From NCBI RefSeq assembly GCF_000373925.1, contig NZ_KB892757.1, forward strand, positions 40,618 to 104,617: DNA of 64,000 bases, written 5' to 3'. The notes beneath the pieces were generated by a model that was given only the letters and a program-made list of their open reading frames with translations, did no database searches and was not told where the DNA came from. A program made the position numbers and the translations under genes. Of the stretch, positions 1-64,000 are shown in pieces. Position 1 is the stretch's first letter, and each line of letters opens with the position of its first letter. Origin of the DNA: Actinopolymorpha alba DSM 45243. GTDB lineage: Bacteria; Actinomycetota; Actinomycetes; Propionibacteriales; Actinopolymorphaceae.

Positions 1-1
1 G

Positions 2-373
2 GGGTCCGGGCCGGGTGCGCTGTCCGCGGGGACGCCGTTTCCGCTGTGGCAGGTGCTGGTGGCCCTGCGGCCCTTCCACGGCGGTCGGTTGCGTGCGCTC
101 CGGTTGCCGCCCGGGCTCATCGGGCTCGCGGTCCGCAAGGGTGCCGACCAACTCCTTCTGCTGGCCAATCTCGCGGACACGGCTACGCCCGTACGCCTGG
201 GTGAGGTGGGCGCGCTGGCTCACGAGGACTGGGACCTGCTGGCAGCCGACGACGTGGCTGGTCTTGGCTGGTCCGTACGCCGTCAACGGCGGGTTGGCAG
301 TGCCAGAACCTTCACGCTGCCCGCGCCGGGGGTGGCGTTCTTCAGGTCAACAGAGAGGACGAGCGATGGCTGA
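2..373 (+). CDS. C-terminal end of a sugar-acid enzyme, possibly D-apionate lactonase-like (partial)
   Basis: This reading frame is open from the first bases of the window and stops at 373, so only the last 123 or so residues of a longer protein are visible. The tail has a small beta-rich domain: PLWQVLVALRPF, then a stretch around GLIGLAVRKGADQLLLLANLAD, and an ending GVAFFRSTERTSDG. This style resembles the C-terminal beta domain of clan-A-like glycosidases and, from memory, of D-apionate lactonase (ApnL) proteins, but the catalytic part is outside the window. Its stop overlaps the start of the 2-hydroxyacid dehydrogenase by 8 bases, so it belongs to that operon. The apionate assignment is inference supported by the DUF1537 kinase downstream; another glycosidase-type enzyme is equally possible. 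Confidence 0.4.
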   Translation, partial: GSGPGALSAGTPFPLWQVLVALRPFHGGRLRALRLPPGLIGLAVRKGADQLLLLANLADTATPVRLGEVGALAHEDWDLLAADDVAGLGWSVRRQRRVGSARTFTLPAPGVAFFRSTERTSDG

Positions 374-1409
374 GCCGTTCCGGGTGGGACTCACCCGCGA
401 CTTCCTCACCCCGGAAGGACGCATCGGCTGGGGTGACATCGGGCTCGACGCCCTCGATGCCGCGGACGGAGTTGTCTGGGAGTTCCTCGACGTCGACGCG
501 GAGGAGGTGCCGGCGAGCGCGGTGGCCGCGTACGACGCGCTGCTCGTGCTCACGCCCAGGATCAGCGCGGCGACCGTGGCGAAGACCGAGCGGCTGAGCC
601 TGGTCGCGAGATTCGGCGTTGGTTACGACAACGTCGACGTCGATGCGTGTACGCGGGCGGGGATCCTCGTCACCATCACGCCTGACGGAGTACGCCGACC
701 GGTCGCCGTGTCCGCCCTCACCCTGTTGCTGGCGCTGACGCACCGGGTGCGCGACAAGGATCTCCTCGTCCGTGACGGGCGATGGCACGACAAGCTCGAC
801 TACATGGGCACCGGCGTCACCGGTCGTACCCTCGGTTTCGTCGGCTGGGGCAACATCGGCCAGGAGGTGTCGCGGGTCTGCCAACCCCTGCGGATGCGGC
901 AGCTCGCGGCCGATCCGTACGCCGATACCGCCGCGGCGGCGAGTGCCGGCGTGGAGATCGTGGAGCTGAACGACCTGCTGGCGCAGGCGGATGTCGTCGT
1001 GATCACCTGCGCCCTGACGCCGCAGACCGAAGGACTCATCAACGCCGAACGCCTCGCCCGGATGAAGCCGACCGCCTTCCTCGTCAACGTCGCCCGCGGC
1101 CCGATCGTCGACCAGGCGGCACTCACGACGGTCCTCACCCAGCGCCGGATCGCGGGCGCGGCGCTCGATGTCTTCGAGACCGAACCGCCACGCGCGGATG
1201 ATCCGTTGCTGCGACTCGACAACGTCCTGCTGGCACCGCACGCCATCGCGTGGACCGACGAACTCGCGCTCGGCAACGGCCGCAGCGCCGTGCAAGCCAT
1301 CCTTGACGTGGCCGCCGGCCGGGTTCCGGGACACCCCGTGAACCCGCGGGCGTTGGACCACCCGCGCCTCGCCGCCCGCTTCCGTCCGACAGAGAGGGTC
1401 AGCAGATGA
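366..1409 (+). CDS. D-isomer-specific 2-hydroxyacid dehydrogenase (NAD-dependent)
   Basis: A 347-residue protein with the full layout of the D-2-hydroxyacid dehydrogenase family, which interconverts 2-keto acids and D-2-hydroxy acids with NAD(P)H in the cytoplasm. The Rossmann glycine motif GFVGWGNIGQ lies near residues 157-166. The catalytic trio is visible as Arg244 (NVARG), Glu273 (FETEPP) and His292 (PHAIAW). The substrate loop ARFGVGYDNVD is at about 82-92. The ATG at 366 was chosen because it sits in the end of the preceding gene and starts the conserved domain; longer in-frame extensions upstream look like out-of-frame translation of that gene. The stop overlaps the next start (ATGA). 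Substrate is unknown; the operon suggests a sugar-acid or glycerate-type compound. Confidence 0.9.
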   Translation: MAEPFRVGLTRDFLTPEGRIGWGDIGLDALDAADGVVWEFLDVDAEEVPASAVAAYDALLVLTPRISAATVAKTERLSLVARFGVGYDNVDVDACTRAGILVTITPDGVRRPVAVSALTLLLALTHRVRDKDLLVRDGRWHDKLDYMGTGVTGRTLGFVGWGNIGQEVSRVCQPLRMRQLAADPYADTAAAASAGVEIVELNDLLAQADVVVITCALTPQTEGLINAERLARMKPTAFLVNVARGPIVDQAALTTVLTQRRIAGAALDVFETEPPRADDPLLRLDNVLLAPHAIAWTDELALGNGRSAVQAILDVAAGRVPGHPVNPRALDHPRLAARFRPTERVSR

Positions 1410-2200
1410 CTGAGCCGTCCCACCCCAGCTCCGCTCGTACTGTCAACCAGGCCTTGCGCACCGGCGAACTCGTCGTCGGCACCTTCGTCTTCGAGTTCGC
1501 CACCAACGGAATCGGTCGGTTGGCCGCCGGGGCCGGCGCGGAGTTCGTCATCTACGACGCTGAGCACACCGGTTGGAGCTGGGAGACCCTCGGGCGCCTG
1601 GTGGCCACGACCCGCGGCGGCGATGCGGAGGCGTACATCCGGGTCCCGACAACGGAGCGGTCGGCGATCTCGCGGGCCCTGGATGTCGGCGCCAAAGGCA
1701 TCATGATCCCGATGGTGGAAGGGGCCGAGCAGGCCCGAACCATCGTGAGCTGGGCGAAGTACCCACCCGTCGGAATTCGAGGCGCGGCGTTCGGAGTCGC
1801 CCATGACGACTACGTACGCGGCGACAACGTCGCCTACATGCGCAGGTCCAACGCCGACAACCTCATCTTCACACAGATCGAGACCGCGGCCGGTCTCGCC
1901 GCAGTGGAGGAGATCGCCGCGGTTGACGGCGTGGACGTGCTGTGGGTCGGGCACTATGACCTCACCAACAGCATGGGCATCCCGGGGGAGTTCGACCATC
2001 CCGACTACCTCGCCGCTCTCGACCGCGTCGCCAAGGCCGCACAAGCCCACGGTAAGGCGGCCGGCTTCATGGCCGGGAGCCTCCGCGAGGCGAGCATGCT
2101 GGTGGAGCGAGGGTTCCGGATCCTCGCCTACGGCGGTGATCTGTGGGTCTACCAGGACGCTCTGCGGGTGGGCATCGGCGCGGTGAAGGATCTGCGGTGA
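1406..2200 (+). CDS. HpcH/HpaI family aldolase (class II, pyruvate-type)
   Basis: A 264-residue TIM-barrel aldolase of the HpcH/HpaI family. These enzymes use a divalent metal to split 4-hydroxy-2-keto acids into pyruvate and an aldehyde; the founding substrate is a C7 diacid. Family residues are visible: base His54 (DAEHT), phosphate/substrate Arg79 (YIRV), metal ligand Glu159 (QIETAAG) and Asp185 (GHYDLTNSMG). The start overlaps the dehydrogenase stop as ATGA and the stop overlaps the next gene as GTGA, so translation is probably coupled. A second, diverged family member lies at 48473-49237. Exact substrate is not readable from sequence; a 2-keto-3-deoxy sugar acid is the natural guess in this setting. 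Confidence 0.9.
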   Translation: MTEPSHPSSARTVNQALRTGELVVGTFVFEFATNGIGRLAAGAGAEFVIYDAEHTGWSWETLGRLVATTRGGDAEAYIRVPTTERSAISRALDVGAKGIMIPMVEGAEQARTIVSWAKYPPVGIRGAAFGVAHDDYVRGDNVAYMRRSNADNLIFTQIETAAGLAAVEEIAAVDGVDVLWVGHYDLTNSMGIPGEFDHPDYLAALDRVAKAAQAHGKAAGFMAGSLREASMLVERGFRILAYGGDLWVYQDALRVGIGAVKDLR

Positions 2201-2625
2201 CCCTGCCGAAGCAAGACCTCCTTGACGGCGCACTGGTCGACTTCGTTGACCACATCGCGGTCGCGGTGCATGACGCCGACCAGGCGTTGCACCACTACGT
2301 CAAGGCGCTCGGCCTCCGGGTGCTCGCGGACGAACGCGCCGAGGATCCGGGTGTGCGTCTGGTCTATGTGGACGCGGGCAACGTCATGATCCAGCTCGTG
2401 GAGCCGTTCCGCGAAGGCACGGTCGCGGCGTTCCTGCGCGAGCGTGGCGAGGGGCTGCACCACATCTGCTTCAACGTCGAACGCATCGAGCCGGTGCTCC
2501 AGAGCCTTCCTGGCCAGCAGGATGCGCGCATCTTCGCCGGTGGGCGTGGCCGGCGGGCCTGCTTCCTGCTCGAGGAGCCCAACGGCGTACGCATCGAACT
2601 CACCGAGCGGCATCCGGTGAGGTGA
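2197..2625 (+). CDS. VOC-superfamily protein resembling methylmalonyl-CoA epimerase
   Basis: A 142-residue protein with two beta-alpha-beta-beta-beta modules of the vicinal oxygen chelate fold. The metal-ligand pattern fits the epimerase branch: His in VDHIAVAV near residue 17, Glu/Gln in VMIQLVEP near residue 65, His in GLHHICFNV near 88, and Glu in IELTE near the end. The GTG start at 2197 overlaps the aldolase stop (GTGA). Its presence in a sugar-acid operon suggests epimerisation or isomerisation of a 2-keto or 3-keto acid intermediate rather than methylmalonyl-CoA; that is inference. Glyoxalase-type activity is an alternative. Confidence 0.75.
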   Translation: MTLPKQDLLDGALVDFVDHIAVAVHDADQALHHYVKALGLRVLADERAEDPGVRLVYVDAGNVMIQLVEPFREGTVAAFLRERGEGLHHICFNVERIEPVLQSLPGQQDARIFAGGRGRRACFLLEEPNGVRIELTERHPVR

Positions 2626-2631
2626 AGCACC

Positions 2632-3930
2632 GTGTCGCAGGCGAACCGTGACCGGGTAGTGGTCGTCCTCGATGACGACCCGACGGGAACGCAGTGTGTG
2701 GAGGGCGTTCGGGTGCTCCTCGATCCGCAGGCCGACCCGGCGTCCGCGCTCGTTGACAGTGATGCCCTTTACATCCTGACCAACACCCGCGCCTACGAGG
2801 AGAGCAGCGCCGTCGAACTCCTGCGTACCCTGCGGACCAGTGTGGAAGCCGCCGCCGCTCGCGAGGGTCGTGAGGTCGAATTCGTCCTGCGTGGTGACTC
2901 CACTCTGCGCGGGCACGTCTTCGCCGAGTCTGACGTCTTCGGAGCGGCGGACGGAGTGTTGGTGTTCGTGCCCGCCTTTCCCGCCGCCGGCCGTACCACC
3001 GTGGGAGGCGTTCACCACGTCGAGGTCGGCGGTGTACGCCTGGTGGCGGCCGACACCGAGTTCGCCGCCGATCCAGTGTTCGGTTACTCGGCCAGAACGA
3101 TGGTCGAGTGGGTACGCGAGGTGGGTGACCGCCCGGCCGTCGTGGTCCCGTTGGACGTCGTACGCCGAAAGCCCACGCAGATTGCGGAGGTGATCAGATC
3201 CGCGCGTCCTGGAACGGCGGTGGTTCCCGACGTGGAGACCGACGGCGACCTCGCCCTGGTATCGGCCGCGCTCGACCGGGCCCGCCGGCTGGGCGCTTCC
3301 GTCGTCCTGCGTTGTGCGGCGCCCCTCGCGGCCCGCCGGGCGCACCACCACGCGGCCGCGTTGCTGCCCGCTCCGATCGCCCGCGTCGACGGCGGCACGC
3401 TGGTGGTCTGTGGCTCGCACACCAGCGCCAGTAGCCGGCAGTTGGCGGCGCTTGCGACGACGCTGGAGGTGCCGGTGCGAAGCTTGTCGACGGCGGCCGC
3501 CCTCGCCGACTCCGGCCGCGCGGGTGGTCAGATCGGGCGCGTCCTCACGGACGACCTTCGCCGGCACGGAGTCGCGATCCTCGCCAGCGAACGCACCCGT
3601 CAACCGACGCATGCGTCCCTGCACCATGGCGCGCAGGTGATGCGAGCGCTGTGCGAGGCCGTCACAGTCGTACGCGATCAGGTCACCGCGGTGATCGCGA
3701 AGGGGGGCATCACCTCTGCCGAGGTGGCGGTGCGTGGGCTCGGCGCTGCCACGGCGCGCGTGCGCGGGCCACTCCTGACCGGCGTACCGGTGTGGGACCT
3801 GCTGGCTGGCGCGGACAATACGATCGCGTACGCCGTCGTCCCCGGGAACGTGGGAGACGACCAGACACTGGTGGACGTGGCCAGGCCGTTCGGCCTGGGT
3901 CCAGCACGCCCGCACGAGGAGAGAGCATGA
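2632..3930 (+). CDS. Four-carbon acid sugar kinase family protein (DUF1537)
   Basis: A 432-residue protein of the DUF1537 family. The N-terminal motif LDDDPTGTQCVEG (about residues 13-25) and the C-terminal nucleotide-binding part with AKGGITSAEV and VWDLL are the usual landmarks. Characterised members phosphorylate D-threonate, D-erythronate, 3-oxo-tetronate or 3-oxo-isoapionate (OiaK) with ATP. GTG at 2632 is the start; the stop overlaps the downstream GntR regulator start (ATGA). Which acid is used cannot be told from sequence. Neighbours make a 3-oxo-isoapionate or tetronate substrate plausible: an apionate-lactonase-like tail upstream, a dehydrogenase and an aldolase. Confidence 0.88.
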   Translation: MSQANRDRVVVVLDDDPTGTQCVEGVRVLLDPQADPASALVDSDALYILTNTRAYEESSAVELLRTLRTSVEAAAAREGREVEFVLRGDSTLRGHVFAESDVFGAADGVLVFVPAFPAAGRTTVGGVHHVEVGGVRLVAADTEFAADPVFGYSARTMVEWVREVGDRPAVVVPLDVVRRKPTQIAEVIRSARPGTAVVPDVETDGDLALVSAALDRARRLGASVVLRCAAPLAARRAHHHAAALLPAPIARVDGGTLVVCGSHTSASSRQLAALATTLEVPVRSLSTAAALADSGRAGGQIGRVLTDDLRRHGVAILASERTRQPTHASLHHGAQVMRALCEAVTVVRDQVTAVIAKGGITSAEVAVRGLGAATARVRGPLLTGVPVWDLLAGADNTIAYAVVPGNVGDDQTLVDVARPFGLGPARPHEERA

Positions 3931-4682
3931 CCGACGTAGCCCCGGAGTCCACACACCCGGAACGCCCCGATGGCCAGCTCTTCGCGCTGGCCTCGCGACC
4001 GCGCGAGAGCGCGGTCGCCGACATCGCCCGGCAGCTCCTGTCACAACTGTTGTCGGGGCGGATCGCGCCTGGTACGCGGCTGCCGTCGGAACGCCAACTG
4101 GCCGAAAGCCTGAGTGTGGGAAGGTCGACGGTTCGTGAAGCCCTGAAGGCGTTGGACGTCCTCGGCATCATCGAGGTACGCCAGGGCGACGGCACCTACC
4201 TGAAACAGAGCACCTCCGACCTGCTGCCGCAGGCGATCGAGTGGGGCCTCATGCTCGGCCAACCTCAGGTCCTCGATCTGATCGAGGCACGTCGGCACAT
4301 CGAGGTGGTCATCGCCGAACTCGCTGCCGCTCGCGCGGACGACCGCGTCGTCGAGACCCTGCAGAAGCATCTGGCGGACATGCGGACGGCCAGGGACAGC
4401 GTGAGTTTCGTCGAGGCCGACGTGGCCTTCCACCTCGCGCTGGCAGATGCGGCGAACAACTCCGTCCTCAACGACATCCTGGTGAGCATCCGGTCGCTGC
4501 TCCGCGTGTGGATCCGGCGGGCCATTCACGTCGCCGGTGAGACGGAGACGACGATCGCGGAGCACGCGGCCATCCTCGAGGCCGTACGCACCCACTCGGC
4601 CGCGGCGGCAGGTGAGGCGATGCGCGTTCACATGGAAGCGGCGAGCGGACGCCTGCAGGAATCATTGCGCGACGACTCGTGA
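3927..4682 (+). CDS. GntR-family transcriptional regulator, FadR/FCD type
   Basis: A 251-residue regulator. The winged helix-turn-helix spans about residues 25-85 (LPSERQLAESL, GRSTVREALKAL, EVRQGDGTYL). It is followed by an all-helical FCD ligand domain that carries the metal-type Asp/His pattern (VEADVAFHLALADAANN, EHAAILEAV, RVHMEAA). It is the last gene of the coupled set 366-4682 and overlaps the kinase stop by 4 bases, so it probably represses its own operon in response to a carboxylate intermediate. FCD members usually sense small organic acids. The ATG at 3927 was preferred over longer upstream frames because it gives the standard N-terminus and the ATGA overlap. Confidence 0.9.
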   Translation: MTDVAPESTHPERPDGQLFALASRPRESAVADIARQLLSQLLSGRIAPGTRLPSERQLAESLSVGRSTVREALKALDVLGIIEVRQGDGTYLKQSTSDLLPQAIEWGLMLGQPQVLDLIEARRHIEVVIAELAAARADDRVVETLQKHLADMRTARDSVSFVEADVAFHLALADAANNSVLNDILVSIRSLLRVWIRRAIHVAGETETTIAEHAAILEAVRTHSAAAAGEAMRVHMEAASGRLQESLRDDS

Positions 4683-4737
4683 TGTAAAGCCATCCTTGAC
4701 ACCCCACCTCTCGACACGAGCGAAAGGTCGATCGACG

Positions 4738-5700
4738 ATGGAGTACTCCCTACTCGGTCCGTCCGGCGTCCGAGTCTCGAAGGTCTGCATTGGTACGGCC
4801 ACCTTCGGTGTGGCACCGACCGCCGAGGATGCTGACCGAGTGGTGCACGCAGCGCTCGATCACGGCATCAACTTCTTCGACACCGCCAACGCCTACGGCA
4901 ACCTCGCACACTTCGACCGGCCAGGCATGCCGACCTGGGAGCAGCGCGAACCCGCCGAGGAGATCCTCGGCCGGGCCCTCCGGGGACGCCGAGACGAGGT
5001 GATCCTGGCGACGAAGTCCCGCGAACGCATCGGCCCGGGCGTCAACGACCTTGGACTCTCCCGCAGGCACGTCATGGCTCAGCTGGAGAACAGCCTACGG
5101 CGGTTGGGGACCGACTACGTTGACATCTACTACGCCCACCATCCCGACCCGGACACACCGCTGGAGCAGACACTTCGGGCGTTCGACGACATGGTGCGCC
5201 AGGGGAAGGTGCGGTATGTCGCGCTGTCGACCTACCCCGCCTGGGAGATGACGCACGCCCTGTGGATCTGCGGCGAGCGCAACCTCCACGCACCGATCTG
5301 CGCGCAGGTCCGCTACAACCTCCTCGACCGGTCTCCGGAGGCCGAGGTGGTGCCGGCGTGCCTGCGGTTCGGGTTGTCGCTGGTGACCTTCAGTTCGTTG
5401 CACGGTGGTCTGCTGGCCGGCCTCGACGTGGCGGCGCGGGAGGTCAGCGGTTGGAAGCGCTGGGGAGGGCAGGGGTTCTCGGAGGAGGAGCTGCGGGTCG
5501 CGCGGAAGTTGGAGAAGGTGAGCGCCGAATGGGGCGTGCGCCCGCATCACCTGGCGTTGGTCTGGCTGTGGTCTCGTCCCGTCGTCGCGAGCGCGATCAT
5601 CGGGCCAGAGACCGCCGCTGAGGTGACGGCCAATGCGGCAGCGGTCGACGTCACCCTCGACAGTGAACAGCTGGCGGTGTTGGAGGCCCTCGGCCGTTAG
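4738..5700 (+). CDS. Aldo/keto reductase
   Basis: A 320-residue NADP-dependent aldo/keto reductase with the expected tetrad: Asp48 and Tyr53 (FFDTANAYG), Lys93 (LATKSRE) and His134 (YYAHHPD). The TIM barrel is complete, with the coenzyme-binding tail SAIIGPETAAEV near residues 290-301. It follows the GntR gene after 55 bases with a possible binding site AAAGG ahead of the ATG at 4738, so it may be read from the same operon or its own promoter. It belongs to the sugar/voltage-channel-like AKR group. Likely role is reduction or oxidation of a sugar or aldehyde made by the neighbouring enzymes. Confidence 0.88.
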   Translation: MEYSLLGPSGVRVSKVCIGTATFGVAPTAEDADRVVHAALDHGINFFDTANAYGNLAHFDRPGMPTWEQREPAEEILGRALRGRRDEVILATKSRERIGPGVNDLGLSRRHVMAQLENSLRRLGTDYVDIYYAHHPDPDTPLEQTLRAFDDMVRQGKVRYVALSTYPAWEMTHALWICGERNLHAPICAQVRYNLLDRSPEAEVVPACLRFGLSLVTFSSLHGGLLAGLDVAAREVSGWKRWGGQGFSEEELRVARKLEKVSAEWGVRPHHLALVWLWSRPVVASAIIGPETAAEVTANAAAVDVTLDSEQLAVLEALGR

Positions 5701-5773
5701 CCTGCGGTGGCCGCTTGGCCAGTCGAGCTGAACTGAGCTGGACTTGCCGCGGCGACCTCAACTGGCGGTCCGG

Positions 5774-6628
5774 CTAGGTGGGCCAGGCCAACACGCTGTC
5801 AAGCCCTTCTTTGCAGGCCGTGGCGTACTCCTGGTGGCGGTCGGCTATGCCCGCCTCGTCCGCCGTACCGTCGTGGACGATCGCCCGCCAGGCCAGGGAG
5901 AGAACCTCGCCGGGTTGGAGGGTCTGCGCACCGAAGCGGTGATGGTTGAGGGCCACCAGCCCATAGCTTCGGGTGAACCACGGGTGCGGCGGGTTCGTGG
6001 GATGGGGGAGGAGCGCGACACCGACATGGTGGTCCCCCACCCGGCCGGAATAGTCGACCCAGTCGGCGGGCCGATCAAATGTGACCTTCTCGCCTTGCTC
6101 GCCAGCGCTGTTGAGCAGGAAGCCACCGTCCTCCTCGTCGAGGATGTCGAGCACCCGAACTCCCAGACCAGCTTCCTTCGTACGCCCGAATGTCACCGGC
6201 CCGTCCGCCGGCAGTTGGTCGCTGCGGAGATCGACCAGGATCGCGCTCGGCGTCCAGGTGAAGGCGGTCGTCCGGCGTTCCAACAGGAGAGGAGTGCCGT
6301 CAGTGGTGATCCAACGCAGGTCGTGGCGCACCAACAACGCTTCCCCGTCTGGAGTTTCCCGGGTCTCGAGTATGGGCGGATCGCCGACCACTCGTCCGCG
6401 TCCCGGTCCGATGAGCCAGAAGTTGGCGTCGTTGACCTCGCCGTGTCCGAACCACAACGAATGGTGGTGCGGATGGTCGACGGGGGATTCCTCACTGACG
6501 GGAATTCCTCTCGGTGTCAGGAGCGGATAGACATACGGCCGATAGTCGCCGATCGTGTAGCCCCCGATGTAGCGCCCGTCGTGGTGGACCCGGATCCGTC
6601 GGTGGGACTCATGGTGGCGAAGGGTCAT
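5774..6628 (-). CDS. DUF6807 (PmoA-like) family protein
   Basis: A 284-residue cytoplasmic protein of the DUF6807 family, often labelled 'methane oxygenase PmoA-like' although it is not a methane monooxygenase subunit. The family landmark is SPVDHPHHHSLWFGHGEVND near residues 48-67, followed by a beta-rich body with an aldose-epimerase-like feel (LLNSAGEQGEKV, WVDYSG, FTRSYGLVALNHH). No signal peptide is visible. The start codon overlaps the cupin gene stop (ATGA), so the two are coupled. Function is unknown; family members recur in glycan and sugar-acid operons. A paralogue sits at 50254-51138 in another catabolic operon, also coupled to oxidoreductase genes. Confidence 0.8.
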   Translation of the reverse strand: MTLRHHESHRRIRVHHDGRYIGGYTIGDYRPYVYPLLTPRGIPVSEESPVDHPHHHSLWFGHGEVNDANFWLIGPGRGRVVGDPPILETRETPDGEALLVRHDLRWITTDGTPLLLERRTTAFTWTPSAILVDLRSDQLPADGPVTFGRTKEAGLGVRVLDILDEEDGGFLLNSAGEQGEKVTFDRPADWVDYSGRVGDHHVGVALLPHPTNPPHPWFTRSYGLVALNHHRFGAQTLQPGEVLSLAWRAIVHDGTADEAGIADRHQEYATACKEGLDSVLAWPT

Positions 6629-7785
6629 CGAGCTGCCTCAACTTTCCCGGCGTACACCGGATTGTGCGGACTGCGTCTCCGAGTGGCGGCCGCGATCTCG
6701 GCATCGACGTAGATCTCGTTGCGTGGTTTGAAACCTGGAAGCGCGACGACGTTCGCCAGGACGTCGACACCTCGGTGTCCGACACCAGGCGGGATGATGA
6801 CCAGATCGCCAGGACGTAGCGGTGTGGTCTGCCAACTCGTCCAGTCCTCGATGTCGGGGAACGTGTCAAGCCTGGGTTGCCCACCCGTGCGGAGGCCCAG
6901 CGCGGCTGGGTCGATCACAAGGTAAAGCTCGGTCTGGGGCGCGCCGCCGCCTACGGCGTTCACCGGGTGGAAGTGGGTACGACTGTGGTCGGCGGTGATG
7001 TTGACGGCATGGGAGTTCAGGCGGTTGACACCGTCACCGGGTGCGCCGTGCGGGTTGAGGCTCCAGGGCAGGGCGAGCCGCCGGAAGGCGTCGGCATGGG
7101 GAGCGCAGCCACCCGCGGTGTCTCGCAGGAGGGCAAGCCGACGGGTGCTGGAGCAGAACGCATGCGAGGTGGATTCGCTGTCGGTGATGCGCCAGGCCCG
7201 GAACTCCCCGCGCACGGTCAGCGGTGTGCGGGGTGTGGTGACCAGCAGATCGCCCGCTTGGAGCGGCTCCCATCCGCCGATCACCTTCTCCGACCACCCG
7301 ATCTCGTGGGCCCGCTCAGTCAGCACACCCAGCGCGCGGCGCGCGTCGCCGTTCGCATACTCCTCCGGCGGGCCGTGGCTCGCCCACAGGCTGGTGAGAT
7401 CACTCAAGACCTCGCCGAAGCGTCCATCGGCGAATCGTCCAGCCATCGCCCGCACGACGCTTCGCGCCTCGGGAACGATCGAGTCGCCAGCATCGGCCAG
7501 CACCTCGAAGGCGGCGCGGACCTCTTCTGGTAACGGAACCGTGCGGTAACGGTCAGGCAGGGGAGCACCGTCGCCTTCCTGAGTCAGGTAGCCCGCGTCG
7601 AGCCATACCAAGGCGGAACCCGAGTCGATCCAGTGGTACGCAACGCCGTCAGAGCGGAGCGTGGTGGTGCCGCTGACGGCGTACGACGCGAGTTCGTACC
7701 CCGGACATGCCTGGCGGAAGGCATCCCGCGCGCCTGCCTGCGAGCGCTCGGGCGCCCCGATCGTGGTGGTCGTCACTGCTCGCAT
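6625..7785 (-). CDS. Cupin-domain protein of unknown function
   Basis: A 386-residue protein whose C-terminal third is cupin-like: HFHPVNAVGGGAPQTELYLVID, then LRPGDLVIIPPGVGHRGVDVLANVVALPGFKPRNEIYVD. The N-terminal two thirds are mixed helix and strand without a recognised family (FADGRFGEVLSDLTSLW, EPLQAGDLLVTTPRTPLTVRGEFRAW); the second phrase may be a degenerate first cupin. The ATG at 7785 is preferred because GGAGG-rich sequence lies just upstream of it; an in-frame start exists at 7827. It is followed by the DUF6807 gene with a 4-base overlap and preceded by the dioxygenase gene, so all three form one operon. The cupin may bind metal and a sugar acid. Confidence 0.65.
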   Translation of the reverse strand: MRAVTTTTIGAPERSQAGARDAFRQACPGYELASYAVSGTTTLRSDGVAYHWIDSGSALVWLDAGYLTQEGDGAPLPDRYRTVPLPEEVRAAFEVLADAGDSIVPEARSVVRAMAGRFADGRFGEVLSDLTSLWASHGPPEEYANGDARRALGVLTERAHEIGWSEKVIGGWEPLQAGDLLVTTPRTPLTVRGEFRAWRITDSESTSHAFCSSTRRLALLRDTAGGCAPHADAFRRLALPWSLNPHGAPGDGVNRLNSHAVNITADHSRTHFHPVNAVGGGAPQTELYLVIDPAALGLRTGGQPRLDTFPDIEDWTSWQTTPLRPGDLVIIPPGVGHRGVDVLANVVALPGFKPRNEIYVDAEIAAATRRRSPHNPVYAGKVEAAR

Positions 7786-7823
7786 GGCGAGTGCTCTCCC
7801 TCCTCCGAAGTCCGCGGCTGCCG

Positions 7824-8585
7824 TCAACTGACCGTGGGGTACTCCGGCGCCTGCTTGGTGCCGACATAGCGATGGTGCGGCCCCAGGTAGCTCATCGTCA
7901 CGGCTCGGCGCGGTGTGCCGGACGTGTTCGCGGCGCTGCCATGAATGAGCAGGCTGTGGAAGAAGATTCCCGTTCCCCGCTTCATGGGTACGGCCACGAG
8001 ATCATCACCATCGTAGCGATCTGTCGGGATCACGTAGTCGTTCTGAGTCGACACATGGGGCATCGGACCCTTGCGGTGACTTCCCTTCACCACCATGAGG
8101 CAACCGTTGTCGAGCGTGGCGTCATCGAAGGGAATCCAGCATGACCACAGAGACATCGGCTCGATCGGCCAGTACGGAGAATCCTGGTGAACGCCCTTCT
8201 CCGAGCCCACCTGGGCCGGCTTCATCAGGGCGTCGGCACGGAAGAGCCGGATGGGTTCGCCCACGATGTCACGCATCCGGTCGATGATTTCCTTGCGGGT
8301 GATCAGTTTCCGGAACAGGTCATCGTGAATGAGGCCGCCGATCTTGCGGATATCGTGACCTTTAGGTAGCTGCGGGCCGTTTGTTTCGACCATCGGCTCG
8401 CGATGGAGAGAAAGTCCCTCAGGGAGCGCGCGGGCAGTAGCCGCGAATTCTTGTAGCCGCTCCACGAAGAGACTACACTCGCCGTCCGGAATCAGCCCTT
8501 CGACGAGAAAGTATCCATCGTGCTCTGCTCGTTCGGCGAGGGTGTGCGGCGCACGATCCGGATGTGCGGGCTCTGAAATAGTCAC
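7824..8585 (-). CDS. Phytanoyl-CoA dioxygenase (PhyH) family protein
   Basis: A 253-residue Fe(II)/2-oxoglutarate-type oxygenase. The HxD pair appears in GVHQDSPYWPIEP (about residues 137-149), the distal His in FFHSLLIHGSAANTSG, and the 2-oxoglutarate-binding Arg in PRRAVTMSYLG. This set is diagnostic of the PhyH family, which hydroxylates small molecules in the cytoplasm. The GTG at 8585 was chosen because GGAGGAG lies 7 bases upstream; a longer in-frame extension reads across the intergenic palindromes and is unlikely to be real. First gene of the minus-strand trio, divergent from the tartrate dehydratase gene. Substrate unknown. Confidence 0.85.
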   Translation of the reverse strand: MTISEPAHPDRAPHTLAERAEHDGYFLVEGLIPDGECSLFVERLQEFAATARALPEGLSLHREPMVETNGPQLPKGHDIRKIGGLIHDDLFRKLITRKEIIDRMRDIVGEPIRLFRADALMKPAQVGSEKGVHQDSPYWPIEPMSLWSCWIPFDDATLDNGCLMVVKGSHRKGPMPHVSTQNDYVIPTDRYDGDDLVAVPMKRGTGIFFHSLLIHGSAANTSGTPRRAVTMSYLGPHHRYVGTKQAPEYPTVS

Positions 8586-8655
8586 GACGTGTCTCCTCCA
8601 GTCGATGCTCGCGTTGACATCACCAGTCTGCGGGCTCGCCGCTGGTTCTTGAATG

Positions 8656-8688
8656 GACAATCCTGTCGAGGTCCTGGACAAGATTGTC
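8656..8688. promoter_or_regulatory. Twin palindromic operator between divergent genes
   Basis: Two 12-base boxes lie in the 163-base divergent intergenic region: GACAATCCTGTC at 8656-8667 and GACAAGATTGTC at 8677-8688. Each is an inverted repeat. The reverse complement of the first (GACAGGATTGTC) matches the second at 11 of 12 positions. Their spacing is 21 bases centre to centre, two helical turns, as expected for cooperative dimers of a repressor. The likely targets are the tartrate dehydratase gene at 8749 and the dioxygenase operon at 8585. Which regulator binds is unknown. Confidence 0.6.
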
Positions 8689-8748
8689 ACATTGACCAAC
8701 GGCCGGATCGGGCCTTCCCACCTGGCCGACGAGCAAGAGAAGGGGCCC

Positions 8749-9921
8749 ATGAGAATTACTGACGTGAAGGTCGCCGAAGCACCGATCGGTTCGCGGTTCA
8801 GCAATGCGGTGATCGACTTCTCCCGGATGACGGTTTCCGTGATCGCCGTCGAGACGGATGTGGTGGTGGCCGGTGAGCGGGTCGTGGGATACGGCTTCAA
8901 CTCAAACGGCCGGTACGCGCAGACCGGAATCCTGACCGAGCGAGTGCTCCCTCGGCTCCGCGACGCCGCGTCCGAGGTGCTGGTCGACCCGGAGACCGGC
9001 ATCCTCGACCCGGTCACGGCCCGCGCGGTCATGATGACGAACGAAAAGCCAGGCGGCCACGGCGACCGTGCCGTCGCGGTCGGCATCGTGGACATGGCGT
9101 TGTGGGATGCCGTCGCGAAGGCGACCGGCCGGCCGCTCTACCAGGCGCTTCACGACCGTTTCAACCTGGTCGACAAGCCGGCTGAGTCGGTGTGGGTCTA
9201 TGCCGCCGGCGGCTATTACTACCCCGACGGGACGCTCGGCTCGTTGCGGGACGAGATCCGAAGCTACCTCGATCTCGGCTATCGCGATGTCAAGATCAAG
9301 ATCGGGGGAGCGTCGCTGGCGTCAGATCTCGAACGTATCGAGGGTGTTCTTGCGATCCTGCCCGACGGCTGTCGGCTGGCCGTGGATGCCAACGGCAGGT
9401 TCGATCTGCCGACCGCGCTGTCGTACGCCTCGGCGCTGTCGGCGTACGACCTGTTGTGGTACGAAGAGCCCTGTGACCCGCTGGACTATCTGAGCCATGC
9501 GGTCCTCGCCGAGGAGTATCCCGGCCGGCTCGCCACGGGTGAGAACCTCTTCGCCGTGCAGGAGGTACGCAATCTCGCCCGCCATGCCGGACTCCGGCCA
9601 CACCAGGACATCCTGCAGATGGACCCCTCGCTCAGTTACGGAGCCGCCGAATACGCCGAGATGCTTGGTTGTCTCTGCGCGCGGGGCTGGCAGGCGGCGC
9701 GGTGCTGCCCCCACGGCGGGCATCTGTACAACCTCGCGGTGGCGGCGGCCTTCGGGTTGGGCGGCTGTGAGTCCTATCCGCGGGTGTTCGAGCCGTTCGG
9801 CGGTTTCGTCGACGAGCAACCGATCGAGGACGGGCGGGTACGCCTGGCCAACGACCTTCCGGGGATCGGAATCGAAGGCAAGGCCGCCTTGCACGACCTC
9901 GTGCGCCGGCTCTTCAGGTGA
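8749..9921 (+). CDS. tarD: D(-)-tartrate dehydratase, enolase superfamily
   Basis: A 390-residue mandelate-racemase-type enolase-superfamily enzyme that should dehydrate D(-)-tartrate to oxaloacetate with Mg2+. The recognition rests on close agreement, from memory, with the characterised Bradyrhizobium enzyme: VGYGFNSNGRYAQ, MMTNEKPGGHG, YAAGGYYYP, CCPHGGH, ESYPRVFEPFGGF. Active-site residues fall at the known positions: Lys182/Lys184 (KIKIGG), metal ligands Asp213 (VDANG), Glu239 (YEE) and Glu265 (TGENLF), and His322 (PHGGH). The ATG at 8749 follows a GAGAAGGGG binding site; the frame upstream runs through operator palindromes. Transcribed alone, divergent from the dioxygenase trio. It implies that tartrate, or something turned into tartrate, is a nutrient. 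Confidence 0.88.
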   Translation: MRITDVKVAEAPIGSRFSNAVIDFSRMTVSVIAVETDVVVAGERVVGYGFNSNGRYAQTGILTERVLPRLRDAASEVLVDPETGILDPVTARAVMMTNEKPGGHGDRAVAVGIVDMALWDAVAKATGRPLYQALHDRFNLVDKPAESVWVYAAGGYYYPDGTLGSLRDEIRSYLDLGYRDVKIKIGGASLASDLERIEGVLAILPDGCRLAVDANGRFDLPTALSYASALSAYDLLWYEEPCDPLDYLSHAVLAEEYPGRLATGENLFAVQEVRNLARHAGLRPHQDILQMDPSLSYGAAEYAEMLGCLCARGWQAARCCPHGGHLYNLAVAAAFGLGGCESYPRVFEPFGGFVDEQPIEDGRVRLANDLPGIGIEGKAALHDLVRRLFR

Positions 9922-9933
9922 GAGTCCGGCGGC

Positions 9934-10857
9934 TCAGAGGCGCCTGGTCGATCCGCGGACCAGAAGCTCAGGCATCGGATCCTTGATGAGCAGGTCGGTG
10001 TCACGCGTGGGTCGGCGTTCGTCAAGGAGGAGTTGCGCGGCCTCCCGTCCGAGCTTGGCGAGCGGGAGGCGGACGACGGTGAGCGGCGGCGTGAGGTGCC
10101 CGCTGAACCATAGGCTGTGAAGCGCGACCACTGAGATGTCGTCCGGCACCTGACGGCCAGCTTCACCGAGTCCGGTGACGACACCAGCGGCCACCAGAGC
10201 GTTGGTCACCAGCACTGCCGTGATGGAGGGGAAGCCCCGCAGCAACTCGCGCGCGGCCACCGCGCCACCGGCTGGATCCCACCCACAGGAGATCTCCCAC
10301 CCCGGACGTGGCCGGATTCCTGCCTCGGAGAGCGCGTGCCGGTACGCCGTGGCCCGACGTTCTGACACGTCGGAGCCGGGCGCGCCCGCGACGAATCCGA
10401 TGCGTTCGTGTCCCAACTCGACCAGATGATTGACGGCGAGATCGACCGCGGCCTCGTCGTCAAGGTAGACGCCGGGAAGGCCGTCGCGCGGGCGGGAGTT
10501 GGTGAGGACGACCGGAACGTGCCGAGCGGCCAGAGTTACCCGATTGTCGAACCCCGCATGGCTCGCGACCTGCCAGAGCAGCCCGTCGACCCGGCCGTCA
10601 GCGGCCAGCCGGCGAAGCGCCGCCTCGTCGGTGAGGGTGTCGGCGTCGACGAGCATGAGAACGCTGCCCGCCTGGCTGGTGGCCAGCTGGGCGCCCTGGA
10701 TGATGTCGGCGTAGATGGGGCTGCTGACATCGTGAACGACCAGACCGACAACGCCCATCGTGGTGGCGCGGAGGCTGCTTGGGCGTGGCGGTGGGGCGTG
10801 GACGGGTTGGAGAGTACGCCGTGGAGGCGACAGGCGTACGGCAGCGGACCGGATCAT
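9934..10857 (-). CDS. LacI-type sugar-sensor protein lacking the DNA-binding domain
   Basis: A 307-residue protein. From about residue 34 it is a typical LacI/PurR ligand-binding half: TTMGVVGLVVHDVSSPIYADIIQGA, VDGLLWQVAS, ERIGFVAGAPGSDVSERRATAYRHAL, ITAVLVTNALVAAGVV, PPLTVVRLPLAKLGREAAQLLLD. The usual 55-60-residue N-terminal helix-turn-helix and hinge helix are absent. They are replaced by about 33 proline/arginine-rich residues that resemble nothing in the family. The ATG at 10857 overlaps the GH29 stop (ATGA), so the short form is translationally coupled. None of the three frames upstream shows a HTH. It is either a decayed repressor or a DNA-binding-free sensor; the C-terminal half is intact. 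Confidence 0.75.
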   Translation of the reverse strand: MIRSAAVRLSPPRRTLQPVHAPPPRPSSLRATTMGVVGLVVHDVSSPIYADIIQGAQLATSQAGSVLMLVDADTLTDEAALRRLAADGRVDGLLWQVASHAGFDNRVTLAARHVPVVLTNSRPRDGLPGVYLDDEAAVDLAVNHLVELGHERIGFVAGAPGSDVSERRATAYRHALSEAGIRPRPGWEISCGWDPAGGAVAARELLRGFPSITAVLVTNALVAAGVVTGLGEAGRQVPDDISVVALHSLWFSGHLTPPLTVVRLPLAKLGREAAQLLLDERRPTRDTDLLIKDPMPELLVRGSTRRL

Positions 10858-12335
10858 GGCGTGAAGCCTCCCTCGTCGATGCGCAGGACGAGCGGTTGGA
10901 GCCAGGACTGCTGGGGCGGCAGGCTGATCTCCAGCGCTCGCTCTGTCCTGACCCACCGCAAGGGGTCCTTGACGCCAACCACCTCCACCCTGGCGGGATC
11001 GCTGGCCAGCAGGCCGGCCGCCCGCCCCAGCGAGGTGAGGCGCACGGTCTGGTCGTGGGGTTCACCGAGCACGATCGCGTACACACTGCCGTCCTTCGCG
11101 GTGAAGCGAACATCCTCACCGGTGTAAGGGAGGTCGGCCTCGGGGAAGCGGTCGCCATTGCGCTCACCCGTGGTCGAGCCCTCGCCGTAGACCTTCCAGG
11201 GACGGCTGCCGTAGATCGCCTCGCCGTTATGGCGCAGCCAGGCCCCGATCTCCTCCAGTATCGCGACTTCCCGCGCGTCGATGGTGCCGTCGGGGCGCTG
11301 GGGAACGCTGAGGAGGAGACTGCCGTTCTTGCTCACAACATCGACCAGCATCTGAAGGACCTGTCGAGCGCTCTTGTAGGGCAGGTCCTTCTCGTAGAAC
11401 CAATGACCAAGACAGGTGTCCATCTGCCACGGACGATCCCGCATGTCCACGAGCAGGTTGCGCTCGACGTCGAGGGTCACCCCGCCGGTGTCCGAATCGA
11501 CCAACTGCTTGATGGTCGCGATCAGCCGCGATCGGTCGCCGTGCCAGAGACGGCTGTGCTCGTGCATGCGGTGCAGGAGTTCGGCGCCAGCATCAGTTGG
11601 CGGCCTCGTCTCGCAGATACTGCCGCTGGCAAAGGGGAGTCGGGAGTCGTCGAAGTAGACGAACTCCGGACGGTAACGCGTGAAGGCATCCCAGACCCGA
11701 CGATAGAAGTCGGCGACGACGTCGGGATCCGGCGGCTCGTCGCCTCGACGCGAACGCCCGTAGAGTTTCGCCGGGTCGAGACCATCCCACCACCGCCCAG
11801 CACCATCGGCCGCCGTGAGGTGACCATCGTAAGGAACGCCAGGAAGCGGGCCGTCCTGGTCGGCGCCGAACGCCACGTCCAACAACTGCCACGACCAGTT
11901 GGCATGGAAGCTGAGACCGAAGGGCAGGTTGTGACGACGGGCGGCCCTGGCCCATTCCTCCACCACGTCGCGCTTCGGGCCGACATTGACGGAATTCCAC
12001 GGCTGATGAAGGGAATTCCACAGGTCGAAGTTGTCGATGTGGTTGGCGAGTGAGACGAAGTATCTCGCTCCGGCGCGGACGTAGAGGTCCATCAGGGCGT
12101 CAGGATCCCAGCGTTCGGCAGTCCATGCGCGGCAGATGTCCTTGTGGCCGAACTCCGAAGGGTGGCCGAAGCGTTCCTCATGCGTCCGCCGCCGGGACGG
12201 CCCGAGGGCATCTGGCTTCTCCGCGTCAGGACTGAGGTAGAGCCGGCGCGCGTACCAGTCACCACGCATCGGAACGGACTGCGGACCCCAGTGCGCCCAG
12301 ATCCCGAACTTCGCGTCCTCGAACCATCTCGACAT
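10854..12335 (-). CDS. GH29-family alpha-L-fucosidase, probably intracellular
   Basis: A 493-residue glycoside hydrolase of family GH29, which releases terminal L-fucose with retention. Landmarks: WFEDAKFGIWAHWGPQSVP at the N-terminus, LYVRAGARYFVSLANHIDNFDLWNS, FGLSFHANWSWQ, then FVYFDDSRLPF (likely containing the nucleophile Asp region), VVSKNGSLLLSVPQRPDGTI and a C-terminal beta domain with EEIGAWLRHNGEAIYGSRPW. There is no signal peptide, so it probably acts on imported oligosaccharides. The ATG at 12335 was preferred because GGAAGGA lies 8 bases upstream; an in-frame start at 12416 would add 27 residues unlike the family. Fucose is a component of rhamnogalacturonan and xyloglucan side chains. 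Confidence 0.88.
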   Translation of the reverse strand: MSRWFEDAKFGIWAHWGPQSVPMRGDWYARRLYLSPDAEKPDALGPSRRRTHEERFGHPSEFGHKDICRAWTAERWDPDALMDLYVRAGARYFVSLANHIDNFDLWNSLHQPWNSVNVGPKRDVVEEWARAARRHNLPFGLSFHANWSWQLLDVAFGADQDGPLPGVPYDGHLTAADGAGRWWDGLDPAKLYGRSRRGDEPPDPDVVADFYRRVWDAFTRYRPEFVYFDDSRLPFASGSICETRPPTDAGAELLHRMHEHSRLWHGDRSRLIATIKQLVDSDTGGVTLDVERNLLVDMRDRPWQMDTCLGHWFYEKDLPYKSARQVLQMLVDVVSKNGSLLLSVPQRPDGTIDAREVAILEEIGAWLRHNGEAIYGSRPWKVYGEGSTTGERNGDRFPEADLPYTGEDVRFTAKDGSVYAIVLGEPHDQTVRLTSLGRAAGLLASDPARVEVVGVKDPLRWVRTERALEISLPPQQSWLQPLVLRIDEGGFTP

Positions 12336-12510
12336 CGCGCCTGTCCTTCCGTCGCGGTCGGAAGCGGCGAGTCTTCCCCGCTCGGCCATGCGAGCAACGC
12401 TCACACGTTTGATCACGAGATTAGGACTGTGCCGGGAACGCGTTCAAGGCGTCGCCGGCGGCCGGCGCCGGACAACCGTGGGCGCGTCACGGGTCTGCGG
12501 GAAACGTCTC

Positions 12511-12675
12511 TGGTATGCCGCAAGGTTTCGACACCTTGGACCGCCCTCCTGGCCGGGGGCGGTCCTGAGCAAGGCGGAGAGTGAGTCTCCGGAAACCTGG
12601 GGTTGACTCAGACGTACCACCGAAGCAAACTGCCGGCATACCGCCGGCATGCATCATCTGGTATGCCGCCAGCAT
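12511..12675. promoter_or_regulatory. Operator cluster (three TGGYATGCC-type sites) ahead of the pectate lyase
   Basis: The 463-base gap between the fucosidase start (12335) and the pectate lyase start (12799) holds no gene. It contains three copies of one motif. TGGTATGCCGCAAG is at 12511-12524. A reverse-strand copy lies in 12631-12650, whose reverse complement is ATGCCGGCGGTATGCCGGCA. TGGTATGCCGCCAGCAT is at 12659-12675. Similar sites occur at 19974, 20842 and 20976 around the pectinesterase, GntR and aldolase genes. A GntR/FCD regulator is encoded at 20038-20772, and its family often binds TGGTATACCA-like palindromes. The pattern suggests a small pectin regulon. A further inverted repeat, CCGCCC/GGGCGG, spans 12541-12562. 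Confidence 0.6.
12603..12631 (+). promoter_or_regulatory. Candidate promoter of the pectate lyase gene
   Basis: TTGACT (12603-12608) is followed after 17 bases by CAAACT (12626-12631), a weak -10 match. The ten bases GGGTTGACTC around the -35 are repeated exactly ahead of the aldolase gene at 20931-20940. The second operator begins at the -10 box, which fits repression by blocking polymerase. Confidence 0.4.
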
Positions 12676-12798
12676 TTGGCCGCGGGGGACGTTCCATCAC
12701 TTGCGCCGACCGCATGCGTTCGACCGTCCTTGCTGTGCCGTTGACGCAGGAAGCACGGACTTCTTCAACAGTGCTGAGGTGCACGAAAGGAGCCCAGG

Positions 12799-15114
12799 AT
12801 GACTGGGACCGCACAGCAGGAGGACCAACCGCAGGGAATGACCCGGCGTAACTTCGTCAAGTCCAGTGCACTGGTGAGCCCGGCCGCGATGCTCGTCGCC
12901 GGGCAGGTGACACCGGCCTTGGCCGAGCCACCCGGCCCGACGTCGAAGCCATTGTCCAAACCATTGCGTAAGGCGACTGCGCTGACGGGTACGATCCCTG
13001 CCTTCCCTGGTGCCGAAGGTGGTGGCAAGTACGTCACCGGCGGTCGGGGTTGCGAGGTCTATGAGGTCACGAACCTCAACGACTCAGGTCCAGGGTCCTT
13101 GCGGGACGCGGTTTCGACCGACAACCGCACCGTCGTTTTCCGGGTGTCGGGCAACATCGACATCAATGGCGGGCTCGATGTCCTCGGGTCCAACATCACC
13201 ATCGCCGGCCAGACGGCGCCGGGTTACGGGATCAGCGTCAACCAGAACGAGTTCCAGATCAAAGGTGACAACGTCATTGTCCGCTACCTGAGGTTTCGCG
13301 GCGGAGACCCGCTCGGCACACCGATCGACACGTTTGGCTTCCGGGGCCGCAACGGCGTGATCATCGACCACTGCTCGATGAGCTGGGGTGTCGACGAGAC
13401 CTGTTCGCCGTACGGCAACACCAACGTCACTATCCAGTGGTGCATCATCTCCGAAGGCCTGGCCCAGTCGGTGCACGACAAGGGTTTGCATGGCTTTGGC
13501 GGATTGTGGGGCGGCGACAACGTCACCTACCACCACAACCTCCTGATCCACCAGGGCGGTCGCAACCCGAGGTTCAGTTTCACCGAAGACATGATGCTCT
13601 TTGTCGACCACCGCAACAACATCATCTACAACCATGGATACACCTCGTGCTACGGCGGCGAGTGGGCCAACGGCGTTCATCTTCGCGACAACTACTACAA
13701 GCCCGGGCCCAACACATTGTCAGATATCGCACCCGTGATCGTCGCACCGGGTCGTTTGGGCCAGTGGTACGTCGACGGGAACGTCGTCGAGGGACATCCG
13801 GACGTGACCGCCGACAACCGTCTCGGGATCGAGGAGACGGTGGGCGGGATCACCCTGCTGTCTGACCCCATGAAGTTCCCGAACGAGATCACCGCGCAGT
13901 CCGCTCAACAAGCCTACGAGTCGGTTCTCAACAACGTGGGTGCCATCCTCCCGCGCCGCGATGCGGTCGACGCCCGTTTGATCAACGAGGTCCGCACCGG
14001 CACGGGCCGCATGATCAACTCGCAGAAGGAAGTCGGTGGCTGGCCGCCGATTCCGACTGCCGAGCCACCGGTCGACACAGACCACGACGGGATGCCGGAC
14101 GACTGGGAGATCGCGCACAAGCTGGATCCAGCGAATCCCGCCGATGGCAGCGAGGTGAAAGGCGGCAACAACGGTTACACAAACCTGGAGGTCTATCTGA
14201 ACTCCATCGGTCCGGCCGTCTCGACGGGCAATCCCACCGTCAAAGTGACCCGGCCTCGGATCGACCAGGTGTTCGCCACCCAGAACCCCACGCAGGAGAT
14301 CACCATCGAGGCGGCGGCGGCCGCGGACAAAGGCGTGAACATCACCAAGGTGGAGTTCTATGCCGGTGACCAGAAACTCGGTGAGTCGACGGCCGCTCCC
14401 TATTCGTTCGTCTGGCCGAACGCACCCGCCGGTACGCATTTCCTGACCGCGCGGGCCACCGACAGCGTGGGGAGTTCCACCACCTCCAGTTGCGTGCCTG
14501 TCCACGTCAACGCCACAACCGCGGTCACACCGTGGCAGGCGCGTGACATCGGGAACGTGCCGGTCCCGGGCGCGGTCTCGCTGGTCAACAACGTCTTCAC
14601 GGTCAGGGGATCGGGCAAGATCAAGGGCCGGTCGGCTTCGTTCTTCTACGTCTACCAGCCGATCACCGTCTCCAGCGACGACATCGTGGAGATCTACGTC
14701 AAGATCGACAGCCTGAGCCGGGTCTACGAAGGCAACTTCGCCGGTGTCATGCTCCGCGAGAATCTCACCCCAGATTCGCCGTACTTCGCGGCCGGGATCA
14801 TCATCGAAGGTGGCAGCCTCAAGGGCCATGTGAGCCGGATCGCGCGCTACGGAAACGAGGTGAGCATCAGTCCGTATCCCTGGGACGACAGTCTTCTGAG
14901 CAAGAAGCCCTACTACATCAGGGTCACCAAGCGGGGCTTCGAACTGTCCGCCGAGCTGTCCTCGGACTCGCTCCAGTGGACGCGGATCGGCTACGAGCGC
15001 ATCGACATGCCGGACAAGATCCACGTCGGGCTCGCGGTGGATGGCAACAAGCAGGACAACGACGTGGCCTACTACTCCACGGCGAAGTTCAGCCAGGTGC
15101 GTATCCGGTACTAG
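12799..15114 (+). CDS. Secreted polysaccharide lyase family 1 pectate lyase, multidomain, Tat-exported
   Basis: A 771-residue exported enzyme. A Tat signal with TRRNFVKS (Arg16-Arg17) and a cleavage-type ALA near residue 42 precede the lyase. The right-handed beta-helix domain (about 55-420) shows AFPGAEGGGKYVTGGRG, EVTNLNDSGPGSLRDAVS, ITIAGQTAPGYGI, VIVRYLRFRGGD and VIIDHCSMSWGVDE, typical of the bacterial PL1 group that cuts polygalacturonate by beta-elimination with Ca2+. Then follow a calcium-binding type DTDHDGMPDDWE motif at about 426, an Ig-like domain (about 478-575) and a C-terminal concanavalin-like domain (about 580-771). AAAGGAG precedes the ATG. It is the only clearly secreted glycan enzyme here, so it probably starts pectin attack outside the cell. 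Confidence 0.92.
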   Translation: MTGTAQQEDQPQGMTRRNFVKSSALVSPAAMLVAGQVTPALAEPPGPTSKPLSKPLRKATALTGTIPAFPGAEGGGKYVTGGRGCEVYEVTNLNDSGPGSLRDAVSTDNRTVVFRVSGNIDINGGLDVLGSNITIAGQTAPGYGISVNQNEFQIKGDNVIVRYLRFRGGDPLGTPIDTFGFRGRNGVIIDHCSMSWGVDETCSPYGNTNVTIQWCIISEGLAQSVHDKGLHGFGGLWGGDNVTYHHNLLIHQGGRNPRFSFTEDMMLFVDHRNNIIYNHGYTSCYGGEWANGVHLRDNYYKPGPNTLSDIAPVIVAPGRLGQWYVDGNVVEGHPDVTADNRLGIEETVGGITLLSDPMKFPNEITAQSAQQAYESVLNNVGAILPRRDAVDARLINEVRTGTGRMINSQKEVGGWPPIPTAEPPVDTDHDGMPDDWEIAHKLDPANPADGSEVKGGNNGYTNLEVYLNSIGPAVSTGNPTVKVTRPRIDQVFATQNPTQEITIEAAAAADKGVNITKVEFYAGDQKLGESTAAPYSFVWPNAPAGTHFLTARATDSVGSSTTSSCVPVHVNATTAVTPWQARDIGNVPVPGAVSLVNNVFTVRGSGKIKGRSASFFYVYQPITVSSDDIVEIYVKIDSLSRVYEGNFAGVMLRENLTPDSPYFAAGIIIEGGSLKGHVSRIARYGNEVSISPYPWDDSLLSKKPYYIRVTKRGFELSAELSSDSLQWTRIGYERIDMPDKIHVGLAVDGNKQDNDVAYYSTAKFSQVRIRY

Positions 15115-15129
15115 CCGGGGAAACCACGA

Positions 15130-15167
15130 GGAGGCCGGGCCCGGCGCATCCGCGGGGCCCGGCCTCC
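15130..15167. terminator. Bidirectional terminator hairpin between convergent genes
   Basis: Perfect 13-base arms (GGAGGCCGGGCCC at 15130-15142 and its complement at 15155-15167) with a 12-base loop lie in the 59-base gap between the ends of the pectate lyase (+) and GH127 (-) genes. There is no strong T tract on either side, as is common in high-GC terminators. Confidence 0.75.
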
Positions 15168-15173
15168 ACCGGG

Positions 15174-17114
15174 TCAGGACTGGGCGGCTGGTACCCAGAG
15201 CCGCATCGCACAGTCGTCGCGGTTGTCCCATTGGAAGTAGGGGATGGCAACCGCCTGCGTCGCGGTTTCGACGGTCTCTGGAGGACGCGGGAAATACGGC
15301 AGGCCCTCGGAATGAGGCAGGGAGCTGGTGCGTATGCCGGCCCCGATCGTGACGGTACGGCCGATCCCCGGCAGGTCTGGGCGATGGACGACCTCGAGGT
15401 CGGCGCCCGGTGCCAGGGTGAGGGTGTCGATGTCAATGCCGGCTTGCTGGTCCTGCTGCTCGAAGCAGTACACCAGGGGACCACGCTCAAGCGCGACGCA
15501 GCCTCGCAGAGCGTCGACCCGCGGGTGCGGATACGTCAGCCGGGGGTTCATATCGAGATGGAGCGTGACAACCTCACCTTGCCGCCAGGCCCGTTTGAGG
15601 GTCAGGTAGCCATCCGGGTTGGGCTCGACGAGATGTTCCTCGGCACCGATGAGGAGACGGGTGGTCGCGCTCCACGGGGGAATCCGCAGGCCGAGCACGA
15701 CCTCCTCCTCCGGTGCCTGGCGTACGGTGAGGACGATCGCTCCGTCCCAGGGATAGTCGGTTTGGACGTCGAACTCCAGCACACCACCTCGGCGCCGGGT
15801 CGCGAGCGTGCCTGCGGTGTACTGATGGACGTAGAGGCCTTCCGCCGTTGTCGTTGCCACGTAGTGCTGGAGCGAGGAGACCAGCCGGGTGACATTGGGT
15901 GGGCAGCAGGCTGAGAAGAACCACCCCCGACGCCGGAGCGGCTCCTCGAACGTGACGTGGTCCCGGCGGCGCTGCAGGGGATTGCCCTTGAAGAACCTCA
16001 GACCGTCCGCTGACGTGGCCGCGGCGAAACCGTTGTAGAGAGTGCGTTCGATGAGGTCGGCGTAGCGGCCGTTCCCGGTCGCGAGGAGGAGGCGCCAGGC
16101 CCAGTGGATGCTCGCGACCGCCGCGCACGTCTCGTTGTACGCCAGATCGGGCGGGAGTTCGTAGCGCTCTCCGAACGCCTCACCGAGCAGTCGCGTGCCG
16201 TGCCCGCCGGTGAGCGCGGTCCTCGCGGCGACCATGTCATCCCAGCGGCGTTCGGACGCTGCCAGCAGGGATTCGTCGCCGGTCTCGAGGTAGACGTCGA
16301 CGATGCCCGCTTCCAGATAGAGCGCGCGTACGGCGTGCCCCACGATGATGGGGGCGTCACGCACTGGAGCGTGGTCCTGGAAATACTCCGATCCACGCCT
16401 GCTGTGACCGGCAAGGCCTCGGCCGCGGTCGTCGACGTGCCGCTTCGCGAGTTCCAGATACGACTGCTCGCCGGTGAGCCGGAACAACTCGACCAGCGCG
16501 GTCTCCACCTGTGGGTGACCGTCAAGGCCTGGCGGGTCGCCGTGCAAGTAGACCTTGACGAGATGGTCGGCGAACCGCCGGGCCACCCCGAGCAGGCGTT
16601 CGTCGCCGAAGCAGCGCGCGGCGGCGGTCGCGGCCTGCATGAGGTGCCCCGCGCAGTAGAGCTCGTGGCTGTTCTCGAGGCGGGTATAGCGCCGGCCGGG
16701 TTCGGCGACCTGGTAGTGGGAGTTGAGGTAGCCGTCCTCTTGTTGGGCGCGCTCGAGCAGTGCGGTCGTCTCGACGAGGAACGCCTCCAACGCGTCGTCG
16801 CGATGCCGGCCAAGCTCCCAGGCGGCCGTCTCCAGCATCTTGTAGACGTCGGAATCCATGTAGACCGGCCCGCGGTAGGTGCCGGTGGCCTCGCCTGCCG
16901 CGATCTGGAGGTTGCGGAGGTTGCCCGCTTCGTCGAGCTTCCGCAGGCCCAGCGGAATGCTGGCGGCCTGGTTGACCCGCTGCCAGTGCGCCCACAGGCC
17001 GGAGGCGACCGTGGCATCGCCGTGTTCCAGGGGGAGGTGTCGAGCGCAGGAAGCGGTTGACGGGACGGCCGGACCGCCGGCCTGGGCGAGCACGTGCTGC
17101 TGGGTGGTCGGCAT
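15174..17114 (-). CDS. GH127-type beta-L-arabinofuranosidase-like glycoside hydrolase (DUF1680)
   Basis: A 646-residue protein with an (alpha/alpha)6 barrel followed by beta domains. The zinc/cysteine active site of GH127 is visible: Glu328 and Cys330 in YNETCA, and the pair Cys403-Cys404 in FSACCPPN. Other family phrases are GTYRGPVYMDSDVYKMLE and GHAVRALYLEAG. Characterised members release beta-L-arabinofuranose, and relatives act on unusual sugars of rhamnogalacturonan II. There is no signal peptide. AGGAG precedes the ATG at 17114. It is last in a minus-strand run of pectinesterase, esterase and GH127 genes, probably one operon, ending at the hairpin near 15150. Confidence 0.88.
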   Translation of the reverse strand: MPTTQQHVLAQAGGPAVPSTASCARHLPLEHGDATVASGLWAHWQRVNQAASIPLGLRKLDEAGNLRNLQIAAGEATGTYRGPVYMDSDVYKMLETAAWELGRHRDDALEAFLVETTALLERAQQEDGYLNSHYQVAEPGRRYTRLENSHELYCAGHLMQAATAAARCFGDERLLGVARRFADHLVKVYLHGDPPGLDGHPQVETALVELFRLTGEQSYLELAKRHVDDRGRGLAGHSRRGSEYFQDHAPVRDAPIIVGHAVRALYLEAGIVDVYLETGDESLLAASERRWDDMVAARTALTGGHGTRLLGEAFGERYELPPDLAYNETCAAVASIHWAWRLLLATGNGRYADLIERTLYNGFAAATSADGLRFFKGNPLQRRRDHVTFEEPLRRRGWFFSACCPPNVTRLVSSLQHYVATTTAEGLYVHQYTAGTLATRRRGGVLEFDVQTDYPWDGAIVLTVRQAPEEEVVLGLRIPPWSATTRLLIGAEEHLVEPNPDGYLTLKRAWRQGEVVTLHLDMNPRLTYPHPRVDALRGCVALERGPLVYCFEQQDQQAGIDIDTLTLAPGADLEVVHRPDLPGIGRTVTIGAGIRTSSLPHSEGLPYFPRPPETVETATQAVAIPYFQWDNRDDCAMRLWVPAAQS

Positions 17115-17125
17115 GGCATCGTCTC

Positions 17126-18223
17126 CTACGATTCTTCAAGGTCCCACATGAGGACGGACACGGCGTACGGCGAGACGGTGTGCTGGTCGTGGGTCGCGTC
17201 GTCGAGCAGGCCCCAGCGGCCCGCACCGAGGAGCGCCACCTGGTGCTCGACGACTGGCGCATAGCTGCGGTGCGGCACACCCTGAAAGCACACTGGGTCG
17301 AATCTGTTGAGGATCTGCAGTTGGCGGCGTCCGATGCCGGCCGCGCCCATCACATAAAGGTCGAGATAACCAGCGAGGGCGTAGAACTCCGGCAGCGCGT
17401 CACGGCGCTGCTCCCAGTCGCCGTGGTTGGGTTTGTGAGCGGGAAACGTCCGCAGATAGAACGGCCAGGATCCGGCCACCGGAAAGCTCGCGGTGATACG
17501 CGGATCGAGCGCGTACACCGTCGTGGCCCAGGCGCCACCGGAGAGCCCCACCATCGCCACGACCGAGGGTTCGGCCACGGTGGAGAGGTGATTGACGATG
17601 ACTGCCAAGGGCTCGAGGAAGATGCTGAGGGCGGAGAAGTCCGGCGATTCGTACTCCGCGAGGATTTCATGGATACGGTGCGACTGCGGCCAGACCAGCC
17701 GGGACGGATCGTCGGGGCTCGCGATCGGTTGCGCGTTCCAGCCAAGGAACGGCATGTCGACCACCACCACGGCGTACCCCCTGTCAAGCAACGCCTGCGT
17801 GGCTCGCAGCATCGCCGTGCCATAGGGCGGGGCGTGGGGATTGCCGTGGCTGGTGTGGTAAATCGCGAATCGGCCGTTGGCCTCACCTGACGGCCAGACC
17901 AGATAGGACGTCGAGACCACCTGGTATGCCAGCGGGACGACGAGCCGGTCGACGCGGCCTCGCCGGAGTTCGGTGAGGTCGGGCTCGTCGATGCCGCTGA
18001 CCACATGTGGTTGCTGCGCTGGCAGGCCGTGGCCCTTCCAGATGTAGTCGATCAGCTGGGCCCGTCGTTTCTCGACCTCCGCCATTGTGGTGACGGTGAT
18101 CAGGCGTTCGACATCGACGCCGATCGCCTCGGCCGGCAGGGTGTTGTAGAGCTCGGACTGCGCGGCCGGGATGGTGTGGTTGACGGGGGCTACCGGCCGC
18201 AGTGGCCGTCGAACTCCGCCCAT
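17126..18223 (-). CDS. Alpha/beta-hydrolase, possible carbohydrate deacetylase
   Basis: A 365-residue alpha/beta-hydrolase. The nucleophile elbow is VGLSGGAWATT (Ser in GLSGG), preceded by the oxyanion-side strand YAVVVVDMPFLGWNAQP and FAIYHTSHGNPHAPPYG. A C-terminal His is likely in YAPVVEHQVALLG or DDATHDQHT. No signal peptide is seen. The ATG at 18223 has AGGAAAGGA 7 bases upstream; a longer in-frame start at 18280 lies further inside the pectinesterase gene. It overlaps the pectinesterase end by 34 bases and precedes GH127 by 11. Removal of acetyl groups from imported pectin oligosaccharides is plausible; a peptidase or other esterase role cannot be excluded. Confidence 0.7.
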   Translation of the reverse strand: MGGVRRPLRPVAPVNHTIPAAQSELYNTLPAEAIGVDVERLITVTTMAEVEKRRAQLIDYIWKGHGLPAQQPHVVSGIDEPDLTELRRGRVDRLVVPLAYQVVSTSYLVWPSGEANGRFAIYHTSHGNPHAPPYGTAMLRATQALLDRGYAVVVVDMPFLGWNAQPIASPDDPSRLVWPQSHRIHEILAEYESPDFSALSIFLEPLAVIVNHLSTVAEPSVVAMVGLSGGAWATTVYALDPRITASFPVAGSWPFYLRTFPAHKPNHGDWEQRRDALPEFYALAGYLDLYVMGAAGIGRRQLQILNRFDPVCFQGVPHRSYAPVVEHQVALLGAGRWGLLDDATHDQHTVSPYAVSVLMWDLEES

Positions 18224-19866
18224 GCGCGGGTCCTTTCCTGGTCGCGAGTCCTCACCACATTGCTCGTTGCACCACCCCATGGCGCAGGCGTGGCGTGGTC
18301 AGGGACGTAGCGAAACTCGTAGTCGCCAGCCACGTCCGGAAGCTGGAACGTTGTCGCGCCGGTCGTGTGCTCCGAGCCGACCAGCTGCCGCGCCAGGCAC
18401 TCCGCGCCGGGGATGCCGGCCTGGTAGAGCCTGATCCAGTCCTGGCTGGAGTGTCCGGGCGGCGCGGTCCAGTTGACCCGGATCGCTGACTCATCCCGGT
18501 CGTGCTGTGGTGACGCGTTGACCGTGACGGGTACCCAGCCGCCGAGCACGACGGCGGGGTCGCTCCAGTACGCGGCCTCGGAGCTGGTGAGTTGACGAGC
18601 ACAGGCGAGCCGGTGGCGGACGTCGACGGGCATACCGTCGAGATCGACACTGTGGTACTCCCAGAACCTCACCTGCTGCGCCCGCGTGCAGTCGTCGGGC
18701 GTGATGTGCCAGCCGTGTCGATGAATATGGCGGTCCATTATCGTGTCGATGAAGATGACCTGGCTGTGCGGAAAGACTTCGGTGGCGATCCGGCCGAGGT
18801 AGACCGACTCGTCGGGAACGTCGTCCGCACGGGTGAGCCGGTTTCGGACAAAGACGTTGCCAGGAAGCGTGTCGTCGTTACGGATCTGCGTGTAATAGCC
18901 GGCGCCGAGTGCGGTGAGGTTGGACTCCTGGACAAAGACGCCGCCGACGCCCCAGATGAAGTCGACATCTCCCTCGATCGAGCTGTTGGTGACAAGACAG
19001 CTGCCCTGGAGACGAACGGTGTCCTGGCGGCTGATGAGGGTGACGCGGTTGAGGAGGACCCGGTCGGCGTTCGCCCGGAAAGCTTCGGCCTGCGAACCCC
19101 CGTCAGGAGTCGTGTTGCGCAGGGTGAGGTTCTCGAGGGTGAAGTCGGAGGCCTCGACGCCGAAGTTCGCCCGCCAACAGTTGTAGAGATCTGGCTTGTC
19201 GAGGCGCCGCCTGGGACAGCGACTCTCGGAGGGCTGGCCGTTGAGGACGTTGTTGTTGGCGTACTGGATGACTGTGCGAGTCCGGTCGTGGCCCCGCACG
19301 GTGATGAACGGTTTCTCTGGTCCGACGTAGTTGATCTCGGTGTAGATGCCGGGCGCGACATCGATGAGGAATTCCTCGGAGTTGCCCTCCGGCACGAAGT
19401 CAAGCGCGCCTTGCAGGGTACTGAAATCGCCTGCGCCGTCGGCCGCGACGAGGAGCCGGCGGGCGTCTGTCGGGGGAGGGGAGGACCTGGTCGTGAAGCA
19501 CCAGGTGCCGCGCCGCAGGCCGGGGAAGCCATCGAACACCTCGGGGTCGATGGTGATCTGGTAGTTGGTGTCGTAGGCGAGCTGCTGATGCAAATAGATC
19601 GTCGCCGTGGTGCCGTTGACGATGACGGGGAAGTAGTGGAACTCGTGCGGGACGCCCGCGTCCGACCGTGCCCCACCGACCGTACGCCGATACGCGCGGG
19701 GATCGGCGAGGTCGATCCGGTCGACGAGTGAGCCGTCCGCGCTGTGGACCTCGATGAGGCCACGGGCACCGATTCGCGGAATGTCCCCGAAGGCGAGTCG
19801 TAGGGGTGTGTCGACACACACCCCGGTCGCTCCGGTCTGGGGCTCGAGCCACGGATCGACGTTCAT
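18190..19866 (-). CDS. CE8 pectinesterase with N-terminal Ig-like domain, no visible signal peptide
   Basis: A 558-residue carbohydrate esterase family 8 protein, which removes methyl esters from galacturonate residues. Residues 1-125 resemble a bacterial Ig-like (Big_5) domain (PLRLAFGDIPRIGARGLIEV to RGTWCFTTRS). The beta-helix starts near 137 (RRLLVAADGAGDFSTLQGALDFVP). Family signatures: QDTVRLQG with Asp282, and GDVDFIWG (299-306) with Asp301. A C-terminal extension of about 100 residues looks beta-rich (AIRVNWTAPPGHSSQDWIRLYQ). The ATG at 19866 has GAGGT 7 bases upstream; a GTG at 19875 is possible. Absence of a signal peptide is unusual for CE8 and implies work on imported oligosaccharides, or export by another route. 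Confidence 0.88.
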   Translation of the reverse strand: MNVDPWLEPQTGATGVCVDTPLRLAFGDIPRIGARGLIEVHSADGSLVDRIDLADPRAYRRTVGGARSDAGVPHEFHYFPVIVNGTTATIYLHQQLAYDTNYQITIDPEVFDGFPGLRRGTWCFTTRSSPPPTDARRLLVAADGAGDFSTLQGALDFVPEGNSEEFLIDVAPGIYTEINYVGPEKPFITVRGHDRTRTVIQYANNNVLNGQPSESRCPRRRLDKPDLYNCWRANFGVEASDFTLENLTLRNTTPDGGSQAEAFRANADRVLLNRVTLISRQDTVRLQGSCLVTNSSIEGDVDFIWGVGGVFVQESNLTALGAGYYTQIRNDDTLPGNVFVRNRLTRADDVPDESVYLGRIATEVFPHSQVIFIDTIMDRHIHRHGWHITPDDCTRAQQVRFWEYHSVDLDGMPVDVRHRLACARQLTSSEAAYWSDPAVVLGGWVPVTVNASPQHDRDESAIRVNWTAPPGHSSQDWIRLYQAGIPGAECLARQLVGSEHTTGATTFQLPDVAGDYEFRYVPDHATPAPWGGATSNVVRTRDQERTRAWAEFDGHCGR

Positions 19867-19973
19867 GGGACGCACCTCGGCTCGTCGAAGGTCGACCTGA
19901 GGAAACGACGACGGCGATGAAGCCCGCGCGGCGTCGCGCGTGAAAGGGCTTTCCGGCCGGCGTTAACAATAGC

Positions 19974-19990
19974 TGGCATGCCGCCCGCAT
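19974..19990. promoter_or_regulatory. TGGCATGCC-type operator ahead of the pectinesterase gene
   Basis: TGGCATGCCGCCCGCAT lies 108 bases upstream of the pectinesterase start and 48 bases past the GntR stop. It differs from the site at 12659-12675 at only two of 17 positions. This supports shared control of pectinesterase and pectate lyase. Confidence 0.6.
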
Positions 19991-20037
19991 TCCACCCACG
20001 ACGAGCCAGGGCGACTCAGAGGTGGGGCGTCGGGGAC

Positions 20038-20772
20038 TCAGAGGCGCGGACGGGACATGAAGACGATGGTCTGGTCACGGACGCGAAGGATGTGCGCCTC
20101 GAGAAGGGATCGGGCGCGTTCGCGTTCGCCGCTCTCAAGCGCATCGACGATCGCCTGGTGCTCGGCGACCGCGCTGTCGAGCCGGGTGGGGGTCAGCGGC
20201 GCCTCCATGCCGGCGCGGGTGACGTGGATGCTCAGGTGGAGGTCGTCGTACAACGCCAGCAGCTTCGGAAGTCCGGCGAGCTCGACCAGAGCGCGGTGGA
20301 ACCGCCCGTCGTTGTGACGGAAGTCGATGTATCGGTCGGGGTCCTGGATGGCAACGGGCGCAAGCTTCTCGGCTTCCTCGACGAGCTCGCGCAGAACCGC
20401 CGGCGGCTTGAGATCCGGCCGCTCGGCGAAGACGCGCAGGCTGTGGGACTCGATCATCAGGCGGAGTTCGAACAGCTCGTACAGGCTGCTGAGTGAGGGA
20501 ATCGCGACCGTGAAGCCGGCGACCGGATCGTGGGCGAGCAGGCCGCGCTCGCGGAGCCGGCCGACGGCACTGCGTACAGGTGTCCGGCTCATGCCAAGTC
20601 GGCGCGCGAACTCCCTGACCGGCACCGGCTGACCCGGCTGCGGGTGCTCGCGGGTCAACCACTCCACGAGGGCACGGTGGGCGCGGGCCTCGAGGCTGTC
20701 GTTGTCCGGAGAGGGTTCGGTGGACGCCGCGGGTGTCCGGGCGGAGTCGCCGGTGGATCTGCGTGTGCTCAT
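20038..20772 (-). CDS. GntR-family regulator (FCD type), likely pectin-module regulator
   Basis: A 244-residue regulator with a winged HTH at about 28-90 (ARAHRALVEWLTREHP, VREFARRLGMSRTPVRSAVGRLRERGLL) and a helical FCD domain with the acid-sensing residues (DFRHNDGRFHRALVELAG, HVTRAG, AVAEHQAIVDALESG, LLEAHILRV). It lies between the pectinesterase operon and the divergent DapA-type aldolase gene. TGGYATGCC motifs flank it on both sides: 19974, 20842 and 20976. FCD regulators of uronate and sugar-acid catabolism usually release DNA when they bind a pathway acid. Autoregulation through the 20842 site is likely. Confidence 0.88.
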   Translation of the reverse strand: MSTRRSTGDSARTPAASTEPSPDNDSLEARAHRALVEWLTREHPQPGQPVPVREFARRLGMSRTPVRSAVGRLRERGLLAHDPVAGFTVAIPSLSSLYELFELRLMIESHSLRVFAERPDLKPPAVLRELVEEAEKLAPVAIQDPDRYIDFRHNDGRFHRALVELAGLPKLLALYDDLHLSIHVTRAGMEAPLTPTRLDSAVAEHQAIVDALESGERERARSLLEAHILRVRDQTIVFMSRPRL

Positions 20773-20841
20773 TCGTCTCTCCAGTTCGGTCGTGCTGCGC
20801 CGACGACCTCGAATCGGCGAGGTAAGCCTGGTTCGGGCTCA

Positions 20842-20852
20842 TGGTATGCCGG
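20842..20852. promoter_or_regulatory. TGGTATGCCGG operator-like site upstream of the GntR gene
   Basis: A copy of the pectin-module motif 70 bases upstream of the GntR start in the 224-base divergent region between the GntR gene (-) and the aldolase gene (+). It is suited to autoregulation. Confidence 0.5.
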
Positions 20853-20933
20853 TCTGTGCTGCTCGTCAGTGTCAGGGGATGCCGATAATCACGCGGCATT
20901 TCGCAGCTGGACGGAACCGGCCGAAACACAGGG

Positions 20934-20986
20934 TTGACTCTGCTACAGGTCGATCACAGAATCGTGGCATTCCTCTGGCATGCACC
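20934..20986 (+). promoter_or_regulatory. Promoter with downstream operator of the DapA-type aldolase gene
   Basis: TTGACT (20934-20939), a 17-base spacer, then CAGAAT (20957-20962) form a good promoter. TGGCATGCACC (20976-20986), a variant of the shared motif, overlaps the expected start of transcription. The -35 surroundings (GGGTTGACTC) are identical to those of the pectate lyase promoter. Confidence 0.5.
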
Positions 20987-20996
20987 TGGAGTGCAC

Positions 20997-21935
20997 ATGT
21001 CTGATCAACGTCTTCACGGCATCATTCCTCCCGTGGTGACGCCCATGAAGCCCGACGGTGGGCTGGATGGCGCGTCACTTGAGCGGCATGTGAGCCACCT
21101 GCTCGATGCGGGCGTTCATGGTTTCTGGGTGAACGGCTCGACGGGAGAGTTCCACGCCCTTGATCCCGACCAGCGGACCGCCGCTGTCCGGACGACCGCG
21201 AAGGCGGCCGGCGCTTCGGTGCCCGTCGTGGCGCATGTTGGAGACACGGCAACGGCACGGGTGATCGCGCACGCCCGTGCGGCCGTCGACGCTGGTGCCA
21301 ACCACCTGTCAGTGATTCCGCCTTACTACGGCGTGTTCACGCAGGCGGAGCTGCGCGACCACTACCGGAGAATCGCCGACGCGGTTGGATTCCCGGTACT
21401 CGTGTACCACCTACCACGTATGACCCGGAGCAGTCTGAGTGTGGACTCGATCCTCGAGCTCGCGCGCGAAGGCGCCGTGATCGGCGTCAAGGACAGTGCC
21501 AATGACATGACCTGGTATCGCCAACTGTTGCGGGCCGCGGCGAACACCGATGTGCCTCTTCGGTGTTTCACCGGTGGCGGCAGTGTGACCGACCTCGGCC
21601 TGTTTCTCGGGGGAGTTGGGGCAATGCCGGGACTGGCCAATCTCACGCCCAGACACCTGGTCGCGATGTACAACGCCGCCCTTTCGGGGGACTGGGTGCG
21701 GCTGCGCACGATGCAGGAGGAGTTGGAAGACCTCATTGAGGCGTTGAATCTCCCGCATCGCGTCATGGGTTGGGCGGACACCATCAGCGTTTACAAGTTC
21801 GTGCTCACCGCGACAGCGAACCTCGACGGCCCAGACGCGGCGCCGCCGTCCGCTCCGCTGGACGAATCAGAGAAGGACTTCCTGATGTCCAAGGCGGTTC
21901 CGCTCGTCCTGCATCTGGAGCGACCGGTGTCGTAG
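20997..21935 (+). CDS. Dihydrodipicolinate synthase/N-acetylneuraminate lyase family aldolase
   Basis: A 312-residue class I aldolase of the DapA family. Schiff-base lysine is in VIGVKDSAND (about residue 163), the active tyrosine in VLVYHLPRMT (about 138), and the substrate loop in NGSTGEFHAL (GSTGE variant of GTTGE). In catabolic clusters such enzymes split 2-keto-3-deoxy sugar acids into pyruvate and an aldehyde, or dehydrate them. The ATG at 20997 has GGAG 5-6 bases upstream and follows the promoter and operator described above; an upstream in-frame start at 20934 would fall inside the promoter. The setting points to a 2-keto-3-deoxy acid from galacturonate or a related sugar acid, not lysine synthesis. 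Confidence 0.87.
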   Translation: MSDQRLHGIIPPVVTPMKPDGGLDGASLERHVSHLLDAGVHGFWVNGSTGEFHALDPDQRTAAVRTTAKAAGASVPVVAHVGDTATARVIAHARAAVDAGANHLSVIPPYYGVFTQAELRDHYRRIADAVGFPVLVYHLPRMTRSSLSVDSILELAREGAVIGVKDSANDMTWYRQLLRAAANTDVPLRCFTGGGSVTDLGLFLGGVGAMPGLANLTPRHLVAMYNAALSGDWVRLRTMQEELEDLIEALNLPHRVMGWADTISVYKFVLTATANLDGPDAAPPSAPLDESEKDFLMSKAVPLVLHLERPVS

Positions 21936-22003
21936 GTCGTCAACGTACGACGGAATCCAGCCGCTGCTGGTCCCGTCGGGTGAGCATGGTGAGAGGAGTG
22001 GAG

Positions 22004-24016
22004 ATGAAGAACCCCCAGCAGCTCCGGGCGTCCCACCTGGCCCGACGCGACATGTTGAAGGGAGGTATGGGTGCCCTGGTGGCCCTCTCGCTCGCCGGCT
22101 GTAGCTTCTTCGAGACCGACGCCGTGAAGAAGGGCGAAGGCGCCAACCCCGGGAAGGGCGCGGGCGCCAGCAACGCGAAGGAAGCGCCGGCCCTGGCAGC
22201 CAAGGTCAAGAAGGGCGAGCTTCCGGCGCTGGAAAAGCGCTTACCGAAGACCCCCATGGTCGTGAAGCCAGTCGAACGCGCGGGTGTGTACGGCGGCACC
22301 TGGACCTCGGCCATGGTCACCCAGGAGGATTACCCCTGGCTGGAGAACACCGCGGGCTATGAGCCGTTGGTGCGATGGACCCCGAAGTACACCCACTCCC
22401 CGGGGACCGACGAGATCATGCCCAATGTCGCGGCGGCGTTCGAGGAGCAGGACGGCGGCAGCGCCTTCCAGTTCAAACTGCGTGACGGCCTGAAGTGGTC
22501 GGACGGCGCCCCGTGCACGATCGAGGATCTGCGCTTCACCTACGAGGACTTCAACGTCTCCGAAGAGGTGCACCCAGACGGCCTCTACAGCCTCTGGACC
22601 TCGCCGACATCCGGACGTCCGGCGAAGTTCGAGAAGGTGGACGAGACCACCTGCCGCTTCGTCTTCGAAGAACCCAAGCCGGGCTTCCTCAACGAGCTCG
22701 CGAGCGGCATCGCGATGGTCCTGCCGATGCACTACATGAAGGAGTTCCACAAGAAGTACAACCCGCAGGTCGACGATCTGGTCAAGACGGCCGGTCTGAA
22801 CGACTGGCTGCAGCTCTTCGACGCCCGGCGCGACACCTGGCGCAACGCCGACCTTCCGACGCTCAATGCCTGGAAGGTCGTGACACCCATCGGTGAGGGC
22901 AGCACGGTCGTCGCCGAGCGGAACCCTTACTACTGGAAGGTCGACGCCGACGGCCGACAGCTTCCGTACATCGACAAGCTGCAGAGTCAGATCCTGCTGG
23001 ACGTCGAGGTCGAGGTCCTCAAGATCGTCAACGGTGAGCTCGACATGCAGATGCGCAACTTCGGGACCGTGCGCAACAAGCCAGTCATCGCCCGGAACCG
23101 CGAGAAGGGCGGCTACCGGCTGGTGACGATCGGTCCGGACGGGCCCAACAACATGGTGATCGGCTTCAACCAGACCCACCCCGATCCCAAGAAGCGCGAG
23201 CTCTACCGCAACAAGGACTTCCGGATCGGTCTTTCGTACGCGATCAATCGGCAGAAGATCATCGACTCGATCTACGGCGGCCAGGGCCGGCCGTGGCAGT
23301 GCGCTCCGCTGCCGGACGATGCCGTCGCCGACGAGGAGCTCGGCACGCAGTACACGGAGTACAGCACGGCGAAGGCGAACGAGTATCTCGACCGCGCCGG
23401 CTTCGCGGAGAAGGACGGGCAGCAGCGACGACTGGGTCCCGACAACAAGCCAGTCACGGTCATCGTCCTGGTCAACTCCGAGATGCCTGACCAGGTGGAC
23501 GCGCTGGAGCTTGTCCGCAACGACTGGAACGCCGTCGGAGTGACGATGCAGATCCAGCGGGTCGCCGAGACGTTGTACTGGGAGCGGGTGGAGGCCAACC
23601 AGGCGGAGGTGTCCACCTGGACCGCGGGCGGCTTCGAGGTGCGGGCGACGCAGGGCTCCAACCACTACTACGTCCCGACCAACACCCGCGGCGCCTCCCG
23701 CTACGGGAGCACCTGGGCGCACTGGTATGTGAGCAAGGGCAAGGAGGGCGAGGAGCCACCCGCGCCCGTCAAGAAGCAGTTGGAGTTGTTCGACAAGATG
23801 CGGGCGACGTACGACGCGAACGAGGCGATCGCCTTCGGCAAGGAGATCCTCGCGATCACCCGCGAACAGTTCTACTACATCGGTATCAGCACCCCGCCTG
23901 AGTCGTACGGCATCGTCAAGAACACCTTCCACAACGTTCCCGAATCGATGCCGGGCTCGGTTGGCTACAAGCCGCCCGGTCCAACCAACCCCGAGCAGTA
24001 CTTCATCAGTGAGTAG
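22004..24016 (+). CDS. ABC transporter substrate-binding lipoprotein, family 5
   Basis: A 670-residue extracellular solute-binding protein of the peptide/nickel/oligosaccharide type. The N-terminus has an Arg-Arg pair (HLARRDMLKG) and a lipobox LAGC with the lipid-modified Cys at residue 33, so a Tat-exported lipoprotein is likely. Body motifs: FKLRDGLKWSDGAPCTIEDLRFTYE, YYWKVDADGRQLPYIDKL and RIGLSYAINRQKII. ATG at 22004 has GAGAGGAG upstream; an in-frame ATG at 21986 is less well placed. At 670 residues it is longer than peptide binders and resembles family-5 proteins that accept plant oligosaccharides. It heads the transporter operon 22004-28285. Confidence 0.9.
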   Translation: MKNPQQLRASHLARRDMLKGGMGALVALSLAGCSFFETDAVKKGEGANPGKGAGASNAKEAPALAAKVKKGELPALEKRLPKTPMVVKPVERAGVYGGTWTSAMVTQEDYPWLENTAGYEPLVRWTPKYTHSPGTDEIMPNVAAAFEEQDGGSAFQFKLRDGLKWSDGAPCTIEDLRFTYEDFNVSEEVHPDGLYSLWTSPTSGRPAKFEKVDETTCRFVFEEPKPGFLNELASGIAMVLPMHYMKEFHKKYNPQVDDLVKTAGLNDWLQLFDARRDTWRNADLPTLNAWKVVTPIGEGSTVVAERNPYYWKVDADGRQLPYIDKLQSQILLDVEVEVLKIVNGELDMQMRNFGTVRNKPVIARNREKGGYRLVTIGPDGPNNMVIGFNQTHPDPKKRELYRNKDFRIGLSYAINRQKIIDSIYGGQGRPWQCAPLPDDAVADEELGTQYTEYSTAKANEYLDRAGFAEKDGQQRRLGPDNKPVTVIVLVNSEMPDQVDALELVRNDWNAVGVTMQIQRVAETLYWERVEANQAEVSTWTAGGFEVRATQGSNHYYVPTNTRGASRYGSTWAHWYVSKGKEGEEPPAPVKKQLELFDKMRATYDANEAIAFGKEILAITREQFYYIGISTPPESYGIVKNTFHNVPESMPGSVGYKPPGPTNPEQYFISE

Positions 24017-24058
24017 TGCGGCGCCGGTGAGAAACGCCGAAGGGAAGGGGTGGTCGAG

Positions 24059-25057
24059 ATGCTGTCGTACATCACGCGTCGCGTGGCGCTGATGCTCGTG
24101 ACCCTGGCCGCCGTCTCGATCACCACCTTCTTCATCATCGGTCTCCCGCCGGGCGACTACGTGTCGACGCTCCAAGCCCAGGCGGAGAGCCGTGGCGAGG
24201 AGATCGACCAGCAGCGACTGGCTCAGCTGCGCGAGCGCTACGGACTCGACCAGCCGTTCATCGCGCAATACGGCAAATGGATGTCGAACATCCTTGTGCG
24301 CGGTGACTTCGGCGAGTCGTTCGCCTGGAACAAACCTGTGTCGTCCCTCATCTGGGACAAGGTGGGTCTGTCGTTCTTCCTGTCCGTGAGCACGCTGCTC
24401 TTCGTGTGGGCGGTGGCCTTTCCCATAGGTGTGTTCTCGGCCGTACGCCAGTATTCGGCCGGGGACTATGTGGCGACGTTCTTCGGCTTCGTCGGTATGG
24501 CGGTCCCGGAGTTCATGCTGGCGTTGGTGTTCATGTACATCGGCATGAGGTACTTCGGGCAGGACGTAGGTGGGTTGTTCTCACGCGAATACATGGACGC
24601 CGTGTGGAACTTCGGAAAGGTCCTCGACCTGCTGTCCCATCTGTGGCTGCCGATTCTCATCATCGGCATGTCGGGGACGGCCGGGACCATCCGGATCACC
24701 CGGGCGAACCTGCTCGACGAACTCCACAAGCCATACGTCGTCACGGCCCGCGCCAAGGGGCTTCCGGAATGGAAGCTGCTGCTGAAGTATCCGGTCCGGA
24801 TGTCCCTGAGTCCCTTCTTCAGCACGGTCGGTTGGCTGCTGCCGGGCCTCATCAGCGGCGAGACGATCATCTCGATCGTTCTGAGCCTGCCGACGACCGG
24901 CCCACTGCTGTTCGGTGCGGTCCTGAGCCAGGACATGTATCTCGTCGGCAGCTTCATCCTGATCCTCAGCACCCTCACGGTCATCGGCACACTTCTCAGT
25001 GACCTCGCGCTGGCGTGGTGGGATCCGCGGATCCGCCACCGGTATGAGGGAGGATAG
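24059..25057 (+). CDS. ABC transporter permease, DppB/OppB type
   Basis: A 332-residue inner-membrane subunit with an N-terminal membrane segment (RRVALMLVTLAAVSITTFFIIGLPPGDYV), a periplasm-side loop (LRERYGLDQPFIAQYGKWM) and five further segments. The EAA-type cytoplasmic loop that contacts the ATPase is RANLLDELHKPYVVTARAKGLPEWKLL. The ATG at 24059 is preferred over GTG 24050 because AAGGGG stands 8 bases before it. It works with the permease that begins 3 bases downstream. Confidence 0.9.
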   Translation: MLSYITRRVALMLVTLAAVSITTFFIIGLPPGDYVSTLQAQAESRGEEIDQQRLAQLRERYGLDQPFIAQYGKWMSNILVRGDFGESFAWNKPVSSLIWDKVGLSFFLSVSTLLFVWAVAFPIGVFSAVRQYSAGDYVATFFGFVGMAVPEFMLALVFMYIGMRYFGQDVGGLFSREYMDAVWNFGKVLDLLSHLWLPILIIGMSGTAGTIRITRANLLDELHKPYVVTARAKGLPEWKLLLKYPVRMSLSPFFSTVGWLLPGLISGETIISIVLSLPTTGPLLFGAVLSQDMYLVGSFILILSTLTVIGTLLSDLALAWWDPRIRHRYEGG

Positions 25058-25059
25058 AC

Positions 25060-26142
25060 ATGCGGGACACCAGGGGCGCCTCGCAGTGGCGGTTGATCTG
25101 GCGACGGTTCCGGAAGCACCGCCTGGCCATGGTGGGCTCATTCATCGTCCTCCTGATCTATTTCGTCGCCGCGTTCGCCGAGTTCCTGGCGCCGACCACG
25201 ACTGGCGCCCAGAACGAAAACTTCGCCTATGCGCCGCCACAGCGGCTGCACGTCTTCGACGAGAAGGAAGGCTTCGGCCTCTACGTCCACGGGCTCAGTT
25301 CCAAGCGAGATCCGGTAACTTACGAGCTGCTCTTCACCGTGGACGAGTCCGCCCGTATTCCGATGGGCTTCTTCGTCCGCGGCGAGCCGTATCACCTGTG
25401 GGGACTTATCCCGATGGATCGTCACCTGATCGGTCCGACCGACCGTGGTGAGACGGTTTATCTGCTCGGCGCCGATCGTGCGGGGCGCGACATGCTGTCC
25501 CGGATCATCTACGGAGCAAGGGTTTCGCTGTCCATCGGCCTGGTGGGTGTGGCGGTGAGTTTCGTCCTCGGCCTGCTTCTTGGCGGGATCTCCGGCTATT
25601 ACGGCGGCGGCCCCGACACCCTGATCCAGCGGCTGATCGAGTTCCTGATGGCGATACCGACGTTACCGCTCTGGCTGTCACTCTCCGCGGCAGTACCGTC
25701 GGGATGGGGCCCGCTCACGCGCTACTTCGCGATCACGGTGATTCTCTCGGTGATCGGATGGACCGGTCTGGCTCGCGTCGTCCGCGGACGGTTCCTCTCG
25801 CTGCGGGAGGAGGACTTCGTCACGGCGGCGCGGCTCGACGGGTGCGGCAGGAGCCGGATCATCTTCCGGCACATGGTGCCGTCGTTCACCAGCCACATGA
25901 TCGCGTCGATGACGATGGCTGTCCCCGGGATGATCCTCGGCGAGACGTCGTTGAGCTTCCTGGGGCTCGGGCTTCAGTCGCCGGCGGTGAGTTGGGGTGT
26001 GCTCCTGCAGGACGCCCAGAGCGTCCGCGCCCTGGAGACCGCACCGTGGCTGCTCTTTCCCGGCATCGCGATCTTCGTCACGGTGCTCGCGATGAACTTC
26101 GTCGGTGACGGTCTGCGCGACTCCGCGGATCCTTACAAATAA
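25060..26142 (+). CDS. ABC transporter permease, DppC/OppC type, with extended extracytoplasmic loop
   Basis: A 360-residue permease. The first membrane segment ([24 protein letters not shown]) is followed by an unusually long outside loop of about 85 residues, then [30 protein letters not shown] typical of OppC proteins. The EAA loop is [25 protein letters not shown]. The long loop is common in the subgroup that pairs with large (about 650-residue) binding proteins, matching the upstream gene. Starts 3 bases after the other permease. Confidence 0.9.
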
Positions 26143-26150
26143 GGCAGGGA

Positions 26151-27227
26151 GTGGCTGTGGCTACGGGCGAGACGATCCTGCGGGTCAAGGGACTCAAGAC
26201 CCACATCTTCCTCGAGGACGGTGTGGTCCGCGCGGTCGACGGAGCCGACCTGGAGATCCGGCGGGGCGAAACGCTCGCCGTGGTAGGAGAGTCCGGGTGC
26301 GGCAAGAGCATGATGGCCCGCTCGATCCTGCGGCTGGTGGACCGGCCCGCGCAGATCGTGGATGGAGAGATCTGGGTACGCAGACCACCCGGCAAAGGCG
26401 GCAACTCGGACGGCGCGGCGGAGATGGTCGATCTCGTCCGCGCCGACCGGCGGGTGGTCAGGGAGGTACGCGGCAAGCGCATCGCGATGGTCTTCCAGGA
26501 GCCGATGACCTCGCTGTCGCCGATGCACACCATCGGCGACCAGATCGCCGAGGTGATCCTGCTCCACGAGCAGGTCACAAAGCAGGCGGCGCGGCGGCGG
26601 ACCATCGAGTTGCTCGGCCGGGTCGGCATTCCGGCGCCGAAGGTCCGGGTCGACTCCTATCCGTTCCAGCTGAGCGGTGGGATGCTGCAACGGGCGATGA
26701 TCGCGATGGCGCTGTCATGCAACCCGGAGTTGCTCATCGCCGACGAGCCGACGACCGCACTGGACGTCACGACGCAGGCGCAGATCCTGCAGCTGCTGCG
26801 GACGCTCCAGAAGGAGTACGGCATGGCCGTCATGCTCATTACCCACGACCTCGGGGTCGCGGCGCAGATGGCGGACCAGGTGGCCGTGATGTACCTCGGC
26901 GTGGTGGTGGAGCGTGGCGACATCGTGTCGACGTTCCGTTCGCCGTTGCATCCGTACACCCAGGCACTCCTGCGGTCAGTGCCCAAGCTCGGGCTGTCCG
27001 CGGGCGCGCGACTCGCACCGGTGCGAGGGATGGTTCCGCATCCGTACCAACGGCCGTCGGGATGCCCGTTCCACACCCGCTGCGATTCCTTCATGGCTGG
27101 AAAGTGCGATCTCACGGTGCCCGAACTCCTGCGACAGGACGACGGTCGCGAGGTGCGCTGCCTGCTGTACGACGGGACGGCCGGGGCGGGAGCGGTCGCG
27201 CCCGGCGCGGAGGGGAGGAACGCATGA
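26151..27227 (+). CDS. ABC transporter ATP-binding protein, DppD/OppD type
   Basis: A 358-residue ATPase. Walker [14 protein letters not shown]-loop [11 protein letters not shown], signature [12 protein letters not shown], Walker [13 protein letters not shown] and H-loop ITHDLGV are intact. The C-terminal oligopeptide-type extension carries the cysteine cluster GCPFHTRC...KC. A GTG start at 26151 follows GGCAGGGA. The stop overlaps the partner ATPase start (ATGA). Powers import of the oligomer bound by the protein at 22004-24016. Confidence 0.92.
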
Positions 27228-28285
27228 TCACGAGGGAGCTGAACACGGAGCAAGCGAAGGTTGACAGTGGTGTGCTGCTCGAGACGCGCGGGCTGACCAA
27301 GCACTTCGCCGTACGCCGCGGGATGTTCGGGCGTACGGTCGGCACCATCAAGGCCGTCGACGGCGTGAGCCTGCGGGTCCCGAGTGGCACGACGGTCGGT
27401 TTGGTGGGCGAGTCCGGGTGCGGCAAGAGCACGTTGGGTCGTTGCATCCTCCGTGCGCACGAGCCGACCAGCGGTGAGATCCTCTTCCGTCGCGAGGACG
27501 GCTCGGTGTCTGACCTCGCGAGGCTCAGCGAGAAGGCGTTGAAGCCCTACCGCCGGCAGATACGGATGATCTTCCAGGATCCGTACTCCTCGCTGAACCC
27601 TCGGATGACACTCCTCCAGATCGTCGGCGAACCCCTCAAGGTCAACCGATCCTTGTCAGCTGGCCAGATCGAGGAGACAGTGGCCCAGTTGCTCACCCGG
27701 GTGGGCCTCCGACCGGAGTACATGCGCCGCTATCCGAACGCGTTCAGCGGCGGCGAACGGCAGCGCGTCGGTATCGCCCGCGCACTCGCGCTCGAACCAC
27801 GGCTCGTGGTGGCCGACGAGGCGGTGAGCGCGCTCGATGTGTCGGTGCGGGCTCAGATCCTCAACCTGCTCAAGGATCTACAGCAGGAGTCCGCACTGAC
27901 GTACCTCTTCATCTCCCACGATCTCGGTGTCGTGGAGTACATGGCCGACGAGGTTGTCGTGATGTACGTCGGCAAAGCGGTGGAGGTCGGCGCGACGGAG
28001 GAGCTGTACCACCGGCCCCTGCATCCTTACACCGAGGCATTGTTGTCCGCCGTGCCCGATCCCGATCCCACCGCCCGGCGGGAGCAGATCGTCCTGGGCG
28101 GTGAGGTCGCGGACCCATCGAACGTTCCGACCGGCTGTCCGTTCCACCCGCGCTGCTTCTACGCGAAGGATCGGTGCAAGGCGGAGGTGCCGGCGCTCCG
28201 CGAGGTCTTGCCGGGTCGGCAGGCGGCGTGCCACTTCGCCGAAGAACTCAGCTTGCGAGGGATCGCGCGTACCCCCGCCGGTTGA
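27224..28285 (+). CDS. ABC transporter ATP-binding protein, DppF/OppF type
   Basis: A 353-residue second ATPase. Motifs: Walker [14 protein letters not shown]-loop [14 protein letters not shown], signature [12 protein letters not shown], Walker [13 protein letters not shown] (DEAVSALD form usual for OppF), H-loop [12 protein letters not shown], and a C-terminal GCPFHPRC cluster. ATG at 27224 follows GGGGAGGAA and overlaps the previous stop. Completes a five-part importer. Confidence 0.92.
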
Positions 28286-28319
28286 GCGTGGACGCGTCGA
28301 TTCTTGAGGAGGAGAGCGG

Positions 28320-29447
28320 ATGAAGGACGAACGGTTCAACGGCATCGTCACGGCGTCGGAGGAGGATCCGGGGGTACGCACGGCACTGCTGCCGGTGCTC
28401 TACGAGCCCGACAGTCATGCCGCCAACCTTGTGGAGTTGGACAACGGCGACCTGCTGTGCGTGTGGTTCAACGGGCCAGGGGAGGGCGAGCCGGGCACCA
28501 ACGTTGTCCTGTCGCGCCTGCGTCAGGGCACGGATCGGTGGACTGAGCCGGTGCTGCTCGCGAGTGATCCCGACCGCTCCGAGCAGAATCCCGTGCTCGC
28601 GAAGGGACCCGACGGGCGGCTGTGGTTCCTGCACACGTCCAACACGCCGAACAACCAGAAGACCGCCCGGGTCGTGGTGAGGTTCTCCGACGACAACGGC
28701 GAGACGTGGACCCAACCGGAGATATTGTTCAAGGAGCCCGGCATCTTCCTCCGGAATCCACCACTTCTCCTGGACGACGGCAGCTGGCTGCTCCCGTGCT
28801 ATTACTGCCGTCCCACCGGCGAGCGCAGTGTGGTGAAGATCAGCGAAGACCAGGGGCGTTCGTGGCAGGAGTACGCCGTTCCCGACGCCGAATACAAGGT
28901 GCAGATGAGTGTCGCGGCACGGTGTTCGTTCCGGCCCCCGCGGGCTTCGCCCGTAGGGCCCACCCCCGACCGGGGGGACGGCACGCTGCTGGCGGTGTTC
29001 CGGAGTCGCCGGGCCGACCGGATCTATGCCAGCGAGTCGGCCGACCTTGGACGCACCTGGACGCCACCGGTGCGGACCGGCCTTCCCAACAACAACTCCG
29101 CCGTCCAGCTCACCGCCCTCCGCAGTGGCCGGCTGGCCCTGATCTACAACGACGCGAGCCTGGAGCGGGATCAGTTTCGCTGGGTCGGATCGGCGGAAAG
29201 CCCGCGCAAGAAGGCGGTGCGTACGCCGCTGACGTTGGCGCTTTCGGAGGACGGCGGCCGGACCTGGCCGTATCACCGGAACGTCCAGATGGCAGACCTT
29301 GAGTATCGCGAAAACGAGATGGGGTATTCCTATCCGTGCGTCATCCAGACCGCGGACGGCCGGCTGCAGATCGCGTTCTCCTATCTGCGTAAGACGATCA
29401 AGCACGTGTCGCTCACCGAGGACTGGATTGTGGAGGGTACGCGGTGA
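28320..29447 (+). CDS. Sialidase-fold (BNR repeat) protein with an internal structured insertion
   Basis: A 375-residue six-bladed beta-propeller protein of the exo-sialidase-like group. Four Asp boxes are visible: SDDNGETW, SEDQGRSW, SADLGRTW and SEDGGRTW. Also seen are RNPPLLLDDGSWLLPCYY and LPNNNSAVQLTALRSGRLALIYND. No signal peptide, so it is cytoplasmic. Sialic acid is not a plant sugar; in a pectin setting the related 2-keto-3-deoxy sugars Kdo and Dha of rhamnogalacturonan II are more logical ketoside substrates, but that is inference. About 17-20 residues (around position 202-222) are encoded by a G+C-rich double hairpin and look inserted. Stop overlaps the next start. Confidence 0.75.
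   Translation: MKDERFNGIVTASEEDPGVRTALLPVLYEPDSHAANLVELDNGDLLCVWFNGPGEGEPGTNVVLSRLRQGTDRWTEPVLLASDPDRSEQNPVLAKGPDGRLWFLHTSNTPNNQKTARVVVRFSDDNGETWTQPEILFKEPGIFLRNPPLLLDDGSWLLPCYYCRPTGERSVVKISEDQGRSWQEYAVPDAEYKVQMSVAARCSFRPPRASPVGPTPDRGDGTLLAVFRSRRADRIYASESADLGRTWTPPVRTGLPNNNSAVQLTALRSGRLALIYNDASLERDQFRWVGSAESPRKKAVRTPLTLALSEDGGRTWPYHRNVQMADLEYRENEMGYSYPCVIQTADGRLQIAFSYLRKTIKHVSLTEDWIVEGTR
28931..28978. repeat. REP-like double-hairpin element inserted in frame in the sialidase-fold gene
   Basis: Two adjacent hairpins, CGGGC-TTC-GCCCG (28941-28953) and CCCCC-GACC-GGGGG (28963-28976), sit between the codons for MSVAARCSF and GDGTLLAVFRS. Relatives normally run directly from the first phrase to the second. 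The block is about 48 bases and keeps the frame open. Confidence 0.55.
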
Positions 29448-30874
29448 TGGCAGGTCGCCTGGAGGTCGAGCGCTGGGGCATCTTCGAGCGGGAGTTCGCC
29501 GGGCCGTCGGACGGCAATCCGTTCAAGGAGGTGCGGCTCTCGGCGAGGTTCCAGTACCGCAACCGGATCGTCGAGATCGATGGGTTCTACGACGGTGACG
29601 GGACCTACCGCCTCAGATTCATGCCCGACCAGCCGGGCGAGTGGCGGTTCGTGACGTCCAGCAACGCGCCCGCTCTCGACGGGTTGCGTGGGGAGTTCGT
29701 GTGCACGGCGCCGACGCCGACGAACCACGGGCCGGTCAAGGTCGCCGGGACGTACCACTTCAGGTACGCCGACGGCACGCGTTACCTGCCCTTCGGCACG
29801 ACGTGCTACCACTGGACCCATGCGATGGAGGAGACCCAGGAGCGCCTCACACTGGAGGCACTGGCGGGCTCGGCGTTCAACAAGGTACGGATGTGCTTGT
29901 TGCCCACCGGGGGGATGACACCACCTCTGTTGGCGTTCGAGGGAGACACGCCAGGCCAGCTTGACAAGACGAGGTTCAACCCAGCGTTCTTCGCGCATGT
30001 CGAACGCCGTCTCGATGACCTGCTGGCATTGGGAATCGAGGCCGACCTCATCCTCTTCCACCCCTACGACAAGGGTCACTGGGGTGTCGACAACATGACC
30101 CGCGAGGAAGACACGTACTTCCTGCGGTATGTCCTGGCCCGCCTTGGCGCCTACCGCAACGTCTGGTGGTCACTGTCGAACGAGTACGACTTCAACACGT
30201 TCAAGAGCATCGAGGACTGGGACCACCTTCTGCGGTTCGTGCAGCACCACGATCCGTACCAACGGCTCCGGTCGATTCACAACGGCACCAAAATGTACCT
30301 CTCCTCGCATCTGTATGACTTCACCAAGCCGTGGATCACCCACCAGAGCGTCCAGCACTGGGACGCGGCCCTCACCGAAAGCTGGCTGGCCAGTTGCGCC
30401 AAACCGGTCGTGATCGACGAGATCTCCTACGAGGGCGACATCACCCGCAGGTGGGGAAACATCACCGGTCAGGAGTTGACCCATCGGTTCTGGCAGGGCA
30501 TGGCGGCCGGTGGCTACGTCGGGCATGGGGAGTGTTTCGCGGACCGGCCGTCCGGTCCCTGGATCTCCAAGGGCGGTGAGCTGTACGGCGACAGCCCGGA
30601 GCGGATCGCCTTCCTGCGGCGGATCATGGAGGAGGCGCCGGCGGACTGGATCGAGGCCCGTCGCCTTGGCACCTACCTGCTCGACTATCTCGGCGCCGGC
30701 CAGCAGGCCTACCACGAGGTGGAGTTGCCCGACGGAGTCGATTACCACGTCGACCTGATTGATGCCTGGGAAATGACGGTGACACCCGCGGGCACTCACT
30801 CCGGTCGGTGCCGGATTGACCTTCCTGGCCGCCCGTATCTGGCCCTGCGCTTCCGTGCGGCGTCGTCGCTCTGA
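29444..30874 (+). CDS. DUF5060/DUF4038 glycoside hydrolase, apiosidase-like (GH140-related)
   Basis: A 476-residue protein with three parts: an N-terminal beta-sandwich DUF5060 (VERWGIFEREFAGPSDGNPF to FVCTAPTPTNHGPVKV, residues 5-100), a TIM-barrel DUF4038 domain (about 105-385) and a C-terminal DUF5605-like beta domain (YHVDLIDAWEMTVTPAG). Candidate catalytic acids lie in WWSLSNEYDF and VVIDEISYEGDI. DUF4038 contains the apiosidase family GH140, which cleaves apiose side chains of rhamnogalacturonan II. No signal peptide. GTG 29444 and ATG 29447 are both possible starts beside GGAGGG; both overlap the sialidase-fold stop. A diverged paralogue follows immediately. Confidence 0.75.
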   Translation: MMAGRLEVERWGIFEREFAGPSDGNPFKEVRLSARFQYRNRIVEIDGFYDGDGTYRLRFMPDQPGEWRFVTSSNAPALDGLRGEFVCTAPTPTNHGPVKVAGTYHFRYADGTRYLPFGTTCYHWTHAMEETQERLTLEALAGSAFNKVRMCLLPTGGMTPPLLAFEGDTPGQLDKTRFNPAFFAHVERRLDDLLALGIEADLILFHPYDKGHWGVDNMTREEDTYFLRYVLARLGAYRNVWWSLSNEYDFNTFKSIEDWDHLLRFVQHHDPYQRLRSIHNGTKMYLSSHLYDFTKPWITHQSVQHWDAALTESWLASCAKPVVIDEISYEGDITRRWGNITGQELTHRFWQGMAAGGYVGHGECFADRPSGPWISKGGELYGDSPERIAFLRRIMEEAPADWIEARRLGTYLLDYLGAGQQAYHEVELPDGVDYHVDLIDAWEMTVTPAGTHSGRCRIDLPGRPYLALRFRAASSL

Positions 30875-30894
30875 CCGACAGGAGACAGCGAGTC

Positions 30895-32232
30895 ATGACA
30901 GATATCGCGCGGGTCGAGCGCTGGGGCGTGCTGGAACTCGACTTCGAGGTCCCGCAAGCTGAGGTTGACGGGGACCTTCAGGTGACCTTCGCCATCGGTG
31001 ACAGCGTCTTTGTCTCGGAGAGCTTCGTCGATGAGGCCGGTGCCCTGCGGGTGCGCTTCATGCCGGGTCTGGAAGGCACCTGGACGTGGACGGCACACAG
31101 CGACCACGCCGACCTTGACGACCGCTCGGGGGAGTTCGTCTGCGGGCCCGCGGGAGACGGCAACCATGGTCCGGTCCAGGTCAGCGACGATGCGCACTTC
31201 CGCTATGCCGACGGCACGCCCCACCACCCGCTCGGCACCACCGCGACCAGCTGGTACCTGGCGGAGGCCAGCGTCCGCAAGGCGACCTTGCGGACGTTGG
31301 CCGGCGGGCCGTTCACCAAGGTGCGGATGGGTGCGGTGCCCGGGCGCCTCGGCGAGCTCGAGAGTGCTGTCCGCGACCTGGCCGAGCTTGGTATCGAGGC
31401 GGAGGTGATCATCTTCCACCCCTATGCCGGAGGGGAGAGCCCCGCCAGCCTGGGTGAGGAGGCGTGGCGGCGCTACGTCAAGGAGCTCGTCTCCCGCCTC
31501 GCGGCGTTCCGCAACGTCTGGTGGTGCGTGGTGAGCGAGCCCGGCCTCGGGTCGACCCCGGCCGAGGGCTGGGCAGAGGCGTTCCGGCTGGTGGAGGAGT
31601 ACGACTACGGCCGGCACCTGCGTACCTTCCACGGTCGTAGCGATGCCGACTTCGGCAGCCCGTGGATCACCCATACGAGCGTACGCTCGGACGAGGTCCG
31701 GGTGATCACGCCGCTCAGCCGGCACCACGGTAAGCCGGTGATGGTGGACGGATGCGGAGCCGAAGGGGACAGGCCAGACCCTGCGAGCAGCCTGACTCCG
31801 GAGGAGCTCGTCATGAAAGCCTGGGAGGGCGTGTGCCGGGGCGGCTATGTGAGTCATGCCGAGTCGTACGTCACAAGGGGGTTGGCCCCGTGGTCGATCC
31901 ATGGGGGCGAGCTGGTCGGTGAGAGCGCGCCCCGGCTGAGTTACCTCCGCGAGGTGTTGGCGACAGCACCGGCCGACCTGCGCTACAACCCCTTCTACTA
32001 CGACGCTTCCACTCTCGAAGCGCCAGGTGAGTACTACCTGCAGTATTTCGGCCCACATCGCTTTCCTGAACGCAGGTTCGAGCTTCCGCCTGGTGACTAC
32101 CACGTGGACGTGATCGATACCTGGAACATGACGACGCACACGCTCGAGGGGACCTTCTCAGGTGAGTTCCGTGTCGAACTTCCCCGGCAGCTCTACTACG
32201 CCCTGCGGATCCGCCGAGCCGACAGGGCCTGA
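30895..32232 (+). CDS. Second DUF5060/DUF4038 protein, diverged active site
   Basis: A 445-residue tandem paralogue of the preceding gene with the same three-part layout: VERWGVLELDFEVP, HFRYADGTPHHPLGTTATSWYLAEAS and DYHVDVIDTWNMTTHTLEGTFSG. The catalytic-site phrases differ. NEYDF of the first copy is SEPGL here, and DEISYEGD is DGCGAEGD, so one acid of the second motif is replaced by Gly. It may have another specificity or a non-catalytic binding role. No signal peptide. A GACAGGAGACAG binding site precedes the ATG. Its last 71 bases overlap the start of the next gene if that gene begins at 32162. Confidence 0.72.
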   Translation: MTDIARVERWGVLELDFEVPQAEVDGDLQVTFAIGDSVFVSESFVDEAGALRVRFMPGLEGTWTWTAHSDHADLDDRSGEFVCGPAGDGNHGPVQVSDDAHFRYADGTPHHPLGTTATSWYLAEASVRKATLRTLAGGPFTKVRMGAVPGRLGELESAVRDLAELGIEAEVIIFHPYAGGESPASLGEEAWRRYVKELVSRLAAFRNVWWCVVSEPGLGSTPAEGWAEAFRLVEEYDYGRHLRTFHGRSDADFGSPWITHTSVRSDEVRVITPLSRHHGKPVMVDGCGAEGDRPDPASSLTPEELVMKAWEGVCRGGYVSHAESYVTRGLAPWSIHGGELVGESAPRLSYLREVLATAPADLRYNPFYYDASTLEAPGEYYLQYFGPHRFPERRFELPPGDYHVDVIDTWNMTTHTLEGTFSGEFRVELPRQLYYALRIRRADRA

Positions 32233-34312
32233 GGACGAGATCAGCTGGACACTGACGGATCACGGTGACCGGCAGCGACTGGAGTTGGTGGAGACGGCAG
32301 CGGGCGGGACGCTGCGACTGTCGTGCACGGGTGAGGCGTCGGCGTACGTCGAGATGGACCTCAGGAGATTCCTCACCATGTCGACGGGTCGGCCCTGGCG
32401 GCTCGACTTCCCAGCGTTGCGGGATGTCCGGATCCGTCGAGCAGGAGCTGCCCTTGTGGTGTCCTGCGGGCAAGGGGACCTTGCGGTCGAGATCACCCTG
32501 GCGTTCGGCGCCGACGACGTGCTGCACGGTGAGGTGTCGTGGCGGAACCCCGGCCAGGTTCCTCTCACCGAGGTCGCCGTCGGTGTGGCGCTGGAGCTCC
32601 CCGAGATGGTCGGCGAGAAGGTGACGATCCCGCAGGTCCTCTACAACAACAATCCGTCGGCCGCGACCGACCGGATCGTCCCGAAGTTGGGGGTGGGGCC
32701 CACGGGTGGACTGGTCTGCGAGGAACACCGCCTGCCCATACCCGGTGTGAACGTCGAATGGAACGCCGGCGGAACGCCGCGACACCTCAGCTTCCTCTCC
32801 TTCCCGTCGTACGTGCGGCGAGCTGACGGCATGGTGCAGTACGGCGCGCTGGGTGCCGTGCGCAAGGAACGCTTGACGCTGGTGGCGACCAGTGGGCCGG
32901 TGATGTTCAACGGGCACGCGGATGTCGCTTACGTGCACAAGAGCCGGACGGCTCCCACCGATGACGGCTATCTCGAGGTCCTGCCCGGCGCCAGCGTGAC
33001 CAAGAGCTACGCCTGGTCGTGGGGTCGGCATACCCGGCCGGGCCACGGCTTTCGGGAGCTGGTGCGCACCGGCCGGCGCCTCTTCAACGAGGAGGGCGCC
33101 GCGCCGCTCAGCCTGGACGAGATCATCGGGTACAAACGGGCGGCGCTGGATGATCGATGGACAGTCGCTGGCGCCGCGGCAGGTTACGTGAAGTTCAATG
33201 CGGGCAACGCGTTCGGCGCGTCCGACAAGCGGTCTCCGCACCTCATGTACGGCTGGACCGGGCAGTGCCTGAAGCTTGCGTGGTGTGACGCCGCGATCGG
33301 TCTGGCGACGAAAGATCGAAGCAGGGTCGAGCGCTGTCGACGTGCGGTCGACTTCTACCTGTGGGGCAGCGTGACCCCGGTGCGGGGTCTGCGGATGAGC
33401 ACCTACTGGCTGGAGGAAGGGCGTTGGTCGGCGTTCGCCCGGGACGGCCGGGAGGTGATCTCGAGCCGGGCGTACGGGGAGACGATGTGCGACCTGGCCG
33501 ACATCATCGGGTTGTTCCGCGCCCATGGGGAGTCCGTGCCCGCTGCGTGGGTGGCCGCACTGCGCGACAGTGCGAACTTCTTCGCGACCGGGATATTGCC
33601 AACCGGACTCCTGCCCGCCGGCTGGTTACTCGACGGCAGTCCTGCCTCCGATCTCGTTTGTTCTGCCGGGCTCCCCGCCGTCGTCGCGCTCGTGAAGGCC
33701 CACCACATCACGGGTGACCGCGACTACGCCGCCCGGGCGCAGGCGCTGGCCGAGCATTACTACGAGACCCATGCCCGCACCTTCGACCGGCCGTTCGCGC
33801 ACTCGACGCTCGACGCGGCCTGCGAGGACAAGGAAGGCGGGATCTACTTCTTCCTGTGTGCGTACGAACTCCTCGCGCAGACCGGTGAGGAGCGCTATCG
33901 AGCCTGGGCGGAGGTGGCGGTCGACTGGCTCCTCACCTTCGTCTACGTGTGGAACCCTGAGTACGACGAGGGCGCACCGTTGCGCGAACGCCGCTTCTCC
34001 GCGGTCGGCTGGCCGGGCGTGAGCGTCCAGAACCACCACGTCGACGTCTTCTTCCCGGTCTCGGAGCTGTGGGACTTCGGCCGGCTGGTCGGGCGTTCCG
34101 ACTACACCGAACTGGCTGAGCGGATGATCCACGCGATGGGGCAGGGGATCTCTACGAGGAAGGGGGAGTGGGGCTTCGACCTGCTCGGCGAACAGGCCGA
34201 AGCGTTCTTCCCGACGAACTGGCAGGCGCGTGGCACGAGCAACACCTGGAACCCCTCCTGGGTGATCGCGCAGGTGCTCTACCACGCCTGGCGGATCAGG
34301 GCCGCCCGCTGA
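32162..34312 (+). CDS. Large protein with putative (alpha/alpha)6-barrel, glycan-related, family unknown
   Basis: A 716-residue protein I do not recognise by family. The first 330 residues are beta-rich (EISWTLTDHGDRQRLELVE, EVSWRNPGQVPLTEVAVGVAL). The rest has repeated helical pairs with aromatic, His and acidic residues, as in (alpha/alpha)6 toroid hydrolases: LMYGWTGQCLKLAWCDAAIGL, ITGDRDYAARAQALAEHYYETHAR, DAACEDKEGGIYFFLCAYELL and GVSVQNHHVDVFFPVSELWDF. No signal peptide. GTG 32162 lies 71 bases inside the previous gene; GTG 32171 is an alternative. Position at the end of the importer and hydrolase run suggests it trims imported oligosaccharides. Confidence 0.6.
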   Translation: MSSVSNFPGSSTTPCGSAEPTGPEDEISWTLTDHGDRQRLELVETAAGGTLRLSCTGEASAYVEMDLRRFLTMSTGRPWRLDFPALRDVRIRRAGAALVVSCGQGDLAVEITLAFGADDVLHGEVSWRNPGQVPLTEVAVGVALELPEMVGEKVTIPQVLYNNNPSAATDRIVPKLGVGPTGGLVCEEHRLPIPGVNVEWNAGGTPRHLSFLSFPSYVRRADGMVQYGALGAVRKERLTLVATSGPVMFNGHADVAYVHKSRTAPTDDGYLEVLPGASVTKSYAWSWGRHTRPGHGFRELVRTGRRLFNEEGAAPLSLDEIIGYKRAALDDRWTVAGAAAGYVKFNAGNAFGASDKRSPHLMYGWTGQCLKLAWCDAAIGLATKDRSRVERCRRAVDFYLWGSVTPVRGLRMSTYWLEEGRWSAFARDGREVISSRAYGETMCDLADIIGLFRAHGESVPAAWVAALRDSANFFATGILPTGLLPAGWLLDGSPASDLVCSAGLPAVVALVKAHHITGDRDYAARAQALAEHYYETHARTFDRPFAHSTLDAACEDKEGGIYFFLCAYELLAQTGEERYRAWAEVAVDWLLTFVYVWNPEYDEGAPLRERRFSAVGWPGVSVQNHHVDVFFPVSELWDFGRLVGRSDYTELAERMIHAMGQGISTRKGEWGFDLLGEQAEAFFPTNWQARGTSNTWNPSWVIAQVLYHAWRIRAAR

Positions 34313-35828
34313 GCAACTTCCTGCGGTGTACCGCAATCGCCACCCCGAGGGCGAGGGTGGCATATCCGCAGGTCACGGCCAACCCTGCCGATGGCGGGAG
34401 CGGGTAATAGCCCCCGAGCAGTGACTGGTCCACGTCCACATGTGCGAACGTGGGGACGCTCTGCGTGATCGCGAACCCAGCGGCAGGGGTGATCATCAGC
34501 AGCCATGGCACCAGACCCGCGGTCGCCAGCAGGTAGGGCACGACGACCAGCGCGGTGGCCAGCCCGACGGCGACGATGCCTCGCTTGACCAGCGCGGCTA
34601 GGCCCAAAGCCAGCACGGCGGCGGCCGCGGCCAGCGCCGCATAGCCGACGATCACCCGGAGTTCGGTACCCAGGGTGATCGGCTGAACCGGGTTCTGATT
34701 GGCACGCAACATCGCCAGGCCGACAGGGACCACGACCCCCGAGGCCACCAGCCCCGCCACGAACGCGACTGCGCCGACCACCGCGGCCTTGGCCGCCAGC
34801 AGCCGCCCTGGATGCGGTGCGGCCAGAGGGCTGCTCCTGATCGGCCCCCGCCGGTGTTCCGCCGTGAAGAACATGACCGCCGCCACGAGCACCGGGATCA
34901 GCCCCACGCCCCCGCCGATCAGCATGAGGTCAGCGCGCAGACCGCCCTCCACCGTGGCGGGCCCGATGTCACCGCCCCCGGTCACGATGAGCTTGTCGCC
35001 GGACTCGACGACCCGGCCCGGGTGATGCGGGGTCCTGCCGTCCGACTCCATGGAGACGCCGACGTCGTCGCGGCGCCACGAACCGTTCGCGCCCTGCAGC
35101 TTGATCTGGTCGAAGGTGGCGGTGGCCTGGGCGAAGGCTTTCGCCATCTCCCACAAGACGCCTGGTGAGGTGGCGAACAGCCCGATCTCGACTGTCTCTG
35201 GCAGCCCGGTCAGCTTGACTGTGCTGACCTCGGTCCATGTCTTGCCGTCGTCTGACTCGTGGCCGGTGATGGTGTCCCCCGACCTGGTCAGCCGCAGCCA
35301 CTGCGGTCCATTGTGAGGACCGCCGGCCACGTCGTGGATGTAGTTGTGCTGCATCCGCACGCCGTGATGTCCGGTGAGCATGACGGCGGCATACGGTGTG
35401 CCCTGCTTGAGGCTCTGCCTGACGAGGAGCCCGGCCTTCGCCCACGGCACCACCCCCTCCTTGACGTTGCGCACCCCGGGTACGGCGTCCGGCAGCCGGA
35501 TCTGCCCGGTCATGTCCGACACTCGGGCGGTGATGCTGCCGTTCCCCTTGAGTGGCTGGTGCACGAAGTAGTACCTGTCGTTGACCGCTATGCCATCGGG
35601 TCCCACCAAAGGCGCGGGGCAGGCGCCCTCGCCCTTCCCGGTCACGCAGGTGCTGCGGACGCCCCCGGCGATCAGCAGTCCGAGCGACACGGTGACCAGC
35701 ACGGAGGCCGCCATGGTGAGAACCCAGCCGCGTACGGTGCGGAACTTGGTCCACTCCTCCTGCAGCAACTGGGGGAAGCCGTCTCGCACGACCCGTTGGC
35801 CGGATCGGTAAGGCGTAGATGGAGTCAT
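34296..35828 (-). CDS. ABC-2-type permease-like membrane protein with an embedded beta-sandwich domain
   Basis: A 510-residue membrane protein. One segment (GWVLTMAASVLVTVSLGLLIAGGV) is followed by an outside domain of about 220 residues that resembles DUF1349/concanavalin-like folds (YYFVHQPLKGNGSITARVSDM, AKAGLLVRQSLKQGTPYAAVMLTGHHG, WLRLTRSGDTITGHESDDGKTW). Then come six or so membrane segments (LMLIGGGVGLIPVLVAAVMFF and on). Such proteins usually pair with an ABC ATPase, but none is adjacent. It is divergent from a two-component system, which may control it. The 3' end overlaps the convergent (alpha/alpha)6 gene by 17 bases. ATG 35828 is preferred; longer frames run through the 41-base palindrome. 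Confidence 0.6.
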   Translation of the reverse strand: MTPSTPYRSGQRVVRDGFPQLLQEEWTKFRTVRGWVLTMAASVLVTVSLGLLIAGGVRSTCVTGKGEGACPAPLVGPDGIAVNDRYYFVHQPLKGNGSITARVSDMTGQIRLPDAVPGVRNVKEGVVPWAKAGLLVRQSLKQGTPYAAVMLTGHHGVRMQHNYIHDVAGGPHNGPQWLRLTRSGDTITGHESDDGKTWTEVSTVKLTGLPETVEIGLFATSPGVLWEMAKAFAQATATFDQIKLQGANGSWRRDDVGVSMESDGRTPHHPGRVVESGDKLIVTGGGDIGPATVEGGLRADLMLIGGGVGLIPVLVAAVMFFTAEHRRGPIRSSPLAAPHPGRLLAAKAAVVGAVAFVAGLVASGVVVPVGLAMLRANQNPVQPITLGTELRVIVGYAALAAAAAVLALGLAALVKRGIVAVGLATALVVVPYLLATAGLVPWLLMITPAAGFAITQSVPTFAHVDVDQSLLGGYYPLPPSAGLAVTCGYATLALGVAIAVHRRKLLSGRP

Positions 35829-35851
35829 GCCGACGGTTGTACGCGGCACCC

Positions 35852-35892
35852 GGTTCCAGCCGGGTCGCAGCGGCTGCGACCCGGCTGGAACC
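35852..35892. repeat. Perfect 41-base palindrome between permease and two-component genes
   Basis: Twenty-base arms (35852-35871 and 35873-35892) are exact reverse complements around a single G at 35872. The 5' arm begins GGTTCCAGCC and ends GTCGCAGC. It lies in the 145-base divergent gap, so it is in the leader or promoter zone of both sides rather than at a gene end. It could be a large operator, a cruciform, or a transcript hairpin. Confidence 0.8.
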
Positions 35893-35973
35893 CGAGATCT
35901 GGCATCGTCAAACCATGGCACCTCGACCCGACCGCCGGTTTGGCCGCCCCGCCCGCACGACGACCGGCGGTGA

Positions 35974-36642
35974 GTGGCGGTGAGGATCCTCGTCGTCGAG
36001 GACTTCGAGGTCCTCGCTCGCTCCATCGGAACCGGGCTGCGCCGCGAGGGCATGGCCGTCGACGTCGTCCTGGATGGAACCACCGCCCTCGACCGCCTGG
36101 TCGCCACCCGCTACGACGTGGTGATCCTCGACCGCGACCTGCCCGGGGTCCACGGGGACGAGATCTGCCGGCGACTCGCTCACGGTCGCTGTGAGACCCG
36201 CGTACTGATGCTCACCGCCTCCGGCACGATCGAGGACCGCGTCGACGGGCTCAGCCTCGGCGCCGACGACTACCTGCCCAAGCCCTTCGCGTTCGCCGAA
36301 CTGGTCGCCCGCGTCCGTGCCCTGGCCCGCCGCGCTACCCCGCCGCTACCGCCCACCCTGGTATGCGGGGACATCACCCTCGATCCGGCCCGCCGTATCG
36401 CGTTTCGGGCCGGCAGGCGCCTTGAACTGAGCCCCAGGGAGTTCGCCCTCCTCGAATGCCTGCTCGCCGTACCTGGCCTGGTCATCTCAGCTGAGGAACT
36501 GCTTGAACGCGTCTGGGATGAGGCCACCGACCCCTTCAGCAGTGCCGTCAAGCACACCATGCACCGGTTACGGGCCAAGCTCGGCGACCCGCCCGTGATC
36601 GAGACCATCCGCGAAGCCGGCTACCGCATCGGACCGTCATGA
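35974..36642 (+). CDS. OmpR/PhoB-family response regulator
   Basis: A 222-residue regulator. Receiver domain residues 4-115 with acidic pocket (VVEDFE), phospho-acceptor Asp53 (ILDRDLPG), Thr/Ser in MLTASG and Lys in LPKPFAF. Winged-helix effector domain about 125-220 (LVCGDITLDPARRIAFRAG, LSPREFALLECLL, VKHTMHRLRAKLGDPPVIETIREAGYRIG). GTG 35974 or GTG 35980 may be used. Stop overlaps the kinase start (ATGA). Likely controls the divergent membrane protein. Confidence 0.93.
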   Translation: MAVRILVVEDFEVLARSIGTGLRREGMAVDVVLDGTTALDRLVATRYDVVILDRDLPGVHGDEICRRLAHGRCETRVLMLTASGTIEDRVDGLSLGADDYLPKPFAFAELVARVRALARRATPPLPPTLVCGDITLDPARRIAFRAGRRLELSPREFALLECLLAVPGLVISAEELLERVWDEATDPFSSAVKHTMHRLRAKLGDPPVIETIREAGYRIGPS

Positions 36643-37757
36643 CCTCCCAGCAGTTCGCCAGAAGGTCCTTGCAGACGCGGCTCGCGCTCGCCTACGCGGC
36701 GGGCATCTACGCCGCCGGGGTCTTGGTGCTCGTATTCGTCGACGTCCCGCTCGCCAGCATCCAGGCGGCCAAACCCAAAGGCCACCCCTCATCGAGCGCG
36801 ATCACCGAAACCGGGCCCGGGTTCAGCCTGCCCCAACTCCTCATGGGATCGGCCGTCGCCCTGGTCATTCTGATTCCCATCGCCCTGGCCCTCGGCTGGT
36901 ACGTCGCCGGCCGGTTCCTGCACCCGCTGCGCGCCATCACCGCCAACGCCAAAGTCATCTCCGCCGGAGACCTCCACCGGCGCCTTGACCTCGGCGAGCC
37001 CACGGACGAGCTGACCGAACTCGGCCACACCCTCGACGACCTGTTCGCCCGCCTGCAAGCGTCCTTCGACGCCCAACGCCGCTTCGTCGCCAACGCCTCC
37101 CACGAGTTGCGCACCCCTCTCGCCGGCCTGCGCACCCTCCTTGAAGTCGCCCTCGCCGACCCCGATGCCGACACCGACACCCTGCGCGCGGCCTGCCAGG
37201 AGGCCCTCGCTCTGGGCGGACACCAGGAGCGACTCGTCCAAGCACTGCTCGCCCTGGCCACCAGCGAGCGCGGCGTCACCCGCTGGGACACCATCGACCT
37301 CGCCCACATCGTCGAAGGAGTGCTCGCCTCCCGCCGCGGCCAGGCAACGGAGACAGGCATTGACCTTGCCGGACACCTAACGCCGTCAGTGATGGCCGGG
37401 GACCCGAGACTGATCGAAAGCCTCGTCGCCAACCTCATCGACAACGCCATCCGCCACAACCACAAAGACGGGCACGTAAAGATCACTACTCAGACCTCAG
37501 GCACGCAGGTGGCCCTTACGGTCACCAACAGCGGGCCAGCCATAGCGGACAACCAGATCCAGCGACTCTTTCAACCCTTCCAGAAAATGGCGCCTGATCG
37601 TAACGGCCGCCGTGACGGCTACGGTCTCGGCCTCGCCATCGTCAATGCGGTCACGCAAGCTCACCACGCAACCCTCACCGCCAGCGCACGCCCCGAAGGC
37701 GGCCTGTCCATCACCGTGCGGTTCGCGCACGGAACTCATCCGATCCTTCCCGAATAG
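36639..37757 (+). CDS. Sensor histidine kinase (HAMP, HisKA, HATPase)
   Basis: A 372-residue kinase with two membrane segments (about 15-36 and 66-95) enclosing a short outside loop of about 30 residues, a HAMP linker (RFLHPLRAITANAKVISAGDL), phospho-acceptor His155 in FVANASHELRTPL, and an ATPase domain with N-box NLIDNAIRHN and G-boxes GYGLGLAIV. The short outer loop suggests sensing of membrane or cell-wall stress, as in BaeS or CseC-like kinases, rather than a soluble sugar. Coupled to the response regulator by a 4-base overlap. Confidence 0.92.
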   Translation: MTSQQFARRSLQTRLALAYAAGIYAAGVLVLVFVDVPLASIQAAKPKGHPSSSAITETGPGFSLPQLLMGSAVALVILIPIALALGWYVAGRFLHPLRAITANAKVISAGDLHRRLDLGEPTDELTELGHTLDDLFARLQASFDAQRRFVANASHELRTPLAGLRTLLEVALADPDADTDTLRAACQEALALGGHQERLVQALLALATSERGVTRWDTIDLAHIVEGVLASRRGQATETGIDLAGHLTPSVMAGDPRLIESLVANLIDNAIRHNHKDGHVKITTQTSGTQVALTVTNSGPAIADNQIQRLFQPFQKMAPDRNGRRDGYGLGLAIVNAVTQAHHATLTASARPEGGLSITVRFAHGTHPILPE

Positions 37758-37777
37758 CTGCCGATTGCGGTTATCCG

Positions 37778-39070
37778 CTACATCGGCAGGAAGTCTTCGG
37801 GTGTGACCGCTCGACCGTTGACCGTGACGCCTTCCAAGCTCAGCCCGTCGACGCTTGTCGTGATGCTTTCTTGGGCCATCACGGCGAACTCGCAATGGTC
37901 GAGCGTGACGTCGTGCACGGGATTTCCGGCGTTGCCGGCGATGTACCACGCCCGAGGTCCAGACCGCGCGACCAGACCGGTGACGCGAATGCCGCGCACA
38001 TCGGGGTAGTGGCTGCCGGAATCCACCCGGGCATAGTCGAGGGCGATCTCGAGCACCGATTCGGCAACCGTGCCGCAGGAGATGTCGCGGAACTCGATGT
38101 CGCGAACGAAGCCGCCGCGTTCCGGGTTGGACTTGATCCGCAACGCGCGAGCAAGGCGTGGGCTGTCCATGCGGCAGTCCCGAGCCAGCACGTTGCGGAT
38201 GCCGCCAGTGGTCTCGCTGCCGATCGTGACGCCACCGTGGCCGTCCCGCATCTCGCAGTTCTCGATCAGGACGTTCTCGCAGGGAGCGTTGATCCGGCGA
38301 CCGTCCGCGCCCTTTCCAGCCTTGATCGCGATGCAGTCATCGCCGGTGTTGAAGGTGCACCCACGGATGAGGACGTCGATGCAGGATTCCGGATTGCAGC
38401 CGTCGTTGTTGGGCCCACGCGGGCTGTCGACCACCACGTCCTGGACGATGACGTTGCGGCAGAGCACCGGATGGATGGTCCACATCGGCGAGTTCGTGAC
38501 GGTGACGCCCTCGACCAGGACGTTGGTGCATCGGTAGAACTGCAGGAACTGCGGGCGAAGGTGGTGCCCAGCGCCGAAGACCCGCTTCTCGACCGGGACC
38601 CCGCGCTCGGCCCAGTCGTTCAGCCTGGCCTTGTCGCCGAACTCCTCCCGCCCACCGCGGCGTACCCAGTTCCACCAGTGGTCATCGTCGGCCCGCCCGT
38701 CGATCACTCCCGCGCCGGTGACGGCGACGTTCGTGCGCTCGTAGGCGTAGATGAACGGCGAGTAGTTGAGGAGTTCGACGCCTTCGTAGCGAGTGTGGAC
38801 GACCGGGAGGTAGTCCTGCGGGTCACGGCTGAACGCGAGCGTGGCGCCGGCCGCGAGATGGAGGTCGATCCGGTCACGTAGGTGGATCGCGCCGGTGACG
38901 AAAATGCCCGGCGGCACGACCACCCGGCCACCACCGGCGTCGGCACACTCGTTGATCGCCGCGCGGAACGCCGGTGTGCTGTCGGTCTGGCCGTCCCCGA
39001 TCGCACCGTAGTCGGTGACGATCACGGTGCGGTCAGGGAAGGTCGGTCGTTGGGTACGTGAAGTGCACAT
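37778..39070 (-). CDS. GH28 polygalacturonase / exo-galacturonidase, intracellular
   Basis: A 430-residue right-handed beta-helix hydrolase of family GH28, which cleaves alpha-1,4-linked galacturonate with inversion. The four signature sites are present: NDGCNPESC (222-230, NPES for the common NTDG), TGDDC (242-246, catalytic Asp pair), GHGG (277-280, catalytic His278) and RIK (311-313). N-terminus VTDYGAIGDGQTDSTPAF is typical of bacterial exo-acting members. There is no signal peptide, consistent with exo-action on imported oligogalacturonides. ATG at 39070 has GGAAGG 6 bases upstream. The frameshifted enolase gene ends 2 bases upstream, so both share an operon. Confidence 0.92.
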   Translation of the reverse strand: MCTSRTQRPTFPDRTVIVTDYGAIGDGQTDSTPAFRAAINECADAGGGRVVVPPGIFVTGAIHLRDRIDLHLAAGATLAFSRDPQDYLPVVHTRYEGVELLNYSPFIYAYERTNVAVTGAGVIDGRADDDHWWNWVRRGGREEFGDKARLNDWAERGVPVEKRVFGAGHHLRPQFLQFYRCTNVLVEGVTVTNSPMWTIHPVLCRNVIVQDVVVDSPRGPNNDGCNPESCIDVLIRGCTFNTGDDCIAIKAGKGADGRRINAPCENVLIENCEMRDGHGGVTIGSETTGGIRNVLARDCRMDSPRLARALRIKSNPERGGFVRDIEFRDISCGTVAESVLEIALDYARVDSGSHYPDVRGIRVTGLVARSGPRAWYIAGNAGNPVHDVTLDHCEFAVMAQESITTSVDGLSLEGVTVNGRAVTPEDFLPM

Positions 39071-39071
39071 C

Positions 39072-40135
39072 TCAGACCTTCCAGGGAACGTGGGGAAGTT
39101 CCTGAAGCGTGCCGGTGCCAGGTGTCGTGGGGGCGTGCACCAGTCCGTGGGCGTCCACGCAGGACTCCCGGACGACCGGGTTGGTCCAGACCAGGGACTC
39201 GTAGTAGGTGGTGTTCGGGATTGCCATGCAGAGGTTCCGGTGGGCCGCGCCCATACCGTGCACCTCGGCGCGCAGCCCGAACGACTCGGCGAGATGGGCG
39301 ATCCGCAGCGCGCCGGTGACGCCGCCCTTCAGCATCGTCGAAACGCGGACGTACGTCGCGCAGCCGGATCCGGTGAAGTCGGCGGTGTTGAAGTGGGCGC
39401 CGTCGGAGGTCTCGGCGACCAGCAAGGGCACCTTGACGCGTTCGGAAAGCCAGCGGTAGGCGGTGATGCTGAACTCCCGCATGGGTTCCTCGTACCACCG
39501 GTAGCCGGCCTCGTCGAGGGCATGTCCGAGATAGATGGCGTCGGCCAGATCGAATCCGGCCGAGCCGTCGTACATCAGGTCGACGTCGGCACCCACGTGC
39601 TGGCGCAGCGCCACGCACAGCCGCGCGTCCCGCCGGGCGTCGCCCCAGGCATGCAGCTTCAGGGCGGGATAGCCGAGCTCGAGACACTGGTCGGCGATGT
39701 CGAGGTACTCCTCGATGGAGCCGAACGTCGTGGTGCTCGGTACGCCGGAATGGCGGAACGGAAGGACCCCAGCAGTTGGTGCAGCGGGAGTCCGGCGGCC
39801 TTTCCGGCGATGTCCCACAGCGCCTCGTCGACCAGGCCGAAGGTGTAGAGCGGAAACTCCTCGACCCGGTCAAGCTCCCACAACCGGTGCCAGAGAAACT
39901 CCCGTGCCAACGGGTCGGCGCCAAGAAGCTCGGCACGCAACCGCCGGTTGACAAGGTCCTCCAGAATCGCGCCACGACGGGTGTAGGCAATGCCGTCGAT
40001 GCCTTCGTCCGTGCGGATCCGCAACACCCCGGCGGTGTGGGCGGGCTCGGAGCCGGGCAGGCCATCCCGCCAGGCAAACGGCGAGGCAACGGCGGGGACG
40101 TCGAGGAGATACGTCTCCACGGCATCGATCTTCAT
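39072..40135 (-). pseudogene. Enolase-superfamily sugar-acid dehydratase/racemase, interrupted by a frameshift
   Basis: Two frames together make one enolase-superfamily protein of about 354 residues. The first (start 40135, MKIDAVETYLLDVP to SAIPAYRA) reads in register with relatives until about position 39740. The remainder continues in another frame (TTTFGSIEEYLDIADQCLELGYPALKLHAWGD). A single missing base near GTACCGAGC would join them. The barrel carries acid/base and metal residues: Lys in ALKLHAWG, Asp in MYDGSAGF, Glu in WYEEPM, Glu in VAETSDG and His in AEVHGMG. A GGAGG site precedes the ATG. It is either a recent pseudogene or a sequencing error. A role on galactarate or another aldonate is a guess. 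Confidence 0.75.
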
Positions 40136-40337
40136 CGAACCTCCACGATGGTTGGTGCGAGCTTCTACGAGCGTGGCCGCAGTCGGTACGTCGTACCCCG
40201 CTCAGTGTCGAACTCCACCACAGTGGGTTCGGGTCGCACGACTTCGACCTGGCCGCCGGGGAGCTGGGCCGCCGGCCGGCACCTGGACGCTACGAGCGAG
40301 TGAGCAGGCCGTCAAGAGCTTAATCCGATGAAGGCCA

Positions 40338-40356
40338 CACTTCGTCAGATGAAGTG
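40338..40356. promoter_or_regulatory. 19-base palindromic operator, likely for the adjacent GntR regulator
   Basis: CACTTCGTCAGATGAAGTG pairs at eight of nine positions around a central A. A half site GATGAAG recurs at 40327-40333. It sits 53 bases before the GntR start in the 273-base divergent region upstream of the enolase/GH28 operon; the rest of this region shows no gene. FCD regulators commonly bind palindromes of this size. Confidence 0.6.
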
Positions 40357-40408
40357 ATAGCCAGAGCAGGAACGCCCGCAGTAGGCTTTCGCAGGCGAGA
40401 AGGACCAG

Positions 40409-41206
40409 GTGACGTCCTCCGATCTCGCGGAGGGCGCACCTCGCGGAAAGGACGGTGGGCGAGTGGACAATCGTGCGTTTCCAGAGCGGTCCCGGCACAG
40501 CCAGGTCGTGCAGACGCTTGGCCGGCAGATCGTCCGCGGCGACCGCGAGACCGGTAGTCCACTGCCGATCGAGGATCGCCTCGTCACCGAGTTGGGCGTC
40601 GGACGGTCGGCGGTGCGCGAGGGCGTCAAGATCCTTGTGGGCAAGGGACTTCTCGAGACCCGCACGAGCGCGGGCACCCTGGTGCGGGCCCGGGACTCCT
40701 GGAGCCTCCTCGACCCCGACGTACTCCGCTGGCGGTTCGTCTCTGACCCGGAGCCACGCGACATCAAGATCCTGGCCGACCTTCGGGTGGCGCTCGAGCC
40801 GGGCGCGGCCCGGGTCGCAGCCGAGCGGGCCGATGCGGCCGCCAACCAACGCATCGCGGAGACCCTGGCGGCGCTCTACGCGACCACGGACGACCCGGAT
40901 GCGTTCATCGAGGCCGACCTGGCTTTCCACCGGGCTGTCTTCGCGGCGAGCGACAACGACCTGTTGCTCTATCTCTACGAAGTGATCAGCATCGCGCTGC
41001 GTTCGGTACGCCAGGTCCACACTCGCGCCATCAAGCACAACAAGGAAACCCTCCCCAACCACGAACGCGTCGCCGTCGCCATCCGGCGTGGCCACCATCG
41101 CAAGGCGGAGGAGGCCATGCGGGAGGTGGTCGAGGTCGCCCGTGCCGACGCGGAGGACCAGATCCTGTGCTGCGGCCAGGCGCCGTCAACACCCACGAAG
41201 GAGTGA
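40409..41206 (+). CDS. GntR-family regulator (FadR/FCD type)
   Basis: A 265-residue regulator with winged HTH at about 30-95 (HSQVVQTLGRQIVRGD, LPIEDRLVTELGVGRSAVREGVKILVGKGLLE) and an FCD domain (FIEADLAFHRAVFAASDND, AIKHNKETLPNHERVAVAIRRGHH). The phrase LLDPDVLRWRF is common in regulators of sugar-acid genes such as galactonate and glucarate operons. GTG 40409 follows AAGGA; GTG 40463 is possible. Divergent from the enolase-GH28 operon, which it probably represses through the 40338 palindrome. Confidence 0.88.
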   Translation: MTSSDLAEGAPRGKDGGRVDNRAFPERSRHSQVVQTLGRQIVRGDRETGSPLPIEDRLVTELGVGRSAVREGVKILVGKGLLETRTSAGTLVRARDSWSLLDPDVLRWRFVSDPEPRDIKILADLRVALEPGAARVAAERADAAANQRIAETLAALYATTDDPDAFIEADLAFHRAVFAASDNDLLLYLYEVISIALRSVRQVHTRAIKHNKETLPNHERVAVAIRRGHHRKAEEAMREVVEVARADAEDQILCCGQAPSTPTKE

Positions 41207-41214
41207 GGACGCGC

Positions 41215-41304
41215 ATGAGTGCGCTGGCCTTCCTCGCCGGGGACGACGCGTCGTTCGTGACCGGCCAGTGCATCGAGGTCAACGGAGGGTGGGTAATGGC
41301 GTGA
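41215..41304 (+). pseudogene. C-terminal remnant of a short-chain dehydrogenase/reductase
   Basis: Twenty-nine codons from ATG 41215 to TGA 41302-41304 encode AFLAGDDASFVTGQCIEVNGG and a short end, the unmistakable last strand of an SDR enzyme. The preceding 220 or so residues are missing. It begins 8 bases after the GntR stop, as if a full SDR gene once followed the regulator and was mostly deleted. Confidence 0.75.
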
Positions 41305-41356
41305 GGCTGCATGGGCGCGACGTCGCGAGGGACGAGCGCACCAGGTCCGCGGTGCG

Positions 41357-41449
41357 CTCGCCGCGCGTGAGGACGGCTCCCTTCGCTGGCTCGCGCCCGG
41401 GGAATCGCGGGCCTACCACACCGCCTTCCGCGTGGGAACGCTCGACTAG
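41357..41449 (+). pseudogene. Possible C-terminal remnant of an epimerase-like gene
   Basis: An open frame ending at TAG 41447-41449 encodes ALAAREDGSLRWLAPGESRA followed by [11 protein letters not shown]. This resembles the end of aldose-epimerase/DUF4432-type proteins, which finish with a 'WLAPGESR...GVLD' strand. No start or body is present. It ends 4 bases into the convergent response-regulator gene. Together with the SDR tail it suggests deletion of an operon. Confidence 0.4.
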
Positions 41450-42099
41450 CCACCGCTCATCAGGTGGTTCTCCCAGGCCCAGGCGGCGATCCCGACCCGG
41501 TTGCGGACCCCCAGCTTGGCCTGGATGCCTGACAAGTGGCTCTTGACAGTGCTCAGGGAGATGAACAACTCGGCGGCGATCTCCTGGTTGGTGAGGCCGC
41601 GGCCGATCGCCCGGACGACCTCCGTCTCGCGTTCGGACAGCGGACTCGGTGTGCGGGCGGTCGGGGCACCGGTGGTCGAGAGGTGGCGGAGCAGCCGGAC
41701 GGTCACCGACGGCGAGATCAACGCGTCGCCGGCGTGGGCGGCCCTGACCGCCTCGACCAACAGTGTGGGACCCGCGTCCTTGAGGATGAACCCGACCGCT
41801 CCGCCGCGCAGGGCGCCGTAGACATACTCGTCAAGGTCGAAGGTGGTGACGACGACCACGCGGAGTGGGTCGGGTACGCCGGGACCGGCCAGGGCGCGGG
41901 TCACCTCGAGCCCGTCGAGGCGGGGCATCCGGATGTCGACCAGGCACACGTCAGGACGGAGTTGACGGGCCAGGGCGACGGCGTCCGCTCCGTCAGCCGC
42001 CTCCGCGACCACCCGGATGTCGGGTTGGTCCTCGAGGATGAGCCGTAGCCCGCTCCTGACCATCGCCTGGTCGTCGGCCAGCAGGACCCTGATGGTCAT
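41446..42099 (-). CDS. NarL/LuxR-family response regulator
   Basis: A 217-residue regulator. Receiver domain with LLADDQ, phospho-acceptor Asp55 (CLVDIRMP), Thr in VVTTFD and Lys in FILKDAG. C-terminal LuxR-type HTH about 150-207 ([34 protein letters not shown]). Its start overlaps the kinase stop (ATGA), so the pair is coupled. Targets unknown; the divergent DUF418 gene is a candidate. Confidence 0.93.
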
Positions 42100-43253
42100 C
42101 GGGCGCCTCCCCGTGCCGGCAGCGGAAGGGTGGCGCGTACGGACCATCCGGGCCCGGGCTCCCGGCCCGTGACCAGCGTCCCGCCGAGAGCCTCGACGCG
42201 CTCGCGCATCCCGACCAGGCCGTACCCACCCCGGCGGGGGTATCGGCTGGGGCCCGGTGCTGGAGCGTCGTCGGTGACCTCGACGGTGACGCTCTCGCGG
42301 TCCTGAGCGACGCGCACCCTGACTGCGTGGGCCTGCCCGGCATGGCGGGAGATGTTGGTCAGCGACTCCTGGACGACCCGGTAGACGGTGCTCGTCACCT
42401 CCGGCGGCCAGGTGGGTTCGCCGGCGGGGAGTTCGAGGCGGACGGCCGGACCCTGGCCGGCGAAGCGGTCGACGAGGGCGCTGAGTTGTTCGGTGCCCGA
42501 CCCGGCGGGGGCCGCGTCTTCGGTGTCCCGCAGCAGGCCGACCACGCGGCGCATCGCCGCCAGCGCGTCGGAGCCGGCCCCCTCGATGTCCGCGAGGGAG
42601 CCGTCGACGCGCTCCGGGTACTTGCGGGCGACGAGCCGGGCGGCCTGGGCCGCCACCACGATGCCGGTGACGTGATGGGCCACGACGTCGTGCAGCTCCC
42701 GCGCGAGTACCAAGCGTTCGGAACGGCGCACCTTCGCAGCGACTGCCACGCGGCGGGCGTCGAGCCGCCGCAGGCCCAGCCCGAGGGCGACGCCGGTCAG
42801 CCAGGTCACGGCGTTCATGGTGGGAATGACGCCGGACGACATGGGAAGCGCCGCGAGGGTAGCCCCGACCACCACCGCGAGACCTCCGCCCGCGACCGCG
42901 ACAGCCGAGCGCGCCGGGAGTGTCCTGAGCGCCGAGCCGACGAGCACGGACAGGGCGAGGGCCATCGCCGGGCCGGGCTCGCGGGGGAGGTGGGCGTACC
43001 ACGCGGCGAGGATGGTGATCGCCCCCACCGCGAAGCCCGCGGCCGCCGCCCAGAGGAGGTGGCGCCGGCGTACCAGCGCGATGGCACACACCACCGTGCC
43101 GGCCACGAAGCCGAACGGCCAGTACGTTCCGTCCCAACTCGTGGCGATCGCGACAGCCGTGACGGCGAGCGCGCCGGCGAACGCCGCGGCGAGCACGCCT
43201 GTGACGACCGCTTCGCCGGCGATCGCGCGCCGTCCGGCCCACCAGTCCCGCAT
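42096..43253 (-). CDS. Two-component sensor histidine kinase, HisKA_3 type
   Basis: A 385-residue kinase. The first 165 residues contain five or six membrane segments ([33 protein letters not shown] and on) with almost no outer domain. Dimerisation/phosphorylation helix has His188 in [15 protein letters not shown]. ATPase domain: [32 protein letters not shown] 43253 was chosen to begin just before the first membrane segment; an in-frame start at 43391 would overlap the divergent gene. It likely senses a membrane-associated stress. Confidence 0.9.
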
Positions 43254-43379
43254 CTTCACGTGGCTCAGGTTACGAGATACCCGCCAGGCGTCGAACCGGC
43301 CGAAAGTACGGTCGCGGCCGGCCCGAACCATGCCTTCGACCGATGCTCGTGCTGGGACGTGCTTCCCAGGATGGGGCAC

Positions 43380-44507
43380 ATGCCATCTCATACGTACCGT
43401 TCACGCATCGCCGCGCTCGACGTCCTGCGCGGGTTCGCGCTGTGCGGGATCCTGCTGGCCAACGTCCAGCCGATCGCGAACGCCGGCCGAACCATCGTGC
43501 GGGCTGCGTCAGAGACCAACGCGCCGTGGATGGGGTTGCTGGTCTACCAGCGCTTCTTCCCGATCTTCTCGCTGCTGTTCGGGATCGGCTTCTCGCTGTT
43601 GCTGGACTCCGCCACGTCCCGCGTCGCCCGGCCCCGGCTGCTCCTGCTGCGGCGCCTTCTGGTGCTGCTCGGGATGGGGGTGGCGCACTTCCTTCTCCTG
43701 TGGCAGGGCGACATTCTGGCCGCGTACGCGGTGGTCGGACTCGTGGTGCTGCTGCCCTCGACCTGGCTGCCGCGCTGGGCGGTGGCCGGCCTCGCCGCCG
43801 CGTTCCTCGCCCTGTCGTTGATCACCGCTGGCGGCCACCTGACGCTGGTCCCCGGGTTGTTCCTGCTCGGGTCGGCACTGACGAGGTACGGCGTGATCAG
43901 CCGGATCGACCGCTCCACCTGGGTGCCGGCCCTGCTGGCGGTGGTCTTCGTGGCCGTGGCAGCGCCCTTCCTGGTGTGGCAGAGCGGGTCGGATCAGCCG
44001 CGTGCGTCCGCCATCGCCGGGTTGCTGCTCGCCGGAGCGTACGTAAGTCTGCTGCTGGTCCTGCTCAGGACGCCGCTCCGGCCCGCGCTGCGGGCTGTCT
44101 TCGCGCCGCTGGGCACGATGGGGTTGACGAACTACCTGACCGCGTCACTGCTGGTGCGAGTGATCGCTCCGACCATCGGCGGGCCTCCGGAGACCTGGCC
44201 CGTGACGACGGTGCTCCTGATCGCTGGCGGCATCCTCACCGCGCAGTGGGTGTGGTCCACCCTGTGGCTGCGCCGCTACCACCAGGGCCCGCTCGAATGG
44301 CTCTGGCGCTGGGCGACCTGGATGCGCCGTCCGCCGCTGCGCCGCCTGCCGGTCGAAGATCCGCAACGTCTGCCACACGACGAAGCAGGCCAGCACGCTC
44401 CCGCCGAAGAAGACGAACAGCCCCGGCAGGCGGGCGAACACGGCGGACAACGACACCGCGGCCAGCACGACGAACGCCGTACGGAACGGGTGCGAGAGTC
44501 CCACTAA
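43380..44507 (+). CDS. DUF418-family membrane protein with an abnormal read-through tail
   Basis: A membrane protein with about nine hydrophobic segments from [24 protein letters not shown] to [20 protein letters not shown]. The DUF418 ending [18 protein letters not shown] normally lies a few residues from the stop. Here the frame continues for about 55 hydrophilic residues ([20 protein letters not shown] and on) because it runs antisense through the convergent DUF624 gene. ATG 43380 or 43371 can start it. Function of DUF418 proteins is unknown; they are often near LuxR-type two-component systems. Confidence 0.8.
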
Positions 44508-44954
44508 CGCCGCCGTCATGATCTGTTGACGCCAGGGCAGGTCGAGGTGGACGTACACCGGGAACAGATAGATCAGCGTCATGCAGTAGACACCCGACAG
44601 TGCCAACGACAGGACCAGCAGGGTCAGGGCCAGCGGCCCGGACTGCCCCAGGAAGAAGTTGACGTCCACGAAGAGCACGTAACCGGCGAGCACCAGACCC
44701 AGCCCGAGCGCGTTGGCCCTGAAGAACTCCGTGCGGTACGCCGTCCGGAATCTGCGGAACGCCGAATCGCCCTCGTCGCCAGCCGTCCTCATCCAGAACC
44801 TGGCTACATCGAACATCGCGACGGTCGCCGGAAAGAAGCCGAACACCAGCCCGCCGAGCAGGCAGCCGCCGAGCCACCACAGGTTGAGCAGGGCAAGCCG
44901 GTAAACCCACTGGCACGCCTCGTGGAACCCGCCCACCCACCCCCTCGGCTTCAT
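44145..44954 (-). CDS. DUF624 (YesL-like) membrane protein with a read-through tail
   Basis: A membrane protein of the DUF624 family with five segments ([105 protein letters not shown]). Relatives end just after the last one. Here the frame runs on about 60 residues antisense through the DUF418 gene. ATG 44954 follows GGAAGGAG; ATG 44978 is an alternative that overlaps the permease stop. DUF624 proteins in Bacillus (YesL) sit beside LplABC-type importers for rhamnogalacturonan, exactly as here, and may assist them. Confidence 0.82.
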
Positions 44955-44974
44955 CGTCACCGCTCCTTCCCCGC

Positions 44975-45868
44975 TCATCCCTTGAGCGCGCCGATCGTGA
45001 TGCCCTTGGTGAAGTAGCGCTGGGCAAACGGATAGAAGAACAGGATCGGGACGATCGCCAGGATCATCGTGGCGGCCTGGATGTTCTGGGGGAGGATCTG
45101 GTGCCCGTGCAGGGTGAGGTTCTCCAGCGACGTGGAGTGGGGGTCCTGGTTGATCAGCAGGTTGTACAACACCAGCTGGATCGGCTGGAGGCTCTTGTCC
45201 TGCAGGTAGATCAACGGGATCAGGAAGGAGTTCCAGATGGTGACGGCATAGAAGATGCCGGTCGTCGCCAGCACCGGGACGGCCAACGGCAGGTAGATCT
45301 TCCACATGATCTGGAAGTCGTTGGCGCCGTCGATCGACGCGGACTCCTCCAGCTCATCGGGAATCGACTCGAGATAGGCGCGGGTCACGATGAGGAGGAA
45401 GGTGCTGATCGCTCCCGGCAGGATCATCACCCAGCGGGAGTTCACCAGACCCAACCGGTCGTTGATGATGTAGTTGGGAATGATGCCGGCCTCGAAGATC
45501 CACGAGGCGAGGAACGCCATCATGATGAAGTGCCGGCCCCGGAACTTCTTACGGGACAGCACGTAGGCCGTGCAGTAGGTCAGAATCACCGCGACGAACG
45601 TCCCGACAACCGTGTAGAACACGGAGTTCAGCACTCCCTGCACGATGCCAAGGCGCGGATTGGTGAAGATGTAACGGTAGGTCTCGAAGTTGAGGCCCTT
45701 GGGCAGGAGATACACCTGACTCGAGGCCACGTAGGGTCCGTCGCTGACCGACACGCTGGCGATGTAGATGAAGGGATAGATACACGCCACCGCGATCAGG
45801 AGCAGGATGGCGCCGTTGACGATGTTGAACGCCTCGGGCCGCCTTCTGATCTTCGTTGTCGTACCCAT
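44975..45868 (-). CDS. ABC transporter permease, LplC/YtcP type
   Basis: A 297-residue permease with six segments. Features: FNIVNGAILLLIAVACIYPFIYIASVSVSDG at the N-terminus, LKG-style tail RYFTKGITIGALKG typical of YtcP/LplC, and EAA loop ESIPDELEESASIDGANDFQIMWKIYLPLA. This carbohydrate group (CUT1, LplABC) imports oligosaccharides such as unsaturated rhamnogalacturonides and uses a shared ATPase encoded elsewhere. Start overlaps the other permease stop (ATGA). Confidence 0.9.
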   Translation of the reverse strand: MGTTTKIRRRPEAFNIVNGAILLLIAVACIYPFIYIASVSVSDGPYVASSQVYLLPKGLNFETYRYIFTNPRLGIVQGVLNSVFYTVVGTFVAVILTYCTAYVLSRKKFRGRHFIMMAFLASWIFEAGIIPNYIINDRLGLVNSRWVMILPGAISTFLLIVTRAYLESIPDELEESASIDGANDFQIMWKIYLPLAVPVLATTGIFYAVTIWNSFLIPLIYLQDKSLQPIQLVLYNLLINQDPHSTSLENLTLHGHQILPQNIQAATMILAIVPILFFYPFAQRYFTKGITIGALKG

Positions 45869-46857
45869 CAGAAAAGCCTCGAATCTGAGAACTTCTTGGC
45901 TGCCCTGTTAGCGCCGACCACCATCACCAGTGCGAGCACAGCCTGAATGAGGCCCACGGCGGCTCCGTAGCTGTAGTTGGGGAACCCATGGGGAGCGAAG
46001 GCCTGCCGGTAGACGTAGGTCTGGATGACGTCGGCGGTTTCGTACACACTCGGGCCGTACATCAACAACACCTTGTCGAGGTCGACCGAGAGAATCTGGC
46101 CGATGTTCAGGATGAACATCACGATCATCATGTTGGAGATCGACGGCAGGGTGATGTTCCACATCTTCTTCCAGCGACCCGCGCCGTCGATCTCGGCGGC
46201 CTCGTAGAGTGCCGGGTCGATGGTGGTCATCGCGGCGATGTAGATGATCGTGCCGTAGCCGAAGGTCTGCCAGACGTTGATCAGCACGTACAACGGTCTG
46301 AACCACCCAGGCTCGGCCATGAAGAAGATCGGCTTGATCCCGAAGAAGCCGAGTGCTTCGTTGACCAGACCACCCTGGGGCGAGACGAGGGTGTAGAGGA
46401 TGCTCACGACCACGGCGGAGGAGACGAAGTACGGCAGGAAGCTGAAGGTCTGGACAGACTTCCTGACGTAGCGGTTCCTGACCTCGTTCAGGAAGAGCGC
46501 GAAGATGATCGGCGCCGGAAAGCTGAAGAGCAACGTGAAGAACGCCAGCAGCAGCGTGTTCGCCAACAGATGCGGGATCGCCGGATCGTGAAGGAACTTC
46601 GTGAACTGCTCGAAGCCGACCCACTGGCTGCCGAAGACGCCCTGGAACGGACTGAAGTTCTGGAACGCGATGACGAGGCCACCCAACGGCGCCCACTTGA
46701 AGATCACCAGGTGGAGCAGGCCGGGCAGGAGGATGAGATACAGCAGGTAGTTCTTCCGGAGCGTTCTCCAGAACCTCTGCCGCATGCTCAGCTTGTTGGT
46801 GAGCGCCTGCGCCGGCCCGCCCACGTCGGCGGTGGTGGTCCTCTGAATGGTGTCCAT
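45868..46857 (-). CDS. ABC transporter permease, LplB/YteP type
   Basis: A 329-residue permease. The N-terminal phrase RKNYLLYLILLPGLLHLVIFKWAPLGGLVIAFQNF and the ending GAAVGLIQAVLALVMVVGANRAAKKFSDSRLF are hallmarks of LplB/YteP proteins. EAA loop: YEAAEIDGAGRWKKMWNITLPSI. Works with the LplC-type permease and the binding protein at 46879-48426. No ATPase gene is present in this operon, as usual for the group. Confidence 0.9.
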   Translation of the reverse strand: MDTIQRTTTADVGGPAQALTNKLSMRQRFWRTLRKNYLLYLILLPGLLHLVIFKWAPLGGLVIAFQNFSPFQGVFGSQWVGFEQFTKFLHDPAIPHLLANTLLLAFFTLLFSFPAPIIFALFLNEVRNRYVRKSVQTFSFLPYFVSSAVVVSILYTLVSPQGGLVNEALGFFGIKPIFFMAEPGWFRPLYVLINVWQTFGYGTIIYIAAMTTIDPALYEAAEIDGAGRWKKMWNITLPSISNMMIVMFILNIGQILSVDLDKVLLMYGPSVYETADVIQTYVYRQAFAPHGFPNYSYGAAVGLIQAVLALVMVVGANRAAKKFSDSRLF

Positions 46858-46878
46858 AGGTCGTCAAGCACCTGTCGC

Positions 46879-48426
46879 CTATTTCCCCATGGCGTCGTAC
46901 GCCGCCTGGTCGAGCTCGGTGATCTTTGTGACGCCCTTCTTGTCCGCCTCGCTCAAGAAGGTGCTCCACTGCGCCATGGGCCGTTTGCCGGTGACGAACT
47001 TCACCACCTCGGCGTCGATGAATGGGCTCACGGCCGCGTCGAGGGCGCTGCGCTCCTCCAGTTGCTGGGGTGTGTACCGCAGGACTGGGTTCACCTCGAG
47101 GTAGTTGTTGAAGTACTCCGTCGCGAACGACTTGGTGAGCTTGTCCATCCACTGGTAGTAGGTCGCGTTGTCGACCGGTGCGGGGAAGGTGAGCCGGTCC
47201 TGCAGGAAGTTCCACACCGGCGTGCCCAACGGCTGGTTGCCCTCGCGCTCGAAACTCACGGCGTAGGCATTCTTGCCGCCCTCGACCTTGTACGACGTGC
47301 CCTCGACACCCCAGTGCATCAGGGTCTGGCCCTTGTCGGAGAACGTGAAGTCCATGAACTTGATGACGTCGGCGGCCTTCTTCGACTTGGCGCTGATGAC
47401 GAGGTACTGGTCGACGTTGTAGCGCTTGGCCGCCGGCACCTTCAGCTGCGTACCATCGGTGTCCTGGAAGGCTGGCAGGACGGCCATCGCGAACTTCGGG
47501 TCGTTCTTCGGTCCGCCGTTCTGCATGAACCACGAGGGCCTTGTGAAGAAGTCGGTGGAGACCGTGCCCCTCCCGGTCAGCATCTTGGTCTGCCAGGACT
47601 CCTCGGTGGCCGTGCCCGCGACCCATTCCGGATCGATGAGGCCTTCGGCGTACAACGTCCGATACCACTCGACCATGGCCCTGAAGCCCGGCGAGTGGAT
47701 GTCGAGTCCGCCGCCGCTTTCGTAGATGCCGTGGATCTTGCCGTTCTCGATTCCGTCCTGGGCCTTGAAGGCGTACCCCAGATTGAGGAGGTTCTCCCGA
47801 CCGAGATACGGGAAGTAGTTCTTGGTGCCGCGGTAGGCGGCCTTCAGTTTCCGTAGGGCGTCGGTGAACTCCGCGATGGTGCGCGGCGGTGTGTTGATTC
47901 CGGCCTTCTCGAACATGTCGGCCCGATAGAAGGTCACCGGGCAGATCTTGGGATACTCCGCGACCAGGCCGTAGATCTTGCCGTCCGGTGTGGAGATCAG
48001 GCCTTCGTAGTCGGGGTTGTCAGCGATGTACTTCTTGATGTGCGGCGCGTTCTGCTCGATGAGCGGCTTGAGGTCGACGAAGGCGCCCTGAGGGCCGTAG
48101 ACGAAAACCTGCGACATCGTGGCGATCGCGGCGTCCTGGATTCCGCCGGAGGTCAGCTTGAGATCGACCTGCTGGGCATAGCGATCTCTCGGGCCGCCAT
48201 CGATCAGGTCGATCTTGGCGTTCGCCGCCTTCGTCAGTGCGGGATACCACTTGTTGTCGTTGAGCCACGCGTAAAAGGCGTCGGGGAGGAGGTAGGAGAA
48301 CGACAAGGTGCCGTTGCTCCCGCCCGCGCTGCCGGACGTTCCGGATGTGCCACATCCAGCCGCGAGCATAAGTCCGAAGCTGCCGGCCAGAAAGCTGCGC
48401 CTGCGCACGAGATTCGGCTGGTTCAT
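46879..48426 (-). CDS. Extracellular solute-binding lipoprotein, LplA/YtcQ type
   Basis: A 515-residue family-1-like binding protein. A twin-arginine stretch (VRRRSFLAGS) and lipobox LAAGC with Cys25 mark a lipoprotein. Body phrases: FVYGPQGAFVDLKPLIEQNAPHIKKYI, DGKIYGLVAEYPKICPVTFYRADMFEKAGI and WVAGTATEESWQTKMLTGRGTVSTDFF. Length and style match LplA/YtcQ proteins, which bind oligosaccharides. It lies upstream of both permeases and 46 bases downstream of the aldolase gene. Confidence 0.9.
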   Translation of the reverse strand: MNQPNLVRRRSFLAGSFGLMLAAGCGTSGTSGSAGGSNGTLSFSYLLPDAFYAWLNDNKWYPALTKAANAKIDLIDGGPRDRYAQQVDLKLTSGGIQDAAIATMSQVFVYGPQGAFVDLKPLIEQNAPHIKKYIADNPDYEGLISTPDGKIYGLVAEYPKICPVTFYRADMFEKAGINTPPRTIAEFTDALRKLKAAYRGTKNYFPYLGRENLLNLGYAFKAQDGIENGKIHGIYESGGGLDIHSPGFRAMVEWYRTLYAEGLIDPEWVAGTATEESWQTKMLTGRGTVSTDFFTRPSWFMQNGGPKNDPKFAMAVLPAFQDTDGTQLKVPAAKRYNVDQYLVISAKSKKAADVIKFMDFTFSDKGQTLMHWGVEGTSYKVEGGKNAYAVSFEREGNQPLGTPVWNFLQDRLTFPAPVDNATYYQWMDKLTKSFATEYFNNYLEVNPVLRYTPQQLEERSALDAAVSPFIDAEVVKFVTGKRPMAQWSTFLSEADKKGVTKITELDQAAYDAMGK

Positions 48427-48472
48427 GATTGTCCTTCGGGGGATGGCAGTGATAAATGGTCGCCCTGTGGCG

Positions 48473-49237
48473 TCAGCCCCGTGCGAGAGAGAGGTGCGTA
48501 CGAGCGGCTTGCTCGAGGTGGGTCAGGTCGGAGGCGACACTGGCGAAGGTGAATCCTTCGGCGAGCCGCTTCGCCGCGGCTTCTCCGTTCAGTGTGTGGA
48601 TGCCGGCGGCCACGTTGGCCGACCGGGCCGCGTCGCGAATTGTGTGCAGAGCCGCCTCGAACTCATCGGCCACGGACGGATCACCTGGAAAGGCGCCGCC
48701 GACGGCCAGCGAGAGGTCTGAGGGACCGACGTACACACCGTCGAGTCCCGGGGTTTGACAGATGGCCTCGACGTTGGCCAGTCCTTGCGATGTCTCGATC
48801 ATGGCGAACACCAGGGTGCTGGCGTTCGCTTCGTCCGGACGGGGTCCGATCCGCAACGATGCGCGCATCGGACCATACGAGCGCACCCCGAACGGTGGGT
48901 ATCGGGTCGCACTCACGGCGGCGGCCGCTTCGGCCGCGGTGTTGATCAACGGGACGATGACCCCGCCCGCGCCGGCATCCAGTGCTCGGCCGATCGGTGT
49001 CGGGTCGTTGGACTCCACCCGTACCAGGCCCACGGACTGTGCCCCGGCGTCGATCGAGAGGAGGTTGGTGAGAATTCCTGAATAGCCGAGGAGACCGTGT
49101 TGCCCATCGAGGGCGACGTAGTCGTAGCCCAGCCGGCCGATGCGTTCGGTCGCGATGGGCGCGTCGAGGACGACCCAGTAGCCGATCGCCTTCTCGCGAC
49201 GGCGGATCCGGGCGGCGAAGTCGGCGGCGATCGTCAT
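48473..49237 (-). CDS. HpcH/HpaI family aldolase (second copy)
   Basis: A 254-residue class II pyruvate aldolase. Key residues: base His47 (LDGQHG), Arg73 (LVRVES), metal ligand Glu148 (AMIETSQG) and Asp174 (VGPSDLSLAVG). It is clearly diverged from the copy at 1406-2200 and is the only carbon-carbon lyase of the thirteen-gene unit, so it probably makes the final cut of a 2-keto-4-hydroxy acid into pyruvate and an aldehyde. Confidence 0.9.
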   Translation of the reverse strand: MTIAADFAARIRRREKAIGYWVVLDAPIATERIGRLGYDYVALDGQHGLLGYSGILTNLLSIDAGAQSVGLVRVESNDPTPIGRALDAGAGGVIVPLINTAAEAAAAVSATRYPPFGVRSYGPMRASLRIGPRPDEANASTLVFAMIETSQGLANVEAICQTPGLDGVYVGPSDLSLAVGGAFPGDPSVADEFEAALHTIRDAARSANVAAGIHTLNGEAAAKRLAEGFTFASVASDLTHLEQAARTHLSLARG

Positions 49238-49276
49238 GATTGGCTACTCCACATCGGGCTGGTACGGAGGTACGGA

Positions 49277-50257
49277 TCAGCGGTTGTAGGCGGGCATCGG
49301 GCCGCGAAGGGTGGCACCCACGTCGTCGCAGGCGGCCACGACGTCAGCTGGCAGTGGACCTTCGGCGGCGGCGGAAAGGTTCGCTCGCAGGTGTGCGACG
49401 TTCGATCCGCCGAGCAGGACCGCACCCGCGCCCGGCTTACTGAGAAGCCATCGCAGGGCAAGTGCCGGCAGGGGGATCCCGGCCGCACCCGCGACCTGGG
49501 CCAGCGACCGCACGGCTCCGAACAGCTCCGGAGTCCAGTACCGCCGCTTGTACGTCTCCGCCACTCTGGAGTCGCCGAAGCGCCCCGAGGTGGGGTGATC
49601 TTCGTACGTATGAAGACCGGTGAGCAGGCCGCCGGCCAGCGGGTTGTAGACCATGGTCAGGATTCCCGAGACCTGCGCGAACTCGAGGTACTCGTCCTCG
49701 ATGCGACGGGCCACCAGGTTGTAGAGCTGCTGCGCGACGACCGGGCGGGGCATCGAGAGGTCGTCCGCGAGGTGGTTGATCTCCGCGATCTGCCAGGCCG
49801 CGAAGTTGGAGACCCCGAGCGCCTTGACCAGACCCTTGTCGACGAACTCCGCGATCGTGGAAAGGGTCTCTGTCAACGGAGTGGAGCGGTCTGGCTGGTG
49901 AAGGTAGTACACGTCCACACTGTCGACGCCGAGCCGGCGCAGGCTGCCTTCGAGGCTCGCCCGCAGACCCTGGGCGGACAACGGCGCATGCGCACCCGCG
50001 TCCGGATGCGGGATGCCCGCCTTGGTGGCCAGGACGACCTGGTCCCGGCGCGGTCCCAGAAGCTCCTTCAGCATCGTCTCGGCGGCCCCGCCGGCATAGC
50101 CGTTCGCGGTGTCGATGCCAGTGATCCCCGCGTCGAGTGCCGCGTCCAGCATGCTCGCGGCCTCGGCGGTGCCGGCCGTGTCGCCGAAGGTCATGGTGCC
50201 CAGCACCAGGCGCGACAGCGGCGTCGAGACGCCGGGCAGGGTGATGGTCTCCGTCAT
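49277..50257 (-). CDS. Aldo/keto reductase
   Basis: A 326-residue NADP-dependent AKR with Asp49 and Tyr54 (GIDTANGYAGG), Lys79 (VVLATKAGI) and His in VYYLHQPDRS. The cofactor region AVLLGGSNVAHLRAN is at about 282-296. The ATG at 50257 overlaps the DUF6807 stop (ATGA); a start at 50266 is less likely. In the operon it would oxidise or reduce a sugar or aldehyde intermediate next to the Gfo/Idh/MocA dehydrogenase. Confidence 0.9.
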   Translation of the reverse strand: MTETITLPGVSTPLSRLVLGTMTFGDTAGTAEAASMLDAALDAGITGIDTANGYAGGAAETMLKELLGPRRDQVVLATKAGIPHPDAGAHAPLSAQGLRASLEGSLRRLGVDSVDVYYLHQPDRSTPLTETLSTIAEFVDKGLVKALGVSNFAAWQIAEINHLADDLSMPRPVVAQQLYNLVARRIEDEYLEFAQVSGILTMVYNPLAGGLLTGLHTYEDHPTSGRFGDSRVAETYKRRYWTPELFGAVRSLAQVAGAAGIPLPALALRWLLSKPGAGAVLLGGSNVAHLRANLSAAAEGPLPADVVAACDDVGATLRGPMPAYNR

Positions 50258-51138
50258 CCAAACCACCGGGCCGCGCGATCGTGGTCGAGGGCACCGTCAT
50301 AGGCGACGGTCCGCAGGGCGACGGTCCAGACCTCGCCCTGGCGAAGGTGAACGGGCGCCAGATGCGTGGGATTGAACATCGCCATGCCGTAGTCCCGGCA
50401 GAACCACGGCCCGGTCAGGTCGTCGGCCGCGGTGTTGGCCAGCGCCTTCAGGCAGACGCCATACCTCCCGACAGAGGGGACATCGGCTTCGTACGCCACG
50501 TAGTCACAGGACCGACCGTTGACGACGTCCTCCGCGCTTCCTGAGCGGCGTTCGCCCTTCTCCACCGCGATGACCTGGCCGCCGAGCACCGGAAGCAGCT
50601 GTGGTTGGACGCGTACGCCGATCACGCCGTGCTTGGTCCGGCTGAACTCCACGTCGGCGTAGCTGGCCCGCTTCGACGTGGTGAGGTCGACCACGGTGGC
50701 GTCCTGGACCGATCGGACGTCGATGACCCGCACCTCGTCGAACATCGGCTGGAGTTCCTCGTCGCACCACGTGGTTTCGTAGGTGAAACGGAATCCGTCG
50801 GCCAGTTGCTCGACCACCGGATCCTCGTATCTCAGCAGACCGATCCTGGAGAAGATGTAGTTGTCCGGTGCCCGCCAGTCTGGCTGGAACGCCCAGAACT
50901 GCGCCTCGCGGCCACCGGCGTTCACAAGTCCCTGGCCCACGAAAATGCTGCGGTGGAAGGGATGATCGAACGCCGACTCCTGGGTCACGCCGATCCCGTG
51001 CGGGGTGTTGACCGGAAAGACCCACGCGCGCTGGTGGTCGTTCCCGACCCCGGCCAGCAGCCGTCCCGTCGACCGCTCGACGACGAGCCGGGCCGTGCCA
51101 CCGGCGGCTCGGCGAAGCTCGTAGGGCTCACCATTCAC
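50254..51138 (-). CDS. DUF6807 (PmoA-like) family protein (second copy)
   Basis: A 294-residue protein of the same family as 5774-6628 but only distantly alike. The landmark HGIGVTQESAFDHPFHRSIFVGQGLVNAGGREAQFW is near residues 47-83. Beta-rich body, no signal peptide. GTG 51138 follows AAGGGAAG. It overlaps the Gfo/Idh/MocA gene by 11 bases and the AKR by 4, so three genes are translationally linked. Function unknown; a sugar epimerase or lactonase-like role on the dehydrogenase product is a reasonable test. Confidence 0.78.
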   Translation of the reverse strand: MNGEPYELRRAAGGTARLVVERSTGRLLAGVGNDHQRAWVFPVNTPHGIGVTQESAFDHPFHRSIFVGQGLVNAGGREAQFWAFQPDWRAPDNYIFSRIGLLRYEDPVVEQLADGFRFTYETTWCDEELQPMFDEVRVIDVRSVQDATVVDLTTSKRASYADVEFSRTKHGVIGVRVQPQLLPVLGGQVIAVEKGERRSGSAEDVVNGRSCDYVAYEADVPSVGRYGVCLKALANTAADDLTGPWFCRDYGMAMFNPTHLAPVHLRQGEVWTVALRTVAYDGALDHDRAARWFG

Positions 51139-52201
51139 GGCTTTCTTCCCTTCTGGAGAAGGCGGACGCGTAGCGCTGGTCCCCGGCGACGTCGATCCGC
51201 ATACCGGACTCGGCCGACCTCATCGCGCCGTCGATGAGACTCAGCACCCGAAGGTTGCGACGGCCACTGAACGGCGGCTCGGGTCCGCCAGTCAGGTAGG
51301 CGTACCACGCGTCAAGGTAGGGTTGCCATGGCCCCTGCACGGGCAGGTCCTCGTCGATCTGGATTGGCTCGAAGGCCCCCAACCGGTCCGCGAACTCGTA
51401 CGCCATCGTGTCGACCGACATGTGGAGCCCGCGACAGCGCAGCACACCCTTCGTGCCCTCGAACCGGACGTCGTACATCGGCGCCTGGGCGCAGAACCCA
51501 CCGTGATAAACGATGTGGACGCGGTTATCGACCTCGATGAGGGCGTTCACCATGCCTGCCCCGGCGTACGGCGACCAGGTGGGGTTGTATTCCTGGCACG
51601 ACACTGACGTCGGCATCGGCTCACCGAGCACCGAGAACAGCGAGTCGAAGTGGTGGCAGGAGGCTTCGTACAACGCAGGATGGATCATCCGGGCGAGGTT
51701 CGCGGGCTCGGGTCTGGGCTTGCTGTTCTGGAAGAACACCGCCTCGACGTCGCCGAGCCGACCCGACTCGACGAATCTGCGTACCGCCTGATAGTGGCGG
51801 TTGAATCGCAGTTGTTGGACGACGCTGAGGGTCACCCCGCGCTCCTCGGCGAGGTCCACCAGAGCGACCGCGTCCTTCCATTCGGCCGTCATCGGCTTGG
51901 CCACCAGCGCGTCCAGCCCGGCTTCGATGGCCGCCCTGGCCTGCGGATAGTGCAGCTCCGCTGGGGTGTTGACGAGTACGGCGTCAACCTGGGCCTGCGC
52001 GAGTGCTTCGTCCAGGTCGGTGAACGTCGCGATACCGGGAGCGAGGCGCTCGAGGTCGTCCAACGCGTTCTGGCGTACGTCGACCGCGGCAACGACCTCG
52101 AGCCAGGGCTTGGCCCGCAACTCCGGCAGCATGGACCGGGTGATTCCGCCCGCCCCGACGATCGCAAGGCGGACTTGACGCTGGGCGTTCATCGCGTTCA
52201 T
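51128..52201 (-). CDS. Gfo/Idh/MocA-family NAD(P)-dependent oxidoreductase
   Basis: A 357-residue sugar dehydrogenase-like enzyme. N-terminal Rossmann motif IVGAGGITRSM (14-24), the family EKP site appears as VAKPMT (Glu replaced by Ala, Lys kept), and the C-terminal domain has ASCHHFDSLFSVLGEP with the catalytic-type His. Members oxidise a sugar hydroxyl to a ketone, which can permit beta-elimination of glycosidic bonds. ATG 52201 overlaps the racemase-like stop (ATGA). Likely takes the imported sugar or a derived acid. Confidence 0.9.
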   Translation of the reverse strand: MNAMNAQRQVRLAIVGAGGITRSMLPELRAKPWLEVVAAVDVRQNALDDLERLAPGIATFTDLDEALAQAQVDAVLVNTPAELHYPQARAAIEAGLDALVAKPMTAEWKDAVALVDLAEERGVTLSVVQQLRFNRHYQAVRRFVESGRLGDVEAVFFQNSKPRPEPANLARMIHPALYEASCHHFDSLFSVLGEPMPTSVSCQEYNPTWSPYAGAGMVNALIEVDNRVHIVYHGGFCAQAPMYDVRFEGTKGVLRCRGLHMSVDTMAYEFADRLGAFEPIQIDEDLPVQGPWQPYLDAWYAYLTGGPEPPFSGRRNLRVLSLIDGAMRSAESGMRIDVAGDQRYASAFSRREESREW

Positions 52202-52944
52202 TGCTTCGGCTCCCTTCCGGACTTACGGGAGACCCGTCCTTCGGCCGCGAGCAACCGGCCGAAGCCTCTGACTGGTTCGCCGACACCGACAGCCCGCAGG
52301 GCGTTCCAGAGGGCCGCCTGGTTACTGCTGACCACCTCCAGGCCGGTGTCCCATTCGAGTGCCTCGAGAACCTCGAAGGTCCTGGTGTTGCCGCACGACA
52401 GCAGCAGGGTGTCGGCGTCCGGTGCCTCCGCCGCGACCTCGCGACCGAGCCGGTAGAAGACGTGGGGTTCCTCGGCACCGAACTCCGCGCTGCGCGTCTT
52501 CGCAAGACCTCGGGCCGCCACGACCTCGAAACCCTCGCCGCGAAGATACCCAGCGAGTTCGGCGTTCTGGGCTTGCGTGTAAGGGCTGGCGAGCGCCACC
52601 CGACGGGCGCCGACGGCACGAAGCCCCGCCACCATCGAGCCCAGCACCGTGAGGCCCGGAACTCCGGTGGCGGCCTCGATCCGATGCCGGATCTCCTCCT
52701 CGCGACCCAGGGCGGCCAGCGTGCTGCACTGCACGATTACCTCGGCTCCGGCCGAGGCGACCTCGGCGGCGGCGCGCTCGAGTTCGGTCAGCATCCGGTC
52801 GTGGCTGCTCCGGTCGTTGGTGACCATCGAATACCGGCTGCCGACGAACGCGACTCCCGCTGGCGCGGCTTGTCGCCACTCCTCCTGGCCGACGGTCGCC
52901 GGCGAAGGGTTGACGTGGCCGATGCGTGCTCTCCAGCCGTACAT
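52198..52944 (-). CDS. Aspartate/glutamate racemase superfamily protein (maleate isomerase-like)
   Basis: A 248-residue protein of the Asp/Glu/hydantoin racemase and maleate isomerase superfamily. The two active cysteines are Cys73 (VIVQCSTLAALG) and Cys184 (LLLSCGNTRTFE). N-terminus YGWRARIGHVNPSP and KTRSAEFG match the arylmalonate decarboxylase/maleate isomerase branch. It may racemise, isomerise or decarboxylate a dicarboxylic acid. ATG 52944 overlaps the FAH-family stop. Substrate unknown. Confidence 0.82.
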   Translation of the reverse strand: MYGWRARIGHVNPSPATVGQEEWRQAAPAGVAFVGSRYSMVTNDRSSHDRMLTELERAAAEVASAGAEVIVQCSTLAALGREEEIRHRIEAATGVPGLTVLGSMVAGLRAVGARRVALASPYTQAQNAELAGYLRGEGFEVVAARGLAKTRSAEFGAEEPHVFYRLGREVAAEAPDADTLLLSCGNTRTFEVLEALEWDTGLEVVSSNQAALWNALRAVGVGEPVRGFGRLLAAEGRVSRKSGREPKQ

Positions 52945-53837
52945 CACGACTCCTTCTCGACGACCTGATTACGCAGGACCCCGACACCGCTGATCCGTGC
53001 CTCCACCACGTCACCGGGCTGGAGGAACTCCGGCGGTGTGCGGGTGTAACCCACGCCGTCAGGTGTGCCCGTCGCGATGACGTCGCCCGGCTCGAGCGTC
53101 ATGCCGAGCGAGAGGTGGGCGATGATGTCGTGGACGGGAAAGATCATCTGGCTGGTCTCGCCGTCCTGCTTGACCACGTCGTTGACGGCGAGGCTGAGCC
53201 GGAGTGACTGGTCGGGGGCGATCTCGTCGGCGGTGACGATCCACGGGCCCATCGGGCAGGTGCCGTCGATGCTCTTGCCGCGAAAGAACTGCCCGCCGTG
53301 CCGTCGCTGCAGGTCGCGTACCGAAACGTCGTTGATGATGGTGTAGCCGAAGATGTGGGATCGCGCCTGCTCGGCAGGGATGTCGCGGCCACCCTGACCG
53401 ATGACGACGCCCAGCTCGACCTCCCAGTCCCAGTCGACGGAGACCCGGCTGTCACGTGGAATCGGCGCACCGGGGCCGATGACGGTGGTCGGTGCCTTGC
53501 TGAAGAACACCGGCCAGTCGGGGCGCTTGGCTTCCTCGCCCCGATAGCCCGCACCTTCTTGGACGTGGCGGAAGTAGTTGAGGCCGACGGCGAAGACGTT
53601 CTTGCGCGGTCGCGGAATGGGCGCGAGCAGCGTGGCCTCGCCGAGGGGAAGGCAGGGGAGGGAACCACCGTCCACCGCGAGGATTTCCCGCAGCCGGTCG
53701 AGAAGCGGGGTGCCGCCTTCGATCAACTCGACCATATCGGCCGGGATCTCCGGGTGCCGGCTGACAATCCTGACGTCGTCCCGCTCGACCACTCCGATGT
53801 GTCGCTCGCCGCCGATGGCAACAGTAGCCAGTCGCAT
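52944..53837 (-). CDS. Fumarylacetoacetate hydrolase family protein
   Basis: A 297-residue FAH-family enzyme with metal-site phrases VGLNYFRHVQE, DWDWEVELGVVIG (the E-x-E metal ligands) and the lid/substrate region FRGKSIDGTCPMGPWIVTADEI, plus ATGTPDGVGYTRTPPEFLQPGDVVE. Bacterial members hydrolyse, decarboxylate or hydrate beta-keto or acylpyruvate acids; several dehydrate 2,4-diketo or deoxy sugar acids (for example 2,4-diketo-3-deoxy-fuconate/rhamnonate hydrolases). ATG 53837 has GGAG 8 bases upstream. Suggests a deoxy-keto-acid intermediate in this pathway. Confidence 0.9.
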   Translation of the reverse strand: MRLATVAIGGERHIGVVERDDVRIVSRHPEIPADMVELIEGGTPLLDRLREILAVDGGSLPCLPLGEATLLAPIPRPRKNVFAVGLNYFRHVQEGAGYRGEEAKRPDWPVFFSKAPTTVIGPGAPIPRDSRVSVDWDWEVELGVVIGQGGRDIPAEQARSHIFGYTIINDVSVRDLQRRHGGQFFRGKSIDGTCPMGPWIVTADEIAPDQSLRLSLAVNDVVKQDGETSQMIFPVHDIIAHLSLGMTLEPGDVIATGTPDGVGYTRTPPEFLQPGDVVEARISGVGVLRNQVVEKES

Positions 53838-53842
53838 GCTCG

Positions 53843-54874
53843 TCACTCCGTCCCGGAGAGTTGGTTCTCGGACAGGGGAACCCGCTCCTCGAAGGTCTGG
53901 AGAATCGAGAACGGAAGGTCGTAGGTGTAGAAGCTCCGGATATAGAGATTGGATATTCCGGAGGCCTCCAGCGCCCGAATTCGCGCGCGAATCTCCTCGC
54001 CGGTGCCGATGATGGTGAACGTCTCGCAGTACTCCTCGAGCACGTCGTCAGGAACCCACTCCGTCTTCTCGATCGCCTCGTCCCAGTCCTCGGCGTGCAG
54101 GAGGTCGGGGTAGACGCTGTGGATGGTGAAGCCGTCGGGGATCGTGACACCGAAGTCGCGTTCGGTCCCCTGATAGCGCAGGGCATAGAGAGCGGCGTAC
54201 GGCTGTGCCTGTTTCTTGGCCCACGCGGGGTCGTCGGTGACCTGGACATAGACGCCGCAGGCGACGTCGACGTCATCGAGAGTGCGCCCGGCTCGTTTGG
54301 CTCCGATTTCGATGTTTCCGAGTCCGAATTCGAGGGCCTCGGGAGAGATACCGGTGACCATGATCGCGCCGTCGGCGATTTCACCGGCCAGCTGCAACAT
54401 CCGCTTGCGGGACGCGCCAATGTAAACCGGAATGGGTCGCGACGACGCGGCGCGCATCCGGAATCGCCGACCGTCCTGCTCGATCCATTGCTCTGCCCAC
54501 AGGGCCCGCATGAGTTCGATCGCCGCGCGAATCTGGGCGAGCGTGGCGGTCCGGTGGCCCAAGGTGGTGACGGCGCTCTCGCCGCTGCCGATGCCGACGA
54601 TGAGGCGGTCGTCGCTGAGTTCGGCCAACGTGTGTGCGGCCGAGGCGCTGACCGTTGGAAATCTGCTCAGGGGATTCGTGACGTTCGGGCCGAGGAAGAC
54701 CCGGGAGGTACGCGCCGCGATGACTGCCAACGTCGCCCAGACGTCGCGGTGGAGGAGCTGGCTGTCCGGCACCCAGATGCCGTCGAAGCCCGCGCGTTCC
54801 GCCCGTTCGCAGAAGTCCGCGACCTCCGAGGCCGGAGCGCAGGCGGGTACCCGAAGTCCACAACGCATGCCCAT
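53843..54874 (-). CDS. LLM-class (luciferase-like) flavin/F420-dependent oxidoreductase
   Basis: A 343-residue TIM-barrel luciferase-like monooxygenase/F420 reductase. Family phrases: FDGIWVPDSQLLHRDVWATL, VFLGPNVTNPLSRFP, DRLIVGIGSGESAVTTLG and PIPVYIGASRKRMLQLAGEIADG. Members without a flavin reductase partner in Actinomycetota commonly use F420 (for example methylene-tetrahydromethanopterin reductase-like and F420-dependent sugar-phosphate dehydrogenase proteins). It is the first gene after the regulator and palindrome. Presence in a carbohydrate unit is unusual and hints at an F420-linked redox step or oxidative ring opening. Confidence 0.85.
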   Translation of the reverse strand: MGMRCGLRVPACAPASEVADFCERAERAGFDGIWVPDSQLLHRDVWATLAVIAARTSRVFLGPNVTNPLSRFPTVSASAAHTLAELSDDRLIVGIGSGESAVTTLGHRTATLAQIRAAIELMRALWAEQWIEQDGRRFRMRAASSRPIPVYIGASRKRMLQLAGEIADGAIMVTGISPEALEFGLGNIEIGAKRAGRTLDDVDVACGVYVQVTDDPAWAKKQAQPYAALYALRYQGTERDFGVTIPDGFTIHSVYPDLLHAEDWDEAIEKTEWVPDDVLEEYCETFTIIGTGEEIRARIRALEASGISNLYIRSFYTYDLPFSILQTFEERVPLSENQLSGTE

Positions 54875-54902
54875 GTCACCTTCGATGGAGAGGAGGGGCT
54901 CC

Positions 54903-54924
54903 GAGCCTGTTCGAGAACAGGCTC
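54903..54924. promoter_or_regulatory. 22-base palindromic operator ahead of the LLM-led operon
   Basis: GAGCCTGTTC-GA-GAACAGGCTC is a perfect inverted repeat 28 bases before the LLM gene start, in the 137-base gap after the RpiR gene. On the minus strand it would lie at or just downstream of the promoter, so a repressor is likely; the neighbouring RpiR protein is the first candidate. Confidence 0.6.
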
Positions 54925-55011
54925 TTACCTCGTTCTGGCAGGCAACGGTAGGGCCCGCGTTACGGCGGTGTCAACGGTTGTTCTGCTATCAACCGGGGTG
55001 CAACAGATCGT

Positions 55012-55956
55012 TTATTCTTCGGCGGCGGCCAGCTGCGCGATGAGCCCCTCACTGAGGTACTCGTCATGCAGGGCCTGCTCGATCTCCTTGGTCCGCGCGG
55101 GGTTGCGGCTCGCGATGGCGGCGGCCAGACACTCGACGGCCGCCAGCGAGGCGACCAGGGAGAACGCCATGGTCGCGCCCTGGGCGGGAGCGAAGATCGA
55201 GTAGTCCGCCAGCTTCGCCTGCGGGCTGGAAGCCGAGCCGGAGATCGCGACCGTCACCGCACCGCGTTCCTTGGCCGCCTGAAGGCTTGCCACCACGCCC
55301 CGGAACGTCAACCACCCGCCGATCGCGAGGACGACGTCCTCCTTGCCGAGGTCGTGGAACGCGATCACCCGGTCGACCGACGCGGTGGAAACCGCTTCAC
55401 CAGAAAGGCCGACATGGCGGAGCAGGCGTACGAAGAAGGTGGCTGGAATGGAGGCCGCACCCTCGCTGCACACCAGGATCCGGCGGGCCCTGATGAGAAC
55501 GTCGGCGATCGCGTCGAGGTCGGTGTCGGCGAGATTCTCGTAGGCGACCTTGAGATTGGCCAGGTGTTGGACGCGGGTCGCCTCGACTGCCTGGTTGGGC
55601 GTATCCCAGGCCTCTTCGGGATCGCGGGGAGCCTGGAGGCCGGCATGGTGCAGATAGGCGCGGCGTACCGCCGCCTGCAACGCCTGGTAGCCACTGAAGT
55701 CCAGCGTCTTGGCGAATCGCACGATGGTGGCGACGTTGACCTGAGCGAGCTTGGCGACCTCGCGGATCGATCCGAACGCGACCATCTCCGGGTTGGCAAG
55801 AATCGCCTCCGCAAGCTGTTGTTGCTTGCGGGGCAGCTCCGACAGGCGCGCCCAGATGTCACTGAAGGGAGCGGTTTCCAGGAGTCCGCTGTTGGAGAAG
55901 GTCTTCCTCTTCGCGTCTCCCGCGGCTCCGGTGGTGCGCCGTCGTCGTTCGGCCAT
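55012..55956 (-). CDS. RpiR/MurR-family transcriptional regulator
   Basis: A 314-residue regulator. An N-terminal HTH_6 domain (about 35-105: LSELPRKQQQLAEAILANPEMVAFGSIREVAKLAQVNVATIVRFAKTLDFSGYQAL) is joined to a SIS sugar-phosphate-binding domain (about 145-290: RRILVCSEGAASIPATFFVRLLRHVG, KEDVVLAIGGWLTFRGVVASLQAAKERGAVTVAISG). RpiR proteins sense phosphorylated sugars or sugar acids. ATG 55956 has GGAG 6 bases upstream; an in-frame start at 56076 would overlap the isomerase gene. It lies in the same transcription direction between the isomerase and the main operon. Confidence 0.9.
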   Translation of the reverse strand: MAERRRRTTGAAGDAKRKTFSNSGLLETAPFSDIWARLSELPRKQQQLAEAILANPEMVAFGSIREVAKLAQVNVATIVRFAKTLDFSGYQALQAAVRRAYLHHAGLQAPRDPEEAWDTPNQAVEATRVQHLANLKVAYENLADTDLDAIADVLIRARRILVCSEGAASIPATFFVRLLRHVGLSGEAVSTASVDRVIAFHDLGKEDVVLAIGGWLTFRGVVASLQAAKERGAVTVAISGSASSPQAKLADYSIFAPAQGATMAFSLVASLAAVECLAAAIASRNPARTKEIEQALHDEYLSEGLIAQLAAAEE

Positions 55957-55969
55957 CGAGTTCTCCGTC

Positions 55970-56794
55970 TCAGCTGTCGGCCCGCGCTGCCTGGATGGCA
56001 GCCGCGGCGTCGGCGGCTGCCTGCGCGACATTCTGGCCTGGCAACAGCGGTTGGTGCACGGTGAACCAGCCGTCATAACCCGACGTGCGGAGCGTGCTCA
56101 GAACATCGACGAGACTGATGCCGTCCGGATCGTCGATCGGCGCGTACCGGAAACGTACGTCCGGATTCGTCGGCACCCCCAGAGGGCCGTCGGGCGTGAG
56201 GACAGCGTTGGAGTAGTACGCGTTCACCAGGAACGGCGCGAGCCGCTCGATGGCGGGTTTCCATTCCTGGCCGCACAACAGCAGGTTGGCTGGCTCGTAG
56301 GTGATCCCGAACGCCTCCGGCCGGTCGATCTCGGCGAGGGTGTCGAGCGCCGCCTCGACGGTCTCGAAGAGCGTGCCCCAGTGAAGCTGGTGGGCGAGCA
56401 CCAGGCCGCGGCGGGCGGCCCGCTCCGCGGCACGGCGGGCGTACGGGATGTCGGCGGGGGAGCGGAGCGCCACCCGGATCAGCCGGGCTCCCAGTGTCTC
56501 GGCGAGGTTGAGGTACGGGTCGATGTCGCGGAGCATCGCGCTGGCCCGCTCGTCGTTGGCGGCGAGGTGGATGTCTCCGGTGATCATGGAGACCTCGAGT
56601 TGGCTGCTGACCACGGCCTCGCGGACGGCACGGACCTGCTCGGGTGGGGAGTCGACCGAGACGACGGAGGCGCGGAGGCAGACGCCGGCGTACCCCTGCT
56701 CGCGGGCGATCGCGGCCAGAGCGGGGAACGAGGTCACGATTTCGGTCTTGTCCCGCGGAGATTCCGCGATCCGGACCGACAGCGAGTACCGCAT
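55970..56794 (-). CDS. Sugar phosphate isomerase/epimerase-like TIM-barrel protein
   Basis: A 274-residue xylose-isomerase-like TIM barrel (AP_endonuc_2 fold). Metal-site acids are suggested by LEVSMITGDIHLA, LVLAHQLHWGTLFETVEAALD, GITYEPANLLLCGQEW and GWFTVHQPLLPGQN. Members include inosose dehydratase, D-psicose epimerase and 3-oxo-isoapionate decarboxylase-type enzymes. First gene of the unit, 13 bases before the RpiR gene. Likely isomerises or decarboxylates a keto sugar acid. Confidence 0.82.
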   Translation of the reverse strand: MRYSLSVRIAESPRDKTEIVTSFPALAAIAREQGYAGVCLRASVVSVDSPPEQVRAVREAVVSSQLEVSMITGDIHLAANDERASAMLRDIDPYLNLAETLGARLIRVALRSPADIPYARRAAERAARRGLVLAHQLHWGTLFETVEAALDTLAEIDRPEAFGITYEPANLLLCGQEWKPAIERLAPFLVNAYYSNAVLTPDGPLGVPTNPDVRFRYAPIDDPDGISLVDVLSTLRTSGYDGWFTVHQPLLPGQNVAQAAADAAAAIQAARADS

Positions 56795-56871
56795 GCAGCC
56801 ACTCCTGACCCTTGGAATCAGATGTTGCGTTTAGGTCGAGGAGCACACTATCGTTTCACTCCAGGTTTGCG

Positions 56872-57849
56872 CTAGGCAGGCCTTGACAGAGACAGGGCGA
56901 AGTCGCCGGGCGGATCCGTCCACCAGGCTTCGAGGGTGAGGCCGGCGGCGGCGAGTTCCTTCTCCACGCCGTCGGGCCGGAACTTCGCCGAGATCTCCGT
57001 CCGCATTTCCTCGCCCGCGGCGAAGTCGACGACGAGATCGAGCCCGTTGATCCGTGCGGACTGGTCCGTGGCCGATCGCAACCGCATCTCGATCCACTCC
57101 TGGTGAGGATCCCAGATCGCCACGTGCTCGAACGCCTCCGGCATGAAGTCGCCGTCGAGCGACTGGTTGATCACCCGGAGCACGTTGCGGTTGAAGTCCG
57201 CGGTGACCCGCGCGCTGTCGTCGTACGCCAGGACCAGCCGGTGCGGATCCTTCACGAGATCGGTGCCGAGCAGCAACCGATCGCCGTCGTGGAGGTTGGC
57301 CCGCAGCGCGGCGAGGAAGCGGGCCCGGGGTTCGGGCGGGAAGTTGCCGATCGTCCCGCCGAGGAACGCCACGAGACGGCTGCCTTCGGTGGGCAGGAGG
57401 TGAAGATGGCGTTCGAAGTCCGCGACCACCCCGTGCATGCGGACGCCGGGATAGTCGCGCAGAAGTGCCTCGAGCGCCCCGCGCAGCGCGCTCTCGCTCA
57501 CGTCCACCGGCACGTAGCCATGGAGTCGCCCGGTGGCGCGCATCCCGTCCAGGAGCAGGCGGGTCTTGGTCGACGATCCCGACCCCAGCTCCAGCAGCGT
57601 GTCGGCGCCCGCGCGCCTGGCGATGTCGTCCGCGTACGCCGTCAGGATCGCGTGCTCCGCCCGGGTCGGGTAATACTCGGGCAGCCGGGTGATCCGCTCG
57701 AAGAGCTCACTACCCCGGGCATCGTAGAAGTACTTCGGTGGCAGGGCTTTCGGCATCTGCGACAACCCGTGGCGTACATCGCTGGCAAGGCTTGCCATCA
57801 GGTCGGCGTCGGTCAGGTAACGGCTCAGTCGGGGAACGGTGCTGCGCAT
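56872..57849 (-). CDS. egtD: L-histidine N(alpha)-methyltransferase
   Basis: A 325-residue SAM-dependent enzyme that converts histidine to hercynine, the first step of ergothioneine synthesis. Family phrases: PKALPPKYFYDARGSELFERITRLPEYYPTRAE, SAM site LLELGSGSSTKTRLLLD (about 84-100), VPVDVSESAL, LGGTIGNFPP, GTDLVKDP and YDDSARVTADFNRNVL. Last gene of an egtABCD run. GAGGAGG precedes the ATG at 57849. Confidence 0.96.
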   Translation of the reverse strand: MRSTVPRLSRYLTDADLMASLASDVRHGLSQMPKALPPKYFYDARGSELFERITRLPEYYPTRAEHAILTAYADDIARRAGADTLLELGSGSSTKTRLLLDGMRATGRLHGYVPVDVSESALRGALEALLRDYPGVRMHGVVADFERHLHLLPTEGSRLVAFLGGTIGNFPPEPRARFLAALRANLHDGDRLLLGTDLVKDPHRLVLAYDDSARVTADFNRNVLRVINQSLDGDFMPEAFEHVAIWDPHQEWIEMRLRSATDQSARINGLDLVVDFAAGEEMRTEISAKFRPDGVEKELAAAGLTLEAWWTDPPGDFALSLSRPA

Positions 57850-57899
57850 GGTTCCGCGTACCTCCTCGTCAACCCTGGCTTGCGCCAGGTTCGGACGTC

Positions 57900-58628
57900 C
57901 TAGAGCGGTCTGATGTCAAGTCCTCCGTCATCGGCCTCCACCAACGAATCCGGTGGCACCTCACGCCAACCGGCATCGTCGTCGTAGGGTTCGGACGCGA
58001 TCACCACGAAGCTGTCGTCCTGCCGTACGAACAACGTGTCGCCGTACGCCGTTGCCGCGAGGCGTTCCCCATCAGTGGCGAGCAGGTTGAGCCGGCCCCC
58101 GCCGACCGCGTCGATCTCGCGAGCGGTCTGGGCAAGGCCGTCGCCGAGTTCGCCACCGGCCTCCCACTGGGCCACCGCGAGGCCGAACAGTATCGCCGAG
58201 TCGACCGGCGCCAGGGCGTCCGGAACCCACGCGACCTTGTCCCGCAGGGTTTTGCGGGCCAGCGGAAGGTCGTGAAGAACGCCGTTGTGGCTGAAGAGCC
58301 AGCGCCCGTGGGTGAACGGCGCGGTGCCTGACTCCTCGCACGGAAAGCCGGGCGTCGCCGAGCGCACCGCCGCGAGGACGCAGGTCGACTCGATCGTCGG
58401 CGCGAGGCTGGCGAACGACTGGTCGCTCCAGATCGGCTGGGCCCGGCGATAACGCACGGGTTCTGGCCGGCCGGCGACGTACCACCCGGTGCCGAACCCA
58501 TCGACGTTGACCATCCCGAAACGTTGCCGGCGTGGCGCGTACGCCTGGGTGGCAAGGGAGTACGGCGGATCGAGGGCCAGCTCCTGGAGCGAGACGGGCT
58601 GACCGAGGTAGGCAAGGTGCCGGCACAT
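57900..58628 (-). CDS. egtC: Gamma-glutamyl-hercynylcysteine sulfoxide hydrolase
   Basis: A 242-residue class II glutamine amidotransferase-fold enzyme that removes glutamate from the gamma-glutamyl-hercynylcysteine sulfoxide made by EgtB. The mature N-terminus would be Cys2 (MCRHLAYLG), the catalytic nucleophile, which fixes the start at 58628. Others: FGTGWYVAG, SATPGFPCEESGTAPFTHGRWLFSHNG. The start overlaps the egtB stop (ATGA). Acts in the cytoplasm. Confidence 0.95.
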   Translation of the reverse strand: MCRHLAYLGQPVSLQELALDPPYSLATQAYAPRRQRFGMVNVDGFGTGWYVAGRPEPVRYRRAQPIWSDQSFASLAPTIESTCVLAAVRSATPGFPCEESGTAPFTHGRWLFSHNGVLHDLPLARKTLRDKVAWVPDALAPVDSAILFGLAVAQWEAGGELGDGLAQTAREIDAVGGGRLNLLATDGERLAATAYGDTLFVRQDDSFVVIASEPYDDDAGWREVPPDSLVEADDGGLDIRPL

Positions 58629-59944
58629 CAGGCGTCCCGGGCGCAGCGGAAGCCGGCGAAGATCTGCCGGCGGATCGGATAGTCCCAGTTGCGGAAGGTC
58701 GTCCGGCAGGCCAGCGGATCCGTGGCCCAGGAGCCGCCGCGCAGCACCTTGTACGCCGTACCGAAGAAAACCTCGGAATACTCGCGGTACGGAAAGACGC
58801 AGAATCCCGGATGTCCAGTGAAGTCGGTCGCGGTCCATTCCCATACGTCACCGAGCATCTGCCGGGCGCCGACCGGAGACTCACCGGCCGGGAACGATCC
58901 CACGGGGGCGGGCCGGAAGCGTCCCTGGCCGAGATTCGCCCGCTCGGGTGTCGGGGGTTCGTCCCCCCAGGGGAACCTCCGCTTTGTCAGGCTGGCGGGG
59001 TCCCAGGAAGCGGCCTTCTCCCATTCGGCCTCGGTGGGCAGCCGTTTGCCCGCCCACCGGGCGTAGGCGTCGGCTTCGTACCAGCACACGTGCTGGACGG
59101 GTTCGTCTGGCGGCACCGGCTCGGGCCGCCCGAACCTCTCACGGAACCACTCGCCGCCTTCCCGCCGCCAGAATGCCGGTGAACGCTGACCGGTGCGGTT
59201 CCGCCATTCCCAGCCCTCGGTCGTCCACCATCGCGGGTCGTCGTACCCGCCGTCGGTGACGAAGGTGGCGTACTCACCGTTCGACACCGGCGTGGTGTCG
59301 ATCCAGTACGCCGGAAGGTCACGGGTGTGCGCGGGACGCTCGTTGTCGTACGCCCAGGGGTCGGTGGAGGTCCCCATCAGGAACTCACCGGCCTCGACGT
59401 ACACCTCGGGTGGCAGGATCTCGGGCCCGGTCGGTGGGGGCGGTGGTGCGGAGTCGGTGTCGGGGAGGACCGGCGCTCCCCGTCGTAGTTGGTGGGTGGC
59501 GAGCATCGTCTCGTCGTGCTGGTGCTCGTGCTGGACGACCATCCGGTAGACGAAACCACCGTCAAGGAGAGGTTGCTCCGGGGTCAGGCGGATCGAGTCG
59601 AGAGAGTCCAGAACCTTCCGGCGGACCAGCGAGATGTAGTCCCCGGCCTCGCGCGGCCGCAGCAGCGGCAGCGCGGGGCGCTCGGCTCGGGGATGCTCGA
59701 ACGCGTCGTACAGGCTGTCGATCTCCGGTCGCATGGGATCGATGCCAGCGGCGGCGCGCAAGAGCCAGAGTTCCTCGTAGTTGCCGACGTGCGCGAGATC
59801 CCAGACCAGCGGTGACATCAGCCGCGAGTGTTGTGCGGTCAGTCCCGCGTCGTCCAGCACATCGGTGGTGAGTCCGAAGCTGCGGGTCCGGACCCGCTCG
59901 AGTTCCGCCGCGACGAAGGCCTTGAAGTCGTCACCGTCGATCAT
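58628..59944 (-). CDS. egtB: Hercynine oxygenase (ergothioneine sulfoxide synthase)
   Basis: A 438-residue non-haem iron enzyme that joins gamma-glutamylcysteine to hercynine with O2. N-terminal DinB-like domain carries the iron ligands His52 (LAHVGNYEE), His139 and His143 (QHEHQHDE). The C-terminal formylglycine-enzyme-like domain spans about 185-436 (VYVEAGEFLMGTSTDPWAYDNERP, RLPTEAEWEKAASWD, GDVWEWTATDF, LRGGSWAT, FRNWDYPIRRQIFAGFRCA). Overlaps egtA and egtC by 4 bases or less. Confidence 0.96.
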   Translation of the reverse strand: MIDGDDFKAFVAAELERVRTRSFGLTTDVLDDAGLTAQHSRLMSPLVWDLAHVGNYEELWLLRAAAGIDPMRPEIDSLYDAFEHPRAERPALPLLRPREAGDYISLVRRKVLDSLDSIRLTPEQPLLDGGFVYRMVVQHEHQHDETMLATHQLRRGAPVLPDTDSAPPPPPTGPEILPPEVYVEAGEFLMGTSTDPWAYDNERPAHTRDLPAYWIDTTPVSNGEYATFVTDGGYDDPRWWTTEGWEWRNRTGQRSPAFWRREGGEWFRERFGRPEPVPPDEPVQHVCWYEADAYARWAGKRLPTEAEWEKAASWDPASLTKRRFPWGDEPPTPERANLGQGRFRPAPVGSFPAGESPVGARQMLGDVWEWTATDFTGHPGFCVFPYREYSEVFFGTAYKVLRGGSWATDPLACRTTFRNWDYPIRRQIFAGFRCARDA

Positions 59945-61155
59945 CTGGACACTCCCTTGGCGGAGAGGAGGACATTCGGACTCAGCTCGTCGTCGGCAGG
60001 GCAGCGCCGGCGTTCCACGTAGCGGTGCAGGAACGCCGCCACCAGATCGAGAAGCGCGGGATCGACCCGTTGCCTGCGCAGCGCGTCGAGCGCGGCGTCG
60101 AAGCAGTGCACCGCGGCCCGGGCAAGGCCCGGATGGTCCAGGCCGTGCCGGGCGGCGTCGAGCCAGGCGTCGGCCACCGACTCGGTGGCCGCCAGCGCCC
60201 GGTCGCCGGCCTGGACGTCATCGACGAGCGCGGTGAGCACGGCGACCGGCACCGGCCAGTTCGTCGTTGACTGCGCGTCGACGTACCTCACCTCGAACCA
60301 CCCGCGCGGGCGTACCGGCGGAAACAGGGTGCTGAGGTGGTACGCCAGGTCGTCAAGCGTCGGGCGACCGTCCCCGTCCAGCCATTCCCGGAAGGTCATG
60401 CCGGGATCGGCAAGCCAGCGTTGCGATGCCGAACGCCGCACCATCACGGGGGCGTCCAGGGCGTACTCCGCCCATGCCGTCATTGGTTCGGATCCCGCGG
60501 GCCGGCGGGTGCGCCTGGGGTCGATGCGCTGCCAGACCGCTTGCCGGGTTGACTTCCATCCGGTCCGGCGTCCGGCGTGCAGTGGTGAGTTGGCGAACGC
60601 CGCGACCAGGGTGGGGCCGACGGCGTTCAGGATGTGCCAGCGGCGGGCCACGTCGACCGGGTCGCTGCCGGCGTCGAGATTGACCTGGACGGCTGCCGTG
60701 CTGCACATCATGATCCGGCCGTCCGGGCCACGCCGGTCGAAGTACGTTTCCATCGCCTTGTAGCGCGGATGGGTGAGTTGCCGGCGAGGTGGACGGTAAG
60801 GATCGATTGCGGTGGGTAGGAGGACAACGCCGGCGCCGGCAAGGACCCGCTCGACATGGTGGAGGTCGCACAACAGGTCCTGCCAGCAGGCGGCCACGCC
60901 GGAGGCGGGTGGCGAGCTGAGCTCCAGTTGCCCGCCGGGTTCGAAGGTGATGGCGCTGCCGCCTGGGGGTGGGCCGGCCTCATCCAGGAGTGCCTTCAGC
61001 AGATGGATGGGGACGGTCGCGCGAGCATCGGTTGCGGAGGCGACCAACCACTCGAGTTCCGCACCGACGGTTTGCGGGGGGCCGGTTTTGAAGCAGATGG
61101 TGCCGACGTATGTGTGAACGGCCTGACATGACCCGACTCGCGTCGTCCCGGCCAT
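59941..61155 (-). CDS. egtA: Glutamate-cysteine ligase, ergothioneine pathway
   Basis: A 404-residue GCS2-type ligase that makes gamma-glutamylcysteine for EgtB. Motifs: VGAELEWLV near the N-terminus, ITFEPGGQLELSSPP, MMCSTAAVQVNLDAG, NAVGPTLVAAFANSPLHAGRRTGWKSTRQAVW and RGWFEVRYVDAQST. ATG 61155 has GGGAGG 5 bases upstream. First gene of the operon. No egtE-type C-S lyase is next to egtD, so that step must be encoded elsewhere. Confidence 0.94.
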   Translation of the reverse strand: MAGTTRVGSCQAVHTYVGTICFKTGPPQTVGAELEWLVASATDARATVPIHLLKALLDEAGPPPGGSAITFEPGGQLELSSPPASGVAACWQDLLCDLHHVERVLAGAGVVLLPTAIDPYRPPRRQLTHPRYKAMETYFDRRGPDGRIMMCSTAAVQVNLDAGSDPVDVARRWHILNAVGPTLVAAFANSPLHAGRRTGWKSTRQAVWQRIDPRRTRRPAGSEPMTAWAEYALDAPVMVRRSASQRWLADPGMTFREWLDGDGRPTLDDLAYHLSTLFPPVRPRGWFEVRYVDAQSTTNWPVPVAVLTALVDDVQAGDRALAATESVADAWLDAARHGLDHPGLARAAVHCFDAALDALRRQRVDPALLDLVAAFLHRYVERRRCPADDELSPNVLLSAKGVSR

Positions 61156-61244
61156 CTGGACCTCCCGACGGTAGCCCTCAGCAAGCCTCCCCTTGTCGGG
61201 CCGGTGTTTAACATCCGGTTGCGGCCAAGTCTGGGCTGTAGGTC

Positions 61245-61271
61245 GTGCACAGTAAGGGTTTCGCTGTGCAC
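61245..61271. repeat. Inverted repeat upstream of the egt operon
   Basis: GTGCACAG (61245-61252) and CTGTGCAC (61264-61271) flank an 11-base spacer, 90 bases before the egtA start and 30 bases past the end of the small membrane-protein gene. It could be an operator of the egt operon or a weak terminator of the upstream gene; no T tract is present. Confidence 0.45.
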
Positions 61272-61300
61272 AGACTGCTACCAGTCGGGGGATCCCTCAG

Positions 61301-61729
61301 TTATCGGCGGCGTGTGGTTTGCGGCCTCTGCCGTTGGGCGGTTGCCATCTTGGCCTTGGCGCGGCGTTCGACGACGTAGGTGCCGGCTGCCACCACCGCG
61401 GCAACTGGCCACTCCACGACGCCGAGCGCGGCGATCACCGCGAGCCCGCCGAACCACAGCATCTGTCCGCCCCGTCCACTCATGTCCGGACGCGGAATGG
61501 GAAGCCGCAGCCTCGGGACGGAGATGTGCGAAACCTCCATGTGCGGCATGGTCGGGTGGGGAATGGGCACGGTGAGTTCCGCCGGTGCGCCGGCCGGCGC
61601 GCGCCGCTGCCGGGGTACCCCGGCAGCCCGTTTCTTCGCGGCCTGCCGAGTCGTACGCCGTGCTGTCGAAGGACGCTTGGCAGTCTGGCTACGCTTCGCC
61701 GTCTCCGTACGCTGAGTCGTTTCCGTCAT
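61301..61729 (-). CDS. Small basic, single-region membrane protein of unknown function
   Basis: A 142-residue protein. The first 45 residues are rich in Lys, Arg, Thr and Ala (TETTQRTETAKRSQTAKRPS, RRTTRQAAKKRAAG), like the basic tails of nucleoid-associated proteins. A proline-rich stretch (VPIPHPTMPHMEVSHISVPRLRLPIPRPD) follows, then one or two hydrophobic segments (MLWFGGLAVIAALGVVEWPVAAVVAAGTYVV) and a basic end. AGGGGG precedes ATG 61729. It may tether DNA or polyanions to the membrane; this is inference. Confidence 0.6.
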   Translation of the reverse strand: MTETTQRTETAKRSQTAKRPSTARRTTRQAAKKRAAGVPRQRRAPAGAPAELTVPIPHPTMPHMEVSHISVPRLRLPIPRPDMSGRGGQMLWFGGLAVIAALGVVEWPVAAVVAAGTYVVERRAKAKMATAQRQRPQTTRRR

Positions 61730-61915
61730 CACTGCCCCCTTTCGTTCGAGTCTTGGGAGCGAGGGCTGTCGGATGTAGAGCCGAAGGTCCTGAGGGCGCG
61801 CTGGCGAAGGTTTGGCGGTCGTTCGACGCGCATTCACCTGGGCGCACCACTTCTGTTGTGTGCGACCCCTAGCGTCCAAGGTGAAAGTGAGTGACGTGTG
61901 AGAGGAGCGCGTGCG

Positions 61916-62023
61916 GTGGAAGCAATCTTCTACGCACTGGCGACCGCCGCGGTGGCAGCTCTGGTTGAGCTTGTCGTCAAGGAGATCTTTACGGTCGTAC
62001 GCCGGCGGGTCATCCCGGCGTAA
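61916..62023 (+). CDS. 35-residue putative membrane peptide
   Basis: GTG 61916 to TAA 62021-62023 encodes EAIFYALATAAVAALVELVV followed by a basic end (KEIFTVVRRRVIPA). AGAGGAG stands 8 bases upstream, and a strong terminator follows 15 bases after the stop, which together argue for a real gene. The profile is one amphipathic or membrane helix with a positive C-terminus. Role unknown. Confidence 0.5.
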   Translation: MEAIFYALATAAVAALVELVVKEIFTVVRRRVIPA

Positions 62024-62038
62024 ACCTGACTTTGTCCA

Positions 62039-62102
62039 CGAGATCTCCGGAGTTGATGGTCGCCTTGGTTGACGACCATCAACTGGAGATCTCGCTATTT
62101 TT
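62039..62102 (+). terminator. Long hairpin terminator with T tract
   Basis: Arms 62039-62062 and 62073-62094 pair over 22 bases with a 2-base bulge and a 10-base loop; TTTTT follows at 62098-62102. It ends the transcript of the small peptide gene. The length and regularity suggest it may also be a dispersed repeat of this genome. Confidence 0.8.
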
Positions 62103-62131
62103 CGATCATCGACACACGTCTGAGATAGGTG

Positions 62132-62521
62132 CTAGCCGGCTTGGTGGGCGATCTGGATCAGGTTGCCGCAGGTGTCGTCGAGCACTGCCGTGGTCACCGG
62201 CCCCATGTCCGTGGGCTCCTGGGTGAAGCGCACCCCGAGCCCGCGCAGCCGCTCGTACTCCGCCCGTACATCGTCGACGGCGAAGGAAGTGAACGGGATG
62301 CCGTCGGCGACCAGCGCCTTCTTGAACGGCTTGACCGCCGGGTGGCCGCTGGGTTCGAGCAGGAGCTCGGTGCCATCCGGATTCTCCGGGGACACCACGG
62401 TCAGCCACCGGTCCTCGCCCAGCGGGATGTCGTGTTTCTTCACAAAACCCAACACCTCGGTGTAGAAGTGCAGCGCCTTCTCCTGGTCGTCAACGAGCAC
62501 GCTCGCCAGGTTGATTCTCAT
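62132..62521 (-). CDS. VOC-family (glyoxalase/bleomycin-resistance-like) protein
   Basis: A 129-residue two-module VOC protein: INLASVLVDDQEKALHFYTEVLGFVKKHDIPLG, TELLLEPSGHP and VTTAVLDDTCGNLIQIAHQ. Members of this subgroup (YghA/PhnB-like) are usually coupled to ArsR regulators and of unknown substrate. ATG 62521 has AAAAGGGA 5 bases upstream and lies inside the end of the regulator gene. Confidence 0.85.
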   Translation of the reverse strand: MRINLASVLVDDQEKALHFYTEVLGFVKKHDIPLGEDRWLTVVSPENPDGTELLLEPSGHPAVKPFKKALVADGIPFTSFAVDDVRAEYERLRGLGVRFTQEPTDMGPVTTAVLDDTCGNLIQIAHQAG

Positions 62522-62852
62522 GTCGATCCCTTTTCCTGTCTGTCTCGGCGCCGCTGCCAGGGCGGCCACCCGCGTCATTGTCGGGCTTCTTGAGCCACCG
62601 CTTGACGATCGGTTCGAGCGGTGTGGTGTTCATGTAGTGGAACTTGTACCGGCCCTCGCGGTTGGTCTCCACGAGACCCGCGGCCTCCAGAACGGCGAGG
62701 TGCTGCGAGATCGCCTGCCGTGACGAGCCAAGCCCGTGCTTGGTCGCCAGTCGCGCGCAGATCTCAAAGAGCGTCTGGCCGTTCCGGTCGGTCAGCTCGT
62801 CGAGGATCGTGCGACGCGTCGGATCGGCCAGGGCCTTGAAGACGTCATCCAC
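62490..62852 (-). CDS. ArsR-family transcriptional regulator
   Basis: A 120-residue winged-helix regulator: MDDVFKALADPTRRTILDEL, SRQAISQHLAVLEAAGLVETNREGRYKFHYMNTTPLEPIVKRW. It lacks metal-binding cysteine clusters, like the SdpR/ArsR regulators that pair with SRPBCC or VOC proteins. Overlaps the VOC gene by 32 bases. A short intergenic region upstream (62853-62993) holds no gene. Confidence 0.9.
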   Translation of the reverse strand: MDDVFKALADPTRRTILDELTDRNGQTLFEICARLATKHGLGSSRQAISQHLAVLEAAGLVETNREGRYKFHYMNTTPLEPIVKRWLKKPDNDAGGRPGSGAETDRKRDRHENQPGERAR

Positions 62853-62993
62853 ACACAGACGTTATGCAAGCGGGTACTTGCCTGTCAACTCGGGCCACTG
62901 GGTACCGATTGCGGCTGGCCGCGGCACCCGTTGCGCCGGCCCCAGTCCCACTCCTTTGAAACGGGCGCCGAAGCCAGCTGATCGTGCGGCGGT

Positions 62994-64000
62994 TTAGAAG
63001 GGCGTGCCGGCTTCTTCTCTCGTGAGCCCTGTGCTGCTTGGGCTCATCCGGTTGGTGAGGTGGTCGGCGACGCTGCGGCGACCGGGTCCCTGTTGGTTGG
63101 GGTTTGCCTGTTGTGGGATTCGGCTACCTGGCAGCGGATCAGGGTCCACGTCGTAGGTGTGCCCGAGCGGGCTTTGTGCTCGCATGGTTCCCGACTCTTG
63201 GCGGGTCCACCACCAGCCGCCCTCATGCTTGGCCCGGTGGTGGCGTTTGCACAGCATCGCCAGGTTGCTCATGATGTCGGCAATCACCTCAGGCGAGACA
63301 GGTCCGAAGTCCTTCAGATCACCGGGCTCGTACCCGGCATCGCCAGCATCCTCGTCAGCCTGACCGCCGGCAGTGCCTTCATCCGTCTGGCCGGCCTGGC
63401 CGGCTGCTTTGAGCCAGGTGTCGAGTGGGGCGACGAGTTCGACCTTGACCGCCATGCCATTGGTGTCCAGATGCCGACCACATAGCAGGTCGAGGAAGAC
63501 GTCGACTTCGATTTCGTCGAGGTAGCGGTCATCCCCACCGGCTTTGAGATGCTCGGTCATCTGCTTGATGAATGCCTTCGCTTGGGCGACTCTCTCCAGC
63601 GGTAGGTCGTGGCCGAAGATGCTCGCGGTCCCGTTGACGCCGGCGCTGAACTTGATGCGGCGTTCGCGTTTGGCTGCCTTCCGGCGTTCTTCGGCACCCA
63701 CCGGATCCAGCGACACCACCTTCGCCTTCAACCGGCGCTCAATCTGCTGACGAGTTAACCCCGGCGCTTTCGACAGGAGCCACTCCTCGGCCTGGCGGGC
63801 AAGCTCGCCTGACAGGCAGCTGGTTTCGGAGGCGATCTCCCGCGCCTTGTTCACATCAATCCGACCCGCCTCAAGAGCGGCACGCGTACCAGGGAGGCGT
63901 GCGGTGAGGTCAAGCGCCAAACACAGCTCACGATCAGCCGAACCCGGCGCCAACGTCAACGCCGCACCGATCTCGACAGAGGCGAACTCGCTGCAGGTAT
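62994..64000 (-). CDS. DUF222/HNH endonuclease-type protein, 5' end beyond window, internal deletion
   Basis: The frame is open to the window edge, so the N-terminus is missing. Visible DUF222 phrases: EFASVEIGAALTLAPGSADREL, LPGTRAALEAGRIDVNKAREIASET and ERIKFSAG-like core VNGTASIFGHDLPLERVAQAKAF. The C-terminal HNH half is present (NLAMLCKRHHRAKHEGGWWW, SPLGHTYD). The usual first half (a CxxxxC, then DIDHxxP) between VSPEVIADIM and SNLAMLC is absent, so the nuclease motif is incomplete. These proteins are abundant multicopy genes in actinobacteria and are sometimes linked to group II introns or mobile DNA. Confidence 0.8.
   Translation of the reverse strand, partial: TCSEFASVEIGAALTLAPGSADRELCLALDLTARLPGTRAALEAGRIDVNKAREIASETSCLSGELARQAEEWLLSKAPGLTRQQIERRLKAKVVSLDPVGAEERRKAAKRERRIKFSAGVNGTASIFGHDLPLERVAQAKAFIKQMTEHLKAGGDDRYLDEIEVDVFLDLLCGRHLDTNGMAVKVELVAPLDTWLKAAGQAGQTDEGTAGGQADEDAGDAGYEPGDLKDFGPVSPEVIADIMSNLAMLCKRHHRAKHEGGWWWTRQESGTMRAQSPLGHTYDVDPDPLPGSRIPQQANPNQQGPGRRSVADHLTNRMSPSSTGLTREEAGTPF

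Follow-up and report, generated by a model that had tools for sequence, protein, structure and literature searches.

Gene Content and Organization of the Unit

The window, i.e., the whole 64,000-nucleotide stretch of the Actinopolymorpha alba DSM 45243 genome that was analysed, contains thirteen genes at 44145-56794, all of which were read on the minus strand (Table 1). The original prediction of thirteen same-strand genes from named families was borne out by Pfam matches above the curated cut-offs, which covered twelve genes, while the second permease was assigned by reading. Judged from these matches, the parts of the unit are members of known enzyme families. The enzymes of the window all score below the NCBIfam equivalog cut-offs, so that family alone names no reaction.

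Table 1. Genes of the unit and the associated palindrome, with the matches or remarks that support each assignment.
Feature	Position	Strand	Evidence and remarks
TIM-barrel protein (TIM), AP_endonuc_2 family	55970..56794	-	Pfam 57.8 bits; predicted sugar-epimerase-like fold; altered metal ligands
RpiR-family regulator	55012..55956	-	Pfam HTH_6 55.8 and SIS 30.9 bits
Perfect palindrome, 10-bp arms, GAGCCTGTTC-nn-GAACAGGCTC	54903..54924		Candidate RpiR operator
LLM oxidoreductase, F420 (Mer-like) branch	53843..54874	-	Pfam Bac_luciferase 178.6 bits
FAH-family enzyme	52944..53846	-	Pfam FAH 244.7 bits
AMDase/maleate-isomerase/racemase-like enzyme (AMD)	52198..52944	-	Pfam Amdase PF17645 123.4 bits
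Gfo/Idh/MocA oxidoreductase (Gfo)	51128..52201	-	Pfam GFO_IDH_MocA 79.7 bits
DUF6807 protein	50254..51138	-	PF14100 101.5 bits (gathering score 27); galactose-mutarotase-like predicted fold
Aldo/keto reductase (AKR)	49277..50257	-	Pfam Aldo_ket_red 225.5 bits; start at 50257
HpcH/HpaI (GarL-like) aldolase (HpcH)	48473..49237	-	Pfam HpcH_HpaI 112.9 bits
LplA/AlgQ-type binding protein	46879..48426	-	Pfam SBP_bac_1 49.2 bits
Permease, LplB-type	45868..46857	-	Pfam BPD_transp_1 59.1 bits
Permease, LplC-type	44975..45868	-	Assigned by reading
YesL-like DUF624 protein	44145..44954	-	Pfam DUF624 77.0 bits; conserved part ends near 44346

Start and stop codons overlap continuously from the LLM gene through the AKR gene, with junctions of -4 (GTGA) for LLM/FAH, -1 for FAH/AMD, -4 (ATGA) for AMD/Gfo, -11 for Gfo/DUF6807, and -4 (ATGA) for DUF6807/AKR. 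Downstream, the spacings are +39 (AKR/HpcH), +46 (HpcH/binding protein), +21 (binding protein/first permease), -1 (permease/permease), and +20 (permease/YesL). The TIM and RpiR genes are 13 bases apart, and a gap of 137 bases, with the palindrome inside, separates RpiR from LLM. Because of these overlaps, short gaps, and the longer RpiR/LLM gap, the main transcript likely runs from LLM to the YesL-like gene, with TIM-RpiR ahead of LLM. No sigma-70-like promoter was found in the promoter scan, and the same scan gave eight terminator-like sites against 5.3 expected. The G+C content is 0.60-0.63 in the binding protein and two permease genes and 0.65-0.70 in the other ten, which allows a separate origin for the former.

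Elsewhere, the window encodes a pectinesterase, GH28, GH127, and GH29 proteins, and an apiosidase-like gene. No sugar-acid dehydratase of the enolase or DHDPS type is present among the thirteen genes. As well, an enolase-family gene lies in the window at 8653-9921, outside the unit, and the window carries a DHDPS gene (20937), a BNR gene (28320), and Dpp-type genes, the last assigned by reading.

Regulator and Palindrome

Both domains that characterize RpiR regulators, HTH_6 and SIS, were found in the regulator, which would bind the palindrome. This palindrome (18 fixed core bases) has two perfect copies in the A. alba genome, where base composition alone gives an expectation of 8e-5. The second copy, on contig C97, is located about 70 bp before a gene resembling 2-hydroxy-3-oxopropionate reductase, i.e., tartronate-semialdehyde reductase (TIGR01505, 310.4 bits, the cut-off of 340.75 not being reached), which is followed by a D-2-hydroxyacid dehydrogenase gene. 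An extra half-site is present directly ahead of the start codon of the reductase-like gene.

Copies with one, two, and three mismatches number zero, one, and nine in this genome, and the reversed control gave two in all at up to three mismatches. Since nine exceed this control, some of the weak three-mismatch sites may be real. A genome-wide repeat is ruled out by the mismatch counts (two perfect copies, then 0, 1, and 9). At both perfect copies the palindrome trails the 3' end of a gene, and it may therefore have a hairpin role.

Properties of the Encoded Proteins

The best PDB matches of the LLM oxidoreductase are to Mer (129 bits, versus 30.6 for the FMNH2-type SsuD), and the protein is nearer in sequence to F420-using than to FMN-using members; its score against PRK02271 is 167.3 bits, below the cut-off of 276. 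A CofD-family gene is present elsewhere in the genome (contig C53), and a second one (C87) reads as YvcK. Based on the relatives of LLM and this CofD-family gene, the enzyme is probably dependent on F420 rather than FMN.

The solved relatives of the FAH-family enzyme are, in order, 8sky, 6iym, 1gtt (HpaG), 6v77, and 8gsr, the fifth being an L-2,4-diketo-3-deoxyrhamnonate hydrolase. The same activity is named by its best NCBIfam model, NF053535, at 192.6 bits with the cut-off of 500 not reached. The hydrolase/decarboxylase branch of the FAH superfamily employs a lid His-Glu, acidic residues, and a Lys, and this residue pattern was found in the enzyme, in which H94, E97, E142, E144, D173, and K191 are invariant among four aligned sequences.

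AMD scored 112.1 bits against the arylmalonate decarboxylase model NF052327, under the cut-off of 225. Arylmalonate decarboxylase has one catalytic Cys near the C-terminus and a first loop without Cys, whereas the Asp/Glu racemase/maleate isomerase type has a Cys at both active-site positions. Unlike the former, AMD carries both Cys and would thus fit the latter type. The two Cys reported for this racemase-like enzyme proved to be real, the second being conserved in 13 of 13 aligned relatives and the first, by reading, in 12 of 13. In 3ixm, the position of the first is occupied by an engineered Cys.

The TIM model (pTM 0.80, from an alignment of four rows) resembles Art22/UlaE at Z 24 and DgpB-DgpC, which are C-glycoside-cleaving enzymes, at Z about 22. 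Metal-dependent sugar isomerases and epimerases of the AP_endonuc_2 family use Glu-Asp-His-Glu as metal ligands. In a four-sequence alignment at 24-30% identity, these residues are present in the three other sequences and the corresponding columns read Q, E, S/Y, and H in TIM, which seems to be without the usual metal ligands, a point to be confirmed at this level of identity. The earlier label of a TIM-barrel isomerase is doubtful because of these altered columns. The Gfo protein weakly resembles DgpA.

No solved relative of the DUF6807 protein was found by sequence search. Its fold is predicted to be mutarotase-like; the best of five models had a mean pLDDT of 69.6 (fair) and the others 44-53, from three alignment rows, and the first ten hits of the structure comparison (VIA rows) were within 1 Z and thus tied. 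The passage of PMC10971088 that mentions DUF6807 gives it only as a number, and PMC5342196 describes a PF14100 gene that may share an operon with two beta-galactosidase genes and one of the enolase family.

The closest solved relative of HpcH is 6r62, a hydroxyketoacid aldolase, and its nearest NCBIfam models are of the GarL type (153.4 bits against TIGR03239, GarL 2-dehydro-3-deoxyglucarate aldolase, under the cut-off of 406.75). As for the importer, the binding protein is nearest to 5xs8, AlgQ1/AlgQ2, and 5gub among solved structures, and the LplABC-YesL gene set (binding protein, two permeases, and DUF624) is complete, with the second permease recognized by reading.

Distribution and Related Loci

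At E<=1e-20, AMD was found in 5 of 245 genomes of the order and 9 of 394 of the class, both counts including A. alba, and, of 200 genomes from the family of Catellatospora, in 3, one of them Catellatospora itself; the matches besides these two genomes are 28-38% identical. Neighbourhoods of 20 kb were read in ten of the twelve other order and class genomes (all but G323 and G335). LLM-like genes occurred in two of these ten loci and a second AMD in one, and no further unit gene was detected there at 1e-6. In two other loci of the Catellatospora family (L052 and L053), AMD was the sole match to the unit, the rest being general transporter parts. An exact 8-residue pattern scan of genome contigs gave three AMD relatives (79, 36, and 27%), a scan that relatives of 50-60% could escape because exact patterns were used.

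Even samples, rather than full surveys, were used for three further proteins. LLM (E<=1e-60) was present in 3 of 240 order genomes, i.e., A. alba and two with 39% and 38% identity; DUF6807 was found only in A. alba (1 of 240 at E<=1e-20 and 1 of 325 at E<=1e-12), as was TIM among 166 genomes (E<=1e-15). Plasmids gave no match to DUF6807. The best plasmid identities, among the 12 matches listed in each case, were 36% for LLM (of 208 records) and 42% for AMD (of 167 records), with all under 60%. On an Aminobacter plasmid, AMD is part of the operon of a Dpp-type importer, which also has a dapA-annotated gene; on one from Acidovorax it adjoins AKR, Gfo, and lig (protocatechuate 4,5-dioxygenase) genes, and a Haladaptatus plasmid carries it as well. 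LLM lies amid transposases on a Streptomyces plasmid, and on none of these four was it annotated together with AMD, FAH, or DUF6807.

A partial parallel was found in Catellatospora methionotrophica (L050/L035), where AMD-like (80% identity), Gfo (50%), DUF6807 (43-45%), HpcH (36%, on the opposite strand), and RpiR (37%) genes occur together. The FAH, TIM, AKR, and LLM of the unit had no match in the 20-kb core locus; an AKR-family gene is present about 15 kb beyond it, and the best LLM of Catellatospora is only 31% identical. Moreover, this locus has a Dpp-type importer, in contrast to the Lpl-type of the unit, and adds two DHDPS-family genes, a NagA-like gene, a ROK kinase, and an Asp-box protein. 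The palindrome was not seen at the locus, and in the Catellatospora genome it occurs merely at three mismatches (14 copies versus 7 in the control). Other operator-like sites, GGTATACC, are present at the Catellatospora locus; the pattern is absent from L050 and from the window, and its control is partly circular, since the pattern was taken from that locus itself. A recent exchange of AMD between these genera was rejected, four-fold sites being 38.8% identical versus a random expectation of 36.9% (silent sites saturated).

Of nine further genomes that encode a close FAH, five, all belonging to one genus, have it flanked by a TIM barrel on one side and a D-2-hydroxyacid dehydrogenase on the other. 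Three such loci (L083, L084, and L085) read at length also carry RpiR and Gfo, together with ManD or DHDPS; ManD occurs in two, one scoring 659.8 bits with a cut-off of 550. As in the unit, FAH (49-54% identical) is surrounded by RpiR, Gfo, and TIM, and in two loci sugar permeases are also nearby. Unlike the unit, these loci gave no LLM, AMD, or DUF6807 match, and the 2-hydroxyacid dehydrogenase is in the operon, whereas A. alba has one on a different contig, following the second copy of the palindrome. Their Gfo and TIM have no detectable relation to those of the window (blastp 1e-4), so that the parallel holds by family only.

Parts of the unit thus recur elsewhere, and the entire set was found in no other locus read. 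The expectation of a conserved gene order was therefore only partly realized: these parts are shared, but LLM relatives in the sampled order genomes reach at most 39%, and among 166 genomes TIM (E<=1e-15) was found in A. alba alone. The view that the enzymes fit no pathway is not supported, considering the recurrence of FAH, TIM, and 2-hydroxyacid dehydrogenase and of the AMD, Gfo, DUF6807, and HpcH set in Catellatospora. Searches of open-licence papers turned up no description of this gene combination.

Proposed Pathway and Alternatives

We propose, at about even chances, that the genes form a single unit under RpiR control, by which an acidic sugar or a sugar acid, probably derived from pectin, is catabolized. 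Sugar-acid import and catabolism with pyruvate-forming families, as originally predicted, agrees with the AlgQ-like binding protein, the pectin genes in the window, and the palindrome before the reductase-like gene. The Lpl/AlgQ-type importer would bring the substrate into the cell, where Gfo, DUF6807 with its predicted sugar-handling, mutarotase-type fold, and AKR would oxidize, reduce, or ring-shift it to a 2-keto-3-deoxy acid without phosphorylation. On the best reading, FAH and/or HpcH would split such keto-deoxy acids to pyruvate. In one exit, HpcH might perform a retro-aldol cleavage to pyruvate and tartronate semialdehyde or a similar aldehyde, which would pass to the product of the reductase-like gene with the same palindrome. 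In the other, LLM may oxidize the acid to a 2,4-diketo acid with F420 as acceptor, and FAH would hydrolyze this, yielding pyruvate plus a hydroxy acid. AMD, with its two Cys, might isomerize, epimerize, or decarboxylate one of the acids of the route. If true, the proposal would give DUF6807 a role, introduce an F420-dependent sugar-acid step, and assign a new activity to a two-Cys subfamily of the AMDase family. Through the palindrome pair, the regulon, and with it the end product, can be approached directly. The outcome is likely to be a further branch within a known type of pathway rather than a new type.

A composite of adjacent but separate modules, with Gfo-DUF6807-AKR-HpcH plus the importer serving one compound and LLM-FAH-AMD another, is somewhat unlikely. 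It would explain why LLM, FAH, TIM, and AKR are unmatched in the Catellatospora core locus, why LLM and TIM are without close relatives in the sampled order, and why LLM-like genes near AMD relatives (2 of 10 other loci) come without sugar genes; the 39- and 46-base gaps ahead of HpcH and the binding protein and the poorer G+C of the binding protein and permeases point the same way. However, the overlaps from LLM through FAH, AMD, Gfo, and DUF6807 to AKR cross the supposed border, AMD, from the FAH side, adjoins Gfo-DUF6807 in Catellatospora, and FAH relatives also occur with RpiR and Gfo.

Degradation of a plant-phenolic glycoside, in which Gfo would oxidize the sugar, TIM/DUF6807 would deglycosylate by a lyase-type reaction, and LLM, AMD, and FAH would degrade an aglycone fragment, is considered unlikely. 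The window's carbohydrate genes are pectin-directed, and no ring-cleaving dioxygenase family was matched within the unit, although homoprotocatechuate-pathway enzymes are among the FAH relatives and the Acidovorax AMD has AKR, Gfo, and protocatechuate 4,5-dioxygenase genes as neighbours. The predicted closeness of TIM to DgpB-DgpC, together with the weak match of Gfo to DgpA, would suit such a reaction, but that Z is no better than for sugar epimerases and TIM seems to lack the canonical ligands.

A more specific form of the sugar-acid proposal is a long shot: the substrate would be an unusual acidic pectin sugar, e.g., aceric acid or the heptulosaric acid Dha of rhamnogalacturonan-II, for which the F420-dependent LLM would make the diketo acid for FAH and the strongly conserved two-Cys AMDase-family subfamily would carry out a new isomerization or decarboxylation. 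To our knowledge, this would be the first F420 step in a plant-polysaccharide route.

A nonulosonic-acid (sialic-acid-like) route is very improbable: the Catellatospora locus, with RpiR, Dpp-type importer, two DHDPS, NagA-like, ROK, and Asp-box genes, and the genes of the window for DHDPS (20937), BNR (28320), and, by reading, Dpp-type proteins are reminiscent of one, but NanA, NanE, NanK, and NagA types are absent from the thirteen genes, the DHDPS genes are far under the NanA cut-offs, and the Catellatospora Asp-box protein has no Pfam sialidase match.

Comparison with Known Systems

The acidic-sugar reading can be compared with three known systems. Bacillus LplABC-YesL imports rhamnogalacturonides, and in the unit, too, the gene of the binding protein adjoins those of two permeases and DUF624; unlike that system, the binding protein is nearest in the PDB to 5xs8, AlgQ, and 5gub.

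The non-phosphorylating L-rhamnose route of the LRA5/LRA6 type uses a 2,4-diketo-3-deoxyrhamnonate hydrolase and includes an NAD dehydrogenase step. Similarly, the FAH of the unit is related to 8gsr/NF053535 and lies amid oxidoreductases and an importer. In contrast to that route, the unit is without an LRA3-type dehydratase, misses the NF053535 cut-off (192.6 of 500), has an F420-type LLM in place of the NAD dehydrogenase, and possesses AMD and DUF6807 in addition.

Finally, GarL-GarR forms the end of galactarate breakdown. Unlike this pair, the NCBIfam cut-offs are missed here and galactarate dehydratase is absent from the unit; the likeness lies in the GarL-like HpcH of the unit and the GarR-like gene behind the second palindrome copy.

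Gene organization of the unit

The window corresponds to G000:C51:40618-104617 in the draft genome of Actinopolymorpha alba (7.98 Mb, 127 contigs), with a G+C of 0.67. The original prediction of a thirteen-gene unit was confirmed, and its families (an AP_endonuc_2 TIM-barrel protein, TIM; RpiR; an LLM oxidoreductase; FAH; an AMDase/maleate-isomerase/racemase-like enzyme, AMD; Gfo; DUF6807; AKR; HpcH; an importer, whose second permease was assigned by reading; and YesL) are all present at 44145-56794 on the minus strand. TIM and RpiR precede LLM and are separated from it by 137 bases, and the genes from LLM to AKR overlap (LLM/FAH by 4 bases, FAH/AMD by 1, AMD/Gfo by 4, Gfo/DUF6807 by 11, and DUF6807/AKR by 4). 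Downstream of AKR follow HpcH, the binding protein, two permeases and YesL, with -1 to +46 bases between neighbours. The accompanying interpretation, that an imported glycoside or uronide is broken down to pyruvate, was partly supported: the combination is made up of recurring parts of sugar-acid routes, among which LLM and the exact reaction of AMD are the new and as yet unproved elements.

Enzymes of the unit

Among solved structures, LLM best matched the F420 enzyme Mer (129 bits), while the FMNH2 enzyme SsuD scored 30.6 bits. A review names members of this family that use F420 in oxidising sugar phosphates and secondary alcohols (PMC8498797). The A. alba genome carries a CofD-family gene on contig C53, and another on C87 reads as YvcK. 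The solved relatives of FAH are, in order, 8sky, 6iym, 1gtt, 6v77 and 8gsr, and its presumed catalytic residues are invariant in four sequences. Both active-site Cys are present in AMD, which is the pattern of a racemase or an isomerase and unlike that of AMDase. HpcH is GarL-like, and the nearest relatives of the binding protein are 5xs8, AlgQ and 5gub.

The DUF6807 model from a three-sequence alignment reached pLDDT 69.6 and pTM 0.77, and the other four models were much poorer. Its matches were galactose-mutarotase-like with tied best rows, including a PL26 rhamnogalacturonan lyase (Z 15.7, rmsd 3.6, 241 residues) and a putative mutarotase (Z 15.0, rmsd 3.4, 218 residues), and Foldseek placed galactose mutarotase at the top; such a predicted common fold gives no proof of function. 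The predicted fold of TIM is sugar-epimerase-like (pTM 0.80, Z 24), and at the E-D-H-E columns of three aligned sequences it carries Q, E, S/Y and H.

A palindrome shared with a second locus

A perfect palindrome with 10-bp arms lies at 54903-54924, inside the 137-base gap before LLM, and is the sole match in the window at <=3 mismatches (0 in 100 shuffles). Its core comprises 18 fixed bases, and exact copies of these are present at just two places in the genome, in the unit and at C97:9738-9757, against about 8e-5 occurrences predicted from base composition. At C97, the palindrome extends over the stop codon of a hydroxypyruvate-isomerase-like gene. About 70 bases downstream lie a 2-hydroxy-3-oxopropionate (tartronate semialdehyde) reductase-like gene, with a further half-site directly before its start, and then a D-2-hydroxyacid dehydrogenase gene. 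The enzymes encoded here include expected partners of a GarL-like aldolase, and the common palindrome therefore ties these partners to the unit. We infer that RpiR binds the palindrome; it may also act as a hairpin, since both sites come after the 3' end of a gene as well.

Proposed route

Beyond the gene families, every step of the following route is inferred. The importer would take up the substrate, Gfo, DUF6807 and AKR might carry out oxidation and ring handling, and the substrate would then be turned into a 2-keto-3-deoxy acid. HpcH could cleave this acid to pyruvate and an aldehyde usable by the reductase behind the second palindrome, and/or LLM could oxidise it to a 2,4-diketo acid hydrolysed by FAH, with AMD perhaps adjusting one of these acids. 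The unit itself contains no dehydratase that would close the route; the enolase and DHDPS genes of the window are located outside it.

Carbohydrate genes in the window

The region 10854-39070 contains pectin-directed carbohydrate genes (GH29, GH127, pectinesterase and GH28), together with Apiosidase-like/DUF5060 proteins, a BNR protein, DHDPS and, by reading, a Dpp-type importer. A 668-residue protein amid these genes (32306-34312) had no Pfam match. An enolase-family gene (39072-39818) comprises the C-terminal domain only, the N-terminal domain giving no hit. A second DUF6807/HpcH group at 1406-9921, beside an alpha-L-fucosidase, probably serves another deoxy-sugar-acid route. DUF6807 has an HpcH-family gene within ~5 kb at each of the three loci found in this analysis, of which two are in the window and the third is in Catellatospora. 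In a published metagenome clone, an enolase gene and two beta-galactosidases adjoin DUF6807 (PMC5342196).

Features of the second window group, the Catellatospora methionotrophica locus and the C97 locus
Feature	Locus	Position	Remark
HpcH	Second group	1406-2200	
AKR	Second group	4537-5700	By reading
DUF6807	Second group	5774-6628	About 31% to the unit's DUF6807
Weak-cupin-hit protein, enolase-family gene	Second group	Within 1406-9921	
RpiR	Catellatospora		37% to the unit's
HpcH	Catellatospora		Opposite strand; 36% to the unit's
Gfo	Catellatospora		50% to the unit's
DUF6807	Catellatospora		43-45% to the unit's
Dpp-type importer	Catellatospora		
Asp-box protein	Catellatospora		Reads as secreted
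Two DHDPS-family genes, NagA-like gene, ROK kinase	Catellatospora		
Hydroxypyruvate-isomerase-like, tartronate-semialdehyde-reductase-like, D-2-hydroxyacid dehydrogenase genes	C97	L068:8950-11690 (G000:C97)	Palindrome between first two

Relatives in other genomes

The nearest named relative of the unit is in Catellatospora. A scan for AMD with exact 8-residue patterns, one genome per species in 84,980 species, found three relatives, that of Catellatospora methionotrophica being 79-80% identical. Four-fold sites of these two genes match at 38.8% against a chance expectation of 36.9%, so their similarity is ancient and has been maintained by selection. FAH, TIM, LLM and AKR had no match within the 20-kb core locus of Catellatospora; an AKR-family gene lies ~15 kb beyond it, and the closest match to LLM anywhere in this genome has 31% identity. 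No copy of the window's palindrome with <3 mismatches was found in Catellatospora. Different palindromes, GGTATACC, a pattern taken from the locus itself, occur there between HpcH and AMD (L035:9912-9925) and before Gfo (L035:13918-13931).

Another genome from the order of A. alba (G180:C34:105747-116320) carries relatives of AMD and LLM, the latter 39% identical to that of the window, at a distance of 9 kb from each other. On the Acidovorax carolinensis plasmid pACP3.2 (L060), aldo/keto reductase and Gfo/Idh/MocA genes adjoin an AMD relative at the margin of a gene cluster for protocatechuate 4,5-cleavage.

FAH was found at E<=1e-70 in 10 of 178 genomes of the class, including A. alba. In five of the nine others, all of one genus, it is flanked by an AP_endonuc_2-type TIM barrel on one side and a D-2-hydroxyacid dehydrogenase on the other; two of the remaining four, from the same genus, are without this arrangement and two are short fragments. 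Longer DNA was read around FAH for five of the nine genomes, and three of these loci hold the arrangement, each also with an RpiR gene and a member of the Gfo family. A D-mannonate dehydratase gene (one of the two was scored, 659.8 bits against a cut-off of 550) and sugar permeases occur in two of these three loci, and a DHDPS-family gene occurs in one, together with a gene resembling BNR sialidases; in the other two of the five, the neighbours read as amidohydrolases and ABC parts. The FAH of those loci (49-54% to the window's) is the sole close relative among their genes, as RpiR shares 25-29% identity with its counterpart and no relationship of TIM or Gfo to the window's was detectable at 1e-4.

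Flanks of the unit

At 44345/44346, the conserved-looking parts of the convergent YesL and plus-strand DUF418-like genes end at one base (end points by eye), and each frame continues in antisense through the other gene. An old deletion may have brought the two together. Upstream of the unit, 56872-61155 resembles by reading an ergothioneine cluster in the order egtD, egtC, egtB, egtA.
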